DNA of 64,000 nt from Candidatus Limnocylindrales bacterium (lineage in GTDB: Bacteria > Desulfobacterota > Binatia > UBA1149 > CAITLU01): assembly GCA_035571835.1 (NCBI GenBank), contig DATNBU010000029.1, forward strand, positions 248,001-312,000, given 5' to 3'. The notes under the pieces are model-generated. The model saw nothing but the letters and a program-made list of their open reading frames with translations, was not told the DNA's origin and did no database searches. Position numbers and translations under genes: made by a program. This document shows, piece after piece, positions 1 through 64,000 of this stretch (positions are counted from its first letter, which is position 1; every line of letters starts with the position of its first letter).

Positions 1-47
1 TCAGGCGAGCCGTTCCCTAGCTTGAGCGCTAGCCCAGGCGTTCCATA

Positions 48-67
48 GGCTCGCCGTCAGGCGAGCC
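48..67. other. Hairpin around thiolase stop codon
   Basis: An 8-bp perfect stem (GGCTCGCC / GGCGAGCC) with a 4-nt loop. The loop contains the thiolase stop codon on the minus strand. There is no T-run, so it is not a classical intrinsic terminator. The 15 bases covering stop and stem (57-71) recur exactly at 1-15, so the structure may be duplicated across the left window edge. Confidence 0.5.
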
Positions 68-1247
68 GTTCAATAATCGTCGCGTTCGCCATCCCGCCGC
101 CCTCGCACATCGTCTGCAGGCCGTAGCGGCCGCCGCTGCGCTCGAGCTGGTTGAGCAGCGTCGTCATCAGGCGCGCGCCGCTCGCTCCGAGAGGATGACC
201 GAGCGCGATCGCACCGCCGTTCGGATTGACCTTCGACATGTCGGCTTCGAGATCGCGCGCCCACGCGAGCACGACCGGCGCGAACGCCTCGTTGATCTCG
301 ACCGCATCGATGTCCGAGAGCTTCATGCCCGCGCGCTTGAGAACGTTGTGCGTGGCCGGAATCGGCGCGGTCAGCATGATGACCGGATCGCACGAGCCGA
401 GCGCGAACGCATGGAAGCGTGCGCGCGGCTTGAGGCCGAGCTCTTCGGCGCGCTTGCGCTCCATCACGAGCACGGCGGCGGCGCCATCGGTGATCTGGCT
501 CGAGTTGGCGGCGGTGATCATGCCGGTCTCCTCGAAGGCGGGCTTGAGCACGCCGAGCTTTTCGGCGGTCGAATCCGGACGGATGCCTTCATCGATCGTG
601 ATCATCTCTTTCTTGCCGTCGTCGTGCGTGCGCTCGATCGGAATGATCTCGTGCGCGAACCAGCCGTTGTCGGTCGCGCGCGCGGCGAGCTGGTGCGAGC
701 GTGCGGAGAACTCGTCGAGCTGCTCGCGCTTGAGTCCCCACTTCTTGCAGATCTCCTCGGCCGACAGACCCTGGTTCACGAGGCCGCCGCGACCGTAGAG
801 ATTGGCCTTCACGTATCGGTCGATCATCTTCGGGCCGAACGGTGCGCCGCCGACCATCGCGGTCGTGCCCATCGGCACGCGGCTCATCGACTCGACGCCG
901 GCGGCGATCACGCAGTCGTACGCGCCGGCCATCACGCCCTGCGCCGCAAAGTGAAGCGCCTGCTGGCTCGAGCCGCACTGCCGATCGACGGTAGTGCCGC
1001 AGACGGTTTCCGGAAGGCCCGCGGCAAGCGCCGCGTTGCGTGCAATGTTGAGACCCTGCTCGCCGACCTGCCCGACGCATCCCATGATGACGTCTTCGAT
1101 CAGCGACGGGTCGATGCCGGTGCGGTCGGCGAGCGCGCGGATCGGCTCGGCGGCCAGATCGACGGCATGCCATCCGGCCAGCGCTCCGTTCTTCTTGCCA
1201 CGACCGAGAGGAGTACGAATGGCGTCTACGATGACGGCTTCACGCAT
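57..1247 (-). CDS. Thiolase (acetyl-CoA acyltransferase family)
   Basis: 396-residue thiolase that condenses or cleaves acyl-CoA and acetyl-CoA, probably the last step of beta-oxidation. The nucleophilic Cys91 lies in VDRQCGSS. NEAFAPV, GHPLGASGAR and the C-terminal CEGGGMAN motif complete the active site, and the length is typical. The open frame extends upstream to 1343, but MREAVIVDAIRTP at 1247 is the classic family N-terminus and is preceded by a GGAGGA-like ribosome site. The upstream stretch holds two small GGCCGC hairpins (1298-1316, 1327-1341). The gene stands alone. Whether it is degradative or biosynthetic cannot be decided; absence of a neighbouring FadB-type gene leaves the substrate open. 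Confidence 0.93.
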   Translation of the reverse strand: MREAVIVDAIRTPLGRGKKNGALAGWHAVDLAAEPIRALADRTGIDPSLIEDVIMGCVGQVGEQGLNIARNAALAAGLPETVCGTTVDRQCGSSQQALHFAAQGVMAGAYDCVIAAGVESMSRVPMGTTAMVGGAPFGPKMIDRYVKANLYGRGGLVNQGLSAEEICKKWGLKREQLDEFSARSHQLAARATDNGWFAHEIIPIERTHDDGKKEMITIDEGIRPDSTAEKLGVLKPAFEETGMITAANSSQITDGAAAVLVMERKRAEELGLKPRARFHAFALGSCDPVIMLTAPIPATHNVLKRAGMKLSDIDAVEINEAFAPVVLAWARDLEADMSKVNPNGGAIALGHPLGASGARLMTTLLNQLERSGGRYGLQTMCEGGGMANATIIERLA

Positions 1248-1429
1248 GATGAAAATCCTCCAGCAGTTGTCCGGCCGGGCCGCCCGGCGCGTGTTGGATG
1301 GCCGCAACGCGGCCATCGGGGTTGGCGGCCGCGACGCGGCCATGAGGTTCAGCCGCTCAAGACGGCAGAAATAAGGATGGCCGGAAGAATGGCAAGATCT
1401 TGCAATACTTCAAACGGGCCACTGCGGGC

Positions 1430-3004
1430 TCAGCAGGCGGCCACCAGCCCATCCTTGCGGGACTCGGTGGCTGCAATGTATCCGCCGTCGATGCGCAGCG
1501 CGGCCTGCGCACCGCCGAACATCAGCGGCGGAGCGACCGAGACTTCGTGGCCCTTGTCCGCGAGCGCTTCGCGCACGGCTGGAGCAACGCCCTCTTCGAC
1601 CATGACTCCGCGGCCTTCGGTGACCTGCCAGCGCGGACCGTCGACGGCCGCCTGCGGATTCTGATTCCAGCCGAACATCCTCAGCACCATCTGCACGTGG
1701 CCCTGCGGCTGCATCGGTCCGCCCATCACGCCGAACGCGAGCAGCGGCTCGCCGCCGCGCGTGACGAAGCCGGGAATGATGGTGTGGAACGGACGCTTGC
1801 CGGGCCCGACGGCATTCGGATGTCCGGCGACGAGCGAGAAACCGCTCCCGCGATTCTGCAGGCTCATGCCGGTGCCGGGAACGACGATCCCCGATCCGAA
1901 CGCGAAGTAGTTCGACTGGATGTACGAGACCATCATGCCGCCTGCGTCGGCGGCACACAGATAGACCGTGTCTCCGGTGGCCGGTTTGCCGGCGGCAAAA
2001 TCCAGCGCGCGGCGCGGATCGATCTCGCGCGCGCGAGACGCAAGATAATCGTCGTCGACGAGATCGGCGGGACGCACCTTCATCGATGCCGGATCGGCGA
2101 CGGCACGATGCGTATCGGCGAACGCGAGCTTCATCGCCTCGATCTGAAGGTGCAGGCTCTCGGCCGAATCCGGCGCATGCTCGAGAACGCCCGTGTGCGA
2201 CAGGATCCCGAGCGCAGCGAGCGCGGCAATGCCTTGCCCGTTCGGCGGGATCTCGTGCACGCGCACGCCGCCGTAGTCCTTTTCGAGGAGCTCGACCCAG
2301 TCGGCGCGGTGATCGGCGAGATCCTGTGCGGTGAACAAGCCGCCGCCAGCGGCGGACGCCGCAGCGAACGCTTCGGCGAGGCGGCCGCGGTAGACGCTTT
2401 CGCCGCGCGTTTCGGCGACCTCGCGAAGGCTCGCGGCAAGATCAGGCAGCCGGACTCTCTCGCCCATGCGCGGCGCACGTCCGTTCGGAAGGAAAACGCG
2501 CGCGAATTCGTCGAGCCCGCCGTACAGACCGGCGACGGCAGACCACTGGCCTGCAATGACCGGCGAGACCAGGTATCCGCGCTCGGCGTAATCGATCGCC
2601 GGTTCGAAGAGTGTCTCGAACGGAAGGCTGCCGAACTTCTCCGACAGCTCGACCCATGCCGAAACGGCGCCGGGCACCGTGACGGCGCCCCACCCGAGCA
2701 TCGGCATGCGCTCGGCACCGGCGAAGCGCTCGATCGTCATTGCGCGCGGCGAACGTCCGGATGCGTTGAGCCCATGGAGAGCTCCATCCTTCGCGACGAT
2801 CGCGAACGCATCGCTGCCGAGTCCGTTGTTGACCGGCTCGACGACCACCAGTGCGATGGCTGCAGCGAGCGCGGCATCGACGGCATTGCCGCCGCGCCGG
2901 ATCATAGAAAGACCTGCCTGCGATGCGAGCGGCTGCGACGTCGCGACGACGTTCTCTGCGAGCACCGGCATCCGCCGCGACAGATACGGAAAGTCGCTGC
3001 TCAC
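1430..3004 (-). CDS. Gamma-glutamyltransferase-family Ntn hydrolase
   Basis: 524-residue member of the gamma-glutamyltranspeptidase family, an autoprocessing N-terminal-nucleophile enzyme acting on gamma-glutamyl or related amides. The predicted cleavage site and nucleophile is Thr346 in GDTVYL, which would give chains of about 345 and 179 residues. RRGGNAVDAA near residue 36 and the late GGPMQPQGH segment are family hallmarks. No signal peptide is visible, unlike periplasmic Ggt, so a cytoplasmic amidohydrolase (oxamate-hydrolase-like branch) is possible. The GTG start overlaps the stop of the upstream GNAT gene by 4 bp, so the two are translationally coupled. Confidence 0.88.
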   Translation of the reverse strand: MSSDFPYLSRRMPVLAENVVATSQPLASQAGLSMIRRGGNAVDAALAAAIALVVVEPVNNGLGSDAFAIVAKDGALHGLNASGRSPRAMTIERFAGAERMPMLGWGAVTVPGAVSAWVELSEKFGSLPFETLFEPAIDYAERGYLVSPVIAGQWSAVAGLYGGLDEFARVFLPNGRAPRMGERVRLPDLAASLREVAETRGESVYRGRLAEAFAAASAAGGGLFTAQDLADHRADWVELLEKDYGGVRVHEIPPNGQGIAALAALGILSHTGVLEHAPDSAESLHLQIEAMKLAFADTHRAVADPASMKVRPADLVDDDYLASRAREIDPRRALDFAAGKPATGDTVYLCAADAGGMMVSYIQSNYFAFGSGIVVPGTGMSLQNRGSGFSLVAGHPNAVGPGKRPFHTIIPGFVTRGGEPLLAFGVMGGPMQPQGHVQMVLRMFGWNQNPQAAVDGPRWQVTEGRGVMVEEGVAPAVREALADKGHEVSVAPPLMFGGAQAALRIDGGYIAATESRKDGLVAAC

Positions 3005-3669
3005 GGCGTCGGCCGCCGCCCGCGCATCGGGCCCGCGTCGCGCCCGCCGATGGAACGCGCATCGCGCTTCATGCGATAGACCACCGGCCCATCCTTCGGC
3101 ATGGCAAGCGGCGCGACCACTTCGAATCCGAAGCGCTCGTAGTACGGAACGTTCTCGATGCGCGACGCTTCGAGATAGGCGGCGTAGCCGCCGGCGTCGC
3201 AGCGCTCGAGGACCGGGCGCAGCAGCGACGTGCCGACGCCGTTCTTCTGCCGCGACGGATCGGTGCCGAGCACCGACAGATACCAGTGCGGCTCGTCCGG
3301 ATGCAGTGTCGCCATCGGTGCCATTCCGCGGGCGATCAATCCCGCGCGCGTGCCGAATACCGGCAGCACCCGAAATACGAACGCGAGCAGCTCCACCAGG
3401 CTCGGGCCCCCCTCACGCGGAGGGTCCCACATTGCGACGCCGGAGAAGTCCGGGGTCGTGTAGACGACGCCGTGCTTGCCGTAGATCGCGAGGACCCGTT
3501 CGAACAGTCGCCGCTGGCGCTCGTAGCGACCGGCCGCGTCGGGAAACAGCCACAGATGAAAGGGATCGGAAGCGAACGCGCGAACCAGTGTCTCGGCGAG
3601 TCGGGGGAAGTCGGCCGAGGTTGCCGGCCTCAGGCCAGGTCCAGCGGCGGGTAGATCGGGACGCAGCAC
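3001..3669 (-). CDS. GNAT-family N-acetyltransferase
   Basis: 222-residue GNAT acetyltransferase. The N-terminus (LRPATSADFPRLAETL) is the usual first strand and helix. The acetyl-CoA loop is degenerate around RQKNGVGTSLLRPVLE, and the C-terminal ASRIENVPYYERFGFEV block closes the fold. The substrate is unknown. It is the first gene of a two-gene unit with the downstream gamma-glutamyltransferase-like enzyme (GTGA overlap), which hints at a linked amino-acid or peptide modification. The GTG start lies inside a 10-bp inverted repeat (3666-3699). Confidence 0.8.
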   Translation of the reverse strand: MLRPDLPAAGPGLRPATSADFPRLAETLVRAFASDPFHLWLFPDAAGRYERQRRLFERVLAIYGKHGVVYTTPDFSGVAMWDPPREGGPSLVELLAFVFRVLPVFGTRAGLIARGMAPMATLHPDEPHWYLSVLGTDPSRQKNGVGTSLLRPVLERCDAGGYAAYLEASRIENVPYYERFGFEVVAPLAMPKDGPVVYRMKRDARSIGGRDAGPMRGRRPTP

Positions 3670-3699
3670 GGCGCGACCGATCTAGCGGCCGCGCCGTGC
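3666..3699. promoter_or_regulatory. Inverted repeat in divergent promoter region
   Basis: A perfect 10-bp inverted repeat (GCACGGCGCG and complement) with a 14-nt spacer, between the divergent GNAT and SDR genes. It overlaps the GNAT start codon. It could be an operator or an mRNA hairpin limiting GNAT translation; position is the only support. Confidence 0.35.
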
Positions 3700-3768
3700 A
3701 AGTGGTAGCGGACCGGCTCCGCAACTTTTTGCCTGGCGTCCTGCCGACGCTCGATCCGGAGGAAATCA

Positions 3769-4554
3769 ATGTCCACTTCCGCTCTCGCCATGGTCACCGG
3801 TGCTTCATCGGGTATCGGCAAATCGTTTGCGCAGGCGCTCGCGGCGCGCGGCACCGACCTGATTCTCGTCGCTCGCAACAAGAGCCGCCTCGACGAGCTC
3901 GCCGCCGAGCTGCGAAGCCGGCACGGCCGCGACATCAGCGTGCTGATCGCCGACCTCGAAAAACCTGAAGAGCTCGCACAGGTCGAGAAACGGCTTCACG
4001 ACGATGCCCGCATCGATCTGCTGGTCAATAACGCCGGCTACGGCGTGACCGGGAACTTCGCGGACCTGCCGGTCGATCACAGCCAGGGACAGATCGAGTG
4101 CAACGTCATCGCGCTCACGCGCCTGTCCCATGCAGCGCTCACGACCATGCGGACGTCGCGGCGCGGCGGCATCATCAACATTGCGTCGGGCGCCGCTTTC
4201 GTGCCGACGCCGCAGATCTCGGTCTACTGCGCAACCAAGGCCTACGTCGTCAATTTCTCGCTCGCGCTCAACGAAGAGACCAAGCCGTACGGCGTACGCT
4301 GCATGGTCGTCTGCCCCGGGTTTACCCGCACCGAGTTCCAGTCGCGCGCCAACTACGACACCAGCTCGATGCCGTCGTTCGTCTGGCAGACGGCCGACGA
4401 CGTCGTGCGCGAATCGCTGGCGGCCTACGACAAGGGCGAAGCCATGCTGGTGCCGGGCTTCCAGAACAAGGTGTCGATGATGCTGACCAGCGTCATCCCG
4501 AAGACGCTGCTGGTCTCGCTCGCAGGCCGGTTCGGAAAGCAGCCGGTGAACTGA
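3769..4554 (+). CDS. Short-chain dehydrogenase/reductase
   Basis: 261-residue NAD(P)-dependent SDR. The Rossmann glycine motif is TGASSGIGK near residue 10, NNAGYG follows near 87, and the catalytic Tyr-Lys pair is in YCATKAY with a Ser about 13 residues earlier. An ARNK after the second strand suggests NADP preference. The ATG is preceded by GGAGGA at 3758-3763, a strong ribosome site. The C-terminal end resembles SDRs annotated as ketoacyl or sterol-type reductases. The substrate is unknown and the gene is monocistronic. Confidence 0.88.
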   Translation: MSTSALAMVTGASSGIGKSFAQALAARGTDLILVARNKSRLDELAAELRSRHGRDISVLIADLEKPEELAQVEKRLHDDARIDLLVNNAGYGVTGNFADLPVDHSQGQIECNVIALTRLSHAALTTMRTSRRGGIINIASGAAFVPTPQISVYCATKAYVVNFSLALNEETKPYGVRCMVVCPGFTRTEFQSRANYDTSSMPSFVWQTADDVVRESLAAYDKGEAMLVPGFQNKVSMMLTSVIPKTLLVSLAGRFGKQPVN

Positions 4555-4660
4555 ACAGGTCCTAAATCAATCCAACGTCAGAACTCTCCGCGCGTGTCGA
4601 TTCGCGGAAAGAATCGACAGGCTCTGGTTAACGAGCCCGGAACTGTAGTTCTATTGCAGC

Positions 4661-6565
4661 GTGATCCGGGGGCCACGCACCAACGACGCCGCGGTCCGCA
4701 GCGACGCAGGGAGCTCGCTCTTCCTGCGCCTGGTTCTTCCATTCCTGCTGACGCTTTCCTGCCTGTTCGGCATCTCGGTCGCGGGCATGACCGTGCTGTC
4801 GGCGGTGCGCGCGTACGTCGGCGGAGAAGCGCTGTGGTCGAAGGCACAAAAGGAAGCCGTCTACCATTTGATCCGCTACGCGTCGTCACACGACCGCGAC
4901 GAGTTCGACAAATATCGCGTCGCCCTCTCCGTACCGGAGGGTGACCGGAAGGCGCGCGTCGAGCTCGACAAGCCGGAGCCGGATTACGCGCTCGCACGCC
5001 AGGGTTTCCTCGAAGGCCGCAACGATCCGGCCGACGTTGACGGCATGATCGGTCTGTTCCGCCGCCTTCGTCACGTCGCGCTCGTCGACCGGTCGATCGC
5101 GATCTGGGAGGAAGCCGACGTTCATATCGCCGAGCTTTCAAGACTGGCCGATCGCCTGCAGGCCGAAGTCGAGAGGACTCCGCCGGATCGTGTCCGCATC
5201 GACGCCGCGCTTGCGGCGATCGATCGCGAGGCCGGCATCCTGACGCCGCTCGAAGATGCGTTCTCGTATTCTTTCGGACAGGCGGCGCGCGAGGTCGGCC
5301 GATGGCTGCTCGCGCTGCTCGCGCTCGCGACGGTGCTGCTCACGACCTGCGTAGTCTGGTTCTGCCGCGTCGTGCTTCGCGAACGCGAGCGGCACCAGCA
5401 GGCGCTGCGCGAGAGCGAGGAGCGCTACCGCACGTTCTTCGAAACCAGCATCGATGCGGTGATTCTCGGACGGCCGGACGGCGTCGTCGAAGCCGTCAAT
5501 GCGGCGGCCTGCCGCATGTTCGGATTCGACGCGAGCGAGCCGGGCGGCGGCGCAGCGGATGCGTTTCGGGACTCGCTGTTCGACTCGATCCGGTCTGCGA
5601 TGGCGGAAACCGTGCAGAGCGGCCGTTTCGGCGGGCAGTCGTCGTTTTCGCGCAGGGACGGCACGACGTTCGACGGAGAGGTCGCTGCCTGCCTGTTCAC
5701 GGACTCGAGCGGGCATCAGAAGACGAGCGTCGTCGTACGCGACATCAGCGCCCGTCTTCGCGCCGAGCAGGAGATCCGCCGGCTCAATGCAACGCTCGAA
5801 GGGCGGGTCGCCGCGCGGACCGCAGAGCTCGAAGCCGCCAATCGCGAGCTCCTGGTGTTCAACCGCGAGCTCGAATCGTTCTGCTACTCGGTTTCCCACG
5901 ATCTGCGGCTGCCGCTGCGTTCGATGAACGGGTTCAGCCAGCTGCTGCTGTCGGACTACGGCGCGGTGCTCGACATGCGTGGACAGAACTACCTGCAGAG
6001 CGTCCAGCGCGCATGCCGCAGAATGGGAAGGCTCATCGACGATCTTCTGAATCTCAGCCGCTACACGCGCCAGAAGCTGGTGCCGCAGGTCCTCGACCTC
6101 CGCGCCATTGCCGAGGAAGTCATCGACGAGCTGCGCGCCGAGCACCCCGGCGGCAACGTCGAGGTCGACATCTCGATGAACGGGCACAGCACGACATGCG
6201 GCGACGGCACGCTGGTGCGCGTGCTTCTTCGCCATCTGCTGGCCAATGCGTGGAAATTCTCTGCGGGAACCGAGCGCCCCCGAATCGAGTTCGCAGCGGA
6301 AGCGGACGGTGGCGAGGCGGTTTATTTCGTGCGCGACAACGGCTGCGGATTCGACATGGCCTACGCGGACAAGCTGTTCCGCATCTTCAATCGCCTCCAT
6401 GCCGTCGACGAGTTCGAGGGGACCGGAATCGGGCTGTCGATCGTGCAGCGCATCGTGATGCGTCATGGAGGAAGGGTCTGGGCGCAGAGCGTTCCCCAAC
6501 AGGGAGCGACATTCTACTTTACGCTGGGCGCGTCAGGTGAGGCCGAGATGGCGGCGAGCGCCTAG
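4661..6565 (+). CDS. Membrane PAS-domain sensor histidine kinase
   Basis: 634-residue two-component kinase. A first transmembrane helix (about 22-48), a roughly 160-residue extracytoplasmic sensor and a second helix (about 210-235) precede a PAS domain (about 250-365) and a short coiled coil. The dimerisation/phosphoacceptor domain has His413 in SVSHDLRLPL. The ATPase domain has N-box LLANAWKFSA, G1 DNGCGFDM and G2 GTGIGLSI. This layout resembles bacteriophytochrome/Cph1-type output kinases. The start is GTG with no strong ribosome site. No response regulator is adjacent, so it is an orphan kinase; the receiver at 47.6 kb is too far away to pair with confidence. Confidence 0.9.
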   Translation: MIRGPRTNDAAVRSDAGSSLFLRLVLPFLLTLSCLFGISVAGMTVLSAVRAYVGGEALWSKAQKEAVYHLIRYASSHDRDEFDKYRVALSVPEGDRKARVELDKPEPDYALARQGFLEGRNDPADVDGMIGLFRRLRHVALVDRSIAIWEEADVHIAELSRLADRLQAEVERTPPDRVRIDAALAAIDREAGILTPLEDAFSYSFGQAAREVGRWLLALLALATVLLTTCVVWFCRVVLRERERHQQALRESEERYRTFFETSIDAVILGRPDGVVEAVNAAACRMFGFDASEPGGGAADAFRDSLFDSIRSAMAETVQSGRFGGQSSFSRRDGTTFDGEVAACLFTDSSGHQKTSVVVRDISARLRAEQEIRRLNATLEGRVAARTAELEAANRELLVFNRELESFCYSVSHDLRLPLRSMNGFSQLLLSDYGAVLDMRGQNYLQSVQRACRRMGRLIDDLLNLSRYTRQKLVPQVLDLRAIAEEVIDELRAEHPGGNVEVDISMNGHSTTCGDGTLVRVLLRHLLANAWKFSAGTERPRIEFAAEADGGEAVYFVRDNGCGFDMAYADKLFRIFNRLHAVDEFEGTGIGLSIVQRIVMRHGGRVWAQSVPQQGATFYFTLGASGEAEMAASA

Positions 6566-6686
6566 CGAATTTTCCGCATGGACTGGGCACCGCCCTCAAG
6601 GCATACAGTGGACGCGCGCTGACCTCGCGCGACGCCCGGAGCTCGAGCCGTTCCGGGCATCATCAGTCTCGATCCGGGAGGAACCA

Positions 6687-9377
6687 ATGAACCGTACGCC
6701 CACCGCATTCCTGCGGCTTACTCTTGCCGCCTTCGTCGCCATGTTCGCCGCCGGGCTCGCCCGCGCGGACGTCCAGACGCCGGATCAGCAGAAATGCATC
6801 ACGTCGCTCAACAAATCCGGAGCCAAGGTCGCTGCGGCGCAGGGAAAAGCCGACATCGCGTGCGTGAAGAACGCCGCCAAGGGCGACGAGCTCAATGCGA
6901 CGGCGTGCCTGACCGCCGATAACGGCGGCAAAGTCGCCACCGCCGCCGGCAAGGTCGGCGATGCATTCGGCAAGTCGTGCGGCACGCTGCCGGATTTCGG
7001 ACCGACCAGCGCAACGACAGTCTCCGACGCCGCCAAAGACAACACGGTCGATCTCGCGACCAGCCTGTTCGGCGCCGACGTGACCTCCGCCGTAGTGCTG
7101 TCGAGCGCCGATTCGGCCGGCGCCAAGTGCCAGGCGGCAATCGTCGCCAGCGCGCAGAAGATGGCCAACACGATCGTCAAGGAATTCAATGCCTGCAAAG
7201 CGGCGGGGCTCAAGGCCGCCACGATCGATTCCGCCAGTGCGCTGCGTGACTGCCTCGATACGGCGAGCGCCGATCTCAAGGGCAAGATCGAAGGCGCCGC
7301 ATCGAAGGTGGACGACAGCGTGAGCGACAAGTGCGCAGGGCTCGATCTCGATGCGCTGCTCCCCGGATTCTGTCAGGGATTCACGCAGCCCGAGCTTTGC
7401 ATTGCCGCACGCGCGCGCTGCAGCGCATGTACGATCGTCGACGGCATGGACTCGCTCGGCGCGGTCTGCGACCGCTTCGATGATGGAGTGGTTTCCAACG
7501 GCACGTGCTCGGAGACGCTGCTGGCAACCGAGCGCGTCTCGATTCCGGACGGCGTCGAGCCGGCCAACACGCCGGGCTCGCCGGGAGTCGTCGTGACCAA
7601 CCCGAAACTGCTCACGCAGTTTCCGCCGAGCGGACCGAACCTGAACAGCGCCGAATACGTGCGCTGGCGGCTGAACGGGCCCGACGTCGCTCCGGACGCG
7701 ATCCTGATCCTGGTGCCGGGCTTCGGATCGGGCGTCAATCCGCTGCGTACGCTGGCGGAAAACGTGATCCCGAAGATTCTCGCGGACAAGGGAATTCGCC
7801 TCGAAGTGTGGGCGTTCTCGCGGCGCGACGATCTGCTCGAGGATCGCGAAGGCATCCAGATCGCGGTCGCAGAAAAGGACGTCGCGATCGCGCAGGACTG
7901 GTACTACGGCGCGGAGCTCGGCCTGACGCTGCATCCGTCGCTCGTGGCCGGTCCCAACCGCCGCGCGGTGTTCTACGACTCGCACGCCGACATTCCGTTC
8001 CTTGCCAACTTCACGCCGCAGGTGTTCTCGCGCGACATCGACGCCGTCGTCGATGCGGCGCTGGCCGTCACACCCAACGTGTATCTCGGCGGCCATTCGG
8101 CCGGCACCGGGTTTGCCGCGCGCTACGCGTCGACCAACTTCAACCTGAGCGGAGTCGGTCCGGCCGATCCGGGCTATGCGAAGCTTCGAGGCATCGTGCT
8201 GTTCGAAGGCGGCGGCGGCTCGACCGCGGCGTCGGCGCCTCTGAGCGCAGATTCGATCGACCGTATCATCGCGAAAGCCGACGGCGGCCTGTTCGGTGCG
8301 GTTCGCGACAACGCGCCCCGCTGCGTCGACGGCACCACGCCTTGCACGATCGACACCGAAGCAGCCGACTGCATCGGGCAGGTTCCGCCCAAGTGCACGC
8401 TGCCGACGACGTCGTACACGAGCATCGGCGGTCTGCAGCCGCAGATCTACGCCGCCGGCGAAGTCGGCGCCGTTCAGGCCATCAAGGATCCCGAGCATGG
8501 CCAGGTCATCATCCAGGTCGACCAGGGATCGCCCGGCAACAACGCGGTCAGCGTCGTGCCGGGGCTTTCGCTGCTGCAGCCGCCGCTGGTTCCGGCCGCA
8601 ACCGTCGAAGGCCTGTTCGGAATCTTCCTCGACGACGACGGGCCGAATGCGAATGTTCTGTCACCGGCGCTCGCGACGTCGATGGGTGAGCCCGGCGGAA
8701 CCGTCGGTGGTCTGGCCGTATGGAAGGACATCGATGGAGACGGATTCATCACGAGCGCGGTCCGGCCCGACAATGGACCGGCGCCGACGACCCTGCCCGG
8801 CGGACACTGGGGAAAGGAAGTCGAGGTCACGCGCATCGACCGCCACATCCTGACGTTCATCGCAGGCGGAGAGAATGCGAGCGACTGGTACTACGCAGGC
8901 TCCGGCCTTTCGACGACCAGTGTCAGCGGAATCTGCACGGCGGGAAACTGCACGGTTGGAAAGGCCGGAACATGCGCGACCAACGGCGACTGCTCGCAGT
9001 CGATCAACCTCGATTCGTCGGCGCTGTCGGCCACGCGTCCGGACATTGCGAACCTGACGCAGGCGCCGAACATCAACGTTCCCGTCATCAACTTCGGCGG
9101 CAGCAACGGCCTCACGCCGGTCCCCGGTCTGTACACCGCGTTCGGCCAGAGCATTGCGACCTGCACGGCGCCGAGCTGCAACGGTTCGACGCCGCGCGTG
9201 GTCGATGCGGCAGTGCCGAACCCTGCGTTTCCGACGTTCGGCGGCATCGCCGGCGGCTTCGAGGTGTACATCAGCGAAGGCTATGCACACGTCGACGTGA
9301 TCACGGCCGAAGACACCGAGGACAATCTGATTCCGGAGCGGCTCGACGACTTCCTCGAGAGGAACCTCGTCCCGTAA
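6687..9377 (+). CDS. Secreted Cys-rich alpha/beta-hydrolase-like protein
   Basis: 896 residues starting at an ATG behind GGGAGGA (6676-6682); the open frame upstream of it looks non-coding. A Sec signal peptide ends near ADVQT (about residue 25). Residues 26-260 form an Ala/Lys-rich helical region with paired cysteines, followed by a Cys cluster (CIAARARCSACT). The catalytic region has the nucleophile elbow GGHSAG with Ser471, suggesting an esterase/lipase fold. The C-terminal third carries C-x-x-x-G-D-C type modules (CATNGDCSQ). It is probably cell-surface or extracellular. Function is not recognised beyond the hydrolase elbow. The N-terminal style is shared with the gene at 61996. Confidence 0.72.
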   Translation: MNRTPTAFLRLTLAAFVAMFAAGLARADVQTPDQQKCITSLNKSGAKVAAAQGKADIACVKNAAKGDELNATACLTADNGGKVATAAGKVGDAFGKSCGTLPDFGPTSATTVSDAAKDNTVDLATSLFGADVTSAVVLSSADSAGAKCQAAIVASAQKMANTIVKEFNACKAAGLKAATIDSASALRDCLDTASADLKGKIEGAASKVDDSVSDKCAGLDLDALLPGFCQGFTQPELCIAARARCSACTIVDGMDSLGAVCDRFDDGVVSNGTCSETLLATERVSIPDGVEPANTPGSPGVVVTNPKLLTQFPPSGPNLNSAEYVRWRLNGPDVAPDAILILVPGFGSGVNPLRTLAENVIPKILADKGIRLEVWAFSRRDDLLEDREGIQIAVAEKDVAIAQDWYYGAELGLTLHPSLVAGPNRRAVFYDSHADIPFLANFTPQVFSRDIDAVVDAALAVTPNVYLGGHSAGTGFAARYASTNFNLSGVGPADPGYAKLRGIVLFEGGGGSTAASAPLSADSIDRIIAKADGGLFGAVRDNAPRCVDGTTPCTIDTEAADCIGQVPPKCTLPTTSYTSIGGLQPQIYAAGEVGAVQAIKDPEHGQVIIQVDQGSPGNNAVSVVPGLSLLQPPLVPAATVEGLFGIFLDDDGPNANVLSPALATSMGEPGGTVGGLAVWKDIDGDGFITSAVRPDNGPAPTTLPGGHWGKEVEVTRIDRHILTFIAGGENASDWYYAGSGLSTTSVSGICTAGNCTVGKAGTCATNGDCSQSINLDSSALSATRPDIANLTQAPNINVPVINFGGSNGLTPVPGLYTAFGQSIATCTAPSCNGSTPRVVDAAVPNPAFPTFGGIAGGFEVYISEGYAHVDVITAEDTEDNLIPERLDDFLERNLVP

Positions 9378-9385
9378 CATCGAGC

Positions 9386-9433
9386 CTTCGCTACGGCGGG
9401 CTGCGAACAAGCGCAGCCCGCCGGTCAGCGAAG
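9386..9433. terminator. Bidirectional hairpin between convergent genes
   Basis: A long hairpin: 12 bp of CGGCGGGCTGCG pairs with its complement across a short AACAA-type loop, flanked by a further 7-bp pair (CTTCGCT/AGCGAAG). It begins 9 bp after the hydrolase stop and lies 38 bp beyond the convergent GT-C stop. No T-run is present, as often in GC-rich genomes. Confidence 0.65.
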
Positions 9434-9471
9434 GCGACCGTCACGAAGGCGGCTGTCCGCGGCCCCGACCA

Positions 9472-11256
9472 TCAGCGTAGCCGCCACAAGTCGAAGCGAT
9501 CGACCGGCGTGCTTCCCCACGCCCACGGCAGATAGCCCCAGCCGTTCGAGTAAAAGCCCGCGCCGAGCTGCGAGCTGACGATGCGTCCGCCCGGCGACTG
9601 GTCGGTGACCGTCGCAACCAGCTCGCGACTGCGAAACGACTGGATCGGAATGCCGGTGATGGTCTCGACGCTCGAGACGACGAGATCGCCATGCACAGGA
9701 TGCGGCGGCGTCGACGTCAGGCATCGTCCGCCGGCTTTCTCCGCATACCACTGGAATCCCCAGTGTCCGTTGAACCACACGTTCTGACCGGACGTCACAT
9801 AGGGCGCGACGAGCTCTTCGGCTGCGCGACGACCGAGTCCGGCGAACGTCGAGTCGGCGCGCAGGATCATCACGCCGAGAATCGCGCCGGCCGCGATGAG
9901 GCCGCCGGCGATCGCATGCGCGCGAGGTCGCGGAAGCGAGAGCACTGCTCGCGCGGAGACGATCGCCGCCGCCGGCGCGCACGCGACGAGATATTTCGAC
10001 GGAAAGTGAAGATAGATGACGATCGGAAGCGCGACGAGCAGCCACAGCGCGAGCATGCCGCTCGTCGGGTCGCGCCGCCGCACACTGTCGGCGACGACAT
10101 CGGCGACGACCGCGGCGCCGAAACCGGCGACCGGCGCAATCCAGAGCCAGCCGGTTTCGTGCCCGTACCAGATCGCGGCCAGCGCCGCGGCCAGCCCGAG
10201 CCATGGAAACACGCTCATCCAGAACGTCCGGCCGCGCGAAAGCATCCAGGCCAGTCCGAGCGGCAGCAGCAGCACCCAGTGCACTCCGAACGCGATCGCA
10301 TTCGAGCGCACGTTACCGAGGCTGCTGAACATCCCCGCAGCGCTGACCATGTCGGACGATCCGCCGAGCGGGTCCTGCACGATGCGAAGAACAAGAAGCA
10401 TGAGAACAGGCGCAGCGACGACCGGCAGCCACTTCACCCACGCGCCCGCGCGCACGCGATGCGGCAGAAGCCGCGTGAACGGCGCAATCGGCGGCAGCGG
10501 AAGGAACAGCACGCCGAGCCCCGCCAGAAGCAGCACATGACTGCGGGCAAGCGGTGCGATGCCGAGCGCGAGCGCAGCGGCAACGCCTTGCATCGCCCTG
10601 CCCTCACGACCCCACGCATGCAGTCGTTCGACACCGACGAGCGCGAGCGTCATCGCGGCAATGTCCGGCATCACCGTGCCGGACATTCCAAGCACGGCCG
10701 GCGTCGCCGCGAGAAACAGCGCCGCGACGCGCGCAACCTCGTCGTCGTATCCGAGCCGGAGCGCAAGCACGGCGACCTCGAAGACCGCGAGCAGCACCAG
10801 CAGGAGCTGCTCGAGGTGCGCAACGATCTCCGAGCCGGATGCGAGCGCGACCGGCATCAGCAGCCATGCCATCAGCGGTCCGGTCGGCATGACCTGCGAG
10901 AGCCGCATCGGCTTCGAAACTTCCGACCACACCATCGTCAGCGCCGACGGATGCAGCGGATCAGTCAGGGCATACTCGGCCTGCCGCAGGAACACGGTAT
11001 CGTCGATCGTGAACGCCTTGCCGGCGAACGGCAGCAGCAGGATTGCAGCGAGCGCAAGCGCCGGAAGCGCGGCAACCTGCGCGCGCTCGTAGAGCGAAGC
11101 GGGCGCAGCGGGCGGCTGCGCGCTTTCCGCGGTGGAAGGAATCGGGGCGGCCTCGCGAACAGGCCGGATCGCCGTGGCCGCGTCGCCTGTGCGCGCGAGA
11201 GCGGCGGGAGAAGGCCGGCGGCCCTCCGGCCCACGGCCTTTCTTACTCTGCGCCAC
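9472..11256 (-). CDS. GT-C-type membrane glycosyltransferase
   Basis: 594-residue polytopic protein with about 10 hydrophobic segments after a Pro/Ala-rich cytoplasmic N-terminus of about 60 residues. The first periplasmic loop contains FTIDDTVFL, matching the Asp-containing loop of ArnT/PMT-like (GT-C) transferases, which move sugars from polyprenyl-phosphate donors. A hydrophilic C-terminal domain of about 130 residues follows the last helix. The start is GTG. It lies 28 bp downstream of the DUF1329 gene in the same direction, so co-transcription is likely. The acceptor is unknown (lipid, glycan or protein). Confidence 0.72.
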   Translation of the reverse strand: MAQSKKGRGPEGRRPSPAALARTGDAATAIRPVREAAPIPSTAESAQPPAAPASLYERAQVAALPALALAAILLLPFAGKAFTIDDTVFLRQAEYALTDPLHPSALTMVWSEVSKPMRLSQVMPTGPLMAWLLMPVALASGSEIVAHLEQLLLVLLAVFEVAVLALRLGYDDEVARVAALFLAATPAVLGMSGTVMPDIAAMTLALVGVERLHAWGREGRAMQGVAAALALGIAPLARSHVLLLAGLGVLFLPLPPIAPFTRLLPHRVRAGAWVKWLPVVAAPVLMLLVLRIVQDPLGGSSDMVSAAGMFSSLGNVRSNAIAFGVHWVLLLPLGLAWMLSRGRTFWMSVFPWLGLAAALAAIWYGHETGWLWIAPVAGFGAAVVADVVADSVRRRDPTSGMLALWLLVALPIVIYLHFPSKYLVACAPAAAIVSARAVLSLPRPRAHAIAGGLIAAGAILGVMILRADSTFAGLGRRAAEELVAPYVTSGQNVWFNGHWGFQWYAEKAGGRCLTSTPPHPVHGDLVVSSVETITGIPIQSFRSRELVATVTDQSPGGRIVSSQLGAGFYSNGWGYLPWAWGSTPVDRFDLWRLR

Positions 11257-11284
11257 CTTGCCCGCGCCACCGCTCAGAAGCCGG

Positions 11285-12622
11285 TCAGCGACCGGCCGCG
11301 ATGATCTGACTCAGGTCGAAGTACTCTTCGCGCGTCCCTTCGGCATCGCCGAGATTGATGTACCAGCCCTGCTCGCCGGGAAAGCGCGCGCTCGGCAGCG
11401 CGCAGTACGTGGCGTGCTCGAGCTGGATGTCGACCATCGTGATCGACGGGTTGTAGCTGACTTCGTAGTCGAAGCCGTACTTGGCGCCCTTGAACGGATG
11501 GGTCGCGTACATGAAGTTGTTGATCCAGACCTTCCACAGCTCGCCCGCCTGGTCGTAGATGTCGGTGTACGGAATGCGGTAGCTGTCCTGGTCGAGATAG
11601 ATGACGCGCTTGGAGTACGCGTACTGCGGAAACTTCGCCTTGCCTTCGACGATCCACACCTTGCGCGGCTCCCACGCGCTCGCGTGCATGAAGTCACCCG
11701 ACGGCTTCTGCCACGTGACGGGAATGGCGTCGGCATGGAACGAGCCGAGGATCGTCTTCTCGCCGAGGTAGCTCCAGTCGAACCAGCCGGGGTTTCCTGC
11801 ATATCCCGCATAGCTGTCCTGGTCGGTATCCTGGCCGAACAGCGCGTCCGATCGCTGCGCCGAAGACAGGCGGCGCACGCGGCGAAGCTGCGGCAGGTAC
11901 AGCCACGTGTCGTCCTGGCGCGTGTAGTCGGCGTAGCGATTGAGCGTGAAGCCGGTGCCCTTCAGGTCGAACGGCTCGATCAGCGGATAGAGCGCTTCCT
12001 TGTAGCGCGACCCGTCGCGGCTCGGCATGACCGGTTTCGGATCGACCATCGTGCGCTCCTGGAAGTAGAGCCGCCGGATGTGATCGATGAGGAAGTGGCG
12101 CTCGACGCGAACCGGCTCGCCGTTCTTGCCGAGCCCGCCGGTGTCGCAGTCGAAGTTGCGAAGATCGAGGTCATCGACCGCGATTGCCGCATTGAAGTTG
12201 AACATGTGCTTGGCACCGGCCTGCTTGTCGCTTCCATCCACTTTCGGAAACGGCAGCCCCGCCACGTGGTTCTCGAGATGCGTCGAGTCCGGTGCGAGCT
12301 TGACCTGGCCCGAGTACTTCTCGGTGGCTTCGGCGAACTTCGGCGGGAACGCGACCTTCCTGTACGGCCCGACCTTGATCTCGGCGCCGCGGTCGACCGT
12401 CCATTTGATCGCCGGGCCGAGCAGGTCGATGTACTGGTCGACGTTCGCGCGCGTGATGACGGTTCCGGGCGCGGCGTCGACGGCGAGCGAACCGGTCGGC
12501 AGCGCGAGCACGCCCGCGAGGGCGGCGAACGATGAGACAGTGGCGAAAGAGACGAACGGAAGCCGTGCAGATCGGTGCTGTCCGAACGGCAGGGACTGGG
12601 TCAGGGTCCGACGAAATTTCAC
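11285..12622 (-). CDS. DUF1329 outer-membrane-associated protein
   Basis: 445 residues, the normal DUF1329 length. An N-terminal segment with a hydrophobic stretch ending in LPTGSLAVDA looks like a long signal peptide. The body has the family's aromatic-rich beta-sheet pattern (RRLSSAQRSDALFGQD, DQDSYAGYAGNPGWF), related in fold to LolA/LolB lipoprotein carriers. In Pseudomonas-like bacteria DUF1329 genes usually sit beside DUF1302, Ycf48-like and MMPL genes. Here the Ycf48/MMPL pair is 29 kb away and no DUF1302 is seen. The GTG start has GGAGG about 10 bp upstream. The likely role is binding hydrophobic substrate in the periplasm. Confidence 0.85.
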   Translation of the reverse strand: MKFRRTLTQSLPFGQHRSARLPFVSFATVSSFAALAGVLALPTGSLAVDAAPGTVITRANVDQYIDLLGPAIKWTVDRGAEIKVGPYRKVAFPPKFAEATEKYSGQVKLAPDSTHLENHVAGLPFPKVDGSDKQAGAKHMFNFNAAIAVDDLDLRNFDCDTGGLGKNGEPVRVERHFLIDHIRRLYFQERTMVDPKPVMPSRDGSRYKEALYPLIEPFDLKGTGFTLNRYADYTRQDDTWLYLPQLRRVRRLSSAQRSDALFGQDTDQDSYAGYAGNPGWFDWSYLGEKTILGSFHADAIPVTWQKPSGDFMHASAWEPRKVWIVEGKAKFPQYAYSKRVIYLDQDSYRIPYTDIYDQAGELWKVWINNFMYATHPFKGAKYGFDYEVSYNPSITMVDIQLEHATYCALPSARFPGEQGWYINLGDAEGTREEYFDLSQIIAAGR

Positions 12623-12820
12623 CGGGTAATTTCCTCCGGGGACGCGCCTTTTCGGTCGCTGTCGCCGCCGGTCCGTCTATCCGAAAAAGAAAATGGAAGG
12701 AACAGACGAAATTGCCCGGATGCTCCGCCGCTGCCTCGCGACAATCGGCGGCGTCCGGTTCCACAGGTCAGGCCGGTGATCTCGGGTATCCGGCTGTCCC
12801 AGGCTTTTAAGGCTATCCGG

Positions 12821-13255
12821 CTATCCGTGGATCAGAAGGGTGCCGAACAAGGTCAACCACATCACGGCCAGCACGAAACCGCTCGCGAAGTAGAGCCGGA
12901 AGCGCAGCAGCACATCGTTCGAGCCGAGATGGACGAAGGTGTGCGCGTAGCGAATGGCCACGTAGGCCCACGCGCACCCGATCATCCACCAGCTCACGTG
13001 ATGCGTCACGTAGGTCAGGATGACGATCACGTGGAAGAGAGTCGGCACTTCGAACAGGTTGATGAAGTGCCGCGTGACGACGCGGATGTGCTCGGGCTCC
13101 TCGCCTTCCTGGTAGGTCTTGTAGAAGCGCACGTCGACCTCGCCGCGGCCGACGCCGCCGACGCGCAGCCGCGCGAGCTTGGCGAGCACGAACGCGACCA
13201 GCACGAACATCGCGAACGACGGGTAGAGGATCTGGTTGTCGAACGGAACGGTCAT
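12821..13255 (-). CDS. MAPEG-family membrane protein
   Basis: 144 residues with four predicted transmembrane helices and the MAPEG core HFINLFEVPTLFH, in which N, E and P are conserved, plus a later RYAHTFVHLGSN helix. Members of the eukaryotic family use glutathione with lipid or xenobiotic substrates; bacterial members are mostly uncharacterised. It sits between the tRNA-Arg and the DUF1329 gene on the same strand, 198 bp upstream of the latter. Confidence 0.82.
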   Translation of the reverse strand: MTVPFDNQILYPSFAMFVLVAFVLAKLARLRVGGVGRGEVDVRFYKTYQEGEEPEHIRVVTRHFINLFEVPTLFHVIVILTYVTHHVSWWMIGCAWAYVAIRYAHTFVHLGSNDVLLRFRLYFASGFVLAVMWLTLFGTLLIHG

Positions 13256-13281
13256 CGTAGTCGATTCACGCGATGAAGTTT

Positions 13282-13358
13282 TGGTGCGGCCGGCAGGATT
13301 CGAACCTGCGACCTACGGGTTCGAAGCCCGGTGCTCTATCCAGCTGAGCTACGACCGC
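13282..13358 (-). tRNA. tRNA-Arg (anticodon TCG)
   Basis: 77-nt cloverleaf including an encoded CCA. The acceptor stem GCGGTCG pairs with CGGCCGC (one G-T). D-arm GCTC/GAGC, a T-arm with GGTTCGAAT and the anticodon loop CTTCGAA all read cleanly on the minus strand. Anticodon TCG reads CGA arginine codons. The outermost anticodon-stem pair is a C-T mismatch. Confidence 0.95.
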
Positions 13359-13434
13359 ACGCGCCGCTTGATACGAAGGTAACGAGGCCGAAGCAACGCT
13401 GCTCGCCGCTGCGCTCTTTGCGCAACGAACGACG

Positions 13435-14229
13435 TTACAGCGCGAGATCGGCTTCGGGCGTCGTTCCGGAACGTCTCGTTTTTCCGAGCGCGCCGGAGAC
13501 AGCAGGCCACGACGGAACGCTTGCGCGAGCCTTCTCGAGGTCCTGCGGATAGTCGATCTCGATCCACTGAAGACCAGTGATCGCAACGCTCTCGACGTTG
13601 CCGATGCCCGCAAGGACGTTGACCGCCGACAGATACCAGCGCGCATGGCCGTCCGGCTGCGACGCGATCTGTTCGAGCGAGTCGACGAACAGCCGCGGGC
13701 CGTCGCCGCGCATCACGCTGAGACCGATCGCTTCACCGTCGGTGGCATCGGGCGGAAGGTCCTTGCCGACGCGGCGCACGCGCCCGTCACGGATCTGCAC
13801 TTTCATGTCGTCGGCGTCGTAGGCGGGCTTGTTCGCGATCGCCATCGAGATCGGTGCCGGCCGGCTGCCGAGCAGCCGGCGCACGATGTCGGGCTGGAAC
13901 AGCGTGTCGCCGTTGATCAGCAGGAAATCCTGCTGCATCGCGCTGCGAGCCGTCAGGCAGCTGATCAGGTTGTCGGTGGAGTCGTAAAGCGTGTTGTGAA
14001 TCGTGAAGGTCTCGAAGCCCGCCGGCCGGCAGGTTTCGAGCTCGGCCTCCACCTGCGCGGCGCCGAAGCCCACCACAACAGTCGCGCGCTTGACGCCGGC
14101 AGCCTCGAGCGCGAGCAGCTGGCGCTCCAGAACCGTTCGCCCCGCAATTTTCAGAAGGCACTTCGGCAGCTCGGCCGTGTGCGGCAACAGCCGGCGTCCC
14201 TGTCCGGCGCTGAGTATGACTGCCTGCAA
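13435..14229 (-). CDS. Alcohol/sugar-phosphate nucleotidyltransferase
   Basis: 264-residue nucleotidyltransferase with the signature LSAGQGRRLLPHT followed by LPKCLL (residues 6-26), a metal-binding Asp108 in INGDTLF and a second acidic site near the C-terminus (IEIDYPQD). HNTLYDSTDNLISCL matches the N-x-x-Y-x-x-T-N-N-like block of LicC and inositol-1-phosphate cytidylyltransferases. That makes a CTP-dependent activation of a phosphorylated alcohol the best guess. It follows a CDP-alcohol phosphotransferase gene on the same strand, which would use such a CDP-alcohol. The substrate (inositol-, choline- or another phosphate) is not determined. Confidence 0.8.
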   Translation of the reverse strand: MQAVILSAGQGRRLLPHTAELPKCLLKIAGRTVLERQLLALEAAGVKRATVVVGFGAAQVEAELETCRPAGFETFTIHNTLYDSTDNLISCLTARSAMQQDFLLINGDTLFQPDIVRRLLGSRPAPISMAIANKPAYDADDMKVQIRDGRVRRVGKDLPPDATDGEAIGLSVMRGDGPRLFVDSLEQIASQPDGHARWYLSAVNVLAGIGNVESVAITGLQWIEIDYPQDLEKARASVPSWPAVSGALGKTRRSGTTPEADLAL

Positions 14230-14348
14230 GAGAACTCCTTATTCCCGCAACCTCGACGGCACGGAGGCCGTCCGCCCACGATTACCCGCTCGGCGTCGAT
14301 TCGCAGAGCGCCCTGACTGCGTCAAGAACGCGCCTGTTCACGACCCGC

Positions 14349-15599
14349 TCAGGATTCCTGAGCCGCAAGTCGCGCCGCCGGGTCCGCCAGAAACGCGCGA
14401 GCATAGCGCGGGACGCTGGAAATTGCATCGGGCTCGACCTTCTCGAGCCACGGCCGCATGGTCTCCCCGCGGCCTTTGGCTGCGAACCCCTGGGCCAGGC
14501 GCGTCAGCAGCACCCCGGAGGAAACCACCGTCCAGGCGGCCACCATTTCGAGCCCCCAGTCCGGCCGCCCGCACAGCGTAAGTAGTGAGAGTAGCAGCAT
14601 ATTCGGATTACGCCGCCCGGTGATCAGGCGAAAGAACGAGTCGAACGGCTGCCACGCGAACATCGAGAACGAAGCGACCCTGTGCGAGAAAAAGCGCTCG
14701 GCCATGCGCCCGCCGATGTAACCGGCAAAAATGGCGATGAGCGTTCCGCTGTACTGCGACAGATGCCCGCCGGACAGGCCCCACGCCCATGCGACGTACC
14801 AGAGCGGCGGATGCACCAGGTCGATGCCGTGATCGAAGATATGGCCCGCAGGGGTCGACGTGATCGTCACGCGCGCGAGCTTTCCGTCGACTGTATCCAG
14901 GAACGTCATGACCCAGCCGGCGGCAAGGCCTTCGAGGAACCGCCCCTGCGTAAACAGCCAGCCCGCGAGAATGACCAGCATCAGGCTCGCTGCCGTCACC
15001 GCGTTCGGACGGATGCCGAGCTTCGTGCAGATGCCGACCGCCCGCCGCGCCGGCGCCGGCCAGACGAACTTCGTCACGAGGTCGGTCACGCCCTTGTAGG
15101 ATTCGTCGAACAGATAGCGCTCGAGCACCTCGCGATTGTCCTCGCGCACGTGCAGCACGCGCGGCCGGTTGGCCTTGAGGACCTTGCGCACGTAGCTCGC
15201 GCCGAACGTCGCCGCATCGCGGACCGTGACGCCGGGGATCGTGGAGGCGTCGAGCGTTCCCTCGATGGCGGCACACGCGGCGTCGGCCTCGGCCGCATCG
15301 ACGTTCGCGGCGACGGCACGCGGCGGCCCACCGTGGGCCGACACCTGGAGGATCGTCGCCGGGCTCTTGAGCATGCCCTGCAGCATGCGATCGTCGAACA
15401 GCCAGTCGGAGCTTACGATCACGACCGGTCCGCGGCCGCTTGCGGCGGCGGACCCATGCACGATCTCGGTCACCCCGTGCGTGCGCAGCTGACGCTCGAG
15501 TCGCTCGCTTCCGGTCAGGCCCCACAGCCGCAGCTGCGAGCGCCCCAGAATGCAGGCGACGCGACGCCGTTCGGCGTCGGTGGCGTCGGTGCTCGTCAT
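14349..15599 (-). CDS. CDP-alcohol phosphotransferase with extra N-terminal domain
   Basis: 416 residues starting at the ATG that overlaps the upstream phosphatase stop (ATGA) behind GGAGAGGG. Residues 190-400 are a polytopic CDP-alcohol phosphotransferase domain with the complete signature D238-G-x2-A-R-x8-G-x3-D256-x3-D260. The first 180 residues are soluble and look like a degenerate nucleotidyltransferase: no GxGxR loop, but VVIVSSDWLFDD in the place of an acidic strand. This resembles the IPCT-DIPPS fusion of inositol-phosphodiester synthesis with the catalytic nucleotidyltransferase moved to a separate neighbour gene. It should join a CDP-activated head group to an alcohol or lipid acceptor in the inner membrane. 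Confidence 0.82.
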   Translation of the reverse strand: MTSTDATDAERRRVACILGRSQLRLWGLTGSERLERQLRTHGVTEIVHGSAAASGRGPVVIVSSDWLFDDRMLQGMLKSPATILQVSAHGGPPRAVAANVDAAEADAACAAIEGTLDASTIPGVTVRDAATFGASYVRKVLKANRPRVLHVREDNREVLERYLFDESYKGVTDLVTKFVWPAPARRAVGICTKLGIRPNAVTAASLMLVILAGWLFTQGRFLEGLAAGWVMTFLDTVDGKLARVTITSTPAGHIFDHGIDLVHPPLWYVAWAWGLSGGHLSQYSGTLIAIFAGYIGGRMAERFFSHRVASFSMFAWQPFDSFFRLITGRRNPNMLLLSLLTLCGRPDWGLEMVAAWTVVSSGVLLTRLAQGFAAKGRGETMRPWLEKVEPDAISSVPRYARAFLADPAARLAAQES

Positions 15600-16348
15600 C
15601 GATCCCTCTCCTTCTCTTCCTGAATTGCCGGTCGTGGGCTTCCTGCCGATGCCTTGCGCTTGAGCCGGATGCTCTCGAGGACCCGCATATTCGTATCGAA
15701 CCGGTAGATCCACGGAACGCAGGTCGGCATCTTGATGTCGCGGACGTCGTCGTCGGCAATGTTCTCGAGCAGCTTTCGCATTCCGCGAAGTACGTTCTTG
15801 TGCGAGACAACCAGCACGCTTCGTCCTGCCGCCAGCTCGGGCACGATCGTCTGCTCCCAGTACGGCAGCATCCTGCGGAACGTGTCCTCGAGGCTCTCCG
15901 TCCGCGGCAGCTCCTCGGGCGAGAGGTCCGAGTAAAGAGGATCAAGGCCCGGAAAGCGAGGATCGCCCTCCCGGAGAGGTGGCGGTTGGCACCGGTAGTC
16001 GGATTGCGTGCGGCGGATCCTCAACCCGTAGCGAAGCGTCGCCGAAAGCGGTCCCAGCCCCTGAAGTGCGCCGTAGTGGCGCTCGTTCAGTCGCCAGCTG
16101 CGTTCGATGCCTACGTTCTCGCAGCCGAGCTCCTTCAGGATGATCTCCGCTGTGACGAGCGATCGCCGCAGTACCGAGGAGTGACAGCGATCGAACGCAT
16201 ATCCGCCCTGCCTCAGAAGCTGTGCGGCCTGACGCGATTCCTCCATGCCGCCCGCGCTCAGGTCGATATCGGTCCACCCGGTGAAGCGTCCGACCCGGTT
16301 CCACTCGCTCTGGCCGTGCCGGAGGAGGATCAGCGTCGCGTGGCTCAA
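15596..16348 (-). CDS. Phosphoglycerate-mutase-like histidine phosphatase
   Basis: 250 residues of the histidine phosphatase superfamily, closest in layout to dPGM (GpmA): LRHGQSEWN with the catalytic His near residue 11, FTGWTDIDL, LNERHYGALQG, and a second His in VVSHKNVLRGM where GpmA has a Gly in place of Lys. Being sandwiched with 4-bp overlaps between ELM1-like and CDP-alcohol phosphotransferase genes argues that it dephosphorylates or isomerises a head-group intermediate instead of serving glycolysis. The charged C-terminal tail is longer than in GpmA. Confidence 0.82.
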   Translation of the reverse strand: MSHATLILLRHGQSEWNRVGRFTGWTDIDLSAGGMEESRQAAQLLRQGGYAFDRCHSSVLRRSLVTAEIILKELGCENVGIERSWRLNERHYGALQGLGPLSATLRYGLRIRRTQSDYRCQPPPLREGDPRFPGLDPLYSDLSPEELPRTESLEDTFRRMLPYWEQTIVPELAAGRSVLVVSHKNVLRGMRKLLENIADDDVRDIKMPTCVPWIYRFDTNMRVLESIRLKRKASAGSPRPAIQEEKERDR

Positions 16349-17652
16349 CGCGACTCCGTTCGCAGCGTTTCTGCGCGCGTGCGCTCGCGACCCCGATTGG
16401 CCGGCTTCTGCTGTTTCATGATGCGGCGAACCTCGGCAGCAACCGCAGGCACCTCATCGAGCGGCGCGCGCGGCTTGACGTCGAGCACCGCGCCGTACGG
16501 CCGCGCAAAACCGCCGTCGATCAAGCGGCGATGAAGCTCGTCGAGCTCGCGCGGAGGACGCACGACGCCGAGGATGTGAACGATCCTCGCCAACCGGTGC
16601 AACAGCGGCGTCGTCGCTGCTGCCTCGGCCTTTGCGTAGGCTCCGACCACTGCTCGCAACCGCCGTCGGCGGGTGCCGGCGGCGAGCACCGGCAGTGGAT
16701 AGATGTACAGCGGCTTCGTAGTCGCTGCCGCTTCGGCAAGCATCGACTCGCTGTCGCCGGTCACGATCAGGATGTCGCCGACGGCAAGGCATCCGAGATA
16801 CGGATTGTCCGGATCGCCGCGTGTCCATTCGTAGAGACGAGCGCCCGCCGCGAGGTTCGCGCGCAACGCTCCGATTACATCGTTCCCGGTTCGCGGGCTC
16901 GTCACGATCATGAGCGAGCCGCCGGCGGCCTCGACCGACGCGCTGACGTCGGATGCCATGCGGACGGCAACGCCGGTGTCGAGAAGGTTCACTTTGGTCG
17001 AGCCGCCAACCAGCAGTGCAACGTGCGGGCGAGGCCGGCCGGCGAAAAGATCACGCCAGCGCTCGCCGGCCTGCCGAAGATCTTCCGGTGGAATCGCTGC
17101 GATCGGGGCCAGGGTTTCGACGCGCCGCGGATGCGGCGGAAGACCGAAGAAGCCGCACGACACGCTGAGGTCGAATGCGCCCGCGCGCTGGTCGGTGCCG
17201 CGGCGACCGAGCTGCACGATCCTCGTGCGGCCGCCGCTGCGCGCCTTGATCCAGCGCGAGATCGGCGCCGCCGCGCGCCCGGTCGCAATCACGAGGTCAG
17301 GCCAGGGCGGCGACAGCTCGGCCGACTTTGTGCGATCCAGACTGAGTGTCGTGGCCCCGAGCCACAGGTTGCTCCAGCGTCGCCGGTGATTGAATGCGAG
17401 CTGTTTGACCTCGTACGGCCAGCCGAGCTCATCGACGAGCGCAATCGACTGCCGGGTATGGCCGAGCTTGTGATCGGCGAGCACCCAGACGACGGGCGCG
17501 TGCGATCCGGGAAGGTCCTTGTTCGACACGTTGCTGGCGGCCGATACGGCGGGCGGGTCCGAAGCCATCGTTTTCGTAAGCACTGCCGGCATGCCGCTGA
17601 GCCCTTGCCGGTATCCATTCGCCGGCGCGGCGTCCGGCATACTAAACTGCAC
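16345..17652 (-). CDS. ELM1-family (PF06258-like) protein
   Basis: 435 residues resembling bacterial members of the mitochondrial fission ELM1 family, which have a GT-B glycosyltransferase-like fold. Supporting blocks are VWVLADHKLGHTRQS near residue 53, the positively charged NHRRRWSNLW, a Gly-Ser-rich LLVGGSTKVN motif and VTGDSESMLAEA at the donor-site position. The GTG start at 17652 gives a roughly 50-residue unstructured leader; internal starts (MPAVLT, MASDPP) are equally possible. It is the first gene of a tightly overlapping operon with the phosphatase, CDP-alcohol phosphotransferase and nucleotidyltransferase. Bacterial ELM1 proteins have no proven reaction. Confidence 0.75.
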   Translation of the reverse strand: MQFSMPDAAPANGYRQGLSGMPAVLTKTMASDPPAVSAASNVSNKDLPGSHAPVVWVLADHKLGHTRQSIALVDELGWPYEVKQLAFNHRRRWSNLWLGATTLSLDRTKSAELSPPWPDLVIATGRAAAPISRWIKARSGGRTRIVQLGRRGTDQRAGAFDLSVSCGFFGLPPHPRRVETLAPIAAIPPEDLRQAGERWRDLFAGRPRPHVALLVGGSTKVNLLDTGVAVRMASDVSASVEAAGGSLMIVTSPRTGNDVIGALRANLAAGARLYEWTRGDPDNPYLGCLAVGDILIVTGDSESMLAEAAATTKPLYIYPLPVLAAGTRRRRLRAVVGAYAKAEAAATTPLLHRLARIVHILGVVRPPRELDELHRRLIDGGFARPYGAVLDVKPRAPLDEVPAVAAEVRRIMKQQKPANRGRERTRAETLRTESR

Positions 17653-17656
17653 CCAA

Positions 17657-17731
17657 GGAGCTAGCGAGCGACGGTCCAGTAGGAGCTAGCGAGCGACGGT
17701 CCAGTGGGAGCTAGCGAGCGACGGTCCAGCG
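17657..17731. repeat. 25-bp tandem repeat, three near-perfect copies
   Basis: Three head-to-tail 25-bp units beginning GGAGCTAGCGAGCGACGGTC occupy 17657-17681, 17682-17706 and 17707-17731, differing only in the last two bases. Degenerate copies continue to about 17795 (GGTGCAGCG, GCTAGCGAGCGGCG). The array sits between the divergent ELM1 and ABC-exporter genes, so it may be a set of regulator sites or a slippage-prone spacer. There are no spacers between units, so it is not CRISPR. Confidence 0.9.
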
Positions 17732-17839
17732 GGAGCTGCGGCGCCGCAGGAAGCTGGCCAGCGACGGTGCAGCGGGTGCGCTAGCGAGCGGCGCCTGAAG
17801 CGGACATAGTCGCCCGTTCGACCGGCTCGAATTACTACC

Positions 17840-19567
17840 ATGCGCCTTCTTCTCGTCTTAGGCCGCCGATACCCGGGTCGCAGCCTTGTCATGCTCGTCT
17901 GCCTGTCGCTGGCGGCCGTCGCCGAAGGCATCGGCGTCTCGAGCATGTTCCCTCTTCTCGGGGTCGTCAGCGGCTCCGGAAGCGGCGGATCCCGCCCGGA
18001 GATTGCGCTGCGCCATGCGCTGGCCAACGTCGGCCTCGAGCCGACCATCGAGGTCCTGCTCGGGGTCATCGTTGCGGGCACGCTGACCAAGGCTGCGCTG
18101 ACCCTGGTCGCCCAGCGCCAGATCGGATTCACCGTTGCGCACGTCGCAACCGATCTTCGCCTCGCGCTGCTGCGCGGGGTGCTTTCGGCGCGCTGGCTCT
18201 ACTACGTGCGGCAGCCGATCGGCGCGCTCGCCAACTCCTTCGCAACCGAAGCCATGCGCGCTGCCGAAGCCTATCTTTTCGGCGCGACGATGATCTCGCA
18301 GATCATCGAAACGGCCATCTACGTGACGATTGCCGCAATGGTCTCGTGGCGTACGGCGCTTGCGGCTGCGGTCGTCGGGGCGTTTTCGATCGGTGCGCTC
18401 AGCGGGCTCGTGCGCCGATCCAAGCGGTTCGGCCAGAAGCAGACGCGCATCATGCGCGGCGTGCTCGGGCAGATGACCGACGTGCTCTACTCGGTCAAGC
18501 CGCTCAAGGCGATGGGGCGCGAGCCGCTGATCGCACCGCTGCTCGAGAACGAAACCGAAAGGCTCAACAGGATCCAGCGCCGCCAGGTGATCAGCAAGGA
18601 GGCCGTGCGCGCGCTTCAGGAGCCGGTCGTCATCCTGTCGCTCGTCGTCGGACTCTATCTCGCGATGAAATCGTGGAAGCTCGCTTTCGACGAGCTCCTC
18701 GTGCTGGCCATGCTGTTCTCGCGCGCGCTGTACGCGCTCAACAAAGTCCAGAAGTCGTACCAGCAGATGGTCGCGAGCGAGAGTGCGTTCTGGGCGCTGC
18801 AGGCGACGATCGACGAATCCACGCACCAGGCCGAGATCACCACCGGGCGCCTCGCCCCGACCTTCGACCGCACGATCTCGCTTCGCGGCGTCGACTTCTC
18901 GTACGGCGATCGTCCGATCCTCAATAACGTGTCGCTGACGATCCCGGCCGGCGAAGTGGTCGCCGTGGTCGGCCCTTCCGGCGCCGGCAAGACGACGATC
19001 GCCGATCTCATGCTCGGGCTCGTGCGCCCGCAGCGCGGCGAGGTGTACCTCGACGAAACCCCGCTCGCCGAGGTCGATCTGGCGGCGTGGCGGCACATGG
19101 TCGGATACGTGCCGCAGGAAATGCTGCTGCTGCACGAAGACGTGATGCTCAACGTCACGCTCGGCGATCCGAAGCTGAGCCGCGAGGATGCCGAAGAAGC
19201 GCTGCGCGCCGCCGGCGCGTGGGATTTCGTCTGCGAGCTGCCGCAGGGCATGGAAACTCCGCTTGGCGAGCGCGGCGCCCGGCTTTCGGGAGGCCAGCGC
19301 CAGCGCATCGCGATCGCCCGCGCGCTCGTCAATCGCCCGCGACTGCTGGTTCTCGACGAAGCCACCGCGTCGCTCGACCCGCAGAGCGAAGCCGGCATCT
19401 ACGCAACCGTGCGTTCGCTGCGCGGCAAGACCGCGATCCTCGCGATCTCGCATCAACCGGGACTGCTCGAGGTTGCCGACCACGTGCATCGCCTGACCGA
19501 CGGCGAGCTGGTGCGGATGACGTCGGACCCCGCGGCCGGCGACCAGGCGCACGCGCGCGCGATCTGA
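17840..19567 (+). CDS. MsbA-like ABC exporter (fused permease-ATPase)
   Basis: 575-residue half-transporter with six predicted helices in the first 310 residues and an ATPase domain after it: Walker A GPSGAGKTT (378-386), Q-loop YVPQEM, signature LSGGQ starting at residue 482, Walker B LLVLDEATASLD and an H-loop SHQPG. Such homodimers flip lipids, lipid-linked sugars or peptides out of the inner membrane. It is transcribed away from the ELM1/CDP-alcohol operon across a shared 187-bp region, which suggests it exports that operon's product. Its substrate is not identifiable from sequence. Confidence 0.88.
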   Translation: MRLLLVLGRRYPGRSLVMLVCLSLAAVAEGIGVSSMFPLLGVVSGSGSGGSRPEIALRHALANVGLEPTIEVLLGVIVAGTLTKAALTLVAQRQIGFTVAHVATDLRLALLRGVLSARWLYYVRQPIGALANSFATEAMRAAEAYLFGATMISQIIETAIYVTIAAMVSWRTALAAAVVGAFSIGALSGLVRRSKRFGQKQTRIMRGVLGQMTDVLYSVKPLKAMGREPLIAPLLENETERLNRIQRRQVISKEAVRALQEPVVILSLVVGLYLAMKSWKLAFDELLVLAMLFSRALYALNKVQKSYQQMVASESAFWALQATIDESTHQAEITTGRLAPTFDRTISLRGVDFSYGDRPILNNVSLTIPAGEVVAVVGPSGAGKTTIADLMLGLVRPQRGEVYLDETPLAEVDLAAWRHMVGYVPQEMLLLHEDVMLNVTLGDPKLSREDAEEALRAAGAWDFVCELPQGMETPLGERGARLSGGQRQRIAIARALVNRPRLLVLDEATASLDPQSEAGIYATVRSLRGKTAILAISHQPGLLEVADHVHRLTDGELVRMTSDPAAGDQAHARAI

Positions 19568-19584
19568 CATTCGGTGCAAAACAC

Positions 19585-19618
19585 GCCGCGAGCGGTGCCC
19601 TGAGGCGCCGCTCGCGGC
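19585..19618. terminator. Hairpin between convergent genes
   Basis: An 11-bp perfect stem (GCCGCGAGCGG and complement) with a 12-nt loop lies 17 bp after the ABC-exporter stop and 10 bp past the stop of the convergent FnIII gene. It probably serves both as a factor-assisted terminator; no T-run. Confidence 0.6.
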
Positions 19619-19628
19619 AATTGCATCT

Positions 19629-20945
19629 TCACTCGCCCGACTGGAGCTCTTCGAGAATCCGTCCGAGCAGCGGGGCGCCATCTGCAACGGCGGATCCGTC
19701 GCTATCGACCGACCCGATCAGTGCGGGTCCCGTTGAGACGAACGCATACGTGAACACGTCCCCCTGAAGCTCGAGCCGAAGCGTCCTTCCGGAGTTCTGT
19801 ATGCTGCCGTCGTCATCGACCGGCGCGCAACCGAGACCGTCGACGCACGCCGTGTCGTAGTGGAACGTGGTCGCCGATGTCACCGAGCCGGACAGCGACG
19901 CTTCCGGCAGCTCACCCGATTTGTCGTTGATATAGATGTCGATGCTGGCCCCGTTGGTCACGAGCTCCACGCTCTCGAACTCGCTTCCGTAGAAGTAGCC
20001 GCGGCTGGAGCAGTTCGTCTGCAGGTTGAGCAGCGGGCCGCTGGTCGGGCAGTTGCTCACGGGGTCGAAGCGCGCACCGACCGATTTGTCGATGTTGAGC
20101 ATGACGGAGCACGAGGAAATACCCGAGCACGCGCCGCTCCAACCGGCAAACTTCGAGCCGGCGGCAGGCGATGCGGTGAGCGCCACGGTCGTATTGGTCG
20201 CGTAGCTCGCGTTGCACTGCGTGCCGCAGTTGATGCCGGAAGGACTGCTGGCAACCGAGCCCGAACCTGTTCCGCTTCGCGTCACCGTCAGCTCGTGCGT
20301 ACCGTTCTGCACCGGCGGCGATTGGGCGACATTCGACCAGCGCGAGTTCGCGATGCAGATCTTCGGCCTTCCATTTGCCCGGACGCGGTAGTCGTACGTC
20401 GACGTACTGTCCGCGGTATCGTCTTCATAGACGGTTGCGTCGGCCGCGAGATTGGCGACCGTCACGAAGCTCGTCACGCCGCTGATGCGACGCTGCAGGC
20501 GGAAACCTTTCTCGTTGGAGCTGTTGTCGTGCCACGAAAGCTCGATGCCGCCGTCGCGGTGCACGATCGCGAGCTGAGTCGGCTTGGGCGGATTGGCGTT
20601 GAGCCAGCACAGGTTCGAAAAGGCCGAATTTCCCTCCGGGTTGTTCGCACGGATCCGGTATACGCGCGTCGCACCGGCGCCGACGGTATCGCCCGTGCTC
20701 GTCGCGTTAGCTGGAGGAAACGAAATCGTCGCCAGCGTCTGCTGGCTCGATCCTCGTTGAAGCTCGAACCTGCTTTCATTGTTGCTCCGGTCGAGCCACG
20801 TCAGCGAGACGACCCCGGCGCTTATCTCCTTCGCGCGCAACGTGGCCGGCGACGCCGGTAACGCCGCATGTGCCGCTGTCGCAGCGATGAGCGTCGCCGC
20901 GAGTGCTAAGGTGAGCTCAGAAAACCGGACCTGTTGGATAGTCAT
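19629..20945 (-). CDS. Secreted fibronectin-III / InlB B-repeat protein
   Basis: 438 residues from the ATG behind AAGGAG (7-bp spacing); the extra 29 codons upstream are not needed. The signal peptide ends near AAHAALPAS. Two fibronectin type III-like domains follow (about 30-120 and 121-215; SLTWLDRSNNESRF and ELSWHDNSSNEKGF are equivalent strands). A divergent InlB B-repeat comes next (about 220-295; GSGSVASSPSGINC and GSKFAGWSGACSG), then a unique C-terminal domain of about 130 residues with four cysteines. It is an exported adhesive or scaffold protein of unknown ligand. Confidence 0.8.
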   Translation of the reverse strand: MTIQQVRFSELTLALAATLIAATAAHAALPASPATLRAKEISAGVVSLTWLDRSNNESRFELQRGSSQQTLATISFPPANATSTGDTVGAGATRVYRIRANNPEGNSAFSNLCWLNANPPKPTQLAIVHRDGGIELSWHDNSSNEKGFRLQRRISGVTSFVTVANLAADATVYEDDTADSTSTYDYRVRANGRPKICIANSRWSNVAQSPPVQNGTHELTVTRSGTGSGSVASSPSGINCGTQCNASYATNTTVALTASPAAGSKFAGWSGACSGISSCSVMLNIDKSVGARFDPVSNCPTSGPLLNLQTNCSSRGYFYGSEFESVELVTNGASIDIYINDKSGELPEASLSGSVTSATTFHYDTACVDGLGCAPVDDDGSIQNSGRTLRLELQGDVFTYAFVSTGPALIGSVDSDGSAVADGAPLLGRILEELQSGE

Positions 20946-21093
20946 GCCGTGCTCCTTCTGCGCGCCGACGCGACCGTGCGGCAGCAGGGGGCGAAGAATA
21001 GTCGCAGCCCATCGCGGCGTCTGTGACTCCAACTACATCGGAAATGGACACGCGAGCCGTGCAGTGGCGATTGTCACTACCGACGACGGCCGA

Positions 21094-22260
<1,167 letters not shown>

Positions 22261-22318
22261 CGCGCGAGGCTAACGCCGGCCGCGGGCGTCGCCAACCATC
22301 CGCAGTGCGCGATGCCGG

Positions 22319-22392
22319 AAAAAGGGACAGCTACAATTTCCCAGGCAGGCGCGAGAACGTTGAGGAAATAAAAATGTACCTGTCCCCTTTTT
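22319..22392. repeat. REP-like GGGACAG palindromic element
   Basis: A 74-bp element bounded by AAAAAGGGACAG and its complement, with inner arms CTACAATTT / AAAATGTAC. Its right half (GAACGTTGAGGAAA...ATGTACCTGTCCCC) is nearly identical to 36313-36353. It ends at the stop codon of the aldo-keto reductase. Elements of this TGTCCCC class look like REP-type repeats mobilised by IS200-like RAYT transposases; none is encoded here. Confidence 0.75.
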
Positions 22393-23624
22393 CAGGAGAG
22401 CAGGCGATGCGCGCGCGTCATCTGTTTCTTGATCGGGATCTCGAACGGGCATGCCGCCTGGCATGGCGCCGCGCAGCCGGCACAGACGGACGCCTGGCGA
22501 TCGGCGCCGAGCCGGGCGTATTTGGCCATCGCGACGCGCTCGCTGCCATAGCCCTCGAAGTACATCGAGTAGCGCAGCACGTCGTCGATCGGCAGGCCGG
22601 CGGGACACGAATCGAGGCACTCGCCGCATCCCGGCCGGCAGTACTGGCGCGTGACGAGCTGGTCGTAGCGCTCGAGCACGGCCAGGTCTTTCGGCGCGAC
22701 CGGCTGGCCGGATGCGAACAGGTACTCGTCCAGATGCGAGACCTTCGAAATCGACACGACCAGACCCGAGACGTCGGGGTTCGACTGGACCCACTTGAAC
22801 GCGGCCTGCGTAAAGCTGTTGCGTTCGTCGGGCGTGAAGTCGGAGAGCACCGTGTGGTAGGCGCCCTTGAGCGTCTTCATGGCCACGAAACCGACACCCT
22901 TCGCGCGGGCTTTCCCAATGATATTGGACAGGTCAGGCCAGTTGTTGAAGTTGTAGGCGACCATGATCACGTGGAAGCGCCCGCTGTCCACGGCCTGGTT
23001 CATCACGGTCTCGAGCTCGGGCGTGTGGCTGGAGACGCCGAGGAAGCGGACCTTGCCCTGCTCCTTCAGCTTGTCGAATGCCTCGTGGAACGTCGGCGCC
23101 ATCAGGCGCTCGAGCTCGTTGCACGCGTGGATGTGGCACAGGTCCAGATAGTCGGTGCCGAGCCGGCCGAGGCTCGCTTCGACCGCCGCGATGATGTCTT
23201 CGACCCTGGAGTTGGCCGGCAGGTGGCCGGCCGGCGTACAGAATTTCGAGACGAGGAACACCTTGTCGCGGCGCCCGCGAATCCCCTCGCCGACGACCCG
23301 CTCCGAGTCGTTATCCGAATAGTCCGGCGACGTGTCGAAGTAGTTGACGCCGCGGTCGATCGCGATGCGCACGACGTCCGGATCGCGCACGTGCGCGGTA
23401 CCGAACGAGATATCCGACATTTGCCAGCCGGTCGTGCCGAGCGGCCGGTACGACTTTACGGTCGAGCCTGTCCACTCCGGTCGCGGCGATGTTGCCTCGG
23501 TCGGAGCGGAGGGAATCAGGAAATACTGGGTGCGGTACTTGAGAAGAGAATCGAGCCCGAGCAGGCCCGAGAAAAGACCGGCCTGCTTCAGAAAGTCGCG
23601 GCGGCCGGTCTTCTCGGAACCCAT
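22392..23624 (-). CDS. Tat-exported aldo-keto reductase with Fe-S clusters
   Basis: 410 residues. The start MGSEKTGRRDFLKQAG gives a textbook twin-arginine signal, so export of a folded cofactor-bound enzyme is expected. Residues 60-310 form an aldo-keto reductase barrel (GVNYFDTSPDYSDNDSE, DYLDLCHIHACN). The C-terminal part has two cysteine clusters, CRPGCGECLDSCP and CAGCAAPCQAACP, suggesting two [4Fe-4S] centres. Electrons may thus pass to or from Fe-S carriers rather than only NAD(P)H. The stop codon sits at the edge of a REP-like element. It follows a small lipoprotein gene by 25 bp. Confidence 0.86.
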   Translation of the reverse strand: MGSEKTGRRDFLKQAGLFSGLLGLDSLLKYRTQYFLIPSAPTEATSPRPEWTGSTVKSYRPLGTTGWQMSDISFGTAHVRDPDVVRIAIDRGVNYFDTSPDYSDNDSERVVGEGIRGRRDKVFLVSKFCTPAGHLPANSRVEDIIAAVEASLGRLGTDYLDLCHIHACNELERLMAPTFHEAFDKLKEQGKVRFLGVSSHTPELETVMNQAVDSGRFHVIMVAYNFNNWPDLSNIIGKARAKGVGFVAMKTLKGAYHTVLSDFTPDERNSFTQAAFKWVQSNPDVSGLVVSISKVSHLDEYLFASGQPVAPKDLAVLERYDQLVTRQYCRPGCGECLDSCPAGLPIDDVLRYSMYFEGYGSERVAMAKYARLGADRQASVCAGCAAPCQAACPFEIPIKKQMTRAHRLLS

Positions 23625-23649
23625 CGGAAATGGTCCTCGACGAAACCGA

Positions 23650-23943
23650 TCAGGTCTCGTCGTTGTCGGACTCGGGCTTGGGCGGTGCGGGCTTGGCCGC
23701 GTCGCCGGGCTTCGGAGCGGGCTCGGCGGGCTTGCCTGCAGCGGGCGGCGGCGTTGCCGGCTTGACGGCCTCGGCCGGCGGCATCGCGGGCTTGGCGGCC
23801 GGTGGTGTCGCGGCCGGCGCGGCATTCGTCGCCGGCTTCGCCGGCGCCGGAGCCGCGGGCTTCGACTCTTCCGATTTCGTGCAGGCGGCTGCGCCCGTGA
23901 TGACGAACGCGGCAACCATTCCGATCAAAATCCTGCTGAACAT
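23650..23943 (-). CDS. Small Ala/Pro-rich lipoprotein
   Basis: 97 residues starting at MFSRILIG; the longer frame to 24042 lacks coding character. A short hydrophobic signal ends in a lipobox (GAAAC, Cys21), followed by about 75 residues of low-complexity Ala/Pro/Lys repeats (AAPAATPPAAKPA) and an acidic end SDNDET. It is probably a periplasmic spacer or wall-reaching lipoprotein. It lies upstream of the Tat aldo-keto reductase and may be its envelope partner. Confidence 0.65.
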   Translation of the reverse strand: MFSRILIGMVAAFVITGAAACTKSEESKPAAPAPAKPATNAAPAATPPAAKPAMPPAEAVKPATPPPAAGKPAEPAPKPGDAAKPAPPKPESDNDET

Positions 23944-24090
23944 TGGTGTATCCCTGCCTCCTTGATGCGGCTTCTTCGGCCACCGAGGGTGCGAATCTTC
24001 TAGCATCGCACGCCGGTCAGCCCAACTCGCAGAGCGGCGCAACGTGAGAAAGGTCGCGTGGCGCAGATGGATCCGTGCGCGGGCTTGCGG

Positions 24091-25506
24091 TCAAGCTCGC
24101 CGCCAGGTCGTGCCCCCGGCCCCGTCCTCGAGCACGATTCCCTGATCGAGAAGCTCCTTTCGAACTGCATCGGCGCGCGCGAAGTCGCGGGATTTTCGTG
24201 CGGCGTTGCGTTCGGCGATCAGCACCTCGATCGCGTCCGCATCGAGGCCCGCCCTGGACGCCCCGCGCGCATTGTAGCGCTCCAGAAATTCGGCCGGCCG
24301 CGATGCAAACAGACCCATCGCGCTGCCGACGGCCCGGACCACTCCGGCTGATCGCGCGGCCGATGCGGCATCACCGGCGTCGAGCGCGCGATTGGCATCG
24401 CGGACCGAATCGAACAGCAGCGCGACCGCGCGCGCGCTGTTGAGGTCGGCGTCCATGGCCTCGACGAGCGGCGCAACCTCCGGGCTTTCGTGACCGTACG
24501 CCGGTATCGCGATCCCGGCGTCCTCGACGCGCGCGAGCGTCTCGTACGCACGGACGAGCGCCTTGGTCGATTCGGCGATTCCCGCCGGGCTGAAGTCGAG
24601 CGGACTGCGGTAGTGCACCGACAGCAGATGAAGGCGAAGACCTTCGGCTTCGACTTCCTTCAGCACGTCTTCGATCGCGAAGACGTTGCCGAGCGACTTC
24701 GACATCTTCTCCTGGTCGATGCGCACGAACGCGTGGTGCACCCAGTAACGGACGAAGTCGGATTCGTAGCCTCCGCACGACTGCGCAAGCTCGTTCTCGT
24801 GATGCGGGAAGATCAGGTCCTCGCCGCCGCCGTGGATGTCGAACGTGGGTCCGAGATAGCGCACGCTCATTGCCGAGCATTCCAGGTGCCAGCCCGGCCG
24901 GCCGGGTCCCCACGGGCTCGGCCACGACGGTTCGCCGGGTTTCGCCGATTTCCACAGCGCGAAATCCATCGGGCTCTTTTTGCGCTCGTCGATGTCGACG
25001 CGCGCCCCCGACAGCAGGTCATCGAGGTTGCGGCCCGACAGCGCGCCGTATTTTTTGAAATTTTCCACGGCGAAATACATGTCGCCGCCGCCGGCATCGT
25101 ATGCGAGACCGCGGCTTTCGAGCGCTTTCGTCAGCTCGAGCATCTCGGCGATGTGATCGGTCGCGCGCGGCTCGAGGTCCGGCTGCGCGCATCCGAGCGC
25201 CGCCACGTCGCGATGCATCTCGCCGATGAAACGGTCGGCCAGCGCCTTCCAGTCCTCGCCGCGCTCGTTCGCCCGGTTGATGATCTTGTCGTCGATGTCG
25301 GTGATGTTGCGCACGAAGTGCACGTCGTAGCCGCGCCACCGCAGGTAGCGCACCATCGCATCGAAGAACACGAGCGAACGCGCGTGGCCGACATGGCAGC
25401 GGTCATAGACCGTGATGCCGCAGACGTACATCGAGATCTTTCCGGCCACGAGGGGCACGAAAGGCTCCTCGCGCCGCGTGCGCGTGTTGTAGAGGACGAG
25501 TGCCAC
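24091..25506 (-). CDS. cysS: Cysteinyl-tRNA synthetase
   Basis: 471-residue class I synthetase charging tRNA-Cys. CGITVYD supplies the first zinc cysteine. HVGHAR is the HIGH motif. WHLECSAMS, then HGGGEDLIFPHHENELAQS give the remaining zinc ligands, and KMSKSLGN is the second signature. Length is typical. The start is GTG, 12 bp downstream of the acs stop, so it is probably co-transcribed with acs. Confidence 0.97.
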   Translation of the reverse strand: MALVLYNTRTRREEPFVPLVAGKISMYVCGITVYDRCHVGHARSLVFFDAMVRYLRWRGYDVHFVRNITDIDDKIINRANERGEDWKALADRFIGEMHRDVAALGCAQPDLEPRATDHIAEMLELTKALESRGLAYDAGGGDMYFAVENFKKYGALSGRNLDDLLSGARVDIDERKKSPMDFALWKSAKPGEPSWPSPWGPGRPGWHLECSAMSVRYLGPTFDIHGGGEDLIFPHHENELAQSCGGYESDFVRYWVHHAFVRIDQEKMSKSLGNVFAIEDVLKEVEAEGLRLHLLSVHYRSPLDFSPAGIAESTKALVRAYETLARVEDAGIAIPAYGHESPEVAPLVEAMDADLNSARAVALLFDSVRDANRALDAGDAASAARSAGVVRAVGSAMGLFASRPAEFLERYNARGASRAGLDADAIEVLIAERNAARKSRDFARADAVRKELLDQGIVLEDGAGGTTWRRA

Positions 25507-25518
25507 GATGGATGGTTC

Positions 25519-27462
25519 CTATTCTTCGTTTTCGCGCAGCGCGGCGAGGACGCCGTAGTCTTCGAGGGTCGTCGTGTCGCCGGTGCTCTCGCGGCCGGAT
25601 GCGATGTCGCGCAGCAGGCGCCGCATGATCTTTCCGCTGCGCGTTTTCGGAAGGCTGTCGGTAAAGCGCAGGTCGTCGGGCTTGGCGAACGCGCCGATCT
25701 CCTTGCCGACCCAGGCCTTGAGCTCGCTCTCGAGCTCCTTCGTGCGCGGGTATTCCCTGTGCAGCGTCACGAACGCGGCGATCGCCTCGCCTTTGAGCTC
25801 GTCCGGACGGCCGACGACGGCGGCCTCGGTAACCGCGGGATGGCCGACGAGCGCGCTTTCGACCTCCATCGTACCGATGCGGTGGCCCGAAACGTTCATC
25901 ACGTCGTCGATGCGGCCCATGACCCACAGGTATCCGTCCGCGTCCACGCGCGCGCCGTCACCGGCGAAGTACTTGTCGCCGAAGCGGCTCCAGTAGTTCT
26001 GCACATAGCGGTCCGGATCGCCGTAGACGGTCCGCAGCATGCCGGGCCACGGCTTGCGTATGATCAGGAAGCCGCCCTGGTTCGGGCCGCACTCGTTGCC
26101 GTCCGCGTCGACGACCGCGATGTCGATGCCGGGAAGCGGAATCGTGCACGACCCAGGCTTGGTCGCGACGGCGCCCGGCACCGGCGAGACCATGATTCCG
26201 CCGGTTTCGGTCTGCCACCACGTGTCGACGATCGGGCAGCGCCCGCCGCCGATGGTGTCGCGGTACCACATCCACGCTTCCGGATTGATCGGCTCGCCGA
26301 CGCTTCCGAGCAGGCGCAGGCTCGACATGTCGTGCTTGGCCGGATGCTCGTCGCCGGCGCGCATGAACGAACGGATCGCGGTCGGCGCCGTGTACAGAAT
26401 CGTGACCTTGTACTTCTCGATGATCGACCAGATGCGATCGGGCGCGGGATGGTTCGGAACGCCTTCGTACATGACAGCGGTCGCGCCGCACAGAAGCGGC
26501 CCGTACGCGAGGTACGTGTGTCCGGTTACCCAGCCGCAATCGGCCGTGCACCAGTAGATGTCGTCCTCGCGCAGGTCGAAGACCAGACGCGTGGTCTGAA
26601 AGGCCTGGACCATATAGCCGCCGGTCGTGTGCACGACGCCTTTCGGCTTACCCGTGGTTCCCGACGTGTACAGGATGAAGAGCGGATGCTCGGAGTCGAC
26701 CGGCACTGCATCGACAGGCTCGGCCTTCGCCATCAGGTCGTGCCACCACAGGTCGCGGCCGGCGGTCCAGCCGATTTCGTTGTTTGCACGCCTCAGCACG
26801 ACCACGTGCTCGACGGTCGGGCACTGCGGCGCAGCCTCATCCACGATCGCCTTGAGCGACAGCACGCTGCCGCGACGGTAGCCGCCGTCGGCCGTCACGA
26901 TCAGCCTGGTCCTGGCATCGTTGCAGCGGTCGCGCAGCGCGTCCGCAGAAAATCCGCCGAAGACGACCGAATGCGTCGCGCCGATGCGCGCGCACGCGAG
27001 CATCGCGATCGGCAGCTCCGGCACCATCGGCATGTAGATGCCGACGCGATCGCCGCTCTCGACGCCGAGCGAACGCAGCACGCCGGCAAAACGGCTGACC
27101 TCCGCATGCAGCTCTTCGTACGTCAGCGAACGCGAGTCGCCGGGCTCGCCTTCCCACAGGATCGCAGTCTTGGTGCGCCCGGGCCCCGCGAGGTGGCGGT
27201 CGAGGCAGTTGTAGCTGAGGTTGGTGGTCGCGCCGACGAACCATTTTGCGTGCGGCGGCTTCCACTCGAGGACGCTTTGCCACGGCGCGAACCAGTGCAG
27301 CTCCTTTGCAGCCTGCGCCCAGTACGCCTCCGGATCGGACGACGCGGATCGCCGGATCGCCTCGTATTCCTGTGCGCTGCGGACTCGCGCCTTGGCGGCA
27401 AACCCGGCCGGCGGATCGAACAGGCGCGATTCCTGGAGCTGGGACTCGATGTTCTGCGGCAT
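25519..27462 (-). CDS. acs: Acetyl-CoA synthetase
   Basis: 647-residue AMP-forming enzyme making acetyl-CoA from acetate, ATP and CoA. The P-loop is [20 protein letters not shown] is the acetate-pocket signature, and the acetylation-controlled Lys lies in [10 protein letters not shown] near residue 617. It is full length. Together with the ethylmalonyl-CoA mutase at 59.6 kb it fits growth on acetyl-CoA-yielding substrates. It is divergent from the mla operon with 241 bp between. Confidence 0.96.
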
Positions 27463-27703
27463 GGCAACGTTTCTCCGATGACTTCGTCGCGAATCTCGAT
27501 CGATGCGCCCGATTCGATGCGCAATGGATGTCCGGGGCGACCGTAGAGTGTCTGCTTGCCATGCAGAAGGTCGCCGGCTGCCTGCCGGTGGCCTGTAGTC
27601 GCCTGCGGAGTGGAGCTTCTAGCGGCCGCGTGAACCAATGTAAACGCACCGCCACGAAGCGATCACTCGACTCGAAAGTTGAGAAACGTTAAGCACTTCA
27701 GCA

Positions 27704-28630
27704 ATGGCTGCTCCAGTAAGTGACGAAGCCCGCGCGCACCTCGAACAGACCGGGCGCACGGCGGGCGCGGCATTGGAGCCGCCGGCCGCCAGGCACGCGT
27801 CCGTACAGGCGGGTACGTCCGGCGCCGACGTCGCACTCCGCAACGTCTCCATGTCGTATGGCCGCCGGCGTGTGCTGCGTGATCTCTCGTGCGCATTTCC
27901 CGCCGGCGCCATCAGCGTCGTGCTCGGCGGCAGCGGCAGCGGCAAGAGCACCATCCTCAAGCTCATCGGCGGACTGATTGCCGCCAGCTCCGGACAGATC
28001 GACGTCGGGGGCCGCAACGTGGTCGGCCTGCGCGAATCCGACCTCTACGGCGTCCGCCGCGACCTCGGCATGATGTTCCAGAACGGCGCGCTGCTCGACT
28101 CCAAGTCGGTCTTCGACAACCTCGCGTTTCCGCTGCGCGAGCACTCGACCCTGTCCGAGCAGGAGATTGCCGATCGCGTGCACCACAGCCTCGCGTCGGT
28201 CGGCCTGTCCGACGTCGACGACCTGCTTCCGCGCGAGCTGTCGGGCGGCATGGTCAAGCGCGTCGCTCTCGCGCGTGCCCTCGTCGGACAGCCGAAGATC
28301 CTGCTCGTCGACGAGCCGTTCTCCGGACTCGATCCGCTGTCGACCAAGCTCATCGAGGCGCTGCTCGTGCGCATCAACCGCCAGCACGCAATGACGATGA
28401 TCGTGGTCTCGCATCACATTCCGTCGACCATGCGCATGGCCGACCAGGTCGTGCTGCTGCTTCCCGACGGCGTGATCGCCGGATCCCCTGCCGAGCTATC
28501 CGGCGCGGCCGATCCGCGCGTGCGCCGTTTCCTTACCGAGGAAACCGACGATTCGGACGCAGTCTTCGCGAGCGTCGCCGAGTTCGAGCAGGGCGAGAGA
28601 AGGCCCGAGCGCCACGGTACGCAGCCGTGA
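27704..28630 (+). CDS. mlaF: Mla lipid transport ATPase
   Basis: 308-residue ABC ATPase of the MCE/Mla phospholipid system. Walker A is GGSGSGKST (about 77-85), the signature is LSGGMVKRVALARAL with the Mla-typical Met, and Walker B is ILLVDEPFSGLDP. About 45 extra N-terminal residues precede the first strand; a later start cannot be excluded. It is first in mlaF-E-D-A-C; its TGA overlaps the mlaE GTG. Confidence 0.92.
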   Translation: MAAPVSDEARAHLEQTGRTAGAALEPPAARHASVQAGTSGADVALRNVSMSYGRRRVLRDLSCAFPAGAISVVLGGSGSGKSTILKLIGGLIAASSGQIDVGGRNVVGLRESDLYGVRRDLGMMFQNGALLDSKSVFDNLAFPLREHSTLSEQEIADRVHHSLASVGLSDVDDLLPRELSGGMVKRVALARALVGQPKILLVDEPFSGLDPLSTKLIEALLVRINRQHAMTMIVVSHHIPSTMRMADQVVLLLPDGVIAGSPAELSGAADPRVRRFLTEETDDSDAVFASVAEFEQGERRPERHGTQP

Positions 28631-29403
28631 TCGCGCGCATTTCGCGCATCGGCCGCAGCGCCAACGGCGTCACCGGCGAGCTCGGCAGCATCGCCGCGTT
28701 CGCCGCGCACATCCTGCGTGTCACGCTTCGCCCGCCGCTCAGGCTGCGCGAGTTCTTCGACGAGCTGTTCAAGATCGGCGTGCTGTCGATCCTGATCATC
28801 TGCATCTCGGGCGTCGCCGTCGGCATGGTGCTGAGCCTGCAGGGCTACACGACGCTGGTGCGCTTCGGCGCGGAAAACTCGCTCGGCGCGGTCGTCGGCC
28901 TGAGCCTGATCCGCGAGCTTGGTCCCGTGCTGACGGCGCTTCTCACGACCGGACGCGCCGGCTCGTCGGTCACCGCCGAGATCGGCACGATGAAGGCCAC
29001 CGAGCAGCTCGACGGCCTGCGCATGATGGCCATCGATCCGGTCGACTACGTGGTGCGGCCGAAGGCGTGGGCGATGGCCGTCTCGATGCCGCTTCTGACC
29101 GGGCTGTTCATCGTATCTGCGATCGGCGGCGGCTACTTCGTCGGCGTTCACCTGATGGGCATCGACGGCGGCACGTACATGTCGAGCATGGAAAACTCGG
29201 TCGACTTCGAAAACGACGTCGCCGGCAGCCTGCTCAAGGCCGGAGTGTTCGGCGTGCTCGTCGCGCTCATCTCGACGTATCGCGGCCACACGGCCGAACC
29301 GACGTCTTCCGGTGTGAGCTCGGCTACTACATCCACGGTCGTCATCGGATCGGTGTCGGTGCTGATTTTCGACTACATTCTGACCGCGTTATGGGGGGTC
29401 TGA
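28627..29403 (+). CDS. mlaE: Mla permease
   Basis: 258-residue MlaE/YrbE-type inner-membrane permease. The GTG at 28627 overlaps the mlaF stop (GTGA); the longer in-frame extension lies inside mlaF and is rejected. The core is typical: IRELGPVLTALLTTGRAGSSVTAEIGTMK, then EQLDGLRMMAIDP, with about five membrane segments. It forms the channel through which MlaD and MlaF move phospholipids between membranes. Confidence 0.93.
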   Translation: MIARISRIGRSANGVTGELGSIAAFAAHILRVTLRPPLRLREFFDELFKIGVLSILIICISGVAVGMVLSLQGYTTLVRFGAENSLGAVVGLSLIRELGPVLTALLTTGRAGSSVTAEIGTMKATEQLDGLRMMAIDPVDYVVRPKAWAMAVSMPLLTGLFIVSAIGGGYFVGVHLMGIDGGTYMSSMENSVDFENDVAGSLLKAGVFGVLVALISTYRGHTAEPTSSGVSSATTSTVVIGSVSVLIFDYILTALWGV

Positions 29404-29408
29404 GCAGC

Positions 29409-29906
29409 ATGAACGGTAGCAGCACCCGCGATTTCGTCACCGGCCTCTTCGTACTCGGCGGGTTCGTCGCACTGGCCTGGCTGTCGTTCTCCGTCGGAGG
29501 GCTCCAGTACAAAGGCGACGGCGGCTTTCCGGTCTACGCATTGTTCGATCAGGTGGCCGGCCTCAAGCCGAAGTCGCCGGTGGAGATCGCAGGCGTGCGC
29601 GTCGGCCAGGTGAAAAGCATCGGTCTCGACGACACGTTCCGCGCGCGCGTCGATCTCGATCTCGATTCGAGTCTGAAGCTGCCCGTCGACAGCTCCGCCG
29701 CGATCGTCACCGCGGGAATTCTCGGCGACCGCTACATCCAGCTCACGCCGGGAGCCGAGGACGAGACGCTCAAGCCCGGAGAACAGATTCCGTACACGGA
29801 AAATGCCCTGGTGCTGGAACGGCTGATCGGAAAGTTCCTCGTCAACGTCGGCGACAAATCGAAAGACGGCGCAGCCAAAGACGCCGGCAGCGGGAGCACG
29901 CCATGA
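29409..29906 (+). CDS. mlaD: Mla MCE-domain protein
   Basis: 165 residues: one N-terminal membrane helix (about 8-27) and a single MCE domain (VYALFDQVAGLKPKSPVEIAGVRVG; ITAGILGDRYIQLTPG-like end). It forms the hexameric periplasmic lipid ring on MlaFE. MNGSSTRDF at 29409 is chosen; an in-frame ATG at 29391 lies inside the mlaE end and is less likely. The stop overlaps the mlaA start by 4 bp. Confidence 0.9.
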   Translation: MNGSSTRDFVTGLFVLGGFVALAWLSFSVGGLQYKGDGGFPVYALFDQVAGLKPKSPVEIAGVRVGQVKSIGLDDTFRARVDLDLDSSLKLPVDSSAAIVTAGILGDRYIQLTPGAEDETLKPGEQIPYTENALVLERLIGKFLVNVGDKSKDGAAKDAGSGSTP

Positions 29907-30724
29907 CACATTCCGGATCGGAACGGCGGATCCGCTGCACGGCTGCGGCCGCGCTCTTTCTGCTCAGCGCGGCGCACGGGGCCATCGCCGCCGAGCATCC
30001 CGCCGCGAGCGGACCGAGTGCGAAACAGGCTGCACCGGCGACGTCGCACGAGTCTGCGCCGGCAACCGCAAATGATCCGTGGATGCGGATGAACCGCAGC
30101 ATCTTCCGATTCAACGATGCGCTCGACCGCTACGCGCTCGAGCCGGTCGCCAGAGGCTACGACTTCGTGACGCCCGATCTCGTGCAGGGCTGGGTCACGA
30201 ACTTCTTTCACAACCTCTGGTTTCCGGTCACGTTCACCAACTGCGTGCTGCAGGCCAAGCCGCACGAAGCGACGCAGACGCTCGCGCGATTCATCATCAA
30301 TACGACCGCGGGCATCGGCGGCTTCGGTGATCCGGCGACGAAACTTCACGTGCCCGCACCGGTCGAAGATTTCGGCCAGACGCTCGGCTACTGGGGAGTA
30401 AAGCCGGGACCGTTCGTGATGCTGCCGTTGTTCGGACCGTCGACTGTGCGCGACACATTCGGCCGCGCGGCCGACTCGGCCACGAGGGTGTGGCCGTTCT
30501 TCGTGAGCTGGTGGGTGTCCACCCCGGCCGGCGTCACCGAGGTCATCAACACGCGCGCGCGCTATGCCGACGACATCGAAGATCTGCGCGAGTCGTCCGT
30601 CGACTTCTACGCTTCGGTCCGCAATGCGTACCTGCAGCGGCGTGCGGCGCTGGTCGCCGATCGCGTCGGCAAGGAGAACGACCAGGCCACCGAGCAGGAT
30701 CTCTATTTTCCGGAGGAGGAGTAA
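29903..30724 (+). CDS. mlaA: MlaA/VacJ-family protein
   Basis: 273 residues of the MlaA family, the outer-membrane component that takes misplaced phospholipids from the outer leaflet. Family blocks are DPWMRMNRSIFRFNDALDRY, FIINTTAGIGGFGDPA and the LPLFGPSTVRDTFGR segment. The N-terminus is an ordinary signal peptide (AAHGAIAAEHP) without a lipobox Cys, whereas E. coli MlaA is a lipoprotein. An Ala/Ser-rich linker follows. It is embedded within the inner-membrane mla operon instead of being separate as in E. coli. Confidence 0.93.
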   Translation: MTHSGSERRIRCTAAAALFLLSAAHGAIAAEHPAASGPSAKQAAPATSHESAPATANDPWMRMNRSIFRFNDALDRYALEPVARGYDFVTPDLVQGWVTNFFHNLWFPVTFTNCVLQAKPHEATQTLARFIINTTAGIGGFGDPATKLHVPAPVEDFGQTLGYWGVKPGPFVMLPLFGPSTVRDTFGRAADSATRVWPFFVSWWVSTPAGVTEVINTRARYADDIEDLRESSVDFYASVRNAYLQRRAALVADRVGKENDQATEQDLYFPEEE

Positions 30725-30731
30725 GCCCTCG

Positions 30732-31355
30732 ATGAGAACATTCGCCCTTTCCCTCGCGTTGGTCGTCGTATGCGCCGTGTTCGGACCGGCGGCGGCCGCA
30801 ACCGAGGCCCCGGAGAAATTCGTCGCGCGCACGTCCGACGAGGTCCTCGCGATCCTTCGCGACAAGGCCCTCAACCACGATGCGAAGATCTCCCGCCTCG
30901 AGGCGATGCTCGACGAGCGCAGTGACTTCGACACCATTTCGAAGCTGGTGCTCGCGTCGCACTACCGGCAGTTCAGCGACGACCAGAAAAAGGAGTTCAT
31001 CACGCTCCTGCATCGCTACCTGACGACGACCTACGGGCGCCAGATCGACAACTACGCCAACGAGACCGTCAGTGTCACCGGAGGCCGGCCCGAAGCGCGC
31101 GGCGACTACACGGTGCAGACGAAGATCAAGCGCACTACCGGCGCCGATCTTTCGGTTGAATACCGGCTGCGCAAGGTCGGTGAAGACTGGCGGCTGATCG
31201 ACGTGATCGGAGAAGGCATCAGCCTGGTCTCCAACCTGCGCTCGCAGTTCGGCGAGATCCTGAATGACGGCGGTCCCGACAGGCTGATCAAGGTCCTGCG
31301 CGAGAAGAACGCCAGCGGCACGCCGGCCGACCTTCCACTGTCGAAAAAGAGCTGA
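30732..31355 (+). CDS. mlaC: Mla periplasmic carrier (Tol-Tol-Ttg2D family)
   Basis: 207 residues starting at MRTFALSLAL, 7 bp after the mlaA stop. The signal peptide ends at AAAATEA. The body matches MlaC: SDFDTISKLVLASHYR, then EFITLLHRYLTTTYGR and a RLIDVIGEGISLVSNLRSQF end that closes the lipid cavity. It ferries phospholipid between MlaA and MlaD. It completes a five-gene mla operon. Confidence 0.92.
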   Translation: MRTFALSLALVVVCAVFGPAAAATEAPEKFVARTSDEVLAILRDKALNHDAKISRLEAMLDERSDFDTISKLVLASHYRQFSDDQKKEFITLLHRYLTTTYGRQIDNYANETVSVTGGRPEARGDYTVQTKIKRTTGADLSVEYRLRKVGEDWRLIDVIGEGISLVSNLRSQFGEILNDGGPDRLIKVLREKNASGTPADLPLSKKS

Positions 31356-31368
31356 TCCGCCGACCGGA

Positions 31369-31416
31369 AATCGGGGACAGACACCGATTTCCGGAAATCG
31401 GTGTCTGTCCCCGATT
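31369..31416. repeat. 48-bp perfect palindrome, GGGGACAG class
   Basis: Two exact 24-bp arms beginning AATCGGGGACAGACACCGAT, with no spacer (centre TTCCGGAA). It lies 14 bp after the mlaC stop, so it could act as a terminator, but the GGGGACAG end links it to the other REP-like elements of the window. A second, imperfect structure bounded by GTTCC and GGAAC follows at about 31436-31490. Confidence 0.85.
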
Positions 31417-31571
31417 TTGTCCCGATCCCGGCCTTGTTCCTGCCTGTCGGCAGGCTGTCCGCAGGCAGTAGGCAGGCTGTTAGAAGGAACAGCCGCGGCC
31501 TTGCACCAAATCGCGGCGCGGAACAAAAGGGCCCCCTTTCCAGCCGGATAGGCGGACAGGAGACTTCGATC

Positions 31572-32396
31572 ATGGCTCACGTCTCGAATCCCACGGCGCC
31601 TGCGGCGCCGCGACCACTGGCGCCGCGCCGTTTCGGCCAGACGATGCGGACCGACAAATGGTGGGTCCAGCCGGGCAGCGTCTTCCTTCTGCTCAGTGCG
31701 TTCGTCGCGTACTCGACGTGGGCGGCTTTCCAGGGCGACCATTACCATTACGGCGGCTATCTCTCGCCGTTCTACTCGCCGGAGCTTTTCGGCGACTCGC
31801 CGCACGCGTGGTTCGGACCGAAGCCCGGGTGGTGGCCGAATGCCCTTCCGTTCTCGCCGGCGCTCCTCATCCTGTGGATGCCCGGCGGTTTCCGTTTCAC
31901 GTGCTACTACTACCGCGGCGCGTACTACAAGGCGTTCTGGGCCGATCCGGTGAGCTGCGCCGTCGGTGAGCCGCGGCATTCCTATCTCGGCGAGAACTCG
32001 TTCCCGCTGATCCTGCAGAACCTTCACCGCTACTTTCTGTTCCTCGCCGTGCCGTTCCTGTTCATCCTGCTTTCGGATGTCTGGAAGGCGCTCTGGTTCA
32101 CCGATGCATCGGGCCACACGACGTTCGGGATCGGCCTCGGGACGCTGCTGCTCGCGGCCAACGTGACCCTGCTGTCCGGCTACACGCTCGGCTGTCATGC
32201 CATGCGCCACGCGGTCGGAGGGCTGTTCGACCAGCTCTCGAAGCATCCCGTCCGCAAGGTCGCGTACGACTGCTCGAGCTGCCTCAACCGCGGACACATG
32301 CGCTGGGCATGGGCGTCACTCGTGATGGTCGCGTTCTGCGACCTGTACGTGCGCATGCTCTCGATGGGCATCTGGCACGACTGGCGGATCCTCTGA
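31572..32396 (+). CDS. sdhC: Succinate dehydrogenase membrane anchor (cytochrome b)
   Basis: 274 residues with five predicted membrane helices (about 33-52, 93-112, 149-175, 185-210, 242-268) and His residues in helices 3 and 4 (NLHRYFLF, GCHAMRH) that could bind haem. This is the one-subunit anchor style of Bacillus-type enzymes rather than the SdhC/SdhD pair. A long second loop rich in Tyr/Pro/Trp is unusual. The stop overlaps the flavoprotein start (TGATG). Confidence 0.82.
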   Translation: MAHVSNPTAPAAPRPLAPRRFGQTMRTDKWWVQPGSVFLLLSAFVAYSTWAAFQGDHYHYGGYLSPFYSPELFGDSPHAWFGPKPGWWPNALPFSPALLILWMPGGFRFTCYYYRGAYYKAFWADPVSCAVGEPRHSYLGENSFPLILQNLHRYFLFLAVPFLFILLSDVWKALWFTDASGHTTFGIGLGTLLLAANVTLLSGYTLGCHAMRHAVGGLFDQLSKHPVRKVAYDCSSCLNRGHMRWAWASLVMVAFCDLYVRMLSMGIWHDWRIL

Positions 32397-34210
32397 TGGC
32401 CGATTACGAGTCAGTAGAGCACGACGTGCTCGTGATCGGCGCCGGCGGCGCCGGCCTGCGCGCCGCCATCGGCGCGGCCGAAGCCGGCGTTCGCGTCGGC
32501 ATCGTCTGCAAGTCGCTGCTCGGCAAGGCGCACACCGTCATGGCCGAAGGCGGAGTCGCTGCCGCGCTCGGTCATGTCGACGACCGCGACAACTGGCGCG
32601 TGCATTTCGCCGACACGATGCGCGGCGGACAGTACCTGAACAACTGGCGGATGGCCGAGCTGCACGCCAAGGAAGCTCCGGACCGCGTCCGCGAGCTCGA
32701 AGCCTACGGCGCGGTGTTCGACCGCACGCCCGACGGCCGCATCCTGCAGCGCAACTTCGGCGGGCACCGCTACCCGCGCCTCGCGCACGTCGGCGACCGC
32801 ACCGGTCTCGAGATGATCCGCACGCTGCAGGATCACGCCATCCATCTTGCCGTCGACGTCCACATGGAAGTCACCGTGATCTCGCTGCTGAAGGATGCGG
32901 GAAGGATCGTCGGAGCGTTCGCCTACGATCGCGAACGCGGCAGGTTCCGGCTCTTCAAAGCGAAGGCGATCGTGCTCGCGACCGGCGGCGTCGGACGCGC
33001 GTACAGCATCACCAGCAACAGCTGGGAATACACGGCCGACGGACACGCCCTCGCCTACAACGCCGGCGCCGAGCTTCAGGACATGGAGTTCGTGCAGTTC
33101 CATCCGACCGGAATGGTCTGGCCTCCGAGCGTGCGCGGAATCCTCGTGACCGAAGGCGTGCGCGGCGAAGGCGGCGTGCTTCGCAACAGCGAAGGCCGCC
33201 GCTTCATGTTCGACGACATTCCGGAAAACTATCGCAGCCAGACGGCGGACACGCCCGAAGAGGGCTGGCGCTACACGCAGGGCGACAAGAACGCCCGCCG
33301 TCCTCCCGAGCTGCTCACGCGCGATCACGTCGCCCGCTGCATCATGCGCGAGGTTCGCGCGGGGCGCGGCTCGCCGCACGGCGGCGTGTACCTCGACATC
33401 GCGTGGATCAAGGAGAAGCTTCCCAACGCGAGCGAGGTGATCAAGAAGAAGCTCCCGAGCATGTACCACCAGTTCAAGCAGCTCGCGGACATCGACATCA
33501 CCAAGGAGCCGATGGAGGTCGGGCCGACGACGCACTACATGATGGGCGGCATCCGCGTCGACGGCGACACGCAGATGACGAGCATCCCCGGACTGTTCGC
33601 AGCCGGCGAATGCGCCGCGGGCCTGCACGGCGCCAACCGGCTCGGCGGCAACTCGCTGTCGGACCTGCTGGTGTTCGGCAAGCGCGCCGGCGACCATGCG
33701 GCGTCGTTCGCACGGGCCGAGCGTGCCGGTGCCGTCGATGCTGCGGCCGTCGACCAGGTCGCGCGCGAGTCGCTGATGGCCTTCGAACGCGGCGCCGGCG
33801 GCGAAGGGCCGTACCACGTCCAGCACGACCTGCAGTCCATGATGCAGGACCTCGTCGGCATCGTCCGGCGCGAAGACGAAATGCAGCGCGCCCTCGAAGC
33901 GCTCGGCGGGCTCAGCCAGCGTGCCGAAAAAGTCGGCGTCGGCGGCAACCGGGAGTACAATCCGGGCTGGCATACGGCGATGGACCTCGGCAACCTCATT
34001 GCGATCTCCGAAGCGATCACGCGCTCGGCGCTCGAGCGCAAGGAGAGCCGCGGCGGACACTTCCGCGACGACTTCCCCGACAAGGATCCGGCGTTCGCAA
34101 AGTTCAACCTCGTCGTGCGCAAGCGCGACGACGGCGGCATGGCGATCGTGCGGCAACCGATCGCTGCGCTTCCTGCCGAGCTTGCGCAGGTCATCGAGGA
34201 GCAGAAGTAA
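32396..34210 (+). CDS. sdhA: Succinate dehydrogenase/fumarate reductase flavoprotein
   Basis: 604 residues. The FAD-binding GAGGAGLRAAIGA is near residue 16. The covalent-flavin His is in KAHTVMAEGG. Active-site blocks include FHPTG and the late GANRLGGNSLSDLLVFGKRAGD. It oxidises succinate to fumarate and passes electrons to the Fe-S subunit. ATG at 32396 overlaps the anchor's stop; the longer frame upstream is an extension into sdhC. Confidence 0.95.
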   Translation: MADYESVEHDVLVIGAGGAGLRAAIGAAEAGVRVGIVCKSLLGKAHTVMAEGGVAAALGHVDDRDNWRVHFADTMRGGQYLNNWRMAELHAKEAPDRVRELEAYGAVFDRTPDGRILQRNFGGHRYPRLAHVGDRTGLEMIRTLQDHAIHLAVDVHMEVTVISLLKDAGRIVGAFAYDRERGRFRLFKAKAIVLATGGVGRAYSITSNSWEYTADGHALAYNAGAELQDMEFVQFHPTGMVWPPSVRGILVTEGVRGEGGVLRNSEGRRFMFDDIPENYRSQTADTPEEGWRYTQGDKNARRPPELLTRDHVARCIMREVRAGRGSPHGGVYLDIAWIKEKLPNASEVIKKKLPSMYHQFKQLADIDITKEPMEVGPTTHYMMGGIRVDGDTQMTSIPGLFAAGECAAGLHGANRLGGNSLSDLLVFGKRAGDHAASFARAERAGAVDAAAVDQVARESLMAFERGAGGEGPYHVQHDLQSMMQDLVGIVRREDEMQRALEALGGLSQRAEKVGVGGNREYNPGWHTAMDLGNLIAISEAITRSALERKESRGGHFRDDFPDKDPAFAKFNLVVRKRDDGGMAIVRQPIAALPAELAQVIEEQK

Positions 34211-34962
34211 TGGCAACGGCGACGTTCCGGATCTGGCGCGGCGAGAACAACGAAGGCCGCTTCGAGGATTACACCGCCGAAGTTTCCGAAGGCATGGTCG
34301 TGCTCGACGCCGTCCACGAGATCCAGGCGGACAAGGCCAACGACCTCGCGTGCCGGTGGAACTGCAAGGCCGGCAAATGCGGCTCGTGCTCGGCGGAGAT
34401 CAACGGCAAGCCGCGGCTGATGTGCATGACGCGCCTGTCGGACCTCGACCTGGAAAAGCCGGTCACGGTCGAGCCGATGCGGGCTTTCCCGCACATCCGC
34501 GATCTCGTCACCGACGTGTCGTGGAACTACCGGGTCAAGAAGCGCATCGCGAGGTTCACGCCGCGTCCGCCGGACGCGCCCGACGGAACCTGGCGCATGC
34601 AGCAGAGCGACATCGACCGCGTGCAGGAATTCCGCAAGTGCATCGAGTGCTTCCTGTGCCAGGACGTCTGCCACGTGCTGCGCGATCACCAGAAGCACGA
34701 CGAGTTCATCGGCCCGCGTTTCCTCGTCTACGTGGCCGCGCTCGAGATGCATCCGCTCGACACCGCCAACCGCACCAACGAGCTGCGCGAAGCCTACGGC
34801 ATCGGCTACTGCAACATCACCAAATGCTGCACCACGGTGTGCCCGGAGAACATCACGATCACCGACAACGCGATCATCCCGCTCAAGGAACGCGTGATCG
34901 ACCGCTACTACGATCCGATCCGCTACCTGATCCGGAGGCTGCGCGGAGACACCAGTGCCTGA
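34210..34962 (+). CDS. sdhB: Succinate dehydrogenase iron-sulfur subunit
   Basis: 250 residues. The [2Fe-2S] plant-ferredoxin motif CKAGKCGSCS, plus a later Cys in RLMCM, lies in the N-terminal half. The C-terminal half has CIECFLCQDVCH and CNITKCCTTVCP for the other two clusters. It links SdhA to the quinone site in SdhC. TAATG overlap with sdhA shows tight coupling. Confidence 0.95.
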   Translation: MATATFRIWRGENNEGRFEDYTAEVSEGMVVLDAVHEIQADKANDLACRWNCKAGKCGSCSAEINGKPRLMCMTRLSDLDLEKPVTVEPMRAFPHIRDLVTDVSWNYRVKKRIARFTPRPPDAPDGTWRMQQSDIDRVQEFRKCIECFLCQDVCHVLRDHQKHDEFIGPRFLVYVAALEMHPLDTANRTNELREAYGIGYCNITKCCTTVCPENITITDNAIIPLKERVIDRYYDPIRYLIRRLRGDTSA

Positions 34963-35455
34963 GCTCAAGAGGCTGACGGCTGCGGGGATTCCCGCCGCGC
35001 TCGAGAAGGCCGAGCAGTACCGGCTTCTCAATCAGCCGTGGGCTGCGCAAAGCATCTGCCTCGACATCCTTGCCGTGGAGCCCGCGCACCAGCACGCGCT
35101 TCGCACCCTGCTGCTTGCCTGCACCGACCGCTTCGTGACCGACAACGGTGCGCTGACGCGCGCGCGCGACACCGTCGCGAAACTCACGTCGGCGTACGAG
35201 CGCGCGTACTACAGCGGCATCATCTTCGAGCGGCTCGCCAAGGCGCAGCTCGACCTTCGCGTGCCCGGCGCCGGTCACATGGCGTGGGACGAGCTGCACG
35301 AAGCGATGGCGTGCTACGAAAAAGCCGAGTCGATGCGCCCCGTCGGCGACGACGACGCGATCCTGCGCTGGAACACCTGCGCGCGGCTCCTCAACGAAAC
35401 CCCGAACATCGGCCCCCGCCCCGAGCGCGACCACGAACCCGTCACCGGAGAATAA
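34955..35455 (+). CDS. TPR-like hypothetical protein
   Basis: 166 residues, GTG start overlapping the sdhB end by 8 bp. All-helical with a tetratricopeptide-like pattern (AAQSICLDILAVEPAHQHALRT; EAMACYEKAESMRPV). There is no signal peptide. Its place as the fourth gene of the sdh operon suggests an assembly or regulatory partner of the dehydrogenase, but this is inference. The stop codon is followed directly by a GGGGACAGGTAC repeat. Confidence 0.68.
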   Translation: MPELKRLTAAGIPAALEKAEQYRLLNQPWAAQSICLDILAVEPAHQHALRTLLLACTDRFVTDNGALTRARDTVAKLTSAYERAYYSGIIFERLAKAQLDLRVPGAGHMAWDELHEAMACYEKAESMRPVGDDDAILRWNTCARLLNETPNIGPRPERDHEPVTGE

Positions 35456-35499
35456 AATGGGGACAGGTACATTTTTAAAAAGCCTGTGAAAACAGGCCT
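35454..35499. repeat. REP-like GGGGACAGGTAC element
   Basis: AATGGGGACAGGTACATTTTT is followed by a small hairpin. It is the inverted counterpart of the element at 36313-36353; the two flank the SDR gene between them. Its left edge coincides with the stop codon of the TPR-like gene. Confidence 0.7.
35477..35498 (-). terminator. Intrinsic terminator of the SDR gene
   Basis: Read on the minus strand, GCCTGT and ACAGGC form a 6-bp stem closing a TTTC loop, followed immediately by five to six T residues. It lies 7 bp beyond the SDR stop codon. It is the clearest rho-independent terminator of the window and is built into the REP-like element. Confidence 0.7.
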
Positions 35500-35504
35500 C
35501 CTTC

Positions 35505-36266
35505 TCAGCCGACCATCGTCAGCCCGCCCGAAACCGACAGCACCTGCCCCGTCACGTAGCGGGAATCCTCCGACAGAAAGAACGCGATCGCGCCCGAGAT
35601 GTCTTCCGGATGCGCGATGCGGCCGAGCGGAATCGAGCGCGTCATCGCTTCGATGATGCGGTCGCCGCTCGGACGGTTGCGCACCGAATCGAGAAGATTC
35701 GTGTCGGTCGGACCCGGGCACACCGCGTTGACGAGGATGCCGTTGCGCGCCGACTCGCGCGCGAGCGTCTTGACGAAGCCGAGCAGGCCGGCCTTCGCGG
35801 CGGCGTAGACGGCCTCGCCGGTCGACCCGACTCGCGCCGCATCCGAGCTGATGCACACCACGCGGCCCGAGCCGAGCGACACCATCGCCGGCAGCAGCGC
35901 GTGCGTGACGTTGAGCGTACCGACGAGGTTCACGTCGAGGATGACCCGCCAGTCGGCCGGATCGCTGTCCTTGAACAGCGACAGCCGATCGATGCCGGCG
36001 TTATTGACGAGGCCCCACGGAGCGCCGATCTCGCCGGCGGTGCGGTCGCGGGCCGCGTCGACCGATTCGCGGCTGCTCACGTCGCAGCCGACGGCGATCG
36101 CACGTCCACCGCCATCGCGAATCTCGGCCGCCGCCGATTCGGCGCCGCCGAGATCGAGATCCCAGACCGCGACCGCAAATCCGTCGTGCGCAAGACGAAG
36201 GGCCGTGGCGCGGCCGATGCCCGCGCCGCCTCCGGTGACGACCACACTTCGGTTCGTAGCGTTCAC
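35505..36266 (-). CDS. Short-chain dehydrogenase/reductase
   Basis: 253-residue classical SDR: TGGGAGIGRA near residue 11, a DLDL acidic end of the second strand favouring NAD, NNAGIDRLSL near 87, and catalytic YAAAKAG with Ser in ISSDAA. The C-terminal GQVLSVSGGLTMVG is typical of ketoacyl/hydroxyacyl-CoA-type enzymes. It probably works with the adjacent acyl-CoA dehydrogenase on a CoA-thioester, but is separated from it by a repeat element. Start GTG. Confidence 0.88.
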   Translation of the reverse strand: MNATNRSVVVTGGGAGIGRATALRLAHDGFAVAVWDLDLGGAESAAAEIRDGGGRAIAVGCDVSSRESVDAARDRTAGEIGAPWGLVNNAGIDRLSLFKDSDPADWRVILDVNLVGTLNVTHALLPAMVSLGSGRVVCISSDAARVGSTGEAVYAAAKAGLLGFVKTLARESARNGILVNAVCPGPTDTNLLDSVRNRPSGDRIIEAMTRSIPLGRIAHPEDISGAIAFFLSEDSRYVTGQVLSVSGGLTMVG

Positions 36267-36312
36267 TGTGCTTTCTCCAGAGCCGTCACGTCGTTCCTCC
36301 AGTTCGTCGCTC

Positions 36313-36353
36313 GAAAACGTTGAGGAAAATTAAATGTACCTGTCCCCATTTTT
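36313..36353. repeat. REP-like element forming a gene's 3' end
   Basis: AAAACGTTGAGGAAAATTAA then ATGTACCTGTCCCCATTTTT; about 38 bases are shared with 22354-22392. On the minus strand it supplies the last seven sense codons (KNGDRYI) and the stop of the acyl-CoA dehydrogenase. Confidence 0.75.
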
Positions 36354-37469
36354 GTCCAGATACTGTGCGACGAGCTCGCGGTTGACGGTGGCGTCGCCGT
36401 AGGTCTGCTCGTCGGCCTTTAGCCTCTTGAAGAAGATGTGCAGGTCGTGCTCCCACGTAAAACCGATGCCGCCGTGAAGCTGGACCGCGTCGGCCGCGAC
36501 GCGCGGGCACTGGTCGCTCGCGAATGCCTTGGCCATCGCGGCCGCCAGCCGGCGATCGGGCGCGTCCGTGTCGCACGCCCACGCGGCATAGTAGACGAGC
36601 GAGCGTGCATGCTCGACGGCAACCTTCATGTCGGCGCAGCGATGCTGGATCGCCTGGAACGTCGCGATCGGCCGGCCGAACTGTTCGCGAAGGCCGACGT
36701 AGTCGACGGTCATCGCGAGCGTCCGGTCGGCGGCGCCGACCATCTCCGCGGCAAGCGCAACCTTGGCGCCATCGATCACGTGGTCGAGGACCGAGCTGTC
36801 GTGTGCGCGGCCTCCGAGCAGGCACGGCGACTCGAGCCGGACCTGCTCGAACGACGCGGTGAAAAGCCGGCGGGTCTGGTCGACGGTGCGCATCGGCTTG
36901 ATCACGAGGCCGGGAACGTCGGTCGGCAGCAGGAAGAATCCGATGCCGTCGTCGAGCAGCGCAGCCACGATCATGCTGTCGGCATCTCCGGCGTCGGGAA
37001 CGAACAGCTTGGTGCCGCCGAGCACGTACGAAGACCCGTCGCGCTGCGCGCGCATGTCGATCGCATCCATTGTCCAGCGCGCGCGCCGTTCGGCAATCGC
37101 ACACGCGAGCACGCGGCGGCCCGCGGCAACCTCCGGCACGAAAGCCTTCTTCTGCGATTCGTCGGCCGCGCGCGCCAGCAGCGGCAGCGCGAGCGAAACC
37201 GTCGAGACGTACGGACCCGGAAGCGCGACCGCACCGGCCTCTTCGAGCACGAGCGCAAGATCGAGAAGCCCGAGGCCGCTGCCACCGAGGCTCTCGGGAA
37301 CTGCAAGCCCGACCCAGCCGAGATCGGCGAGCGCTTGCCACGACTCGCGCGGAAAGATGCGGCTCTCGTCGAGCATTGCACGCGCGAACGTGATCGGAAG
37401 CTCGCTCGCGAAATACTCGCGAACTGCGCGCCGGAGCTGTTCCTGATCTTCGCTGAAGCCGAAATCCAT
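36330..37469 (-). CDS. Acyl-CoA dehydrogenase
   Basis: 379-residue FAD enzyme introducing a double bond into an acyl-CoA. N-terminal MDFGFSEDQEQLRRAVREY, middle beta-domain VLGGTKLFVPDAGDAD, and C-terminal LREQFGRPIATFQAIQH and LHGGIGFTWEH are family blocks. The expected G-x-x-x-x-T-x-P flavin-contact strand is poorly kept (AIAERRARW), a feature of divergent terpenoid/steroid-type FadE proteins. The last seven residues and the stop codon are encoded by a REP-like repeat, so the native end has been replaced. Confidence 0.88.
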   Translation of the reverse strand: MDFGFSEDQEQLRRAVREYFASELPITFARAMLDESRIFPRESWQALADLGWVGLAVPESLGGSGLGLLDLALVLEEAGAVALPGPYVSTVSLALPLLARAADESQKKAFVPEVAAGRRVLACAIAERRARWTMDAIDMRAQRDGSSYVLGGTKLFVPDAGDADSMIVAALLDDGIGFFLLPTDVPGLVIKPMRTVDQTRRLFTASFEQVRLESPCLLGGRAHDSSVLDHVIDGAKVALAAEMVGAADRTLAMTVDYVGLREQFGRPIATFQAIQHRCADMKVAVEHARSLVYYAAWACDTDAPDRRLAAAMAKAFASDQCPRVAADAVQLHGGIGFTWEHDLHIFFKRLKADEQTYGDATVNRELVAQYLDKNGDRYI

Positions 37470-37499
37470 GATTCGCCCGCGACGCCCGAAGCCCGTCGG

Positions 37500-38213
37500 C
37501 TACTTTGCGGCCGCGCCGGGCGCGGCGACCGGCGGCGGCACGGGCGCATCGACAGCGCCGTTGCGGCGTTGATCTTCAACAGCGCGGCTTCCAGCGGGCG
37601 ATGCGGCGCGACTTGGGGCCGGCACATCGGCGCCGGTTGCCGCGGGCACATCGCCGGCCTGCGGAGTCAGCGCCCCGCCCGATCCGCGCTGCCGCTCGAC
37701 GTTCTCGAAGACCAGGTCGATGTAGTACTTCGCGTTGAGCCCGATCAGCGCAACTTCGTCCTTGCCGGAGCGTTTCGCATAGACCGAGGTCCGCGTCGGA
37801 TTGAGCTCTCCGAGAATGATCGTCGAGACCAGCGCGCCCTGCTGCTCGATGCGGATGCGCGCACGCGGCGGCACGAATCCGAACTGGCCTTCGTGCTCGA
37901 CTCCCTCGGAGACGATCTCGATCGGCGGCAGCGACGTGAAGCTTTCGAGCACGGCATCGATGACGTCGCCCGGCGGCGCCAGGCCTTCGGGCTCGGTGAC
38001 GATCCACTTCCCGTCCTTGCGCTCGAACTGGACCGCAAGGCCGTCCTTCTCGATTCGCACGCGGTCGATCCGCTCAGGAACGGCCTCGAGGAACGGCGTG
38101 GTCTGCTTGACGGTCGCAGCCGTGGCCGCTTCACGCTCGGCCGCGACGCCGTTCAGGTGCAGCGTCAGCGCGGCCGCCAGCGCGAAATAGACGACGATGC
38201 GCAGCCAGCTCAT
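37500..38213 (-). CDS. DUF4340-domain protein
   Basis: 237 residues from MSWLRIVVYF, whose ATG overlaps the stop of the upstream GldG-like gene. One membrane anchor (about 3-20) is followed by a DUF4340 region with repeated beta-strand units (DRVRIEKDGLAVQFERKDGKW; KYYIDLVFENV). A Pro/Ala-rich C-terminal tail follows. DUF4340 proteins commonly end Gld-type ABC operons; they face the periplasm and have no known activity. Confidence 0.75.
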   Translation of the reverse strand: MSWLRIVVYFALAAALTLHLNGVAAEREAATAATVKQTTPFLEAVPERIDRVRIEKDGLAVQFERKDGKWIVTEPEGLAPPGDVIDAVLESFTSLPPIEIVSEGVEHEGQFGFVPPRARIRIEQQGALVSTIILGELNPTRTSVYAKRSGKDEVALIGLNAKYYIDLVFENVERQRGSGGALTPQAGDVPAATGADVPAPSRAASPAGSRAVEDQRRNGAVDAPVPPPVAAPGAAAK

Positions 38214-39586
38214 TCGGAGTACCTGCGGCGCAGCAGCACGAAGATCGCGGCCGCGAGGAACAGCCCAGGCTGCCACAGCACGGAGAAACGAAAGATGTTC
38301 TGCAGGTCGCCTTCGCTGATAAACAGCTGGTTCTTGCCCGGCGTCTTCTGCTGCGGACGGCTGCCGATGAGCTCGTCCTCGCGCGCGAGCCAGCTTACGC
38401 CGTTGACGAGCAGGTCCTTGTTTCCGAGATAGTCGATGAAGCGGTTGGTCGCGAAATCCGAATCGCCGAAGACGAGCAGGCGCGTCTGGACGCCCGGCTC
38501 GGTTGCCTTCGTCGCGGGCTCGGTCACGAGCACTGCTACCGGAATCGGTCCGTTCACGTCACGGCCGGCGACGAAGCGCGCTTCGCTGCCCGCGATGATT
38601 CCCGGATCGTAGCTGGCCCAGCTCCGAACGCCGGTCTTCAGCAGCGTCGTCGCCGAGCGCCCGCTCGCTTCGTCGTCGTGCGCGACGACGGCTGCGGCCA
38701 GAGAGAACAGCGGCGGCGCCTTGAGCGTCGAGGAGATCAGCTGCTGGCGATTGACGTCGGAGAGCACCGTCGACCACGGCTCTCCGCCGGCCATGCGGTT
38801 TTCCGTATCGACGACGATGTTGGCGCCGACCGCAATCCCATACGATCCGAGCAGCGCGACCAGCTTTGGCGCGCGGAACGGATCGATCAGCACGAACAGC
38901 TTGCCGCCGCGGTCGAGCCAGCCGGAAAGCACGCGGGTTTCGGCTTCGAGAAAGTCGCTCTGCGGGCCGGGGATCAGGATCACGTCGGCGTCCGCCGGGA
39001 TTTCGGCGCCGCCGATGAGGCTCAGCTTCTCGACGATGAACGATTCGAGCGAAAGCGCGTCGCGCACCAGCGAGCAGCCGTCGTGCCGGTCGGTGTTTTC
39101 GATCGAGCATTCGCCGTGCCCGGTCAGCGCGTAGACCTTCTTCGGCTCCTGCAGCACCTTGAGGATCGCCGACATCAGCAGCTGCTCGCTCGGATTGCTG
39201 AAGTCGGCCCGCTTGCCGTCCGACTCGACGACCGTCGATCCGTACGAGCTGACGCCGTACTGCGCCGCCATCGCCGGATTGCGGTTGACGTCGACGATGT
39301 CGTACTCGATGTGCGGGTTCTCGTGCGAGACCTGCCACAGCAGGTCTTTCAGCGGAGTGTTGCGCGGGTCCTCGGTGCGGATGAACCCGCGGATCTTGAT
39401 CGGCTTGTCGACCTTGGCGAGCACCTGCTTTGCGTGAGCCGAAAGCGTGAAGCGGTTGCCGGACGAGAGGTCCCAGCGGACGTTGTACACGTAGGTCTCG
39501 CCGACGATGGCCATCAGCAGCCAGATGAGGCCGACCGTTGCCGCCGCAAGCTGGACCCAGCGCAGCCACGCGTGCGAGAGGTTCAC
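38210..39586 (-). CDS. GldG-like ABC auxiliary membrane protein
   Basis: 458 residues: membrane helix about 14-33, a large periplasmic domain typical of the ABC-type uncharacterised transport auxiliary family (RFTLSAHAKQVLAKVDKPIKI; QEPKKVYALTGHGE; LSGWLDRGGKLFVLIDP), and a C-terminal helix (LFLAAAIFVLLRRR). GTG start overlapping the permease stop. The preceding reading-frame extension is non-coding. It works with the ATPase and permease upstream. Confidence 0.83.
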   Translation of the reverse strand: MNLSHAWLRWVQLAAATVGLIWLLMAIVGETYVYNVRWDLSSGNRFTLSAHAKQVLAKVDKPIKIRGFIRTEDPRNTPLKDLLWQVSHENPHIEYDIVDVNRNPAMAAQYGVSSYGSTVVESDGKRADFSNPSEQLLMSAILKVLQEPKKVYALTGHGECSIENTDRHDGCSLVRDALSLESFIVEKLSLIGGAEIPADADVILIPGPQSDFLEAETRVLSGWLDRGGKLFVLIDPFRAPKLVALLGSYGIAVGANIVVDTENRMAGGEPWSTVLSDVNRQQLISSTLKAPPLFSLAAAVVAHDDEASGRSATTLLKTGVRSWASYDPGIIAGSEARFVAGRDVNGPIPVAVLVTEPATKATEPGVQTRLLVFGDSDFATNRFIDYLGNKDLLVNGVSWLAREDELIGSRPQQKTPGKNQLFISEGDLQNIFRFSVLWQPGLFLAAAIFVLLRRRYSE

Positions 39587-40329
39587 CGGCGTCCCCTCCA
39601 CTGCCGCGATTCCATCGATCGCATCGTCAGCCAGCCGGTCAGCACGACGATCGCGAGGTAGTACGCGATGTCCTTGAGGTCGACGACGCCGCGCGAGAAC
39701 GGCTCGAAATGGTCGTACGCGCAAAGCTGCGACAGGAAGAACAGCCAGTCGCCGGGTACCGAGGCCTCGTTCCAGGTCAGGTTCCACAGAAGCAGGATCA
39801 CGCCGTACGTGAACATCGCGGCGATCAGCTGCGTTTCGGTCATCGATGACAGCCAGATACCGATCGAAACCATAGCCGCGATCAGCAGCATCAACCCGAG
39901 ATAGATCGCGACGAGCTGGCTGATCTCGAACGGCTGCACGCGCCAGATCAGGTACGGATAGAGCGCCGTCGAGCCGACGATGACGACGAACACCGAAAAG
40001 CATGCGAGGAATTTGGCGGCAAGGATCTGGAAGTCGCGAAGCGGCGCCGTATACAGAAGCTCGATCGTGCCGAGATGCTTCTCTTCGGCATAGACGCGCA
40101 TCGTCACCAGCGGAATCACCGTGATGACGACCTTGACGATGTCCGCGTACAGGCGCTGCCAGAGATGCTCGAGAATGCTCTCGCCGAAGCTGAACGTGAT
40201 CATCGCGTTCAGGTTCGTGTAGAAGTAGTACCCCGACAGCGCGAGGAATACGGCGCCGACGAAGTAGACGAGCGGCAGGCTGAAGAAGCCCCGGAGCTCC
40301 TTGCCGAGCAGCGCGGCGAACTGTCTCAC
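39583..40329 (-). CDS. ABC-2 type permease (GldF-like)
   Basis: 248 residues with six predicted helices: N-terminal FAALLGKELRGFFSLPLVY is the ABC-2 permease amphipathic start, followed by YAEEKHLGTIELLYTAPL, the usual cytoplasmic loop contacting the ATPase. GTG start overlaps the ATPase stop (GTGA). Pairs with the upstream ATPase in an exporter of unknown cargo. Confidence 0.85.
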   Translation of the reverse strand: MRQFAALLGKELRGFFSLPLVYFVGAVFLALSGYYFYTNLNAMITFSFGESILEHLWQRLYADIVKVVITVIPLVTMRVYAEEKHLGTIELLYTAPLRDFQILAAKFLACFSVFVVIVGSTALYPYLIWRVQPFEISQLVAIYLGLMLLIAAMVSIGIWLSSMTETQLIAAMFTYGVILLLWNLTWNEASVPGDWLFFLSQLCAYDHFEPFSRGVVDLKDIAYYLAIVVLTGWLTMRSMESRQWRGRR

Positions 40330-41273
40330 GCGTCGGTGCTCCCGGACCGCGCGAGGATGTCGACGAACAGGTCCTCGAGGCTCATCAGCCGCGGGCTGAT
40401 CTCCTGCACCGCGCAGCCGCGTTCGACGAGCTTTTTCGCAAGCTCGGGGCGGATCGCCCCGCCGCTTCGCGACGTGACGGTGAGCGTCAGCGTGCCGTCG
40501 GCGGCGCGCTCGGTGACTTCGACGTTGTCGATCGCGCCGACGTCGCGCACGGCAGCGAGGATCGACTGCTCTCCGCCGCTTGCCCGCACCAGCGTTTCGC
40601 CGCGGCCGGCGGTCTTCTCGGTCAGCGCTTCGATCGAGTCGGTGGCGATGACCTTGCCGTGGTCGAGGATCAGCACCCGCCGGCACGTGACGCTGACTTC
40701 GGGAAGGATGTGGGTCGACAGCAGCACGGTCGCAAGGCCCGACAGCGTGCGGATCAGCGCGCGGATCTCGACGATCTGGCGCGGATCGAGGCCGACGGTC
40801 GGCTCGTCGAGGATCAGCACCTGCGGCTGGTGAATGATCGCCTGCGCGATGCCGACGCGCTGGCGGTAGCCCTTCGAGAGCTTTCCGATGTGCCGCCGCG
40901 CCATGCTCGTAAGGCCGCAGACGTCCATCGCGTCGGTGACCGCGCTCGCGACGCGCCCGTCGATGCCCCGCACCTTCGCGGTGAACGCGAGAAACCCCTC
41001 GACGGTCATGTCCGGGTAGAGCGCGACCCGCTCCGGCAGATAGCCGATGCGGCGGCGGGCTTCGCGCGGGTCGACCGTCATGTCGACGCCGGCAAGGCTG
41101 CAGGTGCCGGAGGTCGGCGCGAAGAAGCCCGTCAGCATGCGCATGATCGTCGTCTTGCCCGATCCGTTGGGACCGAGCAGCCCGACGATCTCGCCCCGCT
41201 CGATGCGGAACGAGACGTCGTCGACTGCGCGAAAACGCCCGTAATCCTTTGTGAGATGGGAAGCTTCGATCAC
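40326..41273 (-). CDS. ABC exporter ATPase (GldA-like)
   Basis: 315-residue ATPase: Walker A GPNGSGKTT (34-42), signature KLSKGYRQRVGIAQAI, Walker B VLILDEPTVGLDP, and a C-terminal extension of about 90 residues as in GldA/NosF-type proteins. It is first gene of a four-gene operon (ATPase, permease, GldG-like, DUF4340). In Bacteroidetes the GldAFG set is needed for gliding; in other phyla its cargo is unknown. Confidence 0.9.
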   Translation of the reverse strand: MIEASHLTKDYGRFRAVDDVSFRIERGEIVGLLGPNGSGKTTIMRMLTGFFAPTSGTCSLAGVDMTVDPREARRRIGYLPERVALYPDMTVEGFLAFTAKVRGIDGRVASAVTDAMDVCGLTSMARRHIGKLSKGYRQRVGIAQAIIHQPQVLILDEPTVGLDPRQIVEIRALIRTLSGLATVLLSTHILPEVSVTCRRVLILDHGKVIATDSIEALTEKTAGRGETLVRASGGEQSILAAVRDVGAIDNVEVTERAADGTLTLTVTSRSGGAIRPELAKKLVERGCAVQEISPRLMSLEDLFVDILARSGSTDA

Positions 41274-41379
41274 CCGGAAATCGCCGTTGCCAGCCGTCGC
41301 AGATACCGCCGTCCCGGTCGGCGTTCAACCGGCAGGTCGCGCTTTCGAGCGGCGTCGCACCGGCAGCGGCCAGGCGGGG

Positions 41380-41640
41380 TCAATTCATGAGGCGAGCGAG
41401 CATCGAGATGAACGCGCCGAGACTGAGTCCCCACAGAAGATCCCGCTGCGCGACGGAGATGTTCGTGGCGGCGTATTCGGTCGACGCCGCGCGGACCAGG
41501 AACAGCACGGTGACGACGGCGAGCGCGACCCAGTAGCCGGCCGGCTGCTCCTCGCCGCGCGCCAGGCTGAACTGGCGCGACAACTGGAACAGCGAGGCGA
41601 GCACGAGCGCGATGCCGACGATGCGAATGGTGCGGAGCAT
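41380..41640 (-). CDS. Small membrane protein (86 aa)
   Basis: 86 residues with three hydrophobic stretches (about 4-20, 36-53, 66-82). No recognised family. It lies downstream of the RND transporter and a second tiny membrane protein in the same orientation, and the frame looks coding (ATG start, codon use like neighbours). A subunit or modulator of that transporter is a guess. Confidence 0.55.
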   Translation of the reverse strand: MLRTIRIVGIALVLASLFQLSRQFSLARGEEQPAGYWVALAVVTVLFLVRAASTEYAATNISVAQRDLLWGLSLGAFISMLARLMN

Positions 41641-41713
41641 GGTGCCGGAAAAGAGAAGCGGACGGCGCCTGCGGCGCCGCCCGCTTCATGGGTGGAACGA
41701 TGTCAGCCGAGGG

Positions 41714-41929
41714 TCACTCTTCGACCACTTTCGCGGCCTTGGCCATGCGCAGCAGCTCGATCTTCTCCACGTCTCCCGACGCGGCGAGCTTCTCCCAGTG
41801 CTTGAGCCGCCACTCCTTGATCACGTACTCGTCGAGCCCGACGACCAGGAAGCTGAAGCCGAGCACGATCGCGGTCGAGCTCCACATGTTGAGACTGTGC
41901 TGCAGGTAGTGGATCACGTCGTTGATCAT
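41714..41929 (-). CDS. Small single-span membrane protein (71 aa)
   Basis: 71 residues: one transmembrane helix (about 17-34) followed by a charged cytoplasmic-type tail (KEWRLKHWEKLAASGDVEKIELL). It starts 11 bp after the RND transporter stop, indicating co-translation. Its size and topology recall small accessory proteins of RND pumps such as AcrZ, though no sequence similarity is claimed. Confidence 0.62.
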   Translation of the reverse strand: MINDVIHYLQHSLNMWSSTAIVLGFSFLVVGLDEYVIKEWRLKHWEKLAASGDVEKIELLRMAKAAKVVEE

Positions 41930-41940
41930 CTGGATCCTCC

Positions 41941-44900
41941 TCAGGCGGTCTTGATGCGCACGAGCTTGCGGTTCTCGGCGTGTCCGGCTTCCTTCATGAT
42001 GAATTTCGGCTTGAACACGAGGATCAGCACCGGAGTCAGCGTCTGCGATCCGACGTAGCTGATGAACATCCAGATCGCGAGCAGCAGTCCCATCTCGGCA
42101 TTGAACCGGATGTTGGACGTTACCCAGAACAGCGTGCTGATGATCATCGTGACGGCCGTGAATGTGACGGCCTTTCCGGACGTCACCAGCGCCTCGCGCA
42201 CCGACTTCTCGAGGTCACTGTTGACCTGGATCTCCTCGATGATGCGGCTGACGATGTAGAGACCGTAGTCGATGCCGAATCCGACGCCGACCGTGACCAG
42301 CGGCAGCGTATGGATGTTCACGCCGATGTCGTTCATGGCCATGTACGCGTTCACCATCATGTTCGACAGCACCAGCGGGCCGAGCAGATAGAAGCCCGAC
42401 ATCGCCGAACGATACGTGAACAGCAGGATGATCCAGATCGTGAAGAACCCGAGGAAGTTCATCAGCAGGTCGTTGCGGACGAGCTCGGCGTTAGCTGCCG
42501 CGAGCACTCCGATCAGGCCGCCGGCGAGACGGAACCTCGCTTTCCACGGCGGGGAGATGTCGGCGTCGACCATCTGGCCGCCGCGGTCGATCTTGACGGA
42601 AATCGACCGCGAATCCTCGGCCGCCTTGTGGAGCCCGGAACGATAGTCGACCGCCGACCACAGGCCGATGGTATGCAGAACCTTCTGGAAGCCGCCCTGA
42701 TGCTCGGCGCGCGCGTTGTCGTCGAGGTACTCGACGTCCTGGCCGTTGATTGCCGCGATCCGGTCGCCGACCTTGAACGGGCTGTCGACCGTGCCGCCGA
42801 CGTGCTTGCCGATCCACGACTTCTCGTGGTTCGACCACTTCGGCGTCGGCAGGATGCTCTTGACGATGACGTCCTTGCCGTTGTCGCTGCCGACGTCGAT
42901 GCCGAGCGTCGTGTTCTCGCTGCGCGCGATGTACTCGTTCGAGCGCTCGATCACGCGATTGATGTTCGAGCCCTTGTGGTCGCGGGCGAAGAACGTCACG
43001 TGCGCGGTCGAATAGTCGGTCGAGACGTACTTGGCCGTCTCGGTCGGCGGCGATCCCGAGAAGAAGATGAAGAACAGGCCGCCGACGTCGACCCAGTTGT
43101 TCGGGATGACGCCCCACTTCGGCTCGAGCTCGTGGAACACGCTGTTGACGGCGCGAAGGATGTCGGCCAGCGAGAAGCTGTAGCCGATCGACGGGTCACG
43201 CTCGAGGAAGCGCTGGAAGCCCTCCATGTCCTTGAGCTGGTGCGGGTCTTTCATCGCGTTCTTGTCGTAGCCCTCGGCCACGATGATCAGCGGCTCGACG
43301 CCGCCGAACTTGCCCTGAACCGCGTTGTGCGACTGGTTGTACGGCGAATCGAGCCACAGCAGCGGCGAGGCCGAATGCGGATCGCCGATCGTCAGGCCGC
43401 GCGCAAAGTAGAACGCGACTGCGGCCGCGGTCAGCCATGATCCGATGGTCACCCAGCGGCCGAGCGGGCTCATCAGCACGTCGACGAAGCGCTCGATCAT
43501 GCGGCGGAACCCGCCGCGCTCGCGCAGCATGACGAGCTCAGGCTCGGGCGCTTTCAGGTAGTAGTACACGATCGGGTTCAGCATCATCTCGGAGATCGTG
43601 ATGGCCAGAATCCACCACGATGCAGTCACGGCGAGCTTCTGCAGCATCAGCACCGGGACGAGAAGAATGACGAGAACGCCGAACGCGTCCGTCGCGATAC
43701 CCGAGAACGTCGGCACGAACAGCTCGGCGAACGACGCGACGATGGCTCGCCGTTTGTTCCAGCCGCAGCGCTCGAATTCCTCGTAATATCGATCGTGCAT
43801 CTGGATCGCGTGACTTACCGCTCGAGCGGTAATCAGGAACGGCATCACGAGCATCAGCGGATCGAGCGCGAGGCCGATCAGGTGAATGAAGCCCATGCCC
43901 CAGAACGCGGCGATCAGGCCGGTGATGGTCGGACGCAGCGCGCCGCGCCAGTCGTGGAAGTAGAACCAGCGCAGCACCCATTCGATGCAGTACGTGATGA
44001 CGAGGATGAAGAAGACGTCGCCGGCGTAGTTGTAGACCCATCCGTACAGGCGCGGCTCGCCGGCGGCCCATACCCTGACGTTCGATCCACCCGACGCGAT
44101 CGTCGCCTCGCCCGGCTTGCCGTCGCGCAGGTAGGAAACCTTGACGGGGCCGGTGTTCTCCTTCTTGGCCTTGATGATCGCCGAGCTGATTTCCCACCGG
44201 CGCATGGCGGTCTTGCCGTTGATCGCGGTGATGACGTCGCCTTCCTCGAGTCCGCCCTGGGAAGCCGAGGAGGTCTTCTTGTCGAAGATGCGCTTGACGA
44301 TGATGCCGGTGCCCTTCTCGACCTTGAGGGCCTCGGCACGATCCGGCTCGACGTCGACCAGCTGCGCGCCCGTCCAGCCTTCGGTGAACGGCGCGATCAC
44401 GCGCTCGTTCATCTCTTCGAAGATGCGGTTGTACTCGAGTCGGCCTTCGATGAAGTTCGCACGGACCAGCGCGGCCTTGTCGTCGAGAGAGACGAGAATG
44501 CCGAAGACGTTCTCCGAGTTGTGAACGATGCGCCGGATGTCGGCGGCATCGTCGGCCGTGCGCGGCATGTCGATCATGATCGGCTCGGAGCGCAGCGTTC
44601 CGGCGGCGGCGACGCGCAGATGGCGCGTCGTGCGGTGTCCGATCGAATCGATCTGGCTGTGGTTCACGCCGTAGACGCGGTCCATCTCCTGCGTCATCAG
44701 GTAGATCTGGCCGAGGTTCTCGACGTTGAAGATGTTGCCTTCTTCGACCTCGGCCATCATCACGATGTTGTTCGCGCCGCCGAAATCCTTCGAGTACGTG
44801 TTGTGAATCTGCACGTACGGATGGGTCTGCGGAAGCAGCTCGCCGAAGCTCGTCACCAGGTTGAGCTGGAAGCTCCAGTAGGCGAACAGGCCGGTAACGA

Positions 44901-45000
44901 ACAGCACGATGATGGAGACGGGGTGCCTCAGGTCGATGAGCCGGTCACCGATCCAGTAGAGAAGGCGCTTGTCCGCCGGGACTTCGTAATTGATCGCCAT
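41941..45000 (-). CDS. RND/MMPL transporter with two PDZ domains
   Basis: 1019-residue inner-membrane transporter with the duplicated RND layout: one helix, a large periplasmic loop and five helices in each half. TM4-type GVGFGIDYGLYIVSRI in the second half is typical of MMPL. Each periplasmic loop contains a PDZ-like domain: residues about 215-305 (GLEEGDVITAINGKTAMRRW) and about 733-830 (FKVGDRIAAINGQDVEYLDD). PDZ modules are not part of standard MmpL/HpnN/AcrB structures that I know. It probably exports lipids or hydrophobic compounds with the Ycf48-like lipoprotein encoded 33 bp upstream. Confidence 0.88.
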   Translation of the reverse strand: MAINYEVPADKRLLYWIGDRLIDLRHPVSIIVLFVTGLFAYWSFQLNLVTSFGELLPQTHPYVQIHNTYSKDFGGANNIVMMAEVEEGNIFNVENLGQIYLMTQEMDRVYGVNHSQIDSIGHRTTRHLRVAAAGTLRSEPIMIDMPRTADDAADIRRIVHNSENVFGILVSLDDKAALVRANFIEGRLEYNRIFEEMNERVIAPFTEGWTGAQLVDVEPDRAEALKVEKGTGIIVKRIFDKKTSSASQGGLEEGDVITAINGKTAMRRWEISSAIIKAKKENTGPVKVSYLRDGKPGEATIASGGSNVRVWAAGEPRLYGWVYNYAGDVFFILVITYCIEWVLRWFYFHDWRGALRPTITGLIAAFWGMGFIHLIGLALDPLMLVMPFLITARAVSHAIQMHDRYYEEFERCGWNKRRAIVASFAELFVPTFSGIATDAFGVLVILLVPVLMLQKLAVTASWWILAITISEMMLNPIVYYYLKAPEPELVMLRERGGFRRMIERFVDVLMSPLGRWVTIGSWLTAAAVAFYFARGLTIGDPHSASPLLWLDSPYNQSHNAVQGKFGGVEPLIIVAEGYDKNAMKDPHQLKDMEGFQRFLERDPSIGYSFSLADILRAVNSVFHELEPKWGVIPNNWVDVGGLFFIFFSGSPPTETAKYVSTDYSTAHVTFFARDHKGSNINRVIERSNEYIARSENTTLGIDVGSDNGKDVIVKSILPTPKWSNHEKSWIGKHVGGTVDSPFKVGDRIAAINGQDVEYLDDNARAEHQGGFQKVLHTIGLWSAVDYRSGLHKAAEDSRSISVKIDRGGQMVDADISPPWKARFRLAGGLIGVLAAANAELVRNDLLMNFLGFFTIWIILLFTYRSAMSGFYLLGPLVLSNMMVNAYMAMNDIGVNIHTLPLVTVGVGFGIDYGLYIVSRIIEEIQVNSDLEKSVREALVTSGKAVTFTAVTMIISTLFWVTSNIRFNAEMGLLLAIWMFISYVGSQTLTPVLILVFKPKFIMKEAGHAENRKLVRIKTA

Positions 45001-45033
45001 GGATGTTTCCTTTGTTTCGAGGGCAGTCGGCGA

Positions 45034-46179
45034 TTAGCCGAGGCGGCGGAACCAGGTTTTGCCACCGTCGGTGGTATTCATGATGAAGCCGAAGCCTCCG
45101 ACCATCCAGCCAACGTTGTCATCGTAGAATTCAACGTTGCGAATCCAGTTGTTGACCTGCGTGCCGAGGTTGCCCTTGGCGAGAGTTCCGCCCGGCGGTG
45201 CGTAGACCGCCTGCCCCGATCCTCCCACGGCCCAGACCGCGCCGCTCGGAAGCAGATCCACCGAGTAAAATGGTGCGTCGTATTCCTTGATGCCGTGCGG
45301 AGCCCAGCTCCAGGTTTCTCCGCCGTCGGAGGTCTTCGCGATGCGGCCCTCGAGACCGACGGCATAGCCGTCGTTGGCGTTGCGGAACTCGACGTCGAAG
45401 AACGTCGGCAGCTCCATGATGTCGAAATACTCTTCGCCGACGAGGCTCGCCTGCTTGTCGTGCCACGTCGCGCCGCCGTCGGTCGTTTTCAGGATCTTGC
45501 CGAACTCTCCGACGACGTATCCGACCTGCGGGCTCAGGAACTGGACGTCGTAGAGGACGGGATCCTCGAACGCGATACCCGCGTTTTCATCCATCGCGCC
45601 GGTGACGACCGGACGAAGAGTCGACGTCGTCCAGGTCTTTCCGCCGTCCTTGGTGATCGTGATCGTCGAGCGGTCGCCGATGGCCACCGCGTTGTTCGCG
45701 TCGATCGCGCTGATCGCGAACAGCGGAGCGAGCGGACACTTGTCCGACTCGTCGGTCGCGTCGATGTCGCCGCCGGAAGCGCGACAGTCGTCGGTCATGT
45801 AGATCTTGCCGCCCTGCGCGGTCCAGGTCTTGCCGCCGTCGGTGGTCTTCTGGATCGTTGCGCCCTGTCCGACGATCCAGCCCGACTTCTTGTCGGCAGC
45901 GAAGCTGATGCTGTAGAGGCCGTTCTTGCTTCCGCTGTCGATGATGTTCCAGGTGGTTCCGAAATCGGAAGTCTGAAGCAGCTTGCCGTTGTATCCGACG
46001 ATCAGGGCTTCTTTCGGACTCAAAATTTCAAGGTCGTAGAAACGGTCGGATACGTAGACCTTCTGGGTCAGCATATCCTCCATGGCTTCATGCCGGTGGC
46101 AGCCCGTGGTGACCGCGGTTGCGGCAAGGACCGCCAGTGGCAGACCTCGCCACCGACCTGAAAGGGCATTGGATCCCAT
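45034..46179 (-). CDS. Ycf48-like beta-propeller lipoprotein
   Basis: 381 residues from MGSNALSG behind GGAGAG; lipobox TTGC near residue 24. At least five Ycf48/BNR-type repeats with the T-x-D-G-G-x-T-W signature (KTTDGGKTW, KTSDGGETW, NTTDGGKTW) build a seven-bladed-type propeller. Photosynthetic Ycf48 assembles photosystem II, but non-photosynthetic homologues accompany MMPL transporters, as here. It is likely a periplasmic partner or assembly factor of the RND protein. Confidence 0.87.
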   Translation of the reverse strand: MGSNALSGRWRGLPLAVLAATAVTTGCHRHEAMEDMLTQKVYVSDRFYDLEILSPKEALIVGYNGKLLQTSDFGTTWNIIDSGSKNGLYSISFAADKKSGWIVGQGATIQKTTDGGKTWTAQGGKIYMTDDCRASGGDIDATDESDKCPLAPLFAISAIDANNAVAIGDRSTITITKDGGKTWTTSTLRPVVTGAMDENAGIAFEDPVLYDVQFLSPQVGYVVGEFGKILKTTDGGATWHDKQASLVGEEYFDIMELPTFFDVEFRNANDGYAVGLEGRIAKTSDGGETWSWAPHGIKEYDAPFYSVDLLPSGAVWAVGGSGQAVYAPPGGTLAKGNLGTQVNNWIRNVEFYDDNVGWMVGGFGFIMNTTDGGKTWFRRLG

Positions 46180-46361
46180 GATGCTCTCCTCAAGCGGACG
46201 AAACTTTCGAAATCGACGTTTTTGCAGGCGAATCCGCCTGCACACGAGGGCCCGGGGTTTAACGGCCGTCCCCACACAAGTCAAGGAAATCGCGCACGTT
46301 CACGCCCATCCTCGACCTGTGCTTGGCGTGGAACCTGTGACCGGCGGCACTGGCGTTGTGA

Positions 46362-46922
46362 TTATTTCTTCTGGGCGTCGTCTGGGAAGTATTCGTTGCG
46401 GTCTGCGCCTTCGGCCAGCGTCTGCTGGTCGATTCTCCAGGCCCCGTTCTCCTTGATCAGCTCGTAGATCTCGTGCTCGTCCAGACCGAGTTGGTTTAAG
46501 AACTTGTCCTGCGATTTCAGGATATTGGGAACGCGCGCGACACCGTCGGCACCGATGATGGCAGGGTACACCTTGAAGTCGATGATCTTCACCTCGCCCA
46601 TCTGCATGACGTACTGCTGCTCCTTGGCCCATTCGTCGACGCTCTTGCCGGCGCGAAGCGTGGTCGAGACGTACTGGTAGGCGTCCTTGAACCGCTGTTC
46701 CTGCATCGCCTTGAGATAACTCGCGACGACCTTGTCCGGCGTGAGTGCGGCGGAGTCGGCCGGAGCTGCGGCTGCCGGAGCCGCTGGTGCAGCAGGCGCA
46801 GCCGCCGCCGGTGCAGCGGGAGCCGGTGGCGTCTTGGCCGGCTCTGCAGCGCGCGCGGCAAAGGCGGAAAGGCAGAGAATCGACGAGAGAGCGACAGATA
46901 GAGGGCGGATTGGCGAAGGCAT
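46362..46922 (-). CDS. Exported NTF2-like protein with Ala/Pro linker
   Basis: 186 residues starting at MPSPIRPLS; the longer frame is not coding-like. Signal peptide ends near AARAAEP, followed by an Ala/Pro linker to about residue 57. The remaining 125 residues look like an NTF2-like/DUF4878 fold (VVASYLKAMQEQRFKDAYQYV; ENGAWRIDQQTL). It may be a periplasmic binding module. It is divergent from the SCP2 gene and upstream of the Ycf48/RND cluster. Confidence 0.65.
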   Translation of the reverse strand: MPSPIRPLSVALSSILCLSAFAARAAEPAKTPPAPAAPAAAAPAAPAAPAAAAPADSAALTPDKVVASYLKAMQEQRFKDAYQYVSTTLRAGKSVDEWAKEQQYVMQMGEVKIIDFKVYPAIIGADGVARVPNILKSQDKFLNQLGLDEHEIYELIKENGAWRIDQQTLAEGADRNEYFPDDAQKK

Positions 46923-47111
46923 GCCGCATCGTACCCAACGGCTGGCAACAGGCAACCTCGCTGACGCGCCCGCCGACGTTCGGGCAGGTCTTCCGGCGCA
47001 GGAGAGTCCTGCTGCGACGGCCCGGGAGTGTCTTCCGCCAGCGTCGTGGATGTATCGATCGTGCGAATCTCCTCGGTTGCCCGGGCGCGACGCGAGGACT
47101 AAAAGCGCCGG

Positions 47112-47480
47112 ATGACCGCTACAGAAACCGCACCCACTCCGCCCACGCTCCAGGACCGCGTTCGAGAGATCTTCAGCGCGTTCGAGATGCAGGGTGCGCC
47201 AGGTGCGACCACGACGACCCGCTACCTTCTGAAGCTTGCCGGAACCGCGACGGGGACGTTCCTGCTCGAGGTCGGCCCGGACGGCGTGCACTGGAAGAAC
47301 GGCGAAGGCGAGTCCGCCGACGTCACGATCAAGATCGACACCAGCGATTTCATTGCCATCGCCGACGGCAGCCTCGACGGCCGCCTCGCCCTCGCCAGCG
47401 AGAAAATCGAGCTCGACGGCGACCTGGCCTCGGCCGCCCAGCTTCTGCGCCTGTTCTTTCCTGAGGATCCCGACGCCTGA
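47112..47480 (+). CDS. SCP2 sterol-carrier-domain protein
   Basis: 122 residues forming a stand-alone SCP2 domain: LKLAGTATGTFLLEVGPDG, then DVTIKIDTSDFIAIADGSLDGRLALASEKIELDGD. These small cytoplasmic proteins bind acyl-CoAs, sterols or other lipids. The setting among lipid transport and acyl-CoA genes fits that role. Confidence 0.88.
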   Translation: MTATETAPTPPTLQDRVREIFSAFEMQGAPGATTTTRYLLKLAGTATGTFLLEVGPDGVHWKNGEGESADVTIKIDTSDFIAIADGSLDGRLALASEKIELDGDLASAAQLLRLFFPEDPDA

Positions 47481-47588
47481 CTTCTCTCGGCTAGTGCGTT
47501 GCGCCGGACGACGCCCGGCTCGTGTTGCGTGGCTCCCGTCGCTCCTCGTTGCCCTCGCTCGGTCGCAAGCCGGGCGATGAGACCGGTT

Positions 47589-47996
47589 TCAGGATACCGG
47601 GATGCCGGCGAAGACTTCGCCGATTACTTTGAGGACGACTTCGTCGTCGAAAGGTTTGGACATGTAGAGGTCGGCGCCGGTTTCGAAGGCGCGCTGTTCG
47701 TCGGAGCGCTGGCCCTTGGCGGTCAGGATGATCACGTACATGCCCATCAGGTTCGCGTCCTGGCGGATGGCCCTGCAGACTTCGTAGCCGTCCATTTTCG
47801 GCATCATCACATCCAGCAGCACGACTTTCGGCCGCAGTCGGCGCACGGCGGCGAGGCCTTCGATGCCGTCGGACGCGGTCGCTACTTCGACGCCTTCGGC
47901 GTCGAGGATGAACGCGACGGTCTCGCGGATGTTCGCCTCGTCATCGACGAGCACGACGCAGTCGCGAAGGTGCGAGTTGCGGAAGCGCGCGGTCAT
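47589..47996 (-). CDS. Single-domain response regulator
   Basis: 135 residues: a CheY-type receiver with Asp18/Asp19, phosphoacceptor Asp62 in LLDVMMPKMDGYEV, Thr in ILTAKG and Lys in SKPF; no output domain. The start ATG overlaps the enoyl-CoA hydratase stop, an odd pairing that ties a signalling receiver to an acyl-CoA catabolic operon. No cognate kinase is adjacent. Confidence 0.88.
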   Translation of the reverse strand: MTARFRNSHLRDCVVLVDDEANIRETVAFILDAEGVEVATASDGIEGLAAVRRLRPKVVLLDVMMPKMDGYEVCRAIRQDANLMGMYVIILTAKGQRSDEQRAFETGADLYMSKPFDDEVVLKVIGEVFAGIPVS

Positions 47997-48778
47997 TTTT
48001 GCGGTACCCACGCGGCCGGACGCTTTTCGAGAAACGCGGTCATGCCTTCGACGGCTTCGTCGGATACGCGAAGCCGCGCAATCAGGTCGGCGGTGTAACG
48101 CAGCGCCGCGTCGCCATCGAGCCCGCACACCGTATCGACGAGTGCCTTGGCCGCGATGAGCGCATTCGGACCGGCCTTGGCAAGATCCCCGGTAATGCGG
48201 GTGACGGCTTCGTCGAGCGCCGCGTCCGGCGCGACGACGTCGACCAGTCCATGCTCGCGCGCGGTCTTTGCATCGATCGGCTCGCCGGTCAGGAACAGGC
48301 GCTTGGCGGTCACGCGGCCGAGCCTTCGGATGCAGAACGGCGAGATCACCGCCGGCACGATGCCGAGACGGACTTCGGAGAATTGAAAGCGCGTGCTCTC
48401 GGCAGCGACGACGATGTCGCAGGCCGCCATCAGCCCTACCCCACCGCCGATCGCCGGCCCGTGCACGCGCGCGAGCACCGGCTTCGCACACGATGCGATG
48501 CGATGGAACAGGCCGCCCATGCGATGCGCATCGCTGCGGTTCGCGTCGTCGGACGAGTCGCGCGAGCTCCGCATGCTGCGAAGGTCGGCGCCCGCGCAGA
48601 ATGCCGGACCCTCGCCTGCAATGACGAGAGCGCGCACCGACGGGTCCGATTCGAACGCCGCGATCGCATCGCCGACTTCTTCCATGAGCTCGCTGCTCAG
48701 CGCGTTTCGCACTTCGGGCCGGTTGAGCGTGATCCAGCCGAGGCTGTCCTTGATCGAGGTGAGGATCGTCGTGCTCAT
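47993..48778 (-). CDS. Enoyl-CoA hydratase/isomerase
   Basis: 261-residue crotonase-family protein: oxyanion-hole segments GEGPAFCAGADL and GPAIGGGVGLMAACD, with Glu in FSEVRLGIVPA at a catalytic position. MSTTILTSI at 48778 is preferred to a GTG 15 bp upstream. It begins 4 bp past the AtuA-like gene stop, so it likely hydrates an intermediate of the same pathway, such as an isohexenylglutaconyl- or methylglutaconyl-type CoA. Confidence 0.87.
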   Translation of the reverse strand: MSTTILTSIKDSLGWITLNRPEVRNALSSELMEEVGDAIAAFESDPSVRALVIAGEGPAFCAGADLRSMRSSRDSSDDANRSDAHRMGGLFHRIASCAKPVLARVHGPAIGGGVGLMAACDIVVAAESTRFQFSEVRLGIVPAVISPFCIRRLGRVTAKRLFLTGEPIDAKTAREHGLVDVVAPDAALDEAVTRITGDLAKAGPNALIAAKALVDTVCGLDGDAALRYTADLIARLRVSDEAVEGMTAFLEKRPAAWVPQK

Positions 48779-48782
48779 ACGC

Positions 48783-50552
48783 TCATTCCACACCGTCCAG
48801 CAGATCCTCGGCCACTTCGATCTCCATCGTCAGCAGCCCCTGCGACGCGGTCTTGCCCTGGTTGTCGAGCTGCAGCGACAGCGTGCCTCCGCCTCCGAGC
48901 GCCTGCTGCATCGTAAAGTTCATCGCGCCCAGGTTGTCGAGCCGGTAACGCGAGACCTTGCCCCGGGCGAGCGATTTGTAGAACTGCGCGACGCGCTCGG
49001 CGGTAAGCTCGCGCACCAGCTCGGGATAGAATTCTCTCTTGAGCGCAATCACGCCGATGTTGCAGACGTCGCCTTTGTCGCCGGAGCGCGCATGCGCGAC
49101 TTTTCCGAGCGGCACGCGAACGCGACGGCCAGGAGCAGCTTCGGGCACGGGTCCTTCCTCCGGACGTTCGATCGGCCCGCCCGGCCCACTGTCGCACGGA
49201 AAGTCTTCGGACGCGCCATCGAAAAACAGCCGCTGCGTAACCAGCCGCCGCGGGATGAGCGCCGGCCAGTATCCGTATGCCGGCTGCGGCGACGGTCGCC
49301 CTCCCGCTCCGCAGATCCCGGGCGGACCGGACAGCGCAATGCCCGCGAGCTCGCGTGCGAAAGATTCCATCGACTTCTTGTCGAACGAGCGGCAGCCGAA
49401 GCGCAGCGCGACCTCGTTCGGCACCACCGCCGGCGCCGCCGACTCTCCCCAGCACGCGTTGTAGCCGATGTATTCGGTGCGCGTTTCCTCGAAGCTGCCC
49501 TTCACGCGGCTCCAGAAGATGTCGGCAAAGCGGCGCGCCTTGCGCACCGATTCGGGGCCGCTGACGACGACGATCGCCTGGGCTTTCATCCCGGCTTCGT
49601 ACGTCATCGAAACCTTGAGCGTATCGGTCGGCATTCGCCCGCGCACGCCGGAAATCCGAACGCGGTCATTTCCTTCGTCTTCCATTGCGAACGACGTGAA
49701 ATCGGCGACGACATCGGTCGACGCGTAAAATCGCGGATCGCCGATCTCATACAGGACCTGCTCGGATGCGGTGCGACGGCTGACGAGACCACCGGTGTCC
49801 GGATGCTTGGTCAGTACGAAGCTTCCGTCCGGCGAGCATTCGACGAGCGGATAGCCGAAATTCTCGAACGAGCGCACTTCTTCCCAGCGCGTGTAGTTGC
49901 CGCCTGTCACCTGCGCGCCGCACTCGATCAGATGACCGGCAAGAAGACCGGACGCGAGCTTGTCGTAATCTTCCCAGCTCCAGCCGAACTCGTGCACCAT
50001 CGGCGCGAGAACCGACGCGGCATCATACGTGCGGCCGGTGACGACGATGCGCGCGCCTTTCGCGAGCGCCGCGGCTATCGGTCTTGCCCCGATGTACGCG
50101 TTCGCCGAGTTGACCTTTGCGAGGCGCTCTCCGATCGGCTCGCCGGTATCGAGGTGCGGAAACTTGCAGCCCGCCGCTGCGAGGTCGCCGAGACGCAGCT
50201 GCAGGTCGTCGCCGTCGACGATCGCGACCGGAAGCTTGACGCCGGCGTCGTTCGCGGCGGCGTCGAGAGCGCGCGCACAGGCACCCGGATTGATGCCGCC
50301 GGCGTTCGCGATGACGGTGATTCCCTTCTCGGCAATCTCGCGCATCAGCGGCCGCAGGTACGCCACGAAGTCGCGCGCGTAGCCGGCCTGCTCGCTCTCG
50401 GCTTTCTGCCTGGCGAGGATGATCATCGTGATCTCGGCCAGGTAGTCCATCGTCAGGTAGTCGATCGGACCACCGCGCACCTGGCGCGCGATCGCAGCAC
50501 CTTCGTCGCCCCAGTAGCCGCTCGCGTTCGCGATGATGATCTTGTCTTTCAT
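48783..50552 (-). CDS. AtuA-like acyclic terpene utilisation protein (DUF1446)
   Basis: 589 residues: N-terminal DUF1446/AtuA region (IIIANASGYWGDEGAA; IVTGRTYDAASVLAPMVHEFGW) plus the C-terminal alpha/beta module about residues 485-585 (PLGKVAHARSGDKGDVCNIGVIA) found fused in AtuA. AtuA is needed for citronellol/geraniol catabolism in Pseudomonas, but its reaction is not established. Neighbours (enoyl-CoA hydratase downstream, carboxyltransferase upstream) match the Atu/Liu type of pathway. A 0.9-kb repeat island separates it from the carboxyltransferase. Confidence 0.85.
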   Translation of the reverse strand: MKDKIIIANASGYWGDEGAAIARQVRGGPIDYLTMDYLAEITMIILARQKAESEQAGYARDFVAYLRPLMREIAEKGITVIANAGGINPGACARALDAAANDAGVKLPVAIVDGDDLQLRLGDLAAAGCKFPHLDTGEPIGERLAKVNSANAYIGARPIAAALAKGARIVVTGRTYDAASVLAPMVHEFGWSWEDYDKLASGLLAGHLIECGAQVTGGNYTRWEEVRSFENFGYPLVECSPDGSFVLTKHPDTGGLVSRRTASEQVLYEIGDPRFYASTDVVADFTSFAMEDEGNDRVRISGVRGRMPTDTLKVSMTYEAGMKAQAIVVVSGPESVRKARRFADIFWSRVKGSFEETRTEYIGYNACWGESAAPAVVPNEVALRFGCRSFDKKSMESFARELAGIALSGPPGICGAGGRPSPQPAYGYWPALIPRRLVTQRLFFDGASEDFPCDSGPGGPIERPEEGPVPEAAPGRRVRVPLGKVAHARSGDKGDVCNIGVIALKREFYPELVRELTAERVAQFYKSLARGKVSRYRLDNLGAMNFTMQQALGGGGTLSLQLDNQGKTASQGLLTMEIEVAEDLLDGVE

Positions 50553-50587
50553 GCTTCCGTCATCTCCACTCTCGTCCTCTTGTCGGC

Positions 50588-50796
50588 GTCAGTGCGTGGC
50601 GTTTTTATCGGCCCGGCAAGGGGCCATGCCCTGTCGGCGGGTTCTCGCCTTCGCACCGCTCCACCGCCGCGCGCCCCGCCACGCTTCGGCTCGATAGGCT
50701 CGCCGCGCTCCTCTCCACCGCCGCTCCCCGCCCCTCGCTTGGCTGCGCCAGCCGCCGCCATGGCACAGCCCCTCGCCGGCCCTCCAGGAGAACGTT
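50588..50796 (-). repeat. Left arm of ~205-bp inverted repeat
   Basis: Its reverse complement aligns along its whole length with 51260-51462, including TCCTGGAGGGCCGGCG, GGCTGGCGCAG, GCGGCGAGCCTATCGAGCC and GTGCGAAGGCGAGAACCCGC. By eye roughly four bases in five match. The arm ends about 35 bp before the AtuA-like start codon. Confidence 0.88.
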
Positions 50797-51170
50797 TGCC
50801 GTGCGATCTTCCGGAAAAGCGGACATGCGAAGACGCAGAGACGCGCCCAGTGTGCCCAATCGACCACCACAGCCCATAGTTGGAGCCGGCAGGTTGCGAG
50901 AATGCGATTCGATCATGCTGCTTCGACGCGCTCACGTTCCGTAGTCACCTGGCACGGCGATGATGAAGAAAATCGCCGAACCGACCCTCGCCCTCCGACG
51001 CAGACTCTCCCTACGATGATCGCCGGGACCCGGTGCATCTCGCGAAACTTCCAGTGTGGACAATTCTGGCGCTTCTACAACGAAGAGAATTGCGAAGCAC
51101 AATCGCCGGCGCACTTCGATACTGGAGCCCCACGGACGTTCGGTTGGCGTAGACGCAAGCATTGGAGCAT

Positions 51171-51262
51171 TGCAGGATCGGCACAGTTCCATCGCCAGCG
51201 TCGCAAGATCGGCACGGTCTCACCGTCGGCGTCGCAGGAACGGCATGGTCCTGTTGCCGGCG
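51171..51262 (+). repeat. Three 30-31-bp direct repeats
   Basis: Units at 51171-51200, 51201-51231 and 51232-51262 share the pattern TCGCAAGATCGGCACGGTC followed by CACCGTCGGCG, with several substitutions each. They abut the right arm of the inverted repeat. There are no spacers, so this is not CRISPR; an imperfect relative lies beside the left arm (about 50797-50815). Confidence 0.65.
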
Positions 51263-51462
51263 TGTTCCTGGAGGGCCGGCGGGGGCGGTGCCGCAGAGGC
51301 GGCTGGCGCAGACAAGCGAGGGGCGCGGTGCGGTGGCGGAGCGGAGCGCGGCGAGCCTATCGAGCCGTAGCGTGGCGGGGCGGACGTGGTGGAGAGGTGC
51401 GAAGGCGAGAACCCGCCGACGCGGCACTGCCCCCGTCGGCCCGATACCAACGCAACGCACAC
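51260..51462 (+). repeat. Right arm of ~205-bp inverted repeat
   Basis: Partner of 50588-50796 in the opposite orientation; see that entry for matching blocks. It ends 23 bp from the carboxyltransferase stop codon. Two copies in opposite orientation next to two gene ends suggest independent insertions of a dispersed element or a MITE-like structure. Confidence 0.88.
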
Positions 51463-51485
51463 ACCGATCGCATGAGCGAGAAAGG

Positions 51486-53093
51486 TCACATGCGAAACAC
51501 GCCGTTGCGAGTAGCCTGCACGGGCGCCTGAAGCGCCGCTTCGAGCGCAAGCCCGAGCGCCGCGCGCGTGTCGAGCGGATCGATGACGCCGTCGTCCCAG
51601 AGGCGCGCCGTGCTGTACCACGGGCTGCCTTCGGCCTCGTACGTCGAGACCACCTGGTCGTGCATCGCCTTCTCGAATGCCGGGTCGAGCTCCTGACCTT
51701 CGGTCGCAAGCTGCGCCTTCTTGACCTGCACCAGCGTGCTCGCCGCCTGCTCTCCGCCCATGACCGAGATGCGCGAGTTCGGCCACATGAACAGGAACCG
51801 CGGACTGTAGGCGCGGCCGCACATCGCGTAGTTCCCGGCGCCATGCGATGCGCCGATGATCACCGTCAGCTTCGGCACCTCGGCATTGGCGACCGCGTGG
51901 ACCATCTTCGCGCCGTCCTTGGTGATGCCGCCGTGCTCGTAGCGCCGTCCGACCATGAAGCCGGTGATGTTCTGCAGGAACAGGATCGGCGTGCGCCGCT
52001 GGCAGCACAGCTCGATGAAGTGCGTCGCCTTGAGCGCCGCCTCCGAGAAGATCACGCCGTTGTTCGCGATGATCCCGATCGTCCTGCCGTAGAGCCGCGC
52101 GAAGCCGGTGACGATCGTCGTGCCGTAGCGCTGCTTGAATTCGTGGAAGCGGCTGCCGTCGACGAGGCGCGCGATGACCTCGCGGCAGTCGTACGGCGTG
52201 CGCGTGTCCTTCGGGATGATTCCGTAGAGCTCGGCCGGATCGTAGTGCGGCTCCTCGGACGCTTCGCGCTCGAGCGGGCCGCCTGCGCCCATGACGAGGT
52301 TCTCGAACACGTCGCGCGCGATCGCGAGACCGTCGCGGTCGTTGGCGGCGAGATGATCGGCGACGCCGGAAATCCGCGTATGGACGTCGCCGCCGCCGAG
52401 CTCTTCGGCAGTGACCTCTTCACCGGTTGCCGCTTTGACGAGCGGCGGCCCGCCGAGAAAGATCGTGCCCTGATTGCCGACGATGATGTTCTCGTCGCAC
52501 ATCGCCGGCGTGTACGCGCCTCCCGCGGTGCACGAGCCCATCACGACCGCGACCTGCGGAATTCCCGCCGCCGACATGCGCGACTGCAGGTAAAAGCCGC
52601 GCCCGCCGTTGTGCGCGTCGGGAAAGATCTCGGCCTGAAGCGGCAGGAACGCACCGCCGGAATCGACGAGGTAGACGGTGGCGATGCGGTTCTCGAGCGC
52701 GATCGTCTGCGCGCGGATCTGCTTCTTGACGGTCATCGGATAGACCGTGCCGCCTTTGACGGTCGCGTCGCTGCAGATGACCATGGCCAGACGTCCGCGG
52801 ATGCGACCGATGCCGGTGATGCAGCCGGCCGCCGGGGCTTCGCTTCCGTACATCTCCCACGCAGCGAGCGGCGACAACTCGAGAAACGGCGATCCGGGAT
52901 CGAGCAGGCCCTCGACGCGGTCGCGCGGCAGCAGCTTTCCGCGCGACAGATGGCGCTGGCGCGCCTTCTCGGTGCCGCCGATTCGAACCTGTGCGAGCTT
53001 TGCACGAAGCTCCGCCGCGAGCGCCTCGTTCACGCGCAGGTTTTCGGCGAACTCCGGCGCGGAAGTGCGCACCTGCGAAATCAGTCGCTGCAT
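51486..53093 (-). CDS. Acyl-CoA carboxylase carboxyltransferase subunit
   Basis: 535 residues, the length of methylcrotonyl-/geranyl-CoA carboxylase beta subunits (LiuB/AtuC). Start [11 protein letters not shown]; the earlier frame runs into the Ala/Pro tail of the next gene. CoA-binding N-domain includes [17 protein letters not shown] and [13 protein letters not shown]; biotin C-domain includes [12 protein letters not shown] and [20 protein letters not shown]. It transfers CO2 from biotin to the gamma carbon of an unsaturated acyl-CoA. No biotin carboxylase/biotin carrier subunit is present in the window, so the partner must lie elsewhere. Confidence 0.92.
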
Positions 53094-53103
53094 CGACTGC
53101 GGT

Positions 53104-53877
53104 TCAGTGCGCGGCCGGCGGCGTTGCCGGAGCAGGTGCCGTTGCCGGCGCGGGCGGCGTTGCCGCAGCAGGCGGCGGTGATGCAGGAGCCGCCGATGGT
53201 GCGACAGCGGGCGGTGATGCAGGCGCCGGTGCAGGGACATCGGCGCCGATGGACCGATCGTACTTGAGCGACGTCAACGACCCGTAGAACTGATTGTAGT
53301 AGAGCTCGTCCTGGTACTTCTGCGACTTGGTGATGCCCTGGATCACGAGGTACTGCTTGCGGTCCGGCGACGTCAGCACGAAGTAGACCTCGTATCCGTC
53401 CGGATCGCCTTTGATCGGAGAGTGGACGAGCAGCCGGTACGTGTACATGTCCGGCACCGAGCTGACCGCCTGCACGGGATCGGCCGAGACCACGTCGTCC
53501 TTGCGCTGGTCGGAGATCTGCTTGCGGCTGAGCTCGCCCAGCGACTGCGCGCTCTCGATCTTGACACCGTCCGGGATGTCGTGCGCTTCGAATGCGGCTC
53601 CGAACAGCGTGTTGATCGCGGCATCGTCCTCCGCGGACTTCTTCTCGGCGTAGACGAGCGACAGCGTGTCCGGGCTGACCGACATCTGCCGCCAGCCGTC
53701 CGCTTGCGGCGGCTGGTACTTGAAGTGCCCGAGTGTGTACTCCTTGGACGGCACGACGAGCTGCAGCATCTCCTGCGCGCTCGACGGTCGAGGCAGCAGG
53801 GCCATGCCCGAAAGCACGCCGAGCGCGAGCATCCATGCACGAGTTCCGATAAGGGATTTCTTTTCGATTGCGAGCAT
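53104..53877 (-). CDS. Exported hypothetical protein with Ala/Pro tail
   Basis: 257 residues from MLAIEKKSL. Signal peptide ends near PSSAQEM. The middle (30-200) is an unrecognised domain that reads like a small lipid- or protein-interaction fold ([32 protein letters not shown]). The last 50 residues are Ala/Pro repeats, a wall-spanning or linker tail. It lies 10 bp upstream of the carboxyltransferase on the same strand. Confidence 0.62.
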
Positions 53878-53906
53878 ACGTCGTTGTCCTTTGAGCTCTG
53901 CGGCGT

Positions 53907-54917
53907 TCACGAACCGGATTCGCCCGTCTGCCGCATGAGCGTTTTCAATTGCGCAGCCATCGCCGCCGCGCCGTGTTCCTGCTTGACGGACATCCATCCG
54001 CGCGTCGAGACGCGGTCGCCGCGCGTCGAGACGCCGTCGCCCTGCGTCGAGACCCCGTCGCCCTGCGTCGAGACGCTTTCGCCCGTCCGGTATTCGTCTC
54101 CGGCATCAAGAATCGCGGCCGCCGGCAGTCTGCCGCTGTCTTCGCAGTCCTTCCACTCTTCGAGCAGAAACGCCGAGGATTCGCGGGGACCGTCGAGCAC
54201 GACGAGCGCGCCGTCGGGTTTGCGGCGCGCAGCGACGTCGAGCGCGACCTTCAGATTGGTCGCCGCGAGCGTCCGCAGCCCCTGTTTCTCGAGCGCGATG
54301 CAGAGCTCGGCTCGGCGGCGACTGTGCTCGGCGACGACGAGGACGGTCGGCATGCGATCGCCGCGCTGCGCCGCCGATGCGCCGCCATCGATGCAGCCGC
54401 TCGCGCGCGGAGTTTCATCGCGCTGATCCGTGCCCTCCCCGGCGCCCGCAAGGCGGACCTCCGCACCGACGCGATGCTCGATGCCCATCAGCACGCGCTC
54501 GCATCGCTCGATGCTGTCGCGCAGCGTCTGTTCGACGGACAGATCCGCATCGCCGAGCTGGGCCTCAATGGTTTCCAGGCGCTCGACGGTGGCTTCGAGC
54601 ACATCGGCGACCTCGCCGACGCACGCACGAAGCTCGAGGATGCGTCGCGGGAGATCTTCGCTGCGCCCGGCCATTGCGGCGTCCGCGTCAGGGGCTGCTG
54701 CGTCCGGGCGGGACGGCTGCGCCGCGCGCTGGGCGGGCCGCATGGTATCGACGCCGCGCCGCGCGCTCTTTGCAAGGTCGGCGACGATGCCGCGTGCCCG
54801 ATCGCCGAGCTCCGAGAGCGCGTCCGAACCGCCGAGATCGGTCGCCGCATGCCGCAGCGCTTCGAGCAGGCGCTCGGTGCTTCCGGCCAGATCGGTGTCG
54901 TGTTTGGTTTCGGTCAT
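53907..54917 (-). CDS. Hypothetical protein with receiver-like domain and heptad repeat
   Basis: 336 residues. The N-terminal half is helical with coiled-coil character (GEVADVLEATVERLETIEAQL). Residues about 188-272 resemble a response-regulator receiver (MPTVLVVAEHS; GALVVLDGP), but the usual acidic pair is missing, so it may be a pseudo-receiver. A 21-bp minisatellite then encodes four 7-residue units of type VSTQGDG. Cytoplasmic, no known family. It is located between the CBS-pair gene and the exported protein, same strand. Confidence 0.6.
   Translation of the reverse strand: MTETKHDTDLAGSTERLLEALRHAATDLGGSDALSELGDRARGIVADLAKSARRGVDTMRPAQRAAQPSRPDAAAPDADAAMAGRSEDLPRRILELRACVGEVADVLEATVERLETIEAQLGDADLSVEQTLRDSIERCERVLMGIEHRVGAEVRLAGAGEGTDQRDETPRASGCIDGGASAAQRGDRMPTVLVVAEHSRRRAELCIALEKQGLRTLAATNLKVALDVAARRKPDGALVVLDGPRESSAFLLEEWKDCEDSGRLPAAAILDAGDEYRTGESVSTQGDGVSTQGDGVSTRGDRVSTRGWMSVKQEHGAAAMAAQLKTLMRQTGESGS
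54000..54085. repeat. 21-bp minisatellite inside a coding sequence
   Basis: Four copies with exact 21-bp period (CGTCG at 54003, 54024, 54045 and 54066), so the reading frame is kept when copies are gained or lost. It encodes VSTQGDG, VSTQGDG, VSTRGDR and VSTRGWM on the minus strand. Confidence 0.9.
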
Positions 54918-54951
54918 TCCGGCGGTCCGCAGTCCGGCCGGCCTGCCGACT

Positions 54952-55569
54952 TCAGGCGCCTTCGCGCTGTCGCGCGTAGTTTGCCCGTGGCGCAGGCGGG
55001 AGATTGATCACACTCTTCGGGAAGAATCCGACGAGGTAACCGACAATGTCCTTTACGGACACCGTCCCGACCGGTGTGCCCGATTTGTCTACCAAGGGAA
55101 TGTGCCTGTAGCCACCGAGGCTCATCAGGTTGAGCGCGAATGCGATCGAGTCGGTCGGTCGCAGCGTTTCAGGATCTGCAGTCATCACGCGGCGCACGGC
55201 GATCTTCGAAGGATCGAGACCGGCGGCAACCACACGCGCGACCACGTCACGGTCCGTGAAGATTCCCTTGAGCTTGCCGGCACGGACGATGAGCACGCAT
55301 CCGGCGTGGCGGTCACGCATCAGATGCACGGCTTCGAGAACCGACGCGGGCGATTCGATCAGCACGGGCTCGCTCGGAGGCAGCACGGCCAGCGGGCGCG
55401 TCAGGACCTTCTCGTTGAACGAAGACTTGTCGGTGCCGGTCTCTTCGTATTCGGCGATCGTCTTCTGGATGAAACCCGCAACGCTCTCGTCGACTTCGTC
55501 GGCGACGGGATCGGGCGGATCTCCGGGCATCATCGGCGCATTCGGTGGATTCGGAGTGTTCGTGCTCAT
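54952..55569 (-). CDS. CBS-domain-pair protein
   Basis: 205 residues: acidic, Pro-rich N-terminus, then two CBS domains (about 60-120 and 125-190; LMRDRHAGCVLIVRAGKLKGIFTDRD and LNLMSLGGYRHIPLVDKSG). CBS pairs sense adenosyl ligands. ATG overlaps the korB stop, so it is co-translated with the ferredoxin oxidoreductase and could report energy state to it. Confidence 0.88.
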   Translation of the reverse strand: MSTNTPNPPNAPMMPGDPPDPVADEVDESVAGFIQKTIAEYEETGTDKSSFNEKVLTRPLAVLPPSEPVLIESPASVLEAVHLMRDRHAGCVLIVRAGKLKGIFTDRDVVARVVAAGLDPSKIAVRRVMTADPETLRPTDSIAFALNLMSLGGYRHIPLVDKSGTPVGTVSVKDIVGYLVGFFPKSVINLPPAPRANYARQREGA

Positions 55570-56597
55570 GCGACCGTCCACGTTTCGCCGCTGCGATAGA
55601 GCTTGTCGAAATCCCCTCCGCCCTTGCTCTTGCGGGCATCGTCGATCTGGGCGTGCACGGACTCTTCGTAGATCGGATGCGACGGCCCATCGACGCAGCG
55701 CAGGACGCCGAGTGGCAGCGGCGTGCCGTCTTTGCCCATGCGCGCGAGCAGCTGCGTAAGGACCGGATTGGTCTCGTCGTGCACCGCAATCTCGGAGATG
55801 TCGACGTTGTCGAGCGAGACCACCTCGAACGAAAAATCCGCGCGCAGCCGGATGCCGCGGCGCCGGTCGGCGCCGAACAGCAGCGGCTTTCCGTGCTCGA
55901 CGAGAACCCGGTTGTCTTCCTTCATCGTCTTGTCGGTGACGGCGTCGAACGCGCCGTCGTTGAAGACCGGACAGTTCTGGATGATCTCGATGAACGACGT
56001 TCCCTTGTGGCTGGCGGCCCGGTGCAGCATCGTCTGAAGGTGCTTGGCCTCGACGTCGACCGTGCGCGCGATGAACGTGGCCCCGGCGCCGAGCGCGAGC
56101 GCCGCCGGATCGAACGGCGGATCGACGACGCCGAGCGGACTCGACTTGGTCACCTGCCCGACGCGCGAAGTCGGCGAGAACTGACCCTTGGTCAATCCGT
56201 AGATCTCGTTGTTGAACAACAGGATGTTCAGGTCGACGTTGCGGCGAAGAATGTGGATCAGGTGATTGCCGCCGATCGAAAGACCGTCGCCGTCACCGGT
56301 AACCATCCACACCGACAGATCCGGACGCGCGAGCTTGAGGCCGGTCGCGATCGCCGGCGCGCGTCCGTGGATGCTGTGGAAGCCGTACGTGTTCATGTAG
56401 TACGGAAAGCGGCTCGAGCAGCCGATTCCCGAGACGAACACGATGTTCTCGCGCGGGATGCCGAGCTCGGGCATCACTTTCTGCACCTGCGAGAGAATGG
56501 CGTAGTCCCCGCAACCCGGGCACCAGCGTACATCCTGGTCGGTCGCGAAGTCTTTGCGGGAAGGCGGTGTTGCGCTCGGGGCTTCGGCAGTGCTCAT
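55566..56597 (-). CDS. korB: 2-oxoglutarate:ferredoxin oxidoreductase beta subunit
   Basis: 343-residue thiamine-diphosphate subunit: CPGCGDYAIL near residue 29, GIGCSSRFPYYMNTYGFHSIHGRAPA, and the ThDP/Mg motif GDGDGLSIGGNH with NNEIYGLTKGQ. With KorA it oxidatively decarboxylates a 2-oxoacid, most likely 2-oxoglutarate, to the acyl-CoA while reducing ferredoxin. 22 bp separate it from korA. Confidence 0.92.
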   Translation of the reverse strand: MSTAEAPSATPPSRKDFATDQDVRWCPGCGDYAILSQVQKVMPELGIPRENIVFVSGIGCSSRFPYYMNTYGFHSIHGRAPAIATGLKLARPDLSVWMVTGDGDGLSIGGNHLIHILRRNVDLNILLFNNEIYGLTKGQFSPTSRVGQVTKSSPLGVVDPPFDPAALALGAGATFIARTVDVEAKHLQTMLHRAASHKGTSFIEIIQNCPVFNDGAFDAVTDKTMKEDNRVLVEHGKPLLFGADRRRGIRLRADFSFEVVSLDNVDISEIAVHDETNPVLTQLLARMGKDGTPLPLGVLRCVDGPSHPIYEESVHAQIDDARKSKGGGDFDKLYRSGETWTVA

Positions 56598-56619
56598 GGT
56601 ATGTATTCCCTGACCTTCG

Positions 56620-58500
56620 TTACGCGCGGTCCTGTTCGGCGCCGTGACGCTCGACGATGATGGTGCGAATCCAGTCGGTCAGCTCTGCAGCAGTAAACGG
56701 CTGCCCTTTGATCTTGTTGACCGGAATGGCGTCGATGAGCGTGTAGTCGCGGATCATCCGTACGAGCTGGCCCATGTTCATCTCCGGCACGATCACCGTG
56801 CGGAATCGCTTGAGCACACGCCCGAGATCTTTCGGCAGCGGATTGATCCAGCGCAGATGCACGTGACCGACCGCCATTCCTTCGGCGTTCAGGCGCCCGA
56901 CGGCTTCTTCGATCGCGCCGAAGGTCGAGCCCCAGCCGACCACGACGGCCTCTCCAAGCTCGCTTCCTGAGACTTTGATCGGCGGCAGCGTATCGGCGAT
57001 GCGGGCGACCTTCTCGGCGCGCACGCGCACCATGCGCTCATGGTTGGCCGGCGAGTAGCTGATGTCGCCGCTCTCGTAGTCTTTCTCGATGCCGCCAATG
57101 CGGTGCTCGAGCGCCGGCGTTCCGGGTCGCACCCACGGACGCGCCAGCGTGTCCTCGTCACGCAGGTACGGCTGGAACCCGATCGTGTTCGTCCAGAACT
57201 TGGCCGGCTCTTCTTCGATGTCGGAATAGTTCGGCAGGCGCCACGGTTGCGAGCCGTTGGCGAGATATCCGTCCGTCAACAGGATCACCGGCGTCATGTG
57301 GCGAATGGCGGTGCGAACGGCTTCGATCGCCGCATAGAAACAGTCGGTCGGCGTCGACGCCGCAATCACCGGAACCGGGCATTCGCCGTTACGGCCGTAG
57401 ACGGCCTGCAGGAGATCGGCCTGTTCGGTCTTGGTCGGCAGCCCCGTGCTCGGACCGCCACGCTGCACATTGACGATGACAAGCGGAAGCTCGGTCATGA
57501 CGGCCAGCCCGATGGCCTCGGTCTTGAGCGCGATGCCCGGGCCGCTCGACGCGGTGATGCCGATCGATCCGCCGAACGATGCACCGATTGCCGCGGTCAC
57601 CGCCGCGATCTCGTCTTCGGCCTGGAACGTGACGACGCCGAAATGCTTCTGCGCAGCAAGCTCGTGCAGGATGTCGCTCGCCGGCGTGATCGGGTACGAG
57701 CCGTAGAACAGCTGGACTCCGGCACGCGAAGCGGCCGTCATCAGACCCCACGCCGTCGCCTGGTTGCCGGTGATGCTGGTGTAGAGTCCGGGCGCGATCT
57801 TCGCGGGACCGACTTCATAGCGCGTAACGAAGAGCTCGGTCGTTTCGCCGAAGTTCCAGCCCGCCTTGAACACGCGCGTGTTGGCTTCGACGAGTGCGGG
57901 ATTCTTGCGGAAGCGCGCGGCGATCCAGCGCAGCGTCTCCTCGGTCGGCCGGTTGTAGAGCCAGCTGCACAGGCCGAGCGCGAAGAAGTTGCGGCAACGC
58001 ACCACCGAACGCGTCGGCAGGTCCATGTCGGCAACCGCCTGCGTCGTCAGCTTGGTCATCGGGATATCGACGACATGCCAGCGCGTAAGCTCCGCGGTCT
58101 TGCCGGGATGCTCTGCGTAGCCGGCCTTGACGAGGTTGGACTTGGTGAATGCGTCTCCGTCGATGATCAGCGTGCCGCCGTCGCGAAGATCGGCGACGTT
58201 CACCTTGAGGGCGGCCGGATTCATCGCGACCAGCACGTCGGGCTGGTCGCCGGGCGTGTAGACGGTCTTGCTCGAGAAATTCAGCTGGAAGCCGCTGACG
58301 CCGGCGAGAGTTCCCGCAGGTGCTCGGATCTCGGCGGGAAAGTCCGGTAGCGTCGCGATGTCGTTGCCTGCCAGGGCCGATTCGGTGCTGAACTTTGTGC
58401 CGGTCACCTGCATGCCGTCGCCGGAATCTCCGGCGAATCGGATGACGACGGTGCTGACGGTCTCGACGGCCTTCGGCGGGACGCTCGAGGCTTGGGACAT
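56620..58500 (-). CDS. korA: 2-oxoglutarate:ferredoxin oxidoreductase alpha subunit
   Basis: 626 residues, the gamma-alpha fusion type: N-terminal gamma domain (VIRFAGDSGDGMQVTG; TLPDFPAEIRAPAGT), then the pyrimidine-binding alpha domain (GSYPITPASDILHELA; QAEDEIAAVTAAIGAS). This two-subunit KorAB form lacks a separate ferredoxin-like subunit and is common in aerobic bacteria. Start ATG behind AAGGAG. First gene of korA-korB-CBS. Confidence 0.93.
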   Translation of the reverse strand: MSQASSVPPKAVETVSTVVIRFAGDSGDGMQVTGTKFSTESALAGNDIATLPDFPAEIRAPAGTLAGVSGFQLNFSSKTVYTPGDQPDVLVAMNPAALKVNVADLRDGGTLIIDGDAFTKSNLVKAGYAEHPGKTAELTRWHVVDIPMTKLTTQAVADMDLPTRSVVRCRNFFALGLCSWLYNRPTEETLRWIAARFRKNPALVEANTRVFKAGWNFGETTELFVTRYEVGPAKIAPGLYTSITGNQATAWGLMTAASRAGVQLFYGSYPITPASDILHELAAQKHFGVVTFQAEDEIAAVTAAIGASFGGSIGITASSGPGIALKTEAIGLAVMTELPLVIVNVQRGGPSTGLPTKTEQADLLQAVYGRNGECPVPVIAASTPTDCFYAAIEAVRTAIRHMTPVILLTDGYLANGSQPWRLPNYSDIEEEPAKFWTNTIGFQPYLRDEDTLARPWVRPGTPALEHRIGGIEKDYESGDISYSPANHERMVRVRAEKVARIADTLPPIKVSGSELGEAVVVGWGSTFGAIEEAVGRLNAEGMAVGHVHLRWINPLPKDLGRVLKRFRTVIVPEMNMGQLVRMIRDYTLIDAIPVNKIKGQPFTAAELTDWIRTIIVERHGAEQDRA

Positions 58501-58646
58501 GAAAAACTCCTTGTTGTCCGCAGCGGTACCGGCTGGCCCTGCCGGCAGACAAGCGCCCGGATTCTACGCAGAGAAATGAGCGGGAACAATGATTCTCTGC
58601 AGGGTCGAGCAGCCGCCCTTATTTCACCCCGCGAGCGCGGGGGCCG

Positions 58647-59639
58647 TCAGGCCGTGGACGGGCGCGGGCGCGTTTTCCACCGCCGGTGTGCCCAGTTCCA
58701 CTGGTGCGGAAAGCGGCGGACGACGCGGTCGACCTCGCGGCCATATCGCTCCGTCAGGTCCCGGAGCGCCGACTCGCGCTCACCGCCGCCAAGGCGGCCT
58801 TCCGGCGGCGAAATGAGCTCGCAGAGCACGGGCGACGTGCGGTCGCCCTGCCACACCGAGAATACCGGCAGCACCGGCGCGCCCGTGGCCAGGCTGAGCC
58901 GCGCGAGCATGGTCGACGTGCACGCCGGATGGCCGAGGACGTCGATGAAAATGCCCCGTCCGTCGCGCTGGTTCTGGTCGAGCGGCACGGCGACGCAGCC
59001 GCCGCCGGCCAGGATCCTGAGCGCATCGCGGACGCTGCCGCCGCGCCCGAGGGTCGTGACCCCGCAGCGCTCGCGCTCGCTCAGCACGAACCGGTCGATC
59101 TCGGCGACGCCGAGCGAGCGATGAAACACCGCCACCGGCGCAACCAGGCTGCCGAAGATCCGCGCCAGCAGCTCGAAATTGCCGATGTGCGCCGTCAGCA
59201 GCAGAAGCCCGCGCCCGGATGCGCGTCCTTCGGCGACCGCGGCGCGCAGCGACGTCCAGTCCGGATCGAGCCTGGCGGCGTCGAGCACGTCGTCGCAGTG
59301 GGCGATTTCGGCGATGATGCGTCCCCAGTTCTGGAACGTCGCACGCACCACCGAGTCGCGCACGACAGTGTCCATCGATGGAAACGCGATCTCGAGATTT
59401 TCCTCGACGACCCGGCGGTGATTGCGGTCGGCGCGCGCGAACAGATCCGCGAGGCGTTCGAGGCCGCCGCGTGCGCGGGCCAGCGATGCCGACTCCAGAA
59501 CCGACCACACGCCGCGCAATGCCTGATAGGCCGCGCGATCCGTGACCTTGCGCAGGGTCGTCCGCGGGTCGGGGCTACCGGGGCCGCAAAGGGCCTTGTC
59601 CTGCCATTGAGCCACTTCCACTCTACTGCTACTTGTCAC
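58647..59639 (-). CDS. LpxL-like lipid A/phospholipid acyltransferase
   Basis: 330 residues of the LpxL/HtrB LPLAT family: catalytic H-x4-E in LTAHIGNFE, PLDQNQRDGRGIFIDVLG corresponding to the acceptor loop, and a C-terminal HQWNWAHRRWKTRP. No membrane anchor is obvious at the N-terminus. The first in-frame start (GTG 59639) lies only 5 bp from the start of the divergent ethylmalonyl-CoA mutase; inner GTGs at 59621 and 59615 would leave the fold intact. It probably adds a secondary acyl chain to lipid A or a related lipid. Confidence 0.83.
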   Translation of the reverse strand: MTSSSRVEVAQWQDKALCGPGSPDPRTTLRKVTDRAAYQALRGVWSVLESASLARARGGLERLADLFARADRNHRRVVEENLEIAFPSMDTVVRDSVVRATFQNWGRIIAEIAHCDDVLDAARLDPDWTSLRAAVAEGRASGRGLLLLTAHIGNFELLARIFGSLVAPVAVFHRSLGVAEIDRFVLSERERCGVTTLGRGGSVRDALRILAGGGCVAVPLDQNQRDGRGIFIDVLGHPACTSTMLARLSLATGAPVLPVFSVWQGDRTSPVLCELISPPEGRLGGGERESALRDLTERYGREVDRVVRRFPHQWNWAHRRWKTRPRPSTA

Positions 59640-59644
59640 CCGCC

Positions 59645-61612
59645 ATGGAAAAGCGCGACCAGCCCTGGATCATCCGCACATACTCCGGTTACAGCTCGGC
59701 CAAGGTATCCAATGCGCTTTATCGCGCGAACCTCGCCAAGGGCCAGACCGGGCTGAGCGTGGCCTTCGATCTGCCGACCCAGACCGGTTACGACAGCGAT
59801 CACCCGCTGGCGAGGGGCGAAGTCGGCAAGGTCGGCGTTCCGATCGGCAACATCAGCGACATGCAGACGCTGTTCGACGGGATCCCTCTCGATCGCATGA
59901 ACACGTCGATGACGATCAATGCGACCGGAGCATGGCTGCTCGCTCTCTATGTGGCGGTCGCCGACCGCCAGGGCGTAAAGCCCGCGGTGCTGCAGGGCAC
60001 CATCCAGAACGACATCATCAAGGAATATCTGTCGCGCGGGACCTACGTATTTCCGCCGGCGCCGTCGATGCGCCTTGCCGCCGACATCATCTCGTACACG
60101 GTGAGCGAGATTCCCAAGTGGAACCCCATCAACATCTGCAGCTACCATCTGCAGGAAGCCGGCGCGACGCCGGTCGAAGAGCTGGCGTTCACGCTCGCCA
60201 ACGCGCAGGCGGTTCTCGACGAGGTGCATTCGCGCGGGCTCGACGTGGATGCGATGGGCCAGGTGTTCACGCGCATCTCGTTCTTCGTCAACGCGAGCAT
60301 CCGGTTCATCGAAGAGATCTGCAAGATGCGCGCGTTCACGACCGCGTGGGACGAGATCGGGGCGAAGCGCTACGGCATCAAGGATCCGAAGCTGCGGCGT
60401 TTCCGTTACGGCGTGCAGGTCAACTCGCTCGGTCTTACCGAACAGCAGCCCGAGAACAACGCGATCCGTATCGCGCTCGAAATGCTCGGCGTCGTGCTTT
60501 CGCGCGATGCACGCGCCCGCGCGGTGCAGCTTCCCGCGTGGAACGAAGCGCTCGGCCTGCCGCGGCCGTGGGACCAGCAGTGGTCGCTGCGCACACAGCA
60601 GATCATGGCGTACGAAACCGACATCCTCGAGTACGAGGACATCTTCAACGGATCAGCCGTCATCCAGCGCAAGGTCGACGAGCTTCTCGCCGAAGCCCGT
60701 GAGGAGCTCGCGCGCATCGAGGAGCTCGGCGGCGCCGTCAAGGCCGTCGAGTCGAGCTACTTCAAGCAGCGCCTGGTCGAATCGAATGCGCGTCGCGTGC
60801 GCCGTATCGAGTCGGGCGAGCAGAAAGTGGTCGGCGTCAACTGCTTCGAACAGACCGAGGAATCTCCGCTGACCGCCGACCTCGAGGGAGCGATCTTCCG
60901 CAGCGACCCGCGCGCCGAGCAGGAGCAGATCGAGCGCCTGCATGCGTTTCGCGTGTCACGCAATGCCAAGGATGCCGACGATGCACTGCGCGCGCTCGGC
61001 GATGCCGTGCGCGCCGGCAGCAACGTGATGGAAGCGTCGATCCGCTGCGCGCATGCCGGCGTCACGACCGGCGAATGGTCGGACCGGCTGCGCGAAATCT
61101 TCGGGGAGTACCGCGCGCCGACGGGCGTCTCGGGTCAGGCGAGCGCCGCGGGCGAGGATCTTTCCGAGCTGCGCTCGCGGCTCGCGCTGCTGTCCTCGCG
61201 GATCGGACACACGCCGCGATTCCTGGTCGGCAAGCCGGGGCTGGACGGCCACAGCAACGGCGCCGAGCAGATTGCCGTGCGGGCCCGGGACGTCGGCATG
61301 GACGTCATCTACCAGGGCATTCGCCTGACCGTCGAAGAGATCGTCGCCACTGCGCAGGAAGAAGACGTCGATGCGATCGGCCTCAGCATCCTTTCGGGAT
61401 CGCATATGGCCTTGGTGCCGGCGATGCTCGAGCAGCTGTCGAAGGCCGGCATGTCCGACGTCCCGCTGATCATTGGCGGAATCATCCCCGAAGATGACGC
61501 GAGGGCGCTCAGGAATCTCGGGGTGGCGGGAGTCTATACGCCGAAGAACTTCGAGCTGACGCGGATCATGAGCGACATCGTGGCCATGATCGAGCAGCGC
61601 CAGGCGGCCTGA
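59645..61612 (+). CDS. ecm: Ethylmalonyl-CoA mutase (B12-dependent)
   Basis: 655 residues combining mutase barrel and B12 domain in one chain, the Ecm/MeaA arrangement. The N-terminus (PWIIRTYSGYSSAKVSNALYR) and blocks such as NSLGLTEQQPENN and LGLPRPWDQQWSLR match what I recall of Rhodobacter/Methylobacterium Ecm more closely than methylmalonyl-CoA mutase. The cobalt-ligating His536 is in GLDGHSNGAEQ. It converts (2R)-ethylmalonyl-CoA to methylsuccinyl-CoA in the ethylmalonyl-CoA pathway of acetate assimilation. Start ATG 59645 fits the family; a TTG at 59633 is in frame. No crotonyl-CoA carboxylase/reductase is in the window. Confidence 0.85.
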   Translation: MEKRDQPWIIRTYSGYSSAKVSNALYRANLAKGQTGLSVAFDLPTQTGYDSDHPLARGEVGKVGVPIGNISDMQTLFDGIPLDRMNTSMTINATGAWLLALYVAVADRQGVKPAVLQGTIQNDIIKEYLSRGTYVFPPAPSMRLAADIISYTVSEIPKWNPINICSYHLQEAGATPVEELAFTLANAQAVLDEVHSRGLDVDAMGQVFTRISFFVNASIRFIEEICKMRAFTTAWDEIGAKRYGIKDPKLRRFRYGVQVNSLGLTEQQPENNAIRIALEMLGVVLSRDARARAVQLPAWNEALGLPRPWDQQWSLRTQQIMAYETDILEYEDIFNGSAVIQRKVDELLAEAREELARIEELGGAVKAVESSYFKQRLVESNARRVRRIESGEQKVVGVNCFEQTEESPLTADLEGAIFRSDPRAEQEQIERLHAFRVSRNAKDADDALRALGDAVRAGSNVMEASIRCAHAGVTTGEWSDRLREIFGEYRAPTGVSGQASAAGEDLSELRSRLALLSSRIGHTPRFLVGKPGLDGHSNGAEQIAVRARDVGMDVIYQGIRLTVEEIVATAQEEDVDAIGLSILSGSHMALVPAMLEQLSKAGMSDVPLIIGGIIPEDDARALRNLGVAGVYTPKNFELTRIMSDIVAMIEQRQAA

Positions 61613-61995
61613 CCCCCGCATTCGGACCATCAATGGTGGCGGGCAGTTGCGCGCCCATGGGCGGCCTCGGCCACATCCGGGACCCGCCGCTCGCCCGCCG
61701 CACCCCCCTGCCGAACCGACCGCCGGTCGCGTTGAACGATGGGTAAGCCGCAAATCTGCGCGACTCCATCCTTGCGAAAACGCCATCTTTTCCACGGCGG
61801 GAGCCGCCTCCCAACATTTGTTTAGTAGAAAAAAGAAGAACACACCTTGCAGATCCTGCGATTGGCCGCTTACACGGACGTCAATAGGCTCAAGGCGGTG
61901 TACCGGCAGGCAGATCGGGCCTGGCCGACTCCGGCACAGGGGCGCAGAAAAAGGGGTGGCCGACCATACCCGTCGGCGGCCGGAGGTAGGGACCC
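61613..61995. other. Intergenic leader, 383 bp, no gene
   Basis: GC-rich and without a coding frame of good character, except for an AT-rich island at about 61812-61846 (ACATTTGTTTAGTAGAAAAA), which is the best place for a promoter of the next gene. The last 130 bases are G/C-rich with several short inverted pairs and could form a structured 5' leader; no known riboswitch consensus was matched. Confidence 0.4.
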
Positions 61996-64000
61996 ATGAT
62001 CCATCATCGTTTTTCGCTTCCCGCTGGTGTGGGCGCTGTCGTGCTCGCATCGATGGTATTCGCCGCTCCGGCGTTTGCTTTGACGTCGGCCGAAATCGGC
62101 TGTCGCGACACCATCGCGAAGAGCACGGCCAAGTACGCCAAGCTCGTCTTCTCGACGATCGCGCGATGCCACGATGAGCGTGACTCAGGAGACCGGTCGT
62201 TCTCGGTCGACTGCAACGCGGCCTCCCAGGCCGACAACCTGGGCAAGCTGGTGCGCGCTCGCAGCAAGGCGATCTCCAAGATCGTGGGCGCCTGCAGCGG
62301 AGCCAGCGGCATTCTCGACCAGTATCCGGCGTGCCCGTCGCCCGCTTCGAGCGTCGACGACGGCGGGTCTACCCAGAACATCGACGACTTCGAGGAAGTG
62401 GCGCGCTGCGAGCTGGCGCTCGTCGACGATGGGGTCGGCGACACCACATTCGACGCGATGGGCAACCCGCAGGAACGGCTGCTCGATGCCGTGATCCGCT
62501 GCCAGCTCGGTCTCGGACGCGGAACGAGCTCGCTGATGCGCGCGTACTACGGACAGCGGCGCAAATGTCAGCGCACCAGCGACTCCGACGGCGGCGCAGC
62601 CGCCTATTCGTGCGATGGCGCAGACCCCGACGGAAAAATCCTCGCCGCACAGGCCAAACTCGGCGATACGGTCTTCGAGCTCTGCAACGACATCCCGGAA
62701 GAGGAGCTCTTCAAGCTTCACGCCTGCAGCAACTCGGCTGACGGGCTTGCCACCTGTGCTCAGGACGCAACCGACCTTCACGGCTCCGAGCTCATCAAGG
62801 ACGCCTACGAGCTTCCCGAGCCCGCGAGCACGACGACGACAACCACTACGACTACCACGACCGCTCCGGGATGCGGCTCGACGTTCCCGACATGCGGAGG
62901 CGACTGTGCCGCCGGATCGTTCTGCACGAACACCGGAACGCAGTGCGAATGCGTCGTCGGCAGCGGAGCATGCGCGCCGGCCACCGTCCTTCGTCATCTG
63001 AATGCACGCTACGGCGACCCGTACCCGTCGTCGGTAACGCAGCTCAGCACCGGCTGGACCGGCAAGACGCACGTCGTCGACGTCCCCGACGAATCGTTCG
63101 ACGCCGTCGACATCAACTGCGACAGTAACTGCGACAACTGCCAGATCTCCCTGAACCGCAGGGCGGGAGATCCGACCACCAACTGCCGGTGCGCATCCAA
63201 TCCGCGCACGCCGTGCAACGCCGTCAACGCGCCGGATCCGGTCTGCGGCGGCGTCAATCCGATCTGCAACTGCTACTTCGGACCGGGACTCGCGATCTCC
63301 TCGGGCGGCACGCCGGTCTGCGTGCTCAACCAGATTCGCGAGGACTACAGCGGTACCGTCCAGTTCCGCGAAGGCGCCTACAGCGACGTGATCAAGCTGT
63401 CGTCGCTCGTGCACCTCGGCATCAGCCAGACGGCGCCGTGCCCGACGTGTGACGGCGACACGACGTCCAACGACGGAGTGCGCGACGGTACGTGCAACGG
63501 CGGCCTGCAGAACGGCCAGACCTGCGACGTCAACGGCGAGCACGCGTCATTCGGGCCGACGAGCTTCGACTGCCCGCCGGCGGCCTCGACAAACATCAGC
63601 GGAACGGGCCTGCAGATCGCTCTCAACCTGAGCAGCGAGCCGCAGAGCCTGACCGCGGCGCTGCCGTGCGACGCGCCGGCCGGCGAGCTCTGCCCGTGCC
63701 GAGTCTGCACCGGCAACTCGCAGCTCGGCTGCACGTCCAACGCGGACTGCGCAGCCGAAGGCGCCGGAAACTGCACTGCGGGCGGCGACGTCGGCATCCA
63801 GCCGAACGCCTGCACCGACGGAGTCTGCAGCTCCGAGGGCCTGTGCGAAGCGGGACCGGTCGATCACTACTGCGACGGCGTCGTCCACAGGGATGGCCGC
63901 GGCTACATCGCATGCACGACCCAGGCCGACTGCTCGGCACTGAACGCGGGCAGCTGCTCGGTACTCGACCTGCGGCGCTGCTTCACCGATCCGATCACGG
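61996..64000 (+). CDS. Secreted Cys-rich protein with poly-Thr linker (5' part)
   Basis: An open frame of at least 668 codons that runs off the right edge. ATG at 61996 follows GGAGG at 61982-61986. Signal peptide ends near PAFALTS. Residues 30-270 form a helical Cys-containing domain like that of the hydrolase gene at 6687. A linker of about eleven threonines (near 283-293, varied ACN codons) leads into Cys-dense modules, including C-T-S-N-A-D-C and C-T-T-Q-A-D-C type repeats. Probably an extracellular, disulfide-rich surface protein; function unknown. Confidence 0.75.
   Translation, partial: MIHHRFSLPAGVGAVVLASMVFAAPAFALTSAEIGCRDTIAKSTAKYAKLVFSTIARCHDERDSGDRSFSVDCNAASQADNLGKLVRARSKAISKIVGACSGASGILDQYPACPSPASSVDDGGSTQNIDDFEEVARCELALVDDGVGDTTFDAMGNPQERLLDAVIRCQLGLGRGTSSLMRAYYGQRRKCQRTSDSDGGAAAYSCDGADPDGKILAAQAKLGDTVFELCNDIPEEELFKLHACSNSADGLATCAQDATDLHGSELIKDAYELPEPASTTTTTTTTTTTAPGCGSTFPTCGGDCAAGSFCTNTGTQCECVVGSGACAPATVLRHLNARYGDPYPSSVTQLSTGWTGKTHVVDVPDESFDAVDINCDSNCDNCQISLNRRAGDPTTNCRCASNPRTPCNAVNAPDPVCGGVNPICNCYFGPGLAISSGGTPVCVLNQIREDYSGTVQFREGAYSDVIKLSSLVHLGISQTAPCPTCDGDTTSNDGVRDGTCNGGLQNGQTCDVNGEHASFGPTSFDCPPAASTNISGTGLQIALNLSSEPQSLTAALPCDAPAGELCPCRVCTGNSQLGCTSNADCAAEGAGNCTAGGDVGIQPNACTDGVCSSEGLCEAGPVDHYCDGVVHRDGRGYIACTTQADCSALNAGSCSVLDLRRCFTDPIT

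Follow-up and report, generated by a model that had tools for sequence, protein, structure and literature searches.

PDZ domains at equivalent points of both halves of an HAE3/MMPL-type RND transporter encoded beside a YCF48-like gene

The window, that is, the whole 64,000-nucleotide stretch of DNA analysed, carries on its minus strand a gene series running from p215 through a YCF48-like gene, an RND transporter gene and the genes of a 71-aa and an 86-aa protein to an ABC cassette (Table 1). The YCF48-like gene lies 33 bp upstream of the pump gene, on the same strand, and the ORF of the 71-aa protein starts 11 bp past the pump stop codon, with GGAGG as ribosome-binding site upstream of its ATG. 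Synteny of the downstream ABC cassette is kept in many relatives. A sequence-only reading of this DNA had proposed a Ycf48-like beta-propeller of 381 aa beside the pump, which is borne out by a match to PF14870 (3.2e-35). For the small proteins, signal peptides and transmembrane spans were assigned by eye. Also by eye, p215 appears to be secreted, with a linker rich in Pro and Ala and one small domain that is conserved; its match to DUF4864 is weak and below cut-off. Both microproteins are conserved, the 71-aa one chiefly in its C-terminal half, and the 86-aa one has a weak DUF2304 match below cut-off.

Table 1. Features of the pump locus, with positions counted from the first letter of the window
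Feature	Position	Strand	Basis
p215, start ATG at 46922	46362..46922	-	
YCF48-like beta-propeller, 381 aa, putative lipoprotein	45034..46179	-	
HAE3/MMPL-type RND transporter, 1019 aa, two PDZ inserts	41941..45000	-	ORF, Pfam, model
PDZ1, HtrA/DegQ type, residues 206-305, between last porter helix of loop 1 and strand before TM2	44086..44385	-	
PDZ2, divergent PDZ, residues 695-816, equivalent spot before TM8	42553..42918	-	
71-aa microprotein, single-span by eye	41714..41929	-	
Terminator-like hairpin with T-rich tail, between 71-aa and 86-aa genes	41655..41687	-	consensus match only
86-aa small protein, hydrophobic by eye	41380..41640	-	
GldA-like ABC ATPase, first gene of downstream ABC cassette	40326..41273	-	
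ABC-2 permease, ABC_transp_aux (GldG-like) and DUF4340 genes of ABC cassette	37500..40341	-	

The pump had been taken for an MMPL-type transporter of 1019 residues, an assignment that stands with a PF03176 (MMPL) score of 78.2 bits against a cut-off of 20.5 and with RND matches by model. Its whole-protein model (mean pLDDT 90.6, pTM 0.85) has MmpL5/MmpL4 as top structural neighbours, followed lower down by NPC1L1, Patched, AcrB-type pumps and HpnN, and its N-terminal and C-terminal halves align with each other (E 5e-14) as expected of a twofold RND fold. It belongs to the RND superfamily and is of the MMPL/HAE3 type, with two large periplasmic loops. The curated NCBIfam models score below their cut-offs, far below for HpnN and MmpL3, at 44.6 against 751.85 bits for HpnN, 44.7 against 1400 for MmpL3 and 20.7 against 1400 for BstA. 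MmpL4/MmpL5, MmpL3 and HpnN have the RND fold in common with the pump, and MmpL3 is its best PDB sequence match, but identity in the structural alignments is only about 11-13%, and the titles of the MmpL4 entries name a coiled-coil domain, not PDZ. The best reading is that of a probable inner-membrane RND transporter of the HAE3 lineage associated with YCF48 and DUF1329, the lineage of AmeD and PP_2019.

AmeD of Castellaniella defragrans, as presented in excerpts of its source, is likewise an HAE3 pump with 12 TM segments and two periplasmic loops, directly preceded by a COG4447 (photosystem II assembly factor-like) gene, and deletion of AmeABCD lowers monoterpene tolerance (PMC6394551). However, AmeD has 787 aa, against the 1019 of the window pump, and PDZ is mentioned 0 times in PMC6394551. 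The AmeABCD cassette also includes DUF1302 and DUF1329, neither of which adjoins the window pump, and the excerpted description of AmeABCD names no microproteins such as those beside the window pump (PMC6394551). Compared with a cassette of this type, the window locus likewise has a YCF48-like gene right next to its RND gene, but it does not hold DUF1302 and DUF1329 in the same cassette and its porter loops, instead of being free of extra domains, carry two PDZ inserts. The known locus order DUF1302-DUF1329-YCF48-RND is absent there. A second comparison is offered by PP_2018 of P. putida, which we take to be a YCF48-like protein. In excerpts of PMC10866462, PP_2018 is termed a periplasmic protein, PP_2018, PP_2019, PP_0766 and PP_0765 are required for growth on Tween 20, and the authors rate the AlphaFold contact of PP_2018 with PP_2019 as strong and that of PP_0766 (DUF1329) with PP_2019 as weak. 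This set, a periplasmic protein and an efflux transporter with DUF1302/DUF1329, is likened to the window pump by its description, in whose excerpts no PDZ domains are described for the PP_2019 system (PMC10866462). A 'nanopod'-type cluster of benzene degraders similarly brings DUF1329, YCF48-related and MMPL genes together, but it adds porin-like and universal stress proteins, and PDZ is not mentioned in the excerpted text (PMC13101534). The AmeABCD (PMC6394551) and PP_2018/PP_2019 (PMC10866462) systems are taken to move hydrophobic compounds in concert with an outer-membrane barrel and a DUF1329 carrier that resembles LolA.

PDZ1 is a complete HtrA/DegQ-type PDZ domain. It is above the Pfam gathering score for both PF00595 (7.8e-11; 42.7 bits for the whole pump protein against 23.2) and PF13180 (1.7e-10; 37.3 bits for PDZ1 alone against 27), its profile of 21 sequences matches PDZ1 of DegQ/DegP almost end to end (E 5e-25), and its pLDDT in the whole-pump model is 93-97. 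The likeness to the PDZs of the HtrA family (DegQ, DegP) extends over nearly the full length, whereas the pump is without a protease domain and PDZ1 sits inside a transporter. In DegQ, the loop L-L-G-I binds the carboxylate; at its position, 17 of the 21 PDZ1 rows read G-W-x-G-A and the other four G-Y-x-G-A or A-W-x-G-L. PDZ1 is more variable than the core: the window protein and the relative L054 are 84% identical in the former and 92% in the latter. The PDZ1 sequences form two subtypes, whose union in a single clade is not rejected (AU p 0.24) yet is absent from the best tree, with few columns and three HtrA rows less than half filled. A recent capture of PDZ1 from HtrA-like proteins of the same genome was ruled out, since the PDZ matches are just 26-29% identical.

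By profile and by fold, PDZ2 is a divergent PDZ. In the window protein it scores 20.3 bits, below the Pfam gathering cut-off of 23.2, and the PDZ2 piece of the relative L059 scores 24.2 bits against 27. A profile built from 12 PDZ2 sequences hits DegQ (5e-6) and, more strongly, the PDZ domain of a homologue of site-2 protease (E 3e-9). With the model of PDZ2 alone, Foldseek returns probabilities up to 1.00 with a best E of only 0.01, and the titles of the best 50 rows are PDZ domains, PDZ-type proteins or proteases, many of them Deg/HtrA; VIA-align gives a Z of up to 8.4, for an HtrA PDZ (rmsd 2.8 over 85 residues), a Z around 8 being one that can reflect a common arrangement. Its pLDDT in the whole-pump model is good save for residues 761-780 (about 60), and about 20 residues near 761-785 are missing in the other 11 PDZ2 sequences aligned. 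The claim of the sequence-only reading that each periplasmic loop holds a PDZ is thus upheld, for PDZ1 over the Pfam cut-off and for PDZ2 by profile and model. The Pfam domain scan by itself carries PDZ1 and leaves the PDZ2 of the window under the cut-off, and structure prediction, which might have returned ordinary porter loops, gave both loops a PDZ fold.

In a global profile alignment of the two PDZ-excised halves, junctions 206|306 and 694|817 coincide to within about 3 residues; the junction sequences are '..PF' / '..AGEPRLYGW' for PDZ1 and '..YI/FI..' / '..FRLAGGLIGVL' for PDZ2. The alignment of 65 rows (the window protein and 64 homologue ORFs, with a fragment of 102 aa and one distant second copy omitted) comprises, by insert length, 5 pumps with both PDZs, 16 with PDZ1 only, 7 with PDZ2 only and 37 with none, and its junctions are clean. 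The closest PDZ-less clade, nested among the others, has 75-76% core identity to the window protein. Pfam PDZ_2 is found in 25 of 52 relatives, and so is an insert by alignment, an agreement in number rather than by named member; in the 27 insert-free rows, a Pfam PDZ occurs 0 times. The fold, the symmetric insertion points and the four architectures on a conserved core are direct observations. The two PDZs had been described as duplicated like the RND fold itself, which is right for their position, as the junctions lie opposite each other, but not for their origin: PDZ-less forms are the larger group (37/65), the two PDZs are only distantly alike (profile-profile comparison: hhalign probability 96, 23% identity) and their distributions among relatives differ. 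Given the four architectures and the PDZ-less clade at such core identity, the PDZs are plug-in cassettes at equivalent points of both RND halves and not products of the RND duplication; since the nested clade is without both, both are dispensable there.

On a careful tree of 36 rows, from which L061, L095, L066, L100 and all but 6 outer PDZ-less rows were omitted, PDZ1 must change 3 times and PDZ2 twice, and 4 outer PDZ-less rows lie inside the PDZ clade (84/95 support); a quick tree of all 65 rows requires 3 changes of PDZ1 and 1 of PDZ2. Among 148 genomes of the class, a PDZ1 pump is found in 24 (23 full-span matches and one incomplete) and a PDZ2 pump in 13. Of 297 genomes drawn evenly from the phylum, 5 have a PDZ1 pump; in a like sample of 395, 3 have a PDZ2 pump, and all of these belong to the window's own class. 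MMPL proteins with an internal PDZ, for which a search had been suggested, are found in these phylum samples as relatives within this class only. Three of the relatives are named, two as 'Deltaproteobacteria' MAGs and one as an uncultured bacterium.

Compared segment by segment, the window pump in its porter and PDZ1 most resembles the PDZ1-only pumps of its own order; in the membrane parts its nearest counterparts belong to other orders and are PDZ2-only or nested PDZ-less. Segment 601-650 gives a near tie; orders were assigned from the kinship labels of the genomes. Of the diagnostic sites (n=75, one of them outside the following ranges), those in the porter (61-206, 551-694) side with the own order in 21 cases and with the other group in 2, and those in the membrane parts (10-60, 306-550, 817-1008) in 1 and 49, with 1 for neither, a split with a Fisher p of 5e-15 when sites are taken as independent. 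As controls, YCF48 has 21 sites for the own order, 0 for the other group and 2 for neither, p215 has 12, 0 and 1, and GldA has 11, 2 and 2, the window side consisting there only of the window and L054 and the other group of 4 of its 7 rows. The tree of porter columns places the both-PDZ pumps with their own order (support 100/99), and that of membrane columns places them with PDZ2-only pumps (93/90), where they are not one clade; rows L061, L095, L066 and L100 are omitted from both trees. AU tests reject the swapped groupings for membrane columns (0.0003) and for porter columns (0.007 and 0.0014), for groups picked after the segment profile had been seen and with a long-branch warning for the membrane tree. 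The pattern is common to five separate genomes and is thus not an assembly error. Judged on these comparisons, the pump appears to be a mosaic in which porter, PDZ1, YCF48 and p215 match the own order, while membrane domain, PDZ2 and microproteins match the PDZ2-only pumps of other orders. The conflicting porter and membrane histories are themselves directly supported, and recombination is the likeliest process behind them.

The same conflict might instead reflect unequal rates, if the membrane domain of the own-order PDZ1-only pumps had evolved fast, perhaps after microprotein loss. The membrane branch of those pumps is long (0.64), long branches were flagged as meeting, and the post hoc choice of AU groups also speaks for such an origin. 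It nevertheless fits poorly with the reversal of the diagnostic sites between porter and membrane parts and with the AU values of 0.0003 and 0.007. Moreover, the membrane-domain path from the window to L058, of another order, is shorter (0.34) than that to L055, of its own family (0.44), so that a fast branch elsewhere is no explanation, and unequal rates are an unlikely account overall.

None of the neighbour genes tested tracks PDZ presence as such, YCF48 and p215 occurring with PDZ-less pumps too. p215 is conserved with most pumps of the window's clade and found in 35 of the 148 class genomes, being present in 4 nested PDZ-less genomes and G014 and without a match in the PDZ2-bearing G062, G082 and G411; as its gaps fall among PDZ-bearing and PDZ-less clade members alike, it was ruled out as PDZ partner. 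The 71-aa protein accompanies 9 of the 12 PDZ2-bearing pumps (the window included) and 5 of the 6 nested PDZ-less ones, but 0 of the 16 PDZ1-only pumps, which rules out the microproteins as partners of PDZ1. The sequence-only reading had likened the microproteins to accessory subunits, and this is sustained in part: the 71-aa protein is a conserved gene whose distribution tracks the membrane module, and it is missing beside every PDZ1-only pump. The genome has 12 DUF1329 matches, the nearest to the pump at window 11285-12622, about 29 kb off, and one DUF1302 match on another contig. The DUF1329 C-termini read GR (8), GRG (1), GH (1) and TH (1), with no hydrophobic end among those 11, and one is different; among relatives, the usual ending near PDZ1-only pumps is GH or SH, and a different conserved tail is seen near some PDZ-less pumps. 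These tails were ruled out as PDZ ligand, being largely conserved yet not hydrophobic. The C-terminus of the DUF1302 protein is W-Q-F. HtrA-type PDZs bind C-terminal tails with an aromatic end residue, and the titles of the VIA-align matches of the PDZ2 model include DegS with YQF and YRF peptides. An aromatic-ended barrel tail is a candidate ligand only because HtrA-type PDZs bind such tails.

With a probability of roughly 0.6, the pump would transport hydrophobic compounds in the manner of AmeABCD and PP_2019, and its PDZs would dock the C-termini of periplasmic or outer-membrane partners. Such a pump may carry lipids or hydrophobic compounds among the inner membrane, the periplasm and the outer membrane. 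In each porter domain an HtrA-type PDZ is inserted after the last helix and ahead of the strand that enters TM2 or TM8, and on the presumed periplasmic side of the pump the two may act as docking modules. They could grip the C-termini of periplasmic carriers or the aromatic C-terminal residue of outer-membrane barrels, and thereby stand in for or reinforce a docking surface that relatives lacking PDZs do without. Periplasmic docking in general would be the best explanation, the ligand being putative.

Were the PDZs instead structural spacers or allosteric clamps of the RND protomer or trimer, serving interprotomer contacts or gating with no separate partner, their symmetric position in both halves, the way they are fused straight onto the last porter helix on one side and the TM2/TM8 strand on the other, and the divergence of PDZ2 with its extended stretch between strands would be well accounted for; AcrB likewise has domain inserts placed symmetrically across both halves. 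Against such a role, most of the 21 PDZ1 sequences keep the HtrA-like N-terminal loop, and pumps at 75-76% core identity are without either PDZ, which means that neither is needed for the basic fold. We regard spacers or clamps as rather improbable. Much less probable still is that the PDZs dock the YCF48-like beta-propeller, as had been suggested from the sequence. This gene adjoins the pump at 16/16 PDZ1-only and 7/7 PDZ2-only loci, but at only 2/5 both-PDZ loci (the window and L054), and although adjacent in 0/6 nested PDZ-less loci (some on short contigs), it is adjacent in 18 other PDZ-less loci. Elsewhere in the genome it is found in 3/5 both-PDZ and 4/6 nested PDZ-less genomes, 2 being without a match. 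Since YCF48 also accompanies PDZ-less relatives, its docking is not the purpose of the PDZs, and it was ruled out as their ligand on this co-occurrence; such persistence of partners without PDZ is directly supported. The strong predicted contact between PP_2018 and PP_2019 (PMC10866462) would also argue against it if PP_2019 is PDZ-less. The least credible account is that the PDZs present the pump to periplasmic quality control, shield it from it, or catch misfolded barrels like DegS/DegP: the closest solved structures to PDZ1 are DegQ/DegP PDZ1, but there is no protease among the scanned neighbour genes and the synteny is one of transport genes.

Docking by the PDZs would bear on the wider question of how HAE3/MMPL pumps that lack an AcrA-like adaptor hand substrates over to periplasmic carriers. 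In the open-access PMC literature, judged by title and start of abstract, no paper was found on a PDZ in an RND/MMPL transporter; each part is known, and the combination, a PDZ at the same spot of both RND halves, is in no paper found. As pumps with and without PDZs occur naturally on a similar core, docking can be tested by deleting or grafting the domains at the two junctions. At somewhat less than even odds, the system may consist of two exchangeable modules, a lineage-bound periplasmic one (porter, PDZ1, YCF48 and p215) and an order-hopping membrane one (TM domain, PDZ2 and microproteins), with the PDZs as plug-in docking domains that recruit partners. The mosaic history suggests that YCF48 and p215 belong to the periplasmic half and the microproteins to the membrane half, which is testable by co-purification. 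Porter and membrane parts apparently come from different ancestors and could show how a pump is assembled from exchangeable parts. If this modular reading is true, these genes would be a natural record of which part of the pump talks to which partner.

Synteny of the RND gene with the ABC cassette, composed of GldA, ABC-2 permease, ABC_transp_aux and DUF4340 members (the last scanned for within the window only), is found across many families of the class Binatia when the pump loci are compared. It extends to PDZ-bearing pumps and to some of the homologues devoid of both PDZ inserts. This synteny in many families suggests a function common to the cassette and the pump. A strong terminator-like hairpin, located between the genes encoding the 71- and 86-aa proteins downstream of the pump, is perhaps a site of lowered transcription into the cassette.

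Coordinates of the features in the window
Feature	Position	Remark
DUF1329 gene	11285-12622	
GldA / ABC-2 permease / ABC_transp_aux / DUF4340 cassette	37500-41273	
Terminator-like hairpin	41655-41687	consensus match only
Additional PDZ2 stretch	42646-42720	about residues 761-785
Putative catabolic genes	47993-53240	names from sequence only

The second, divergent PDZ domain of the pump (PDZ2) contains ~20 additional residues, missing in the other 11 PDZ2 sequences of the alignment, and confidence in the predicted structure is low there.

The whole genome displays 12 matches to DUF1329 (LolA-like), eight of which end with a C-terminal GR preceded by a similar tail, and a single match to DUF1302. 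Upstream of the pump lie genes presumably encoding an AtuA-like protein, an enoyl-CoA hydratase and an acyl-CoA carboxylase, a set that would be in keeping with degradation of terpenoids or branched acyl-CoAs, encoded next to the pump.
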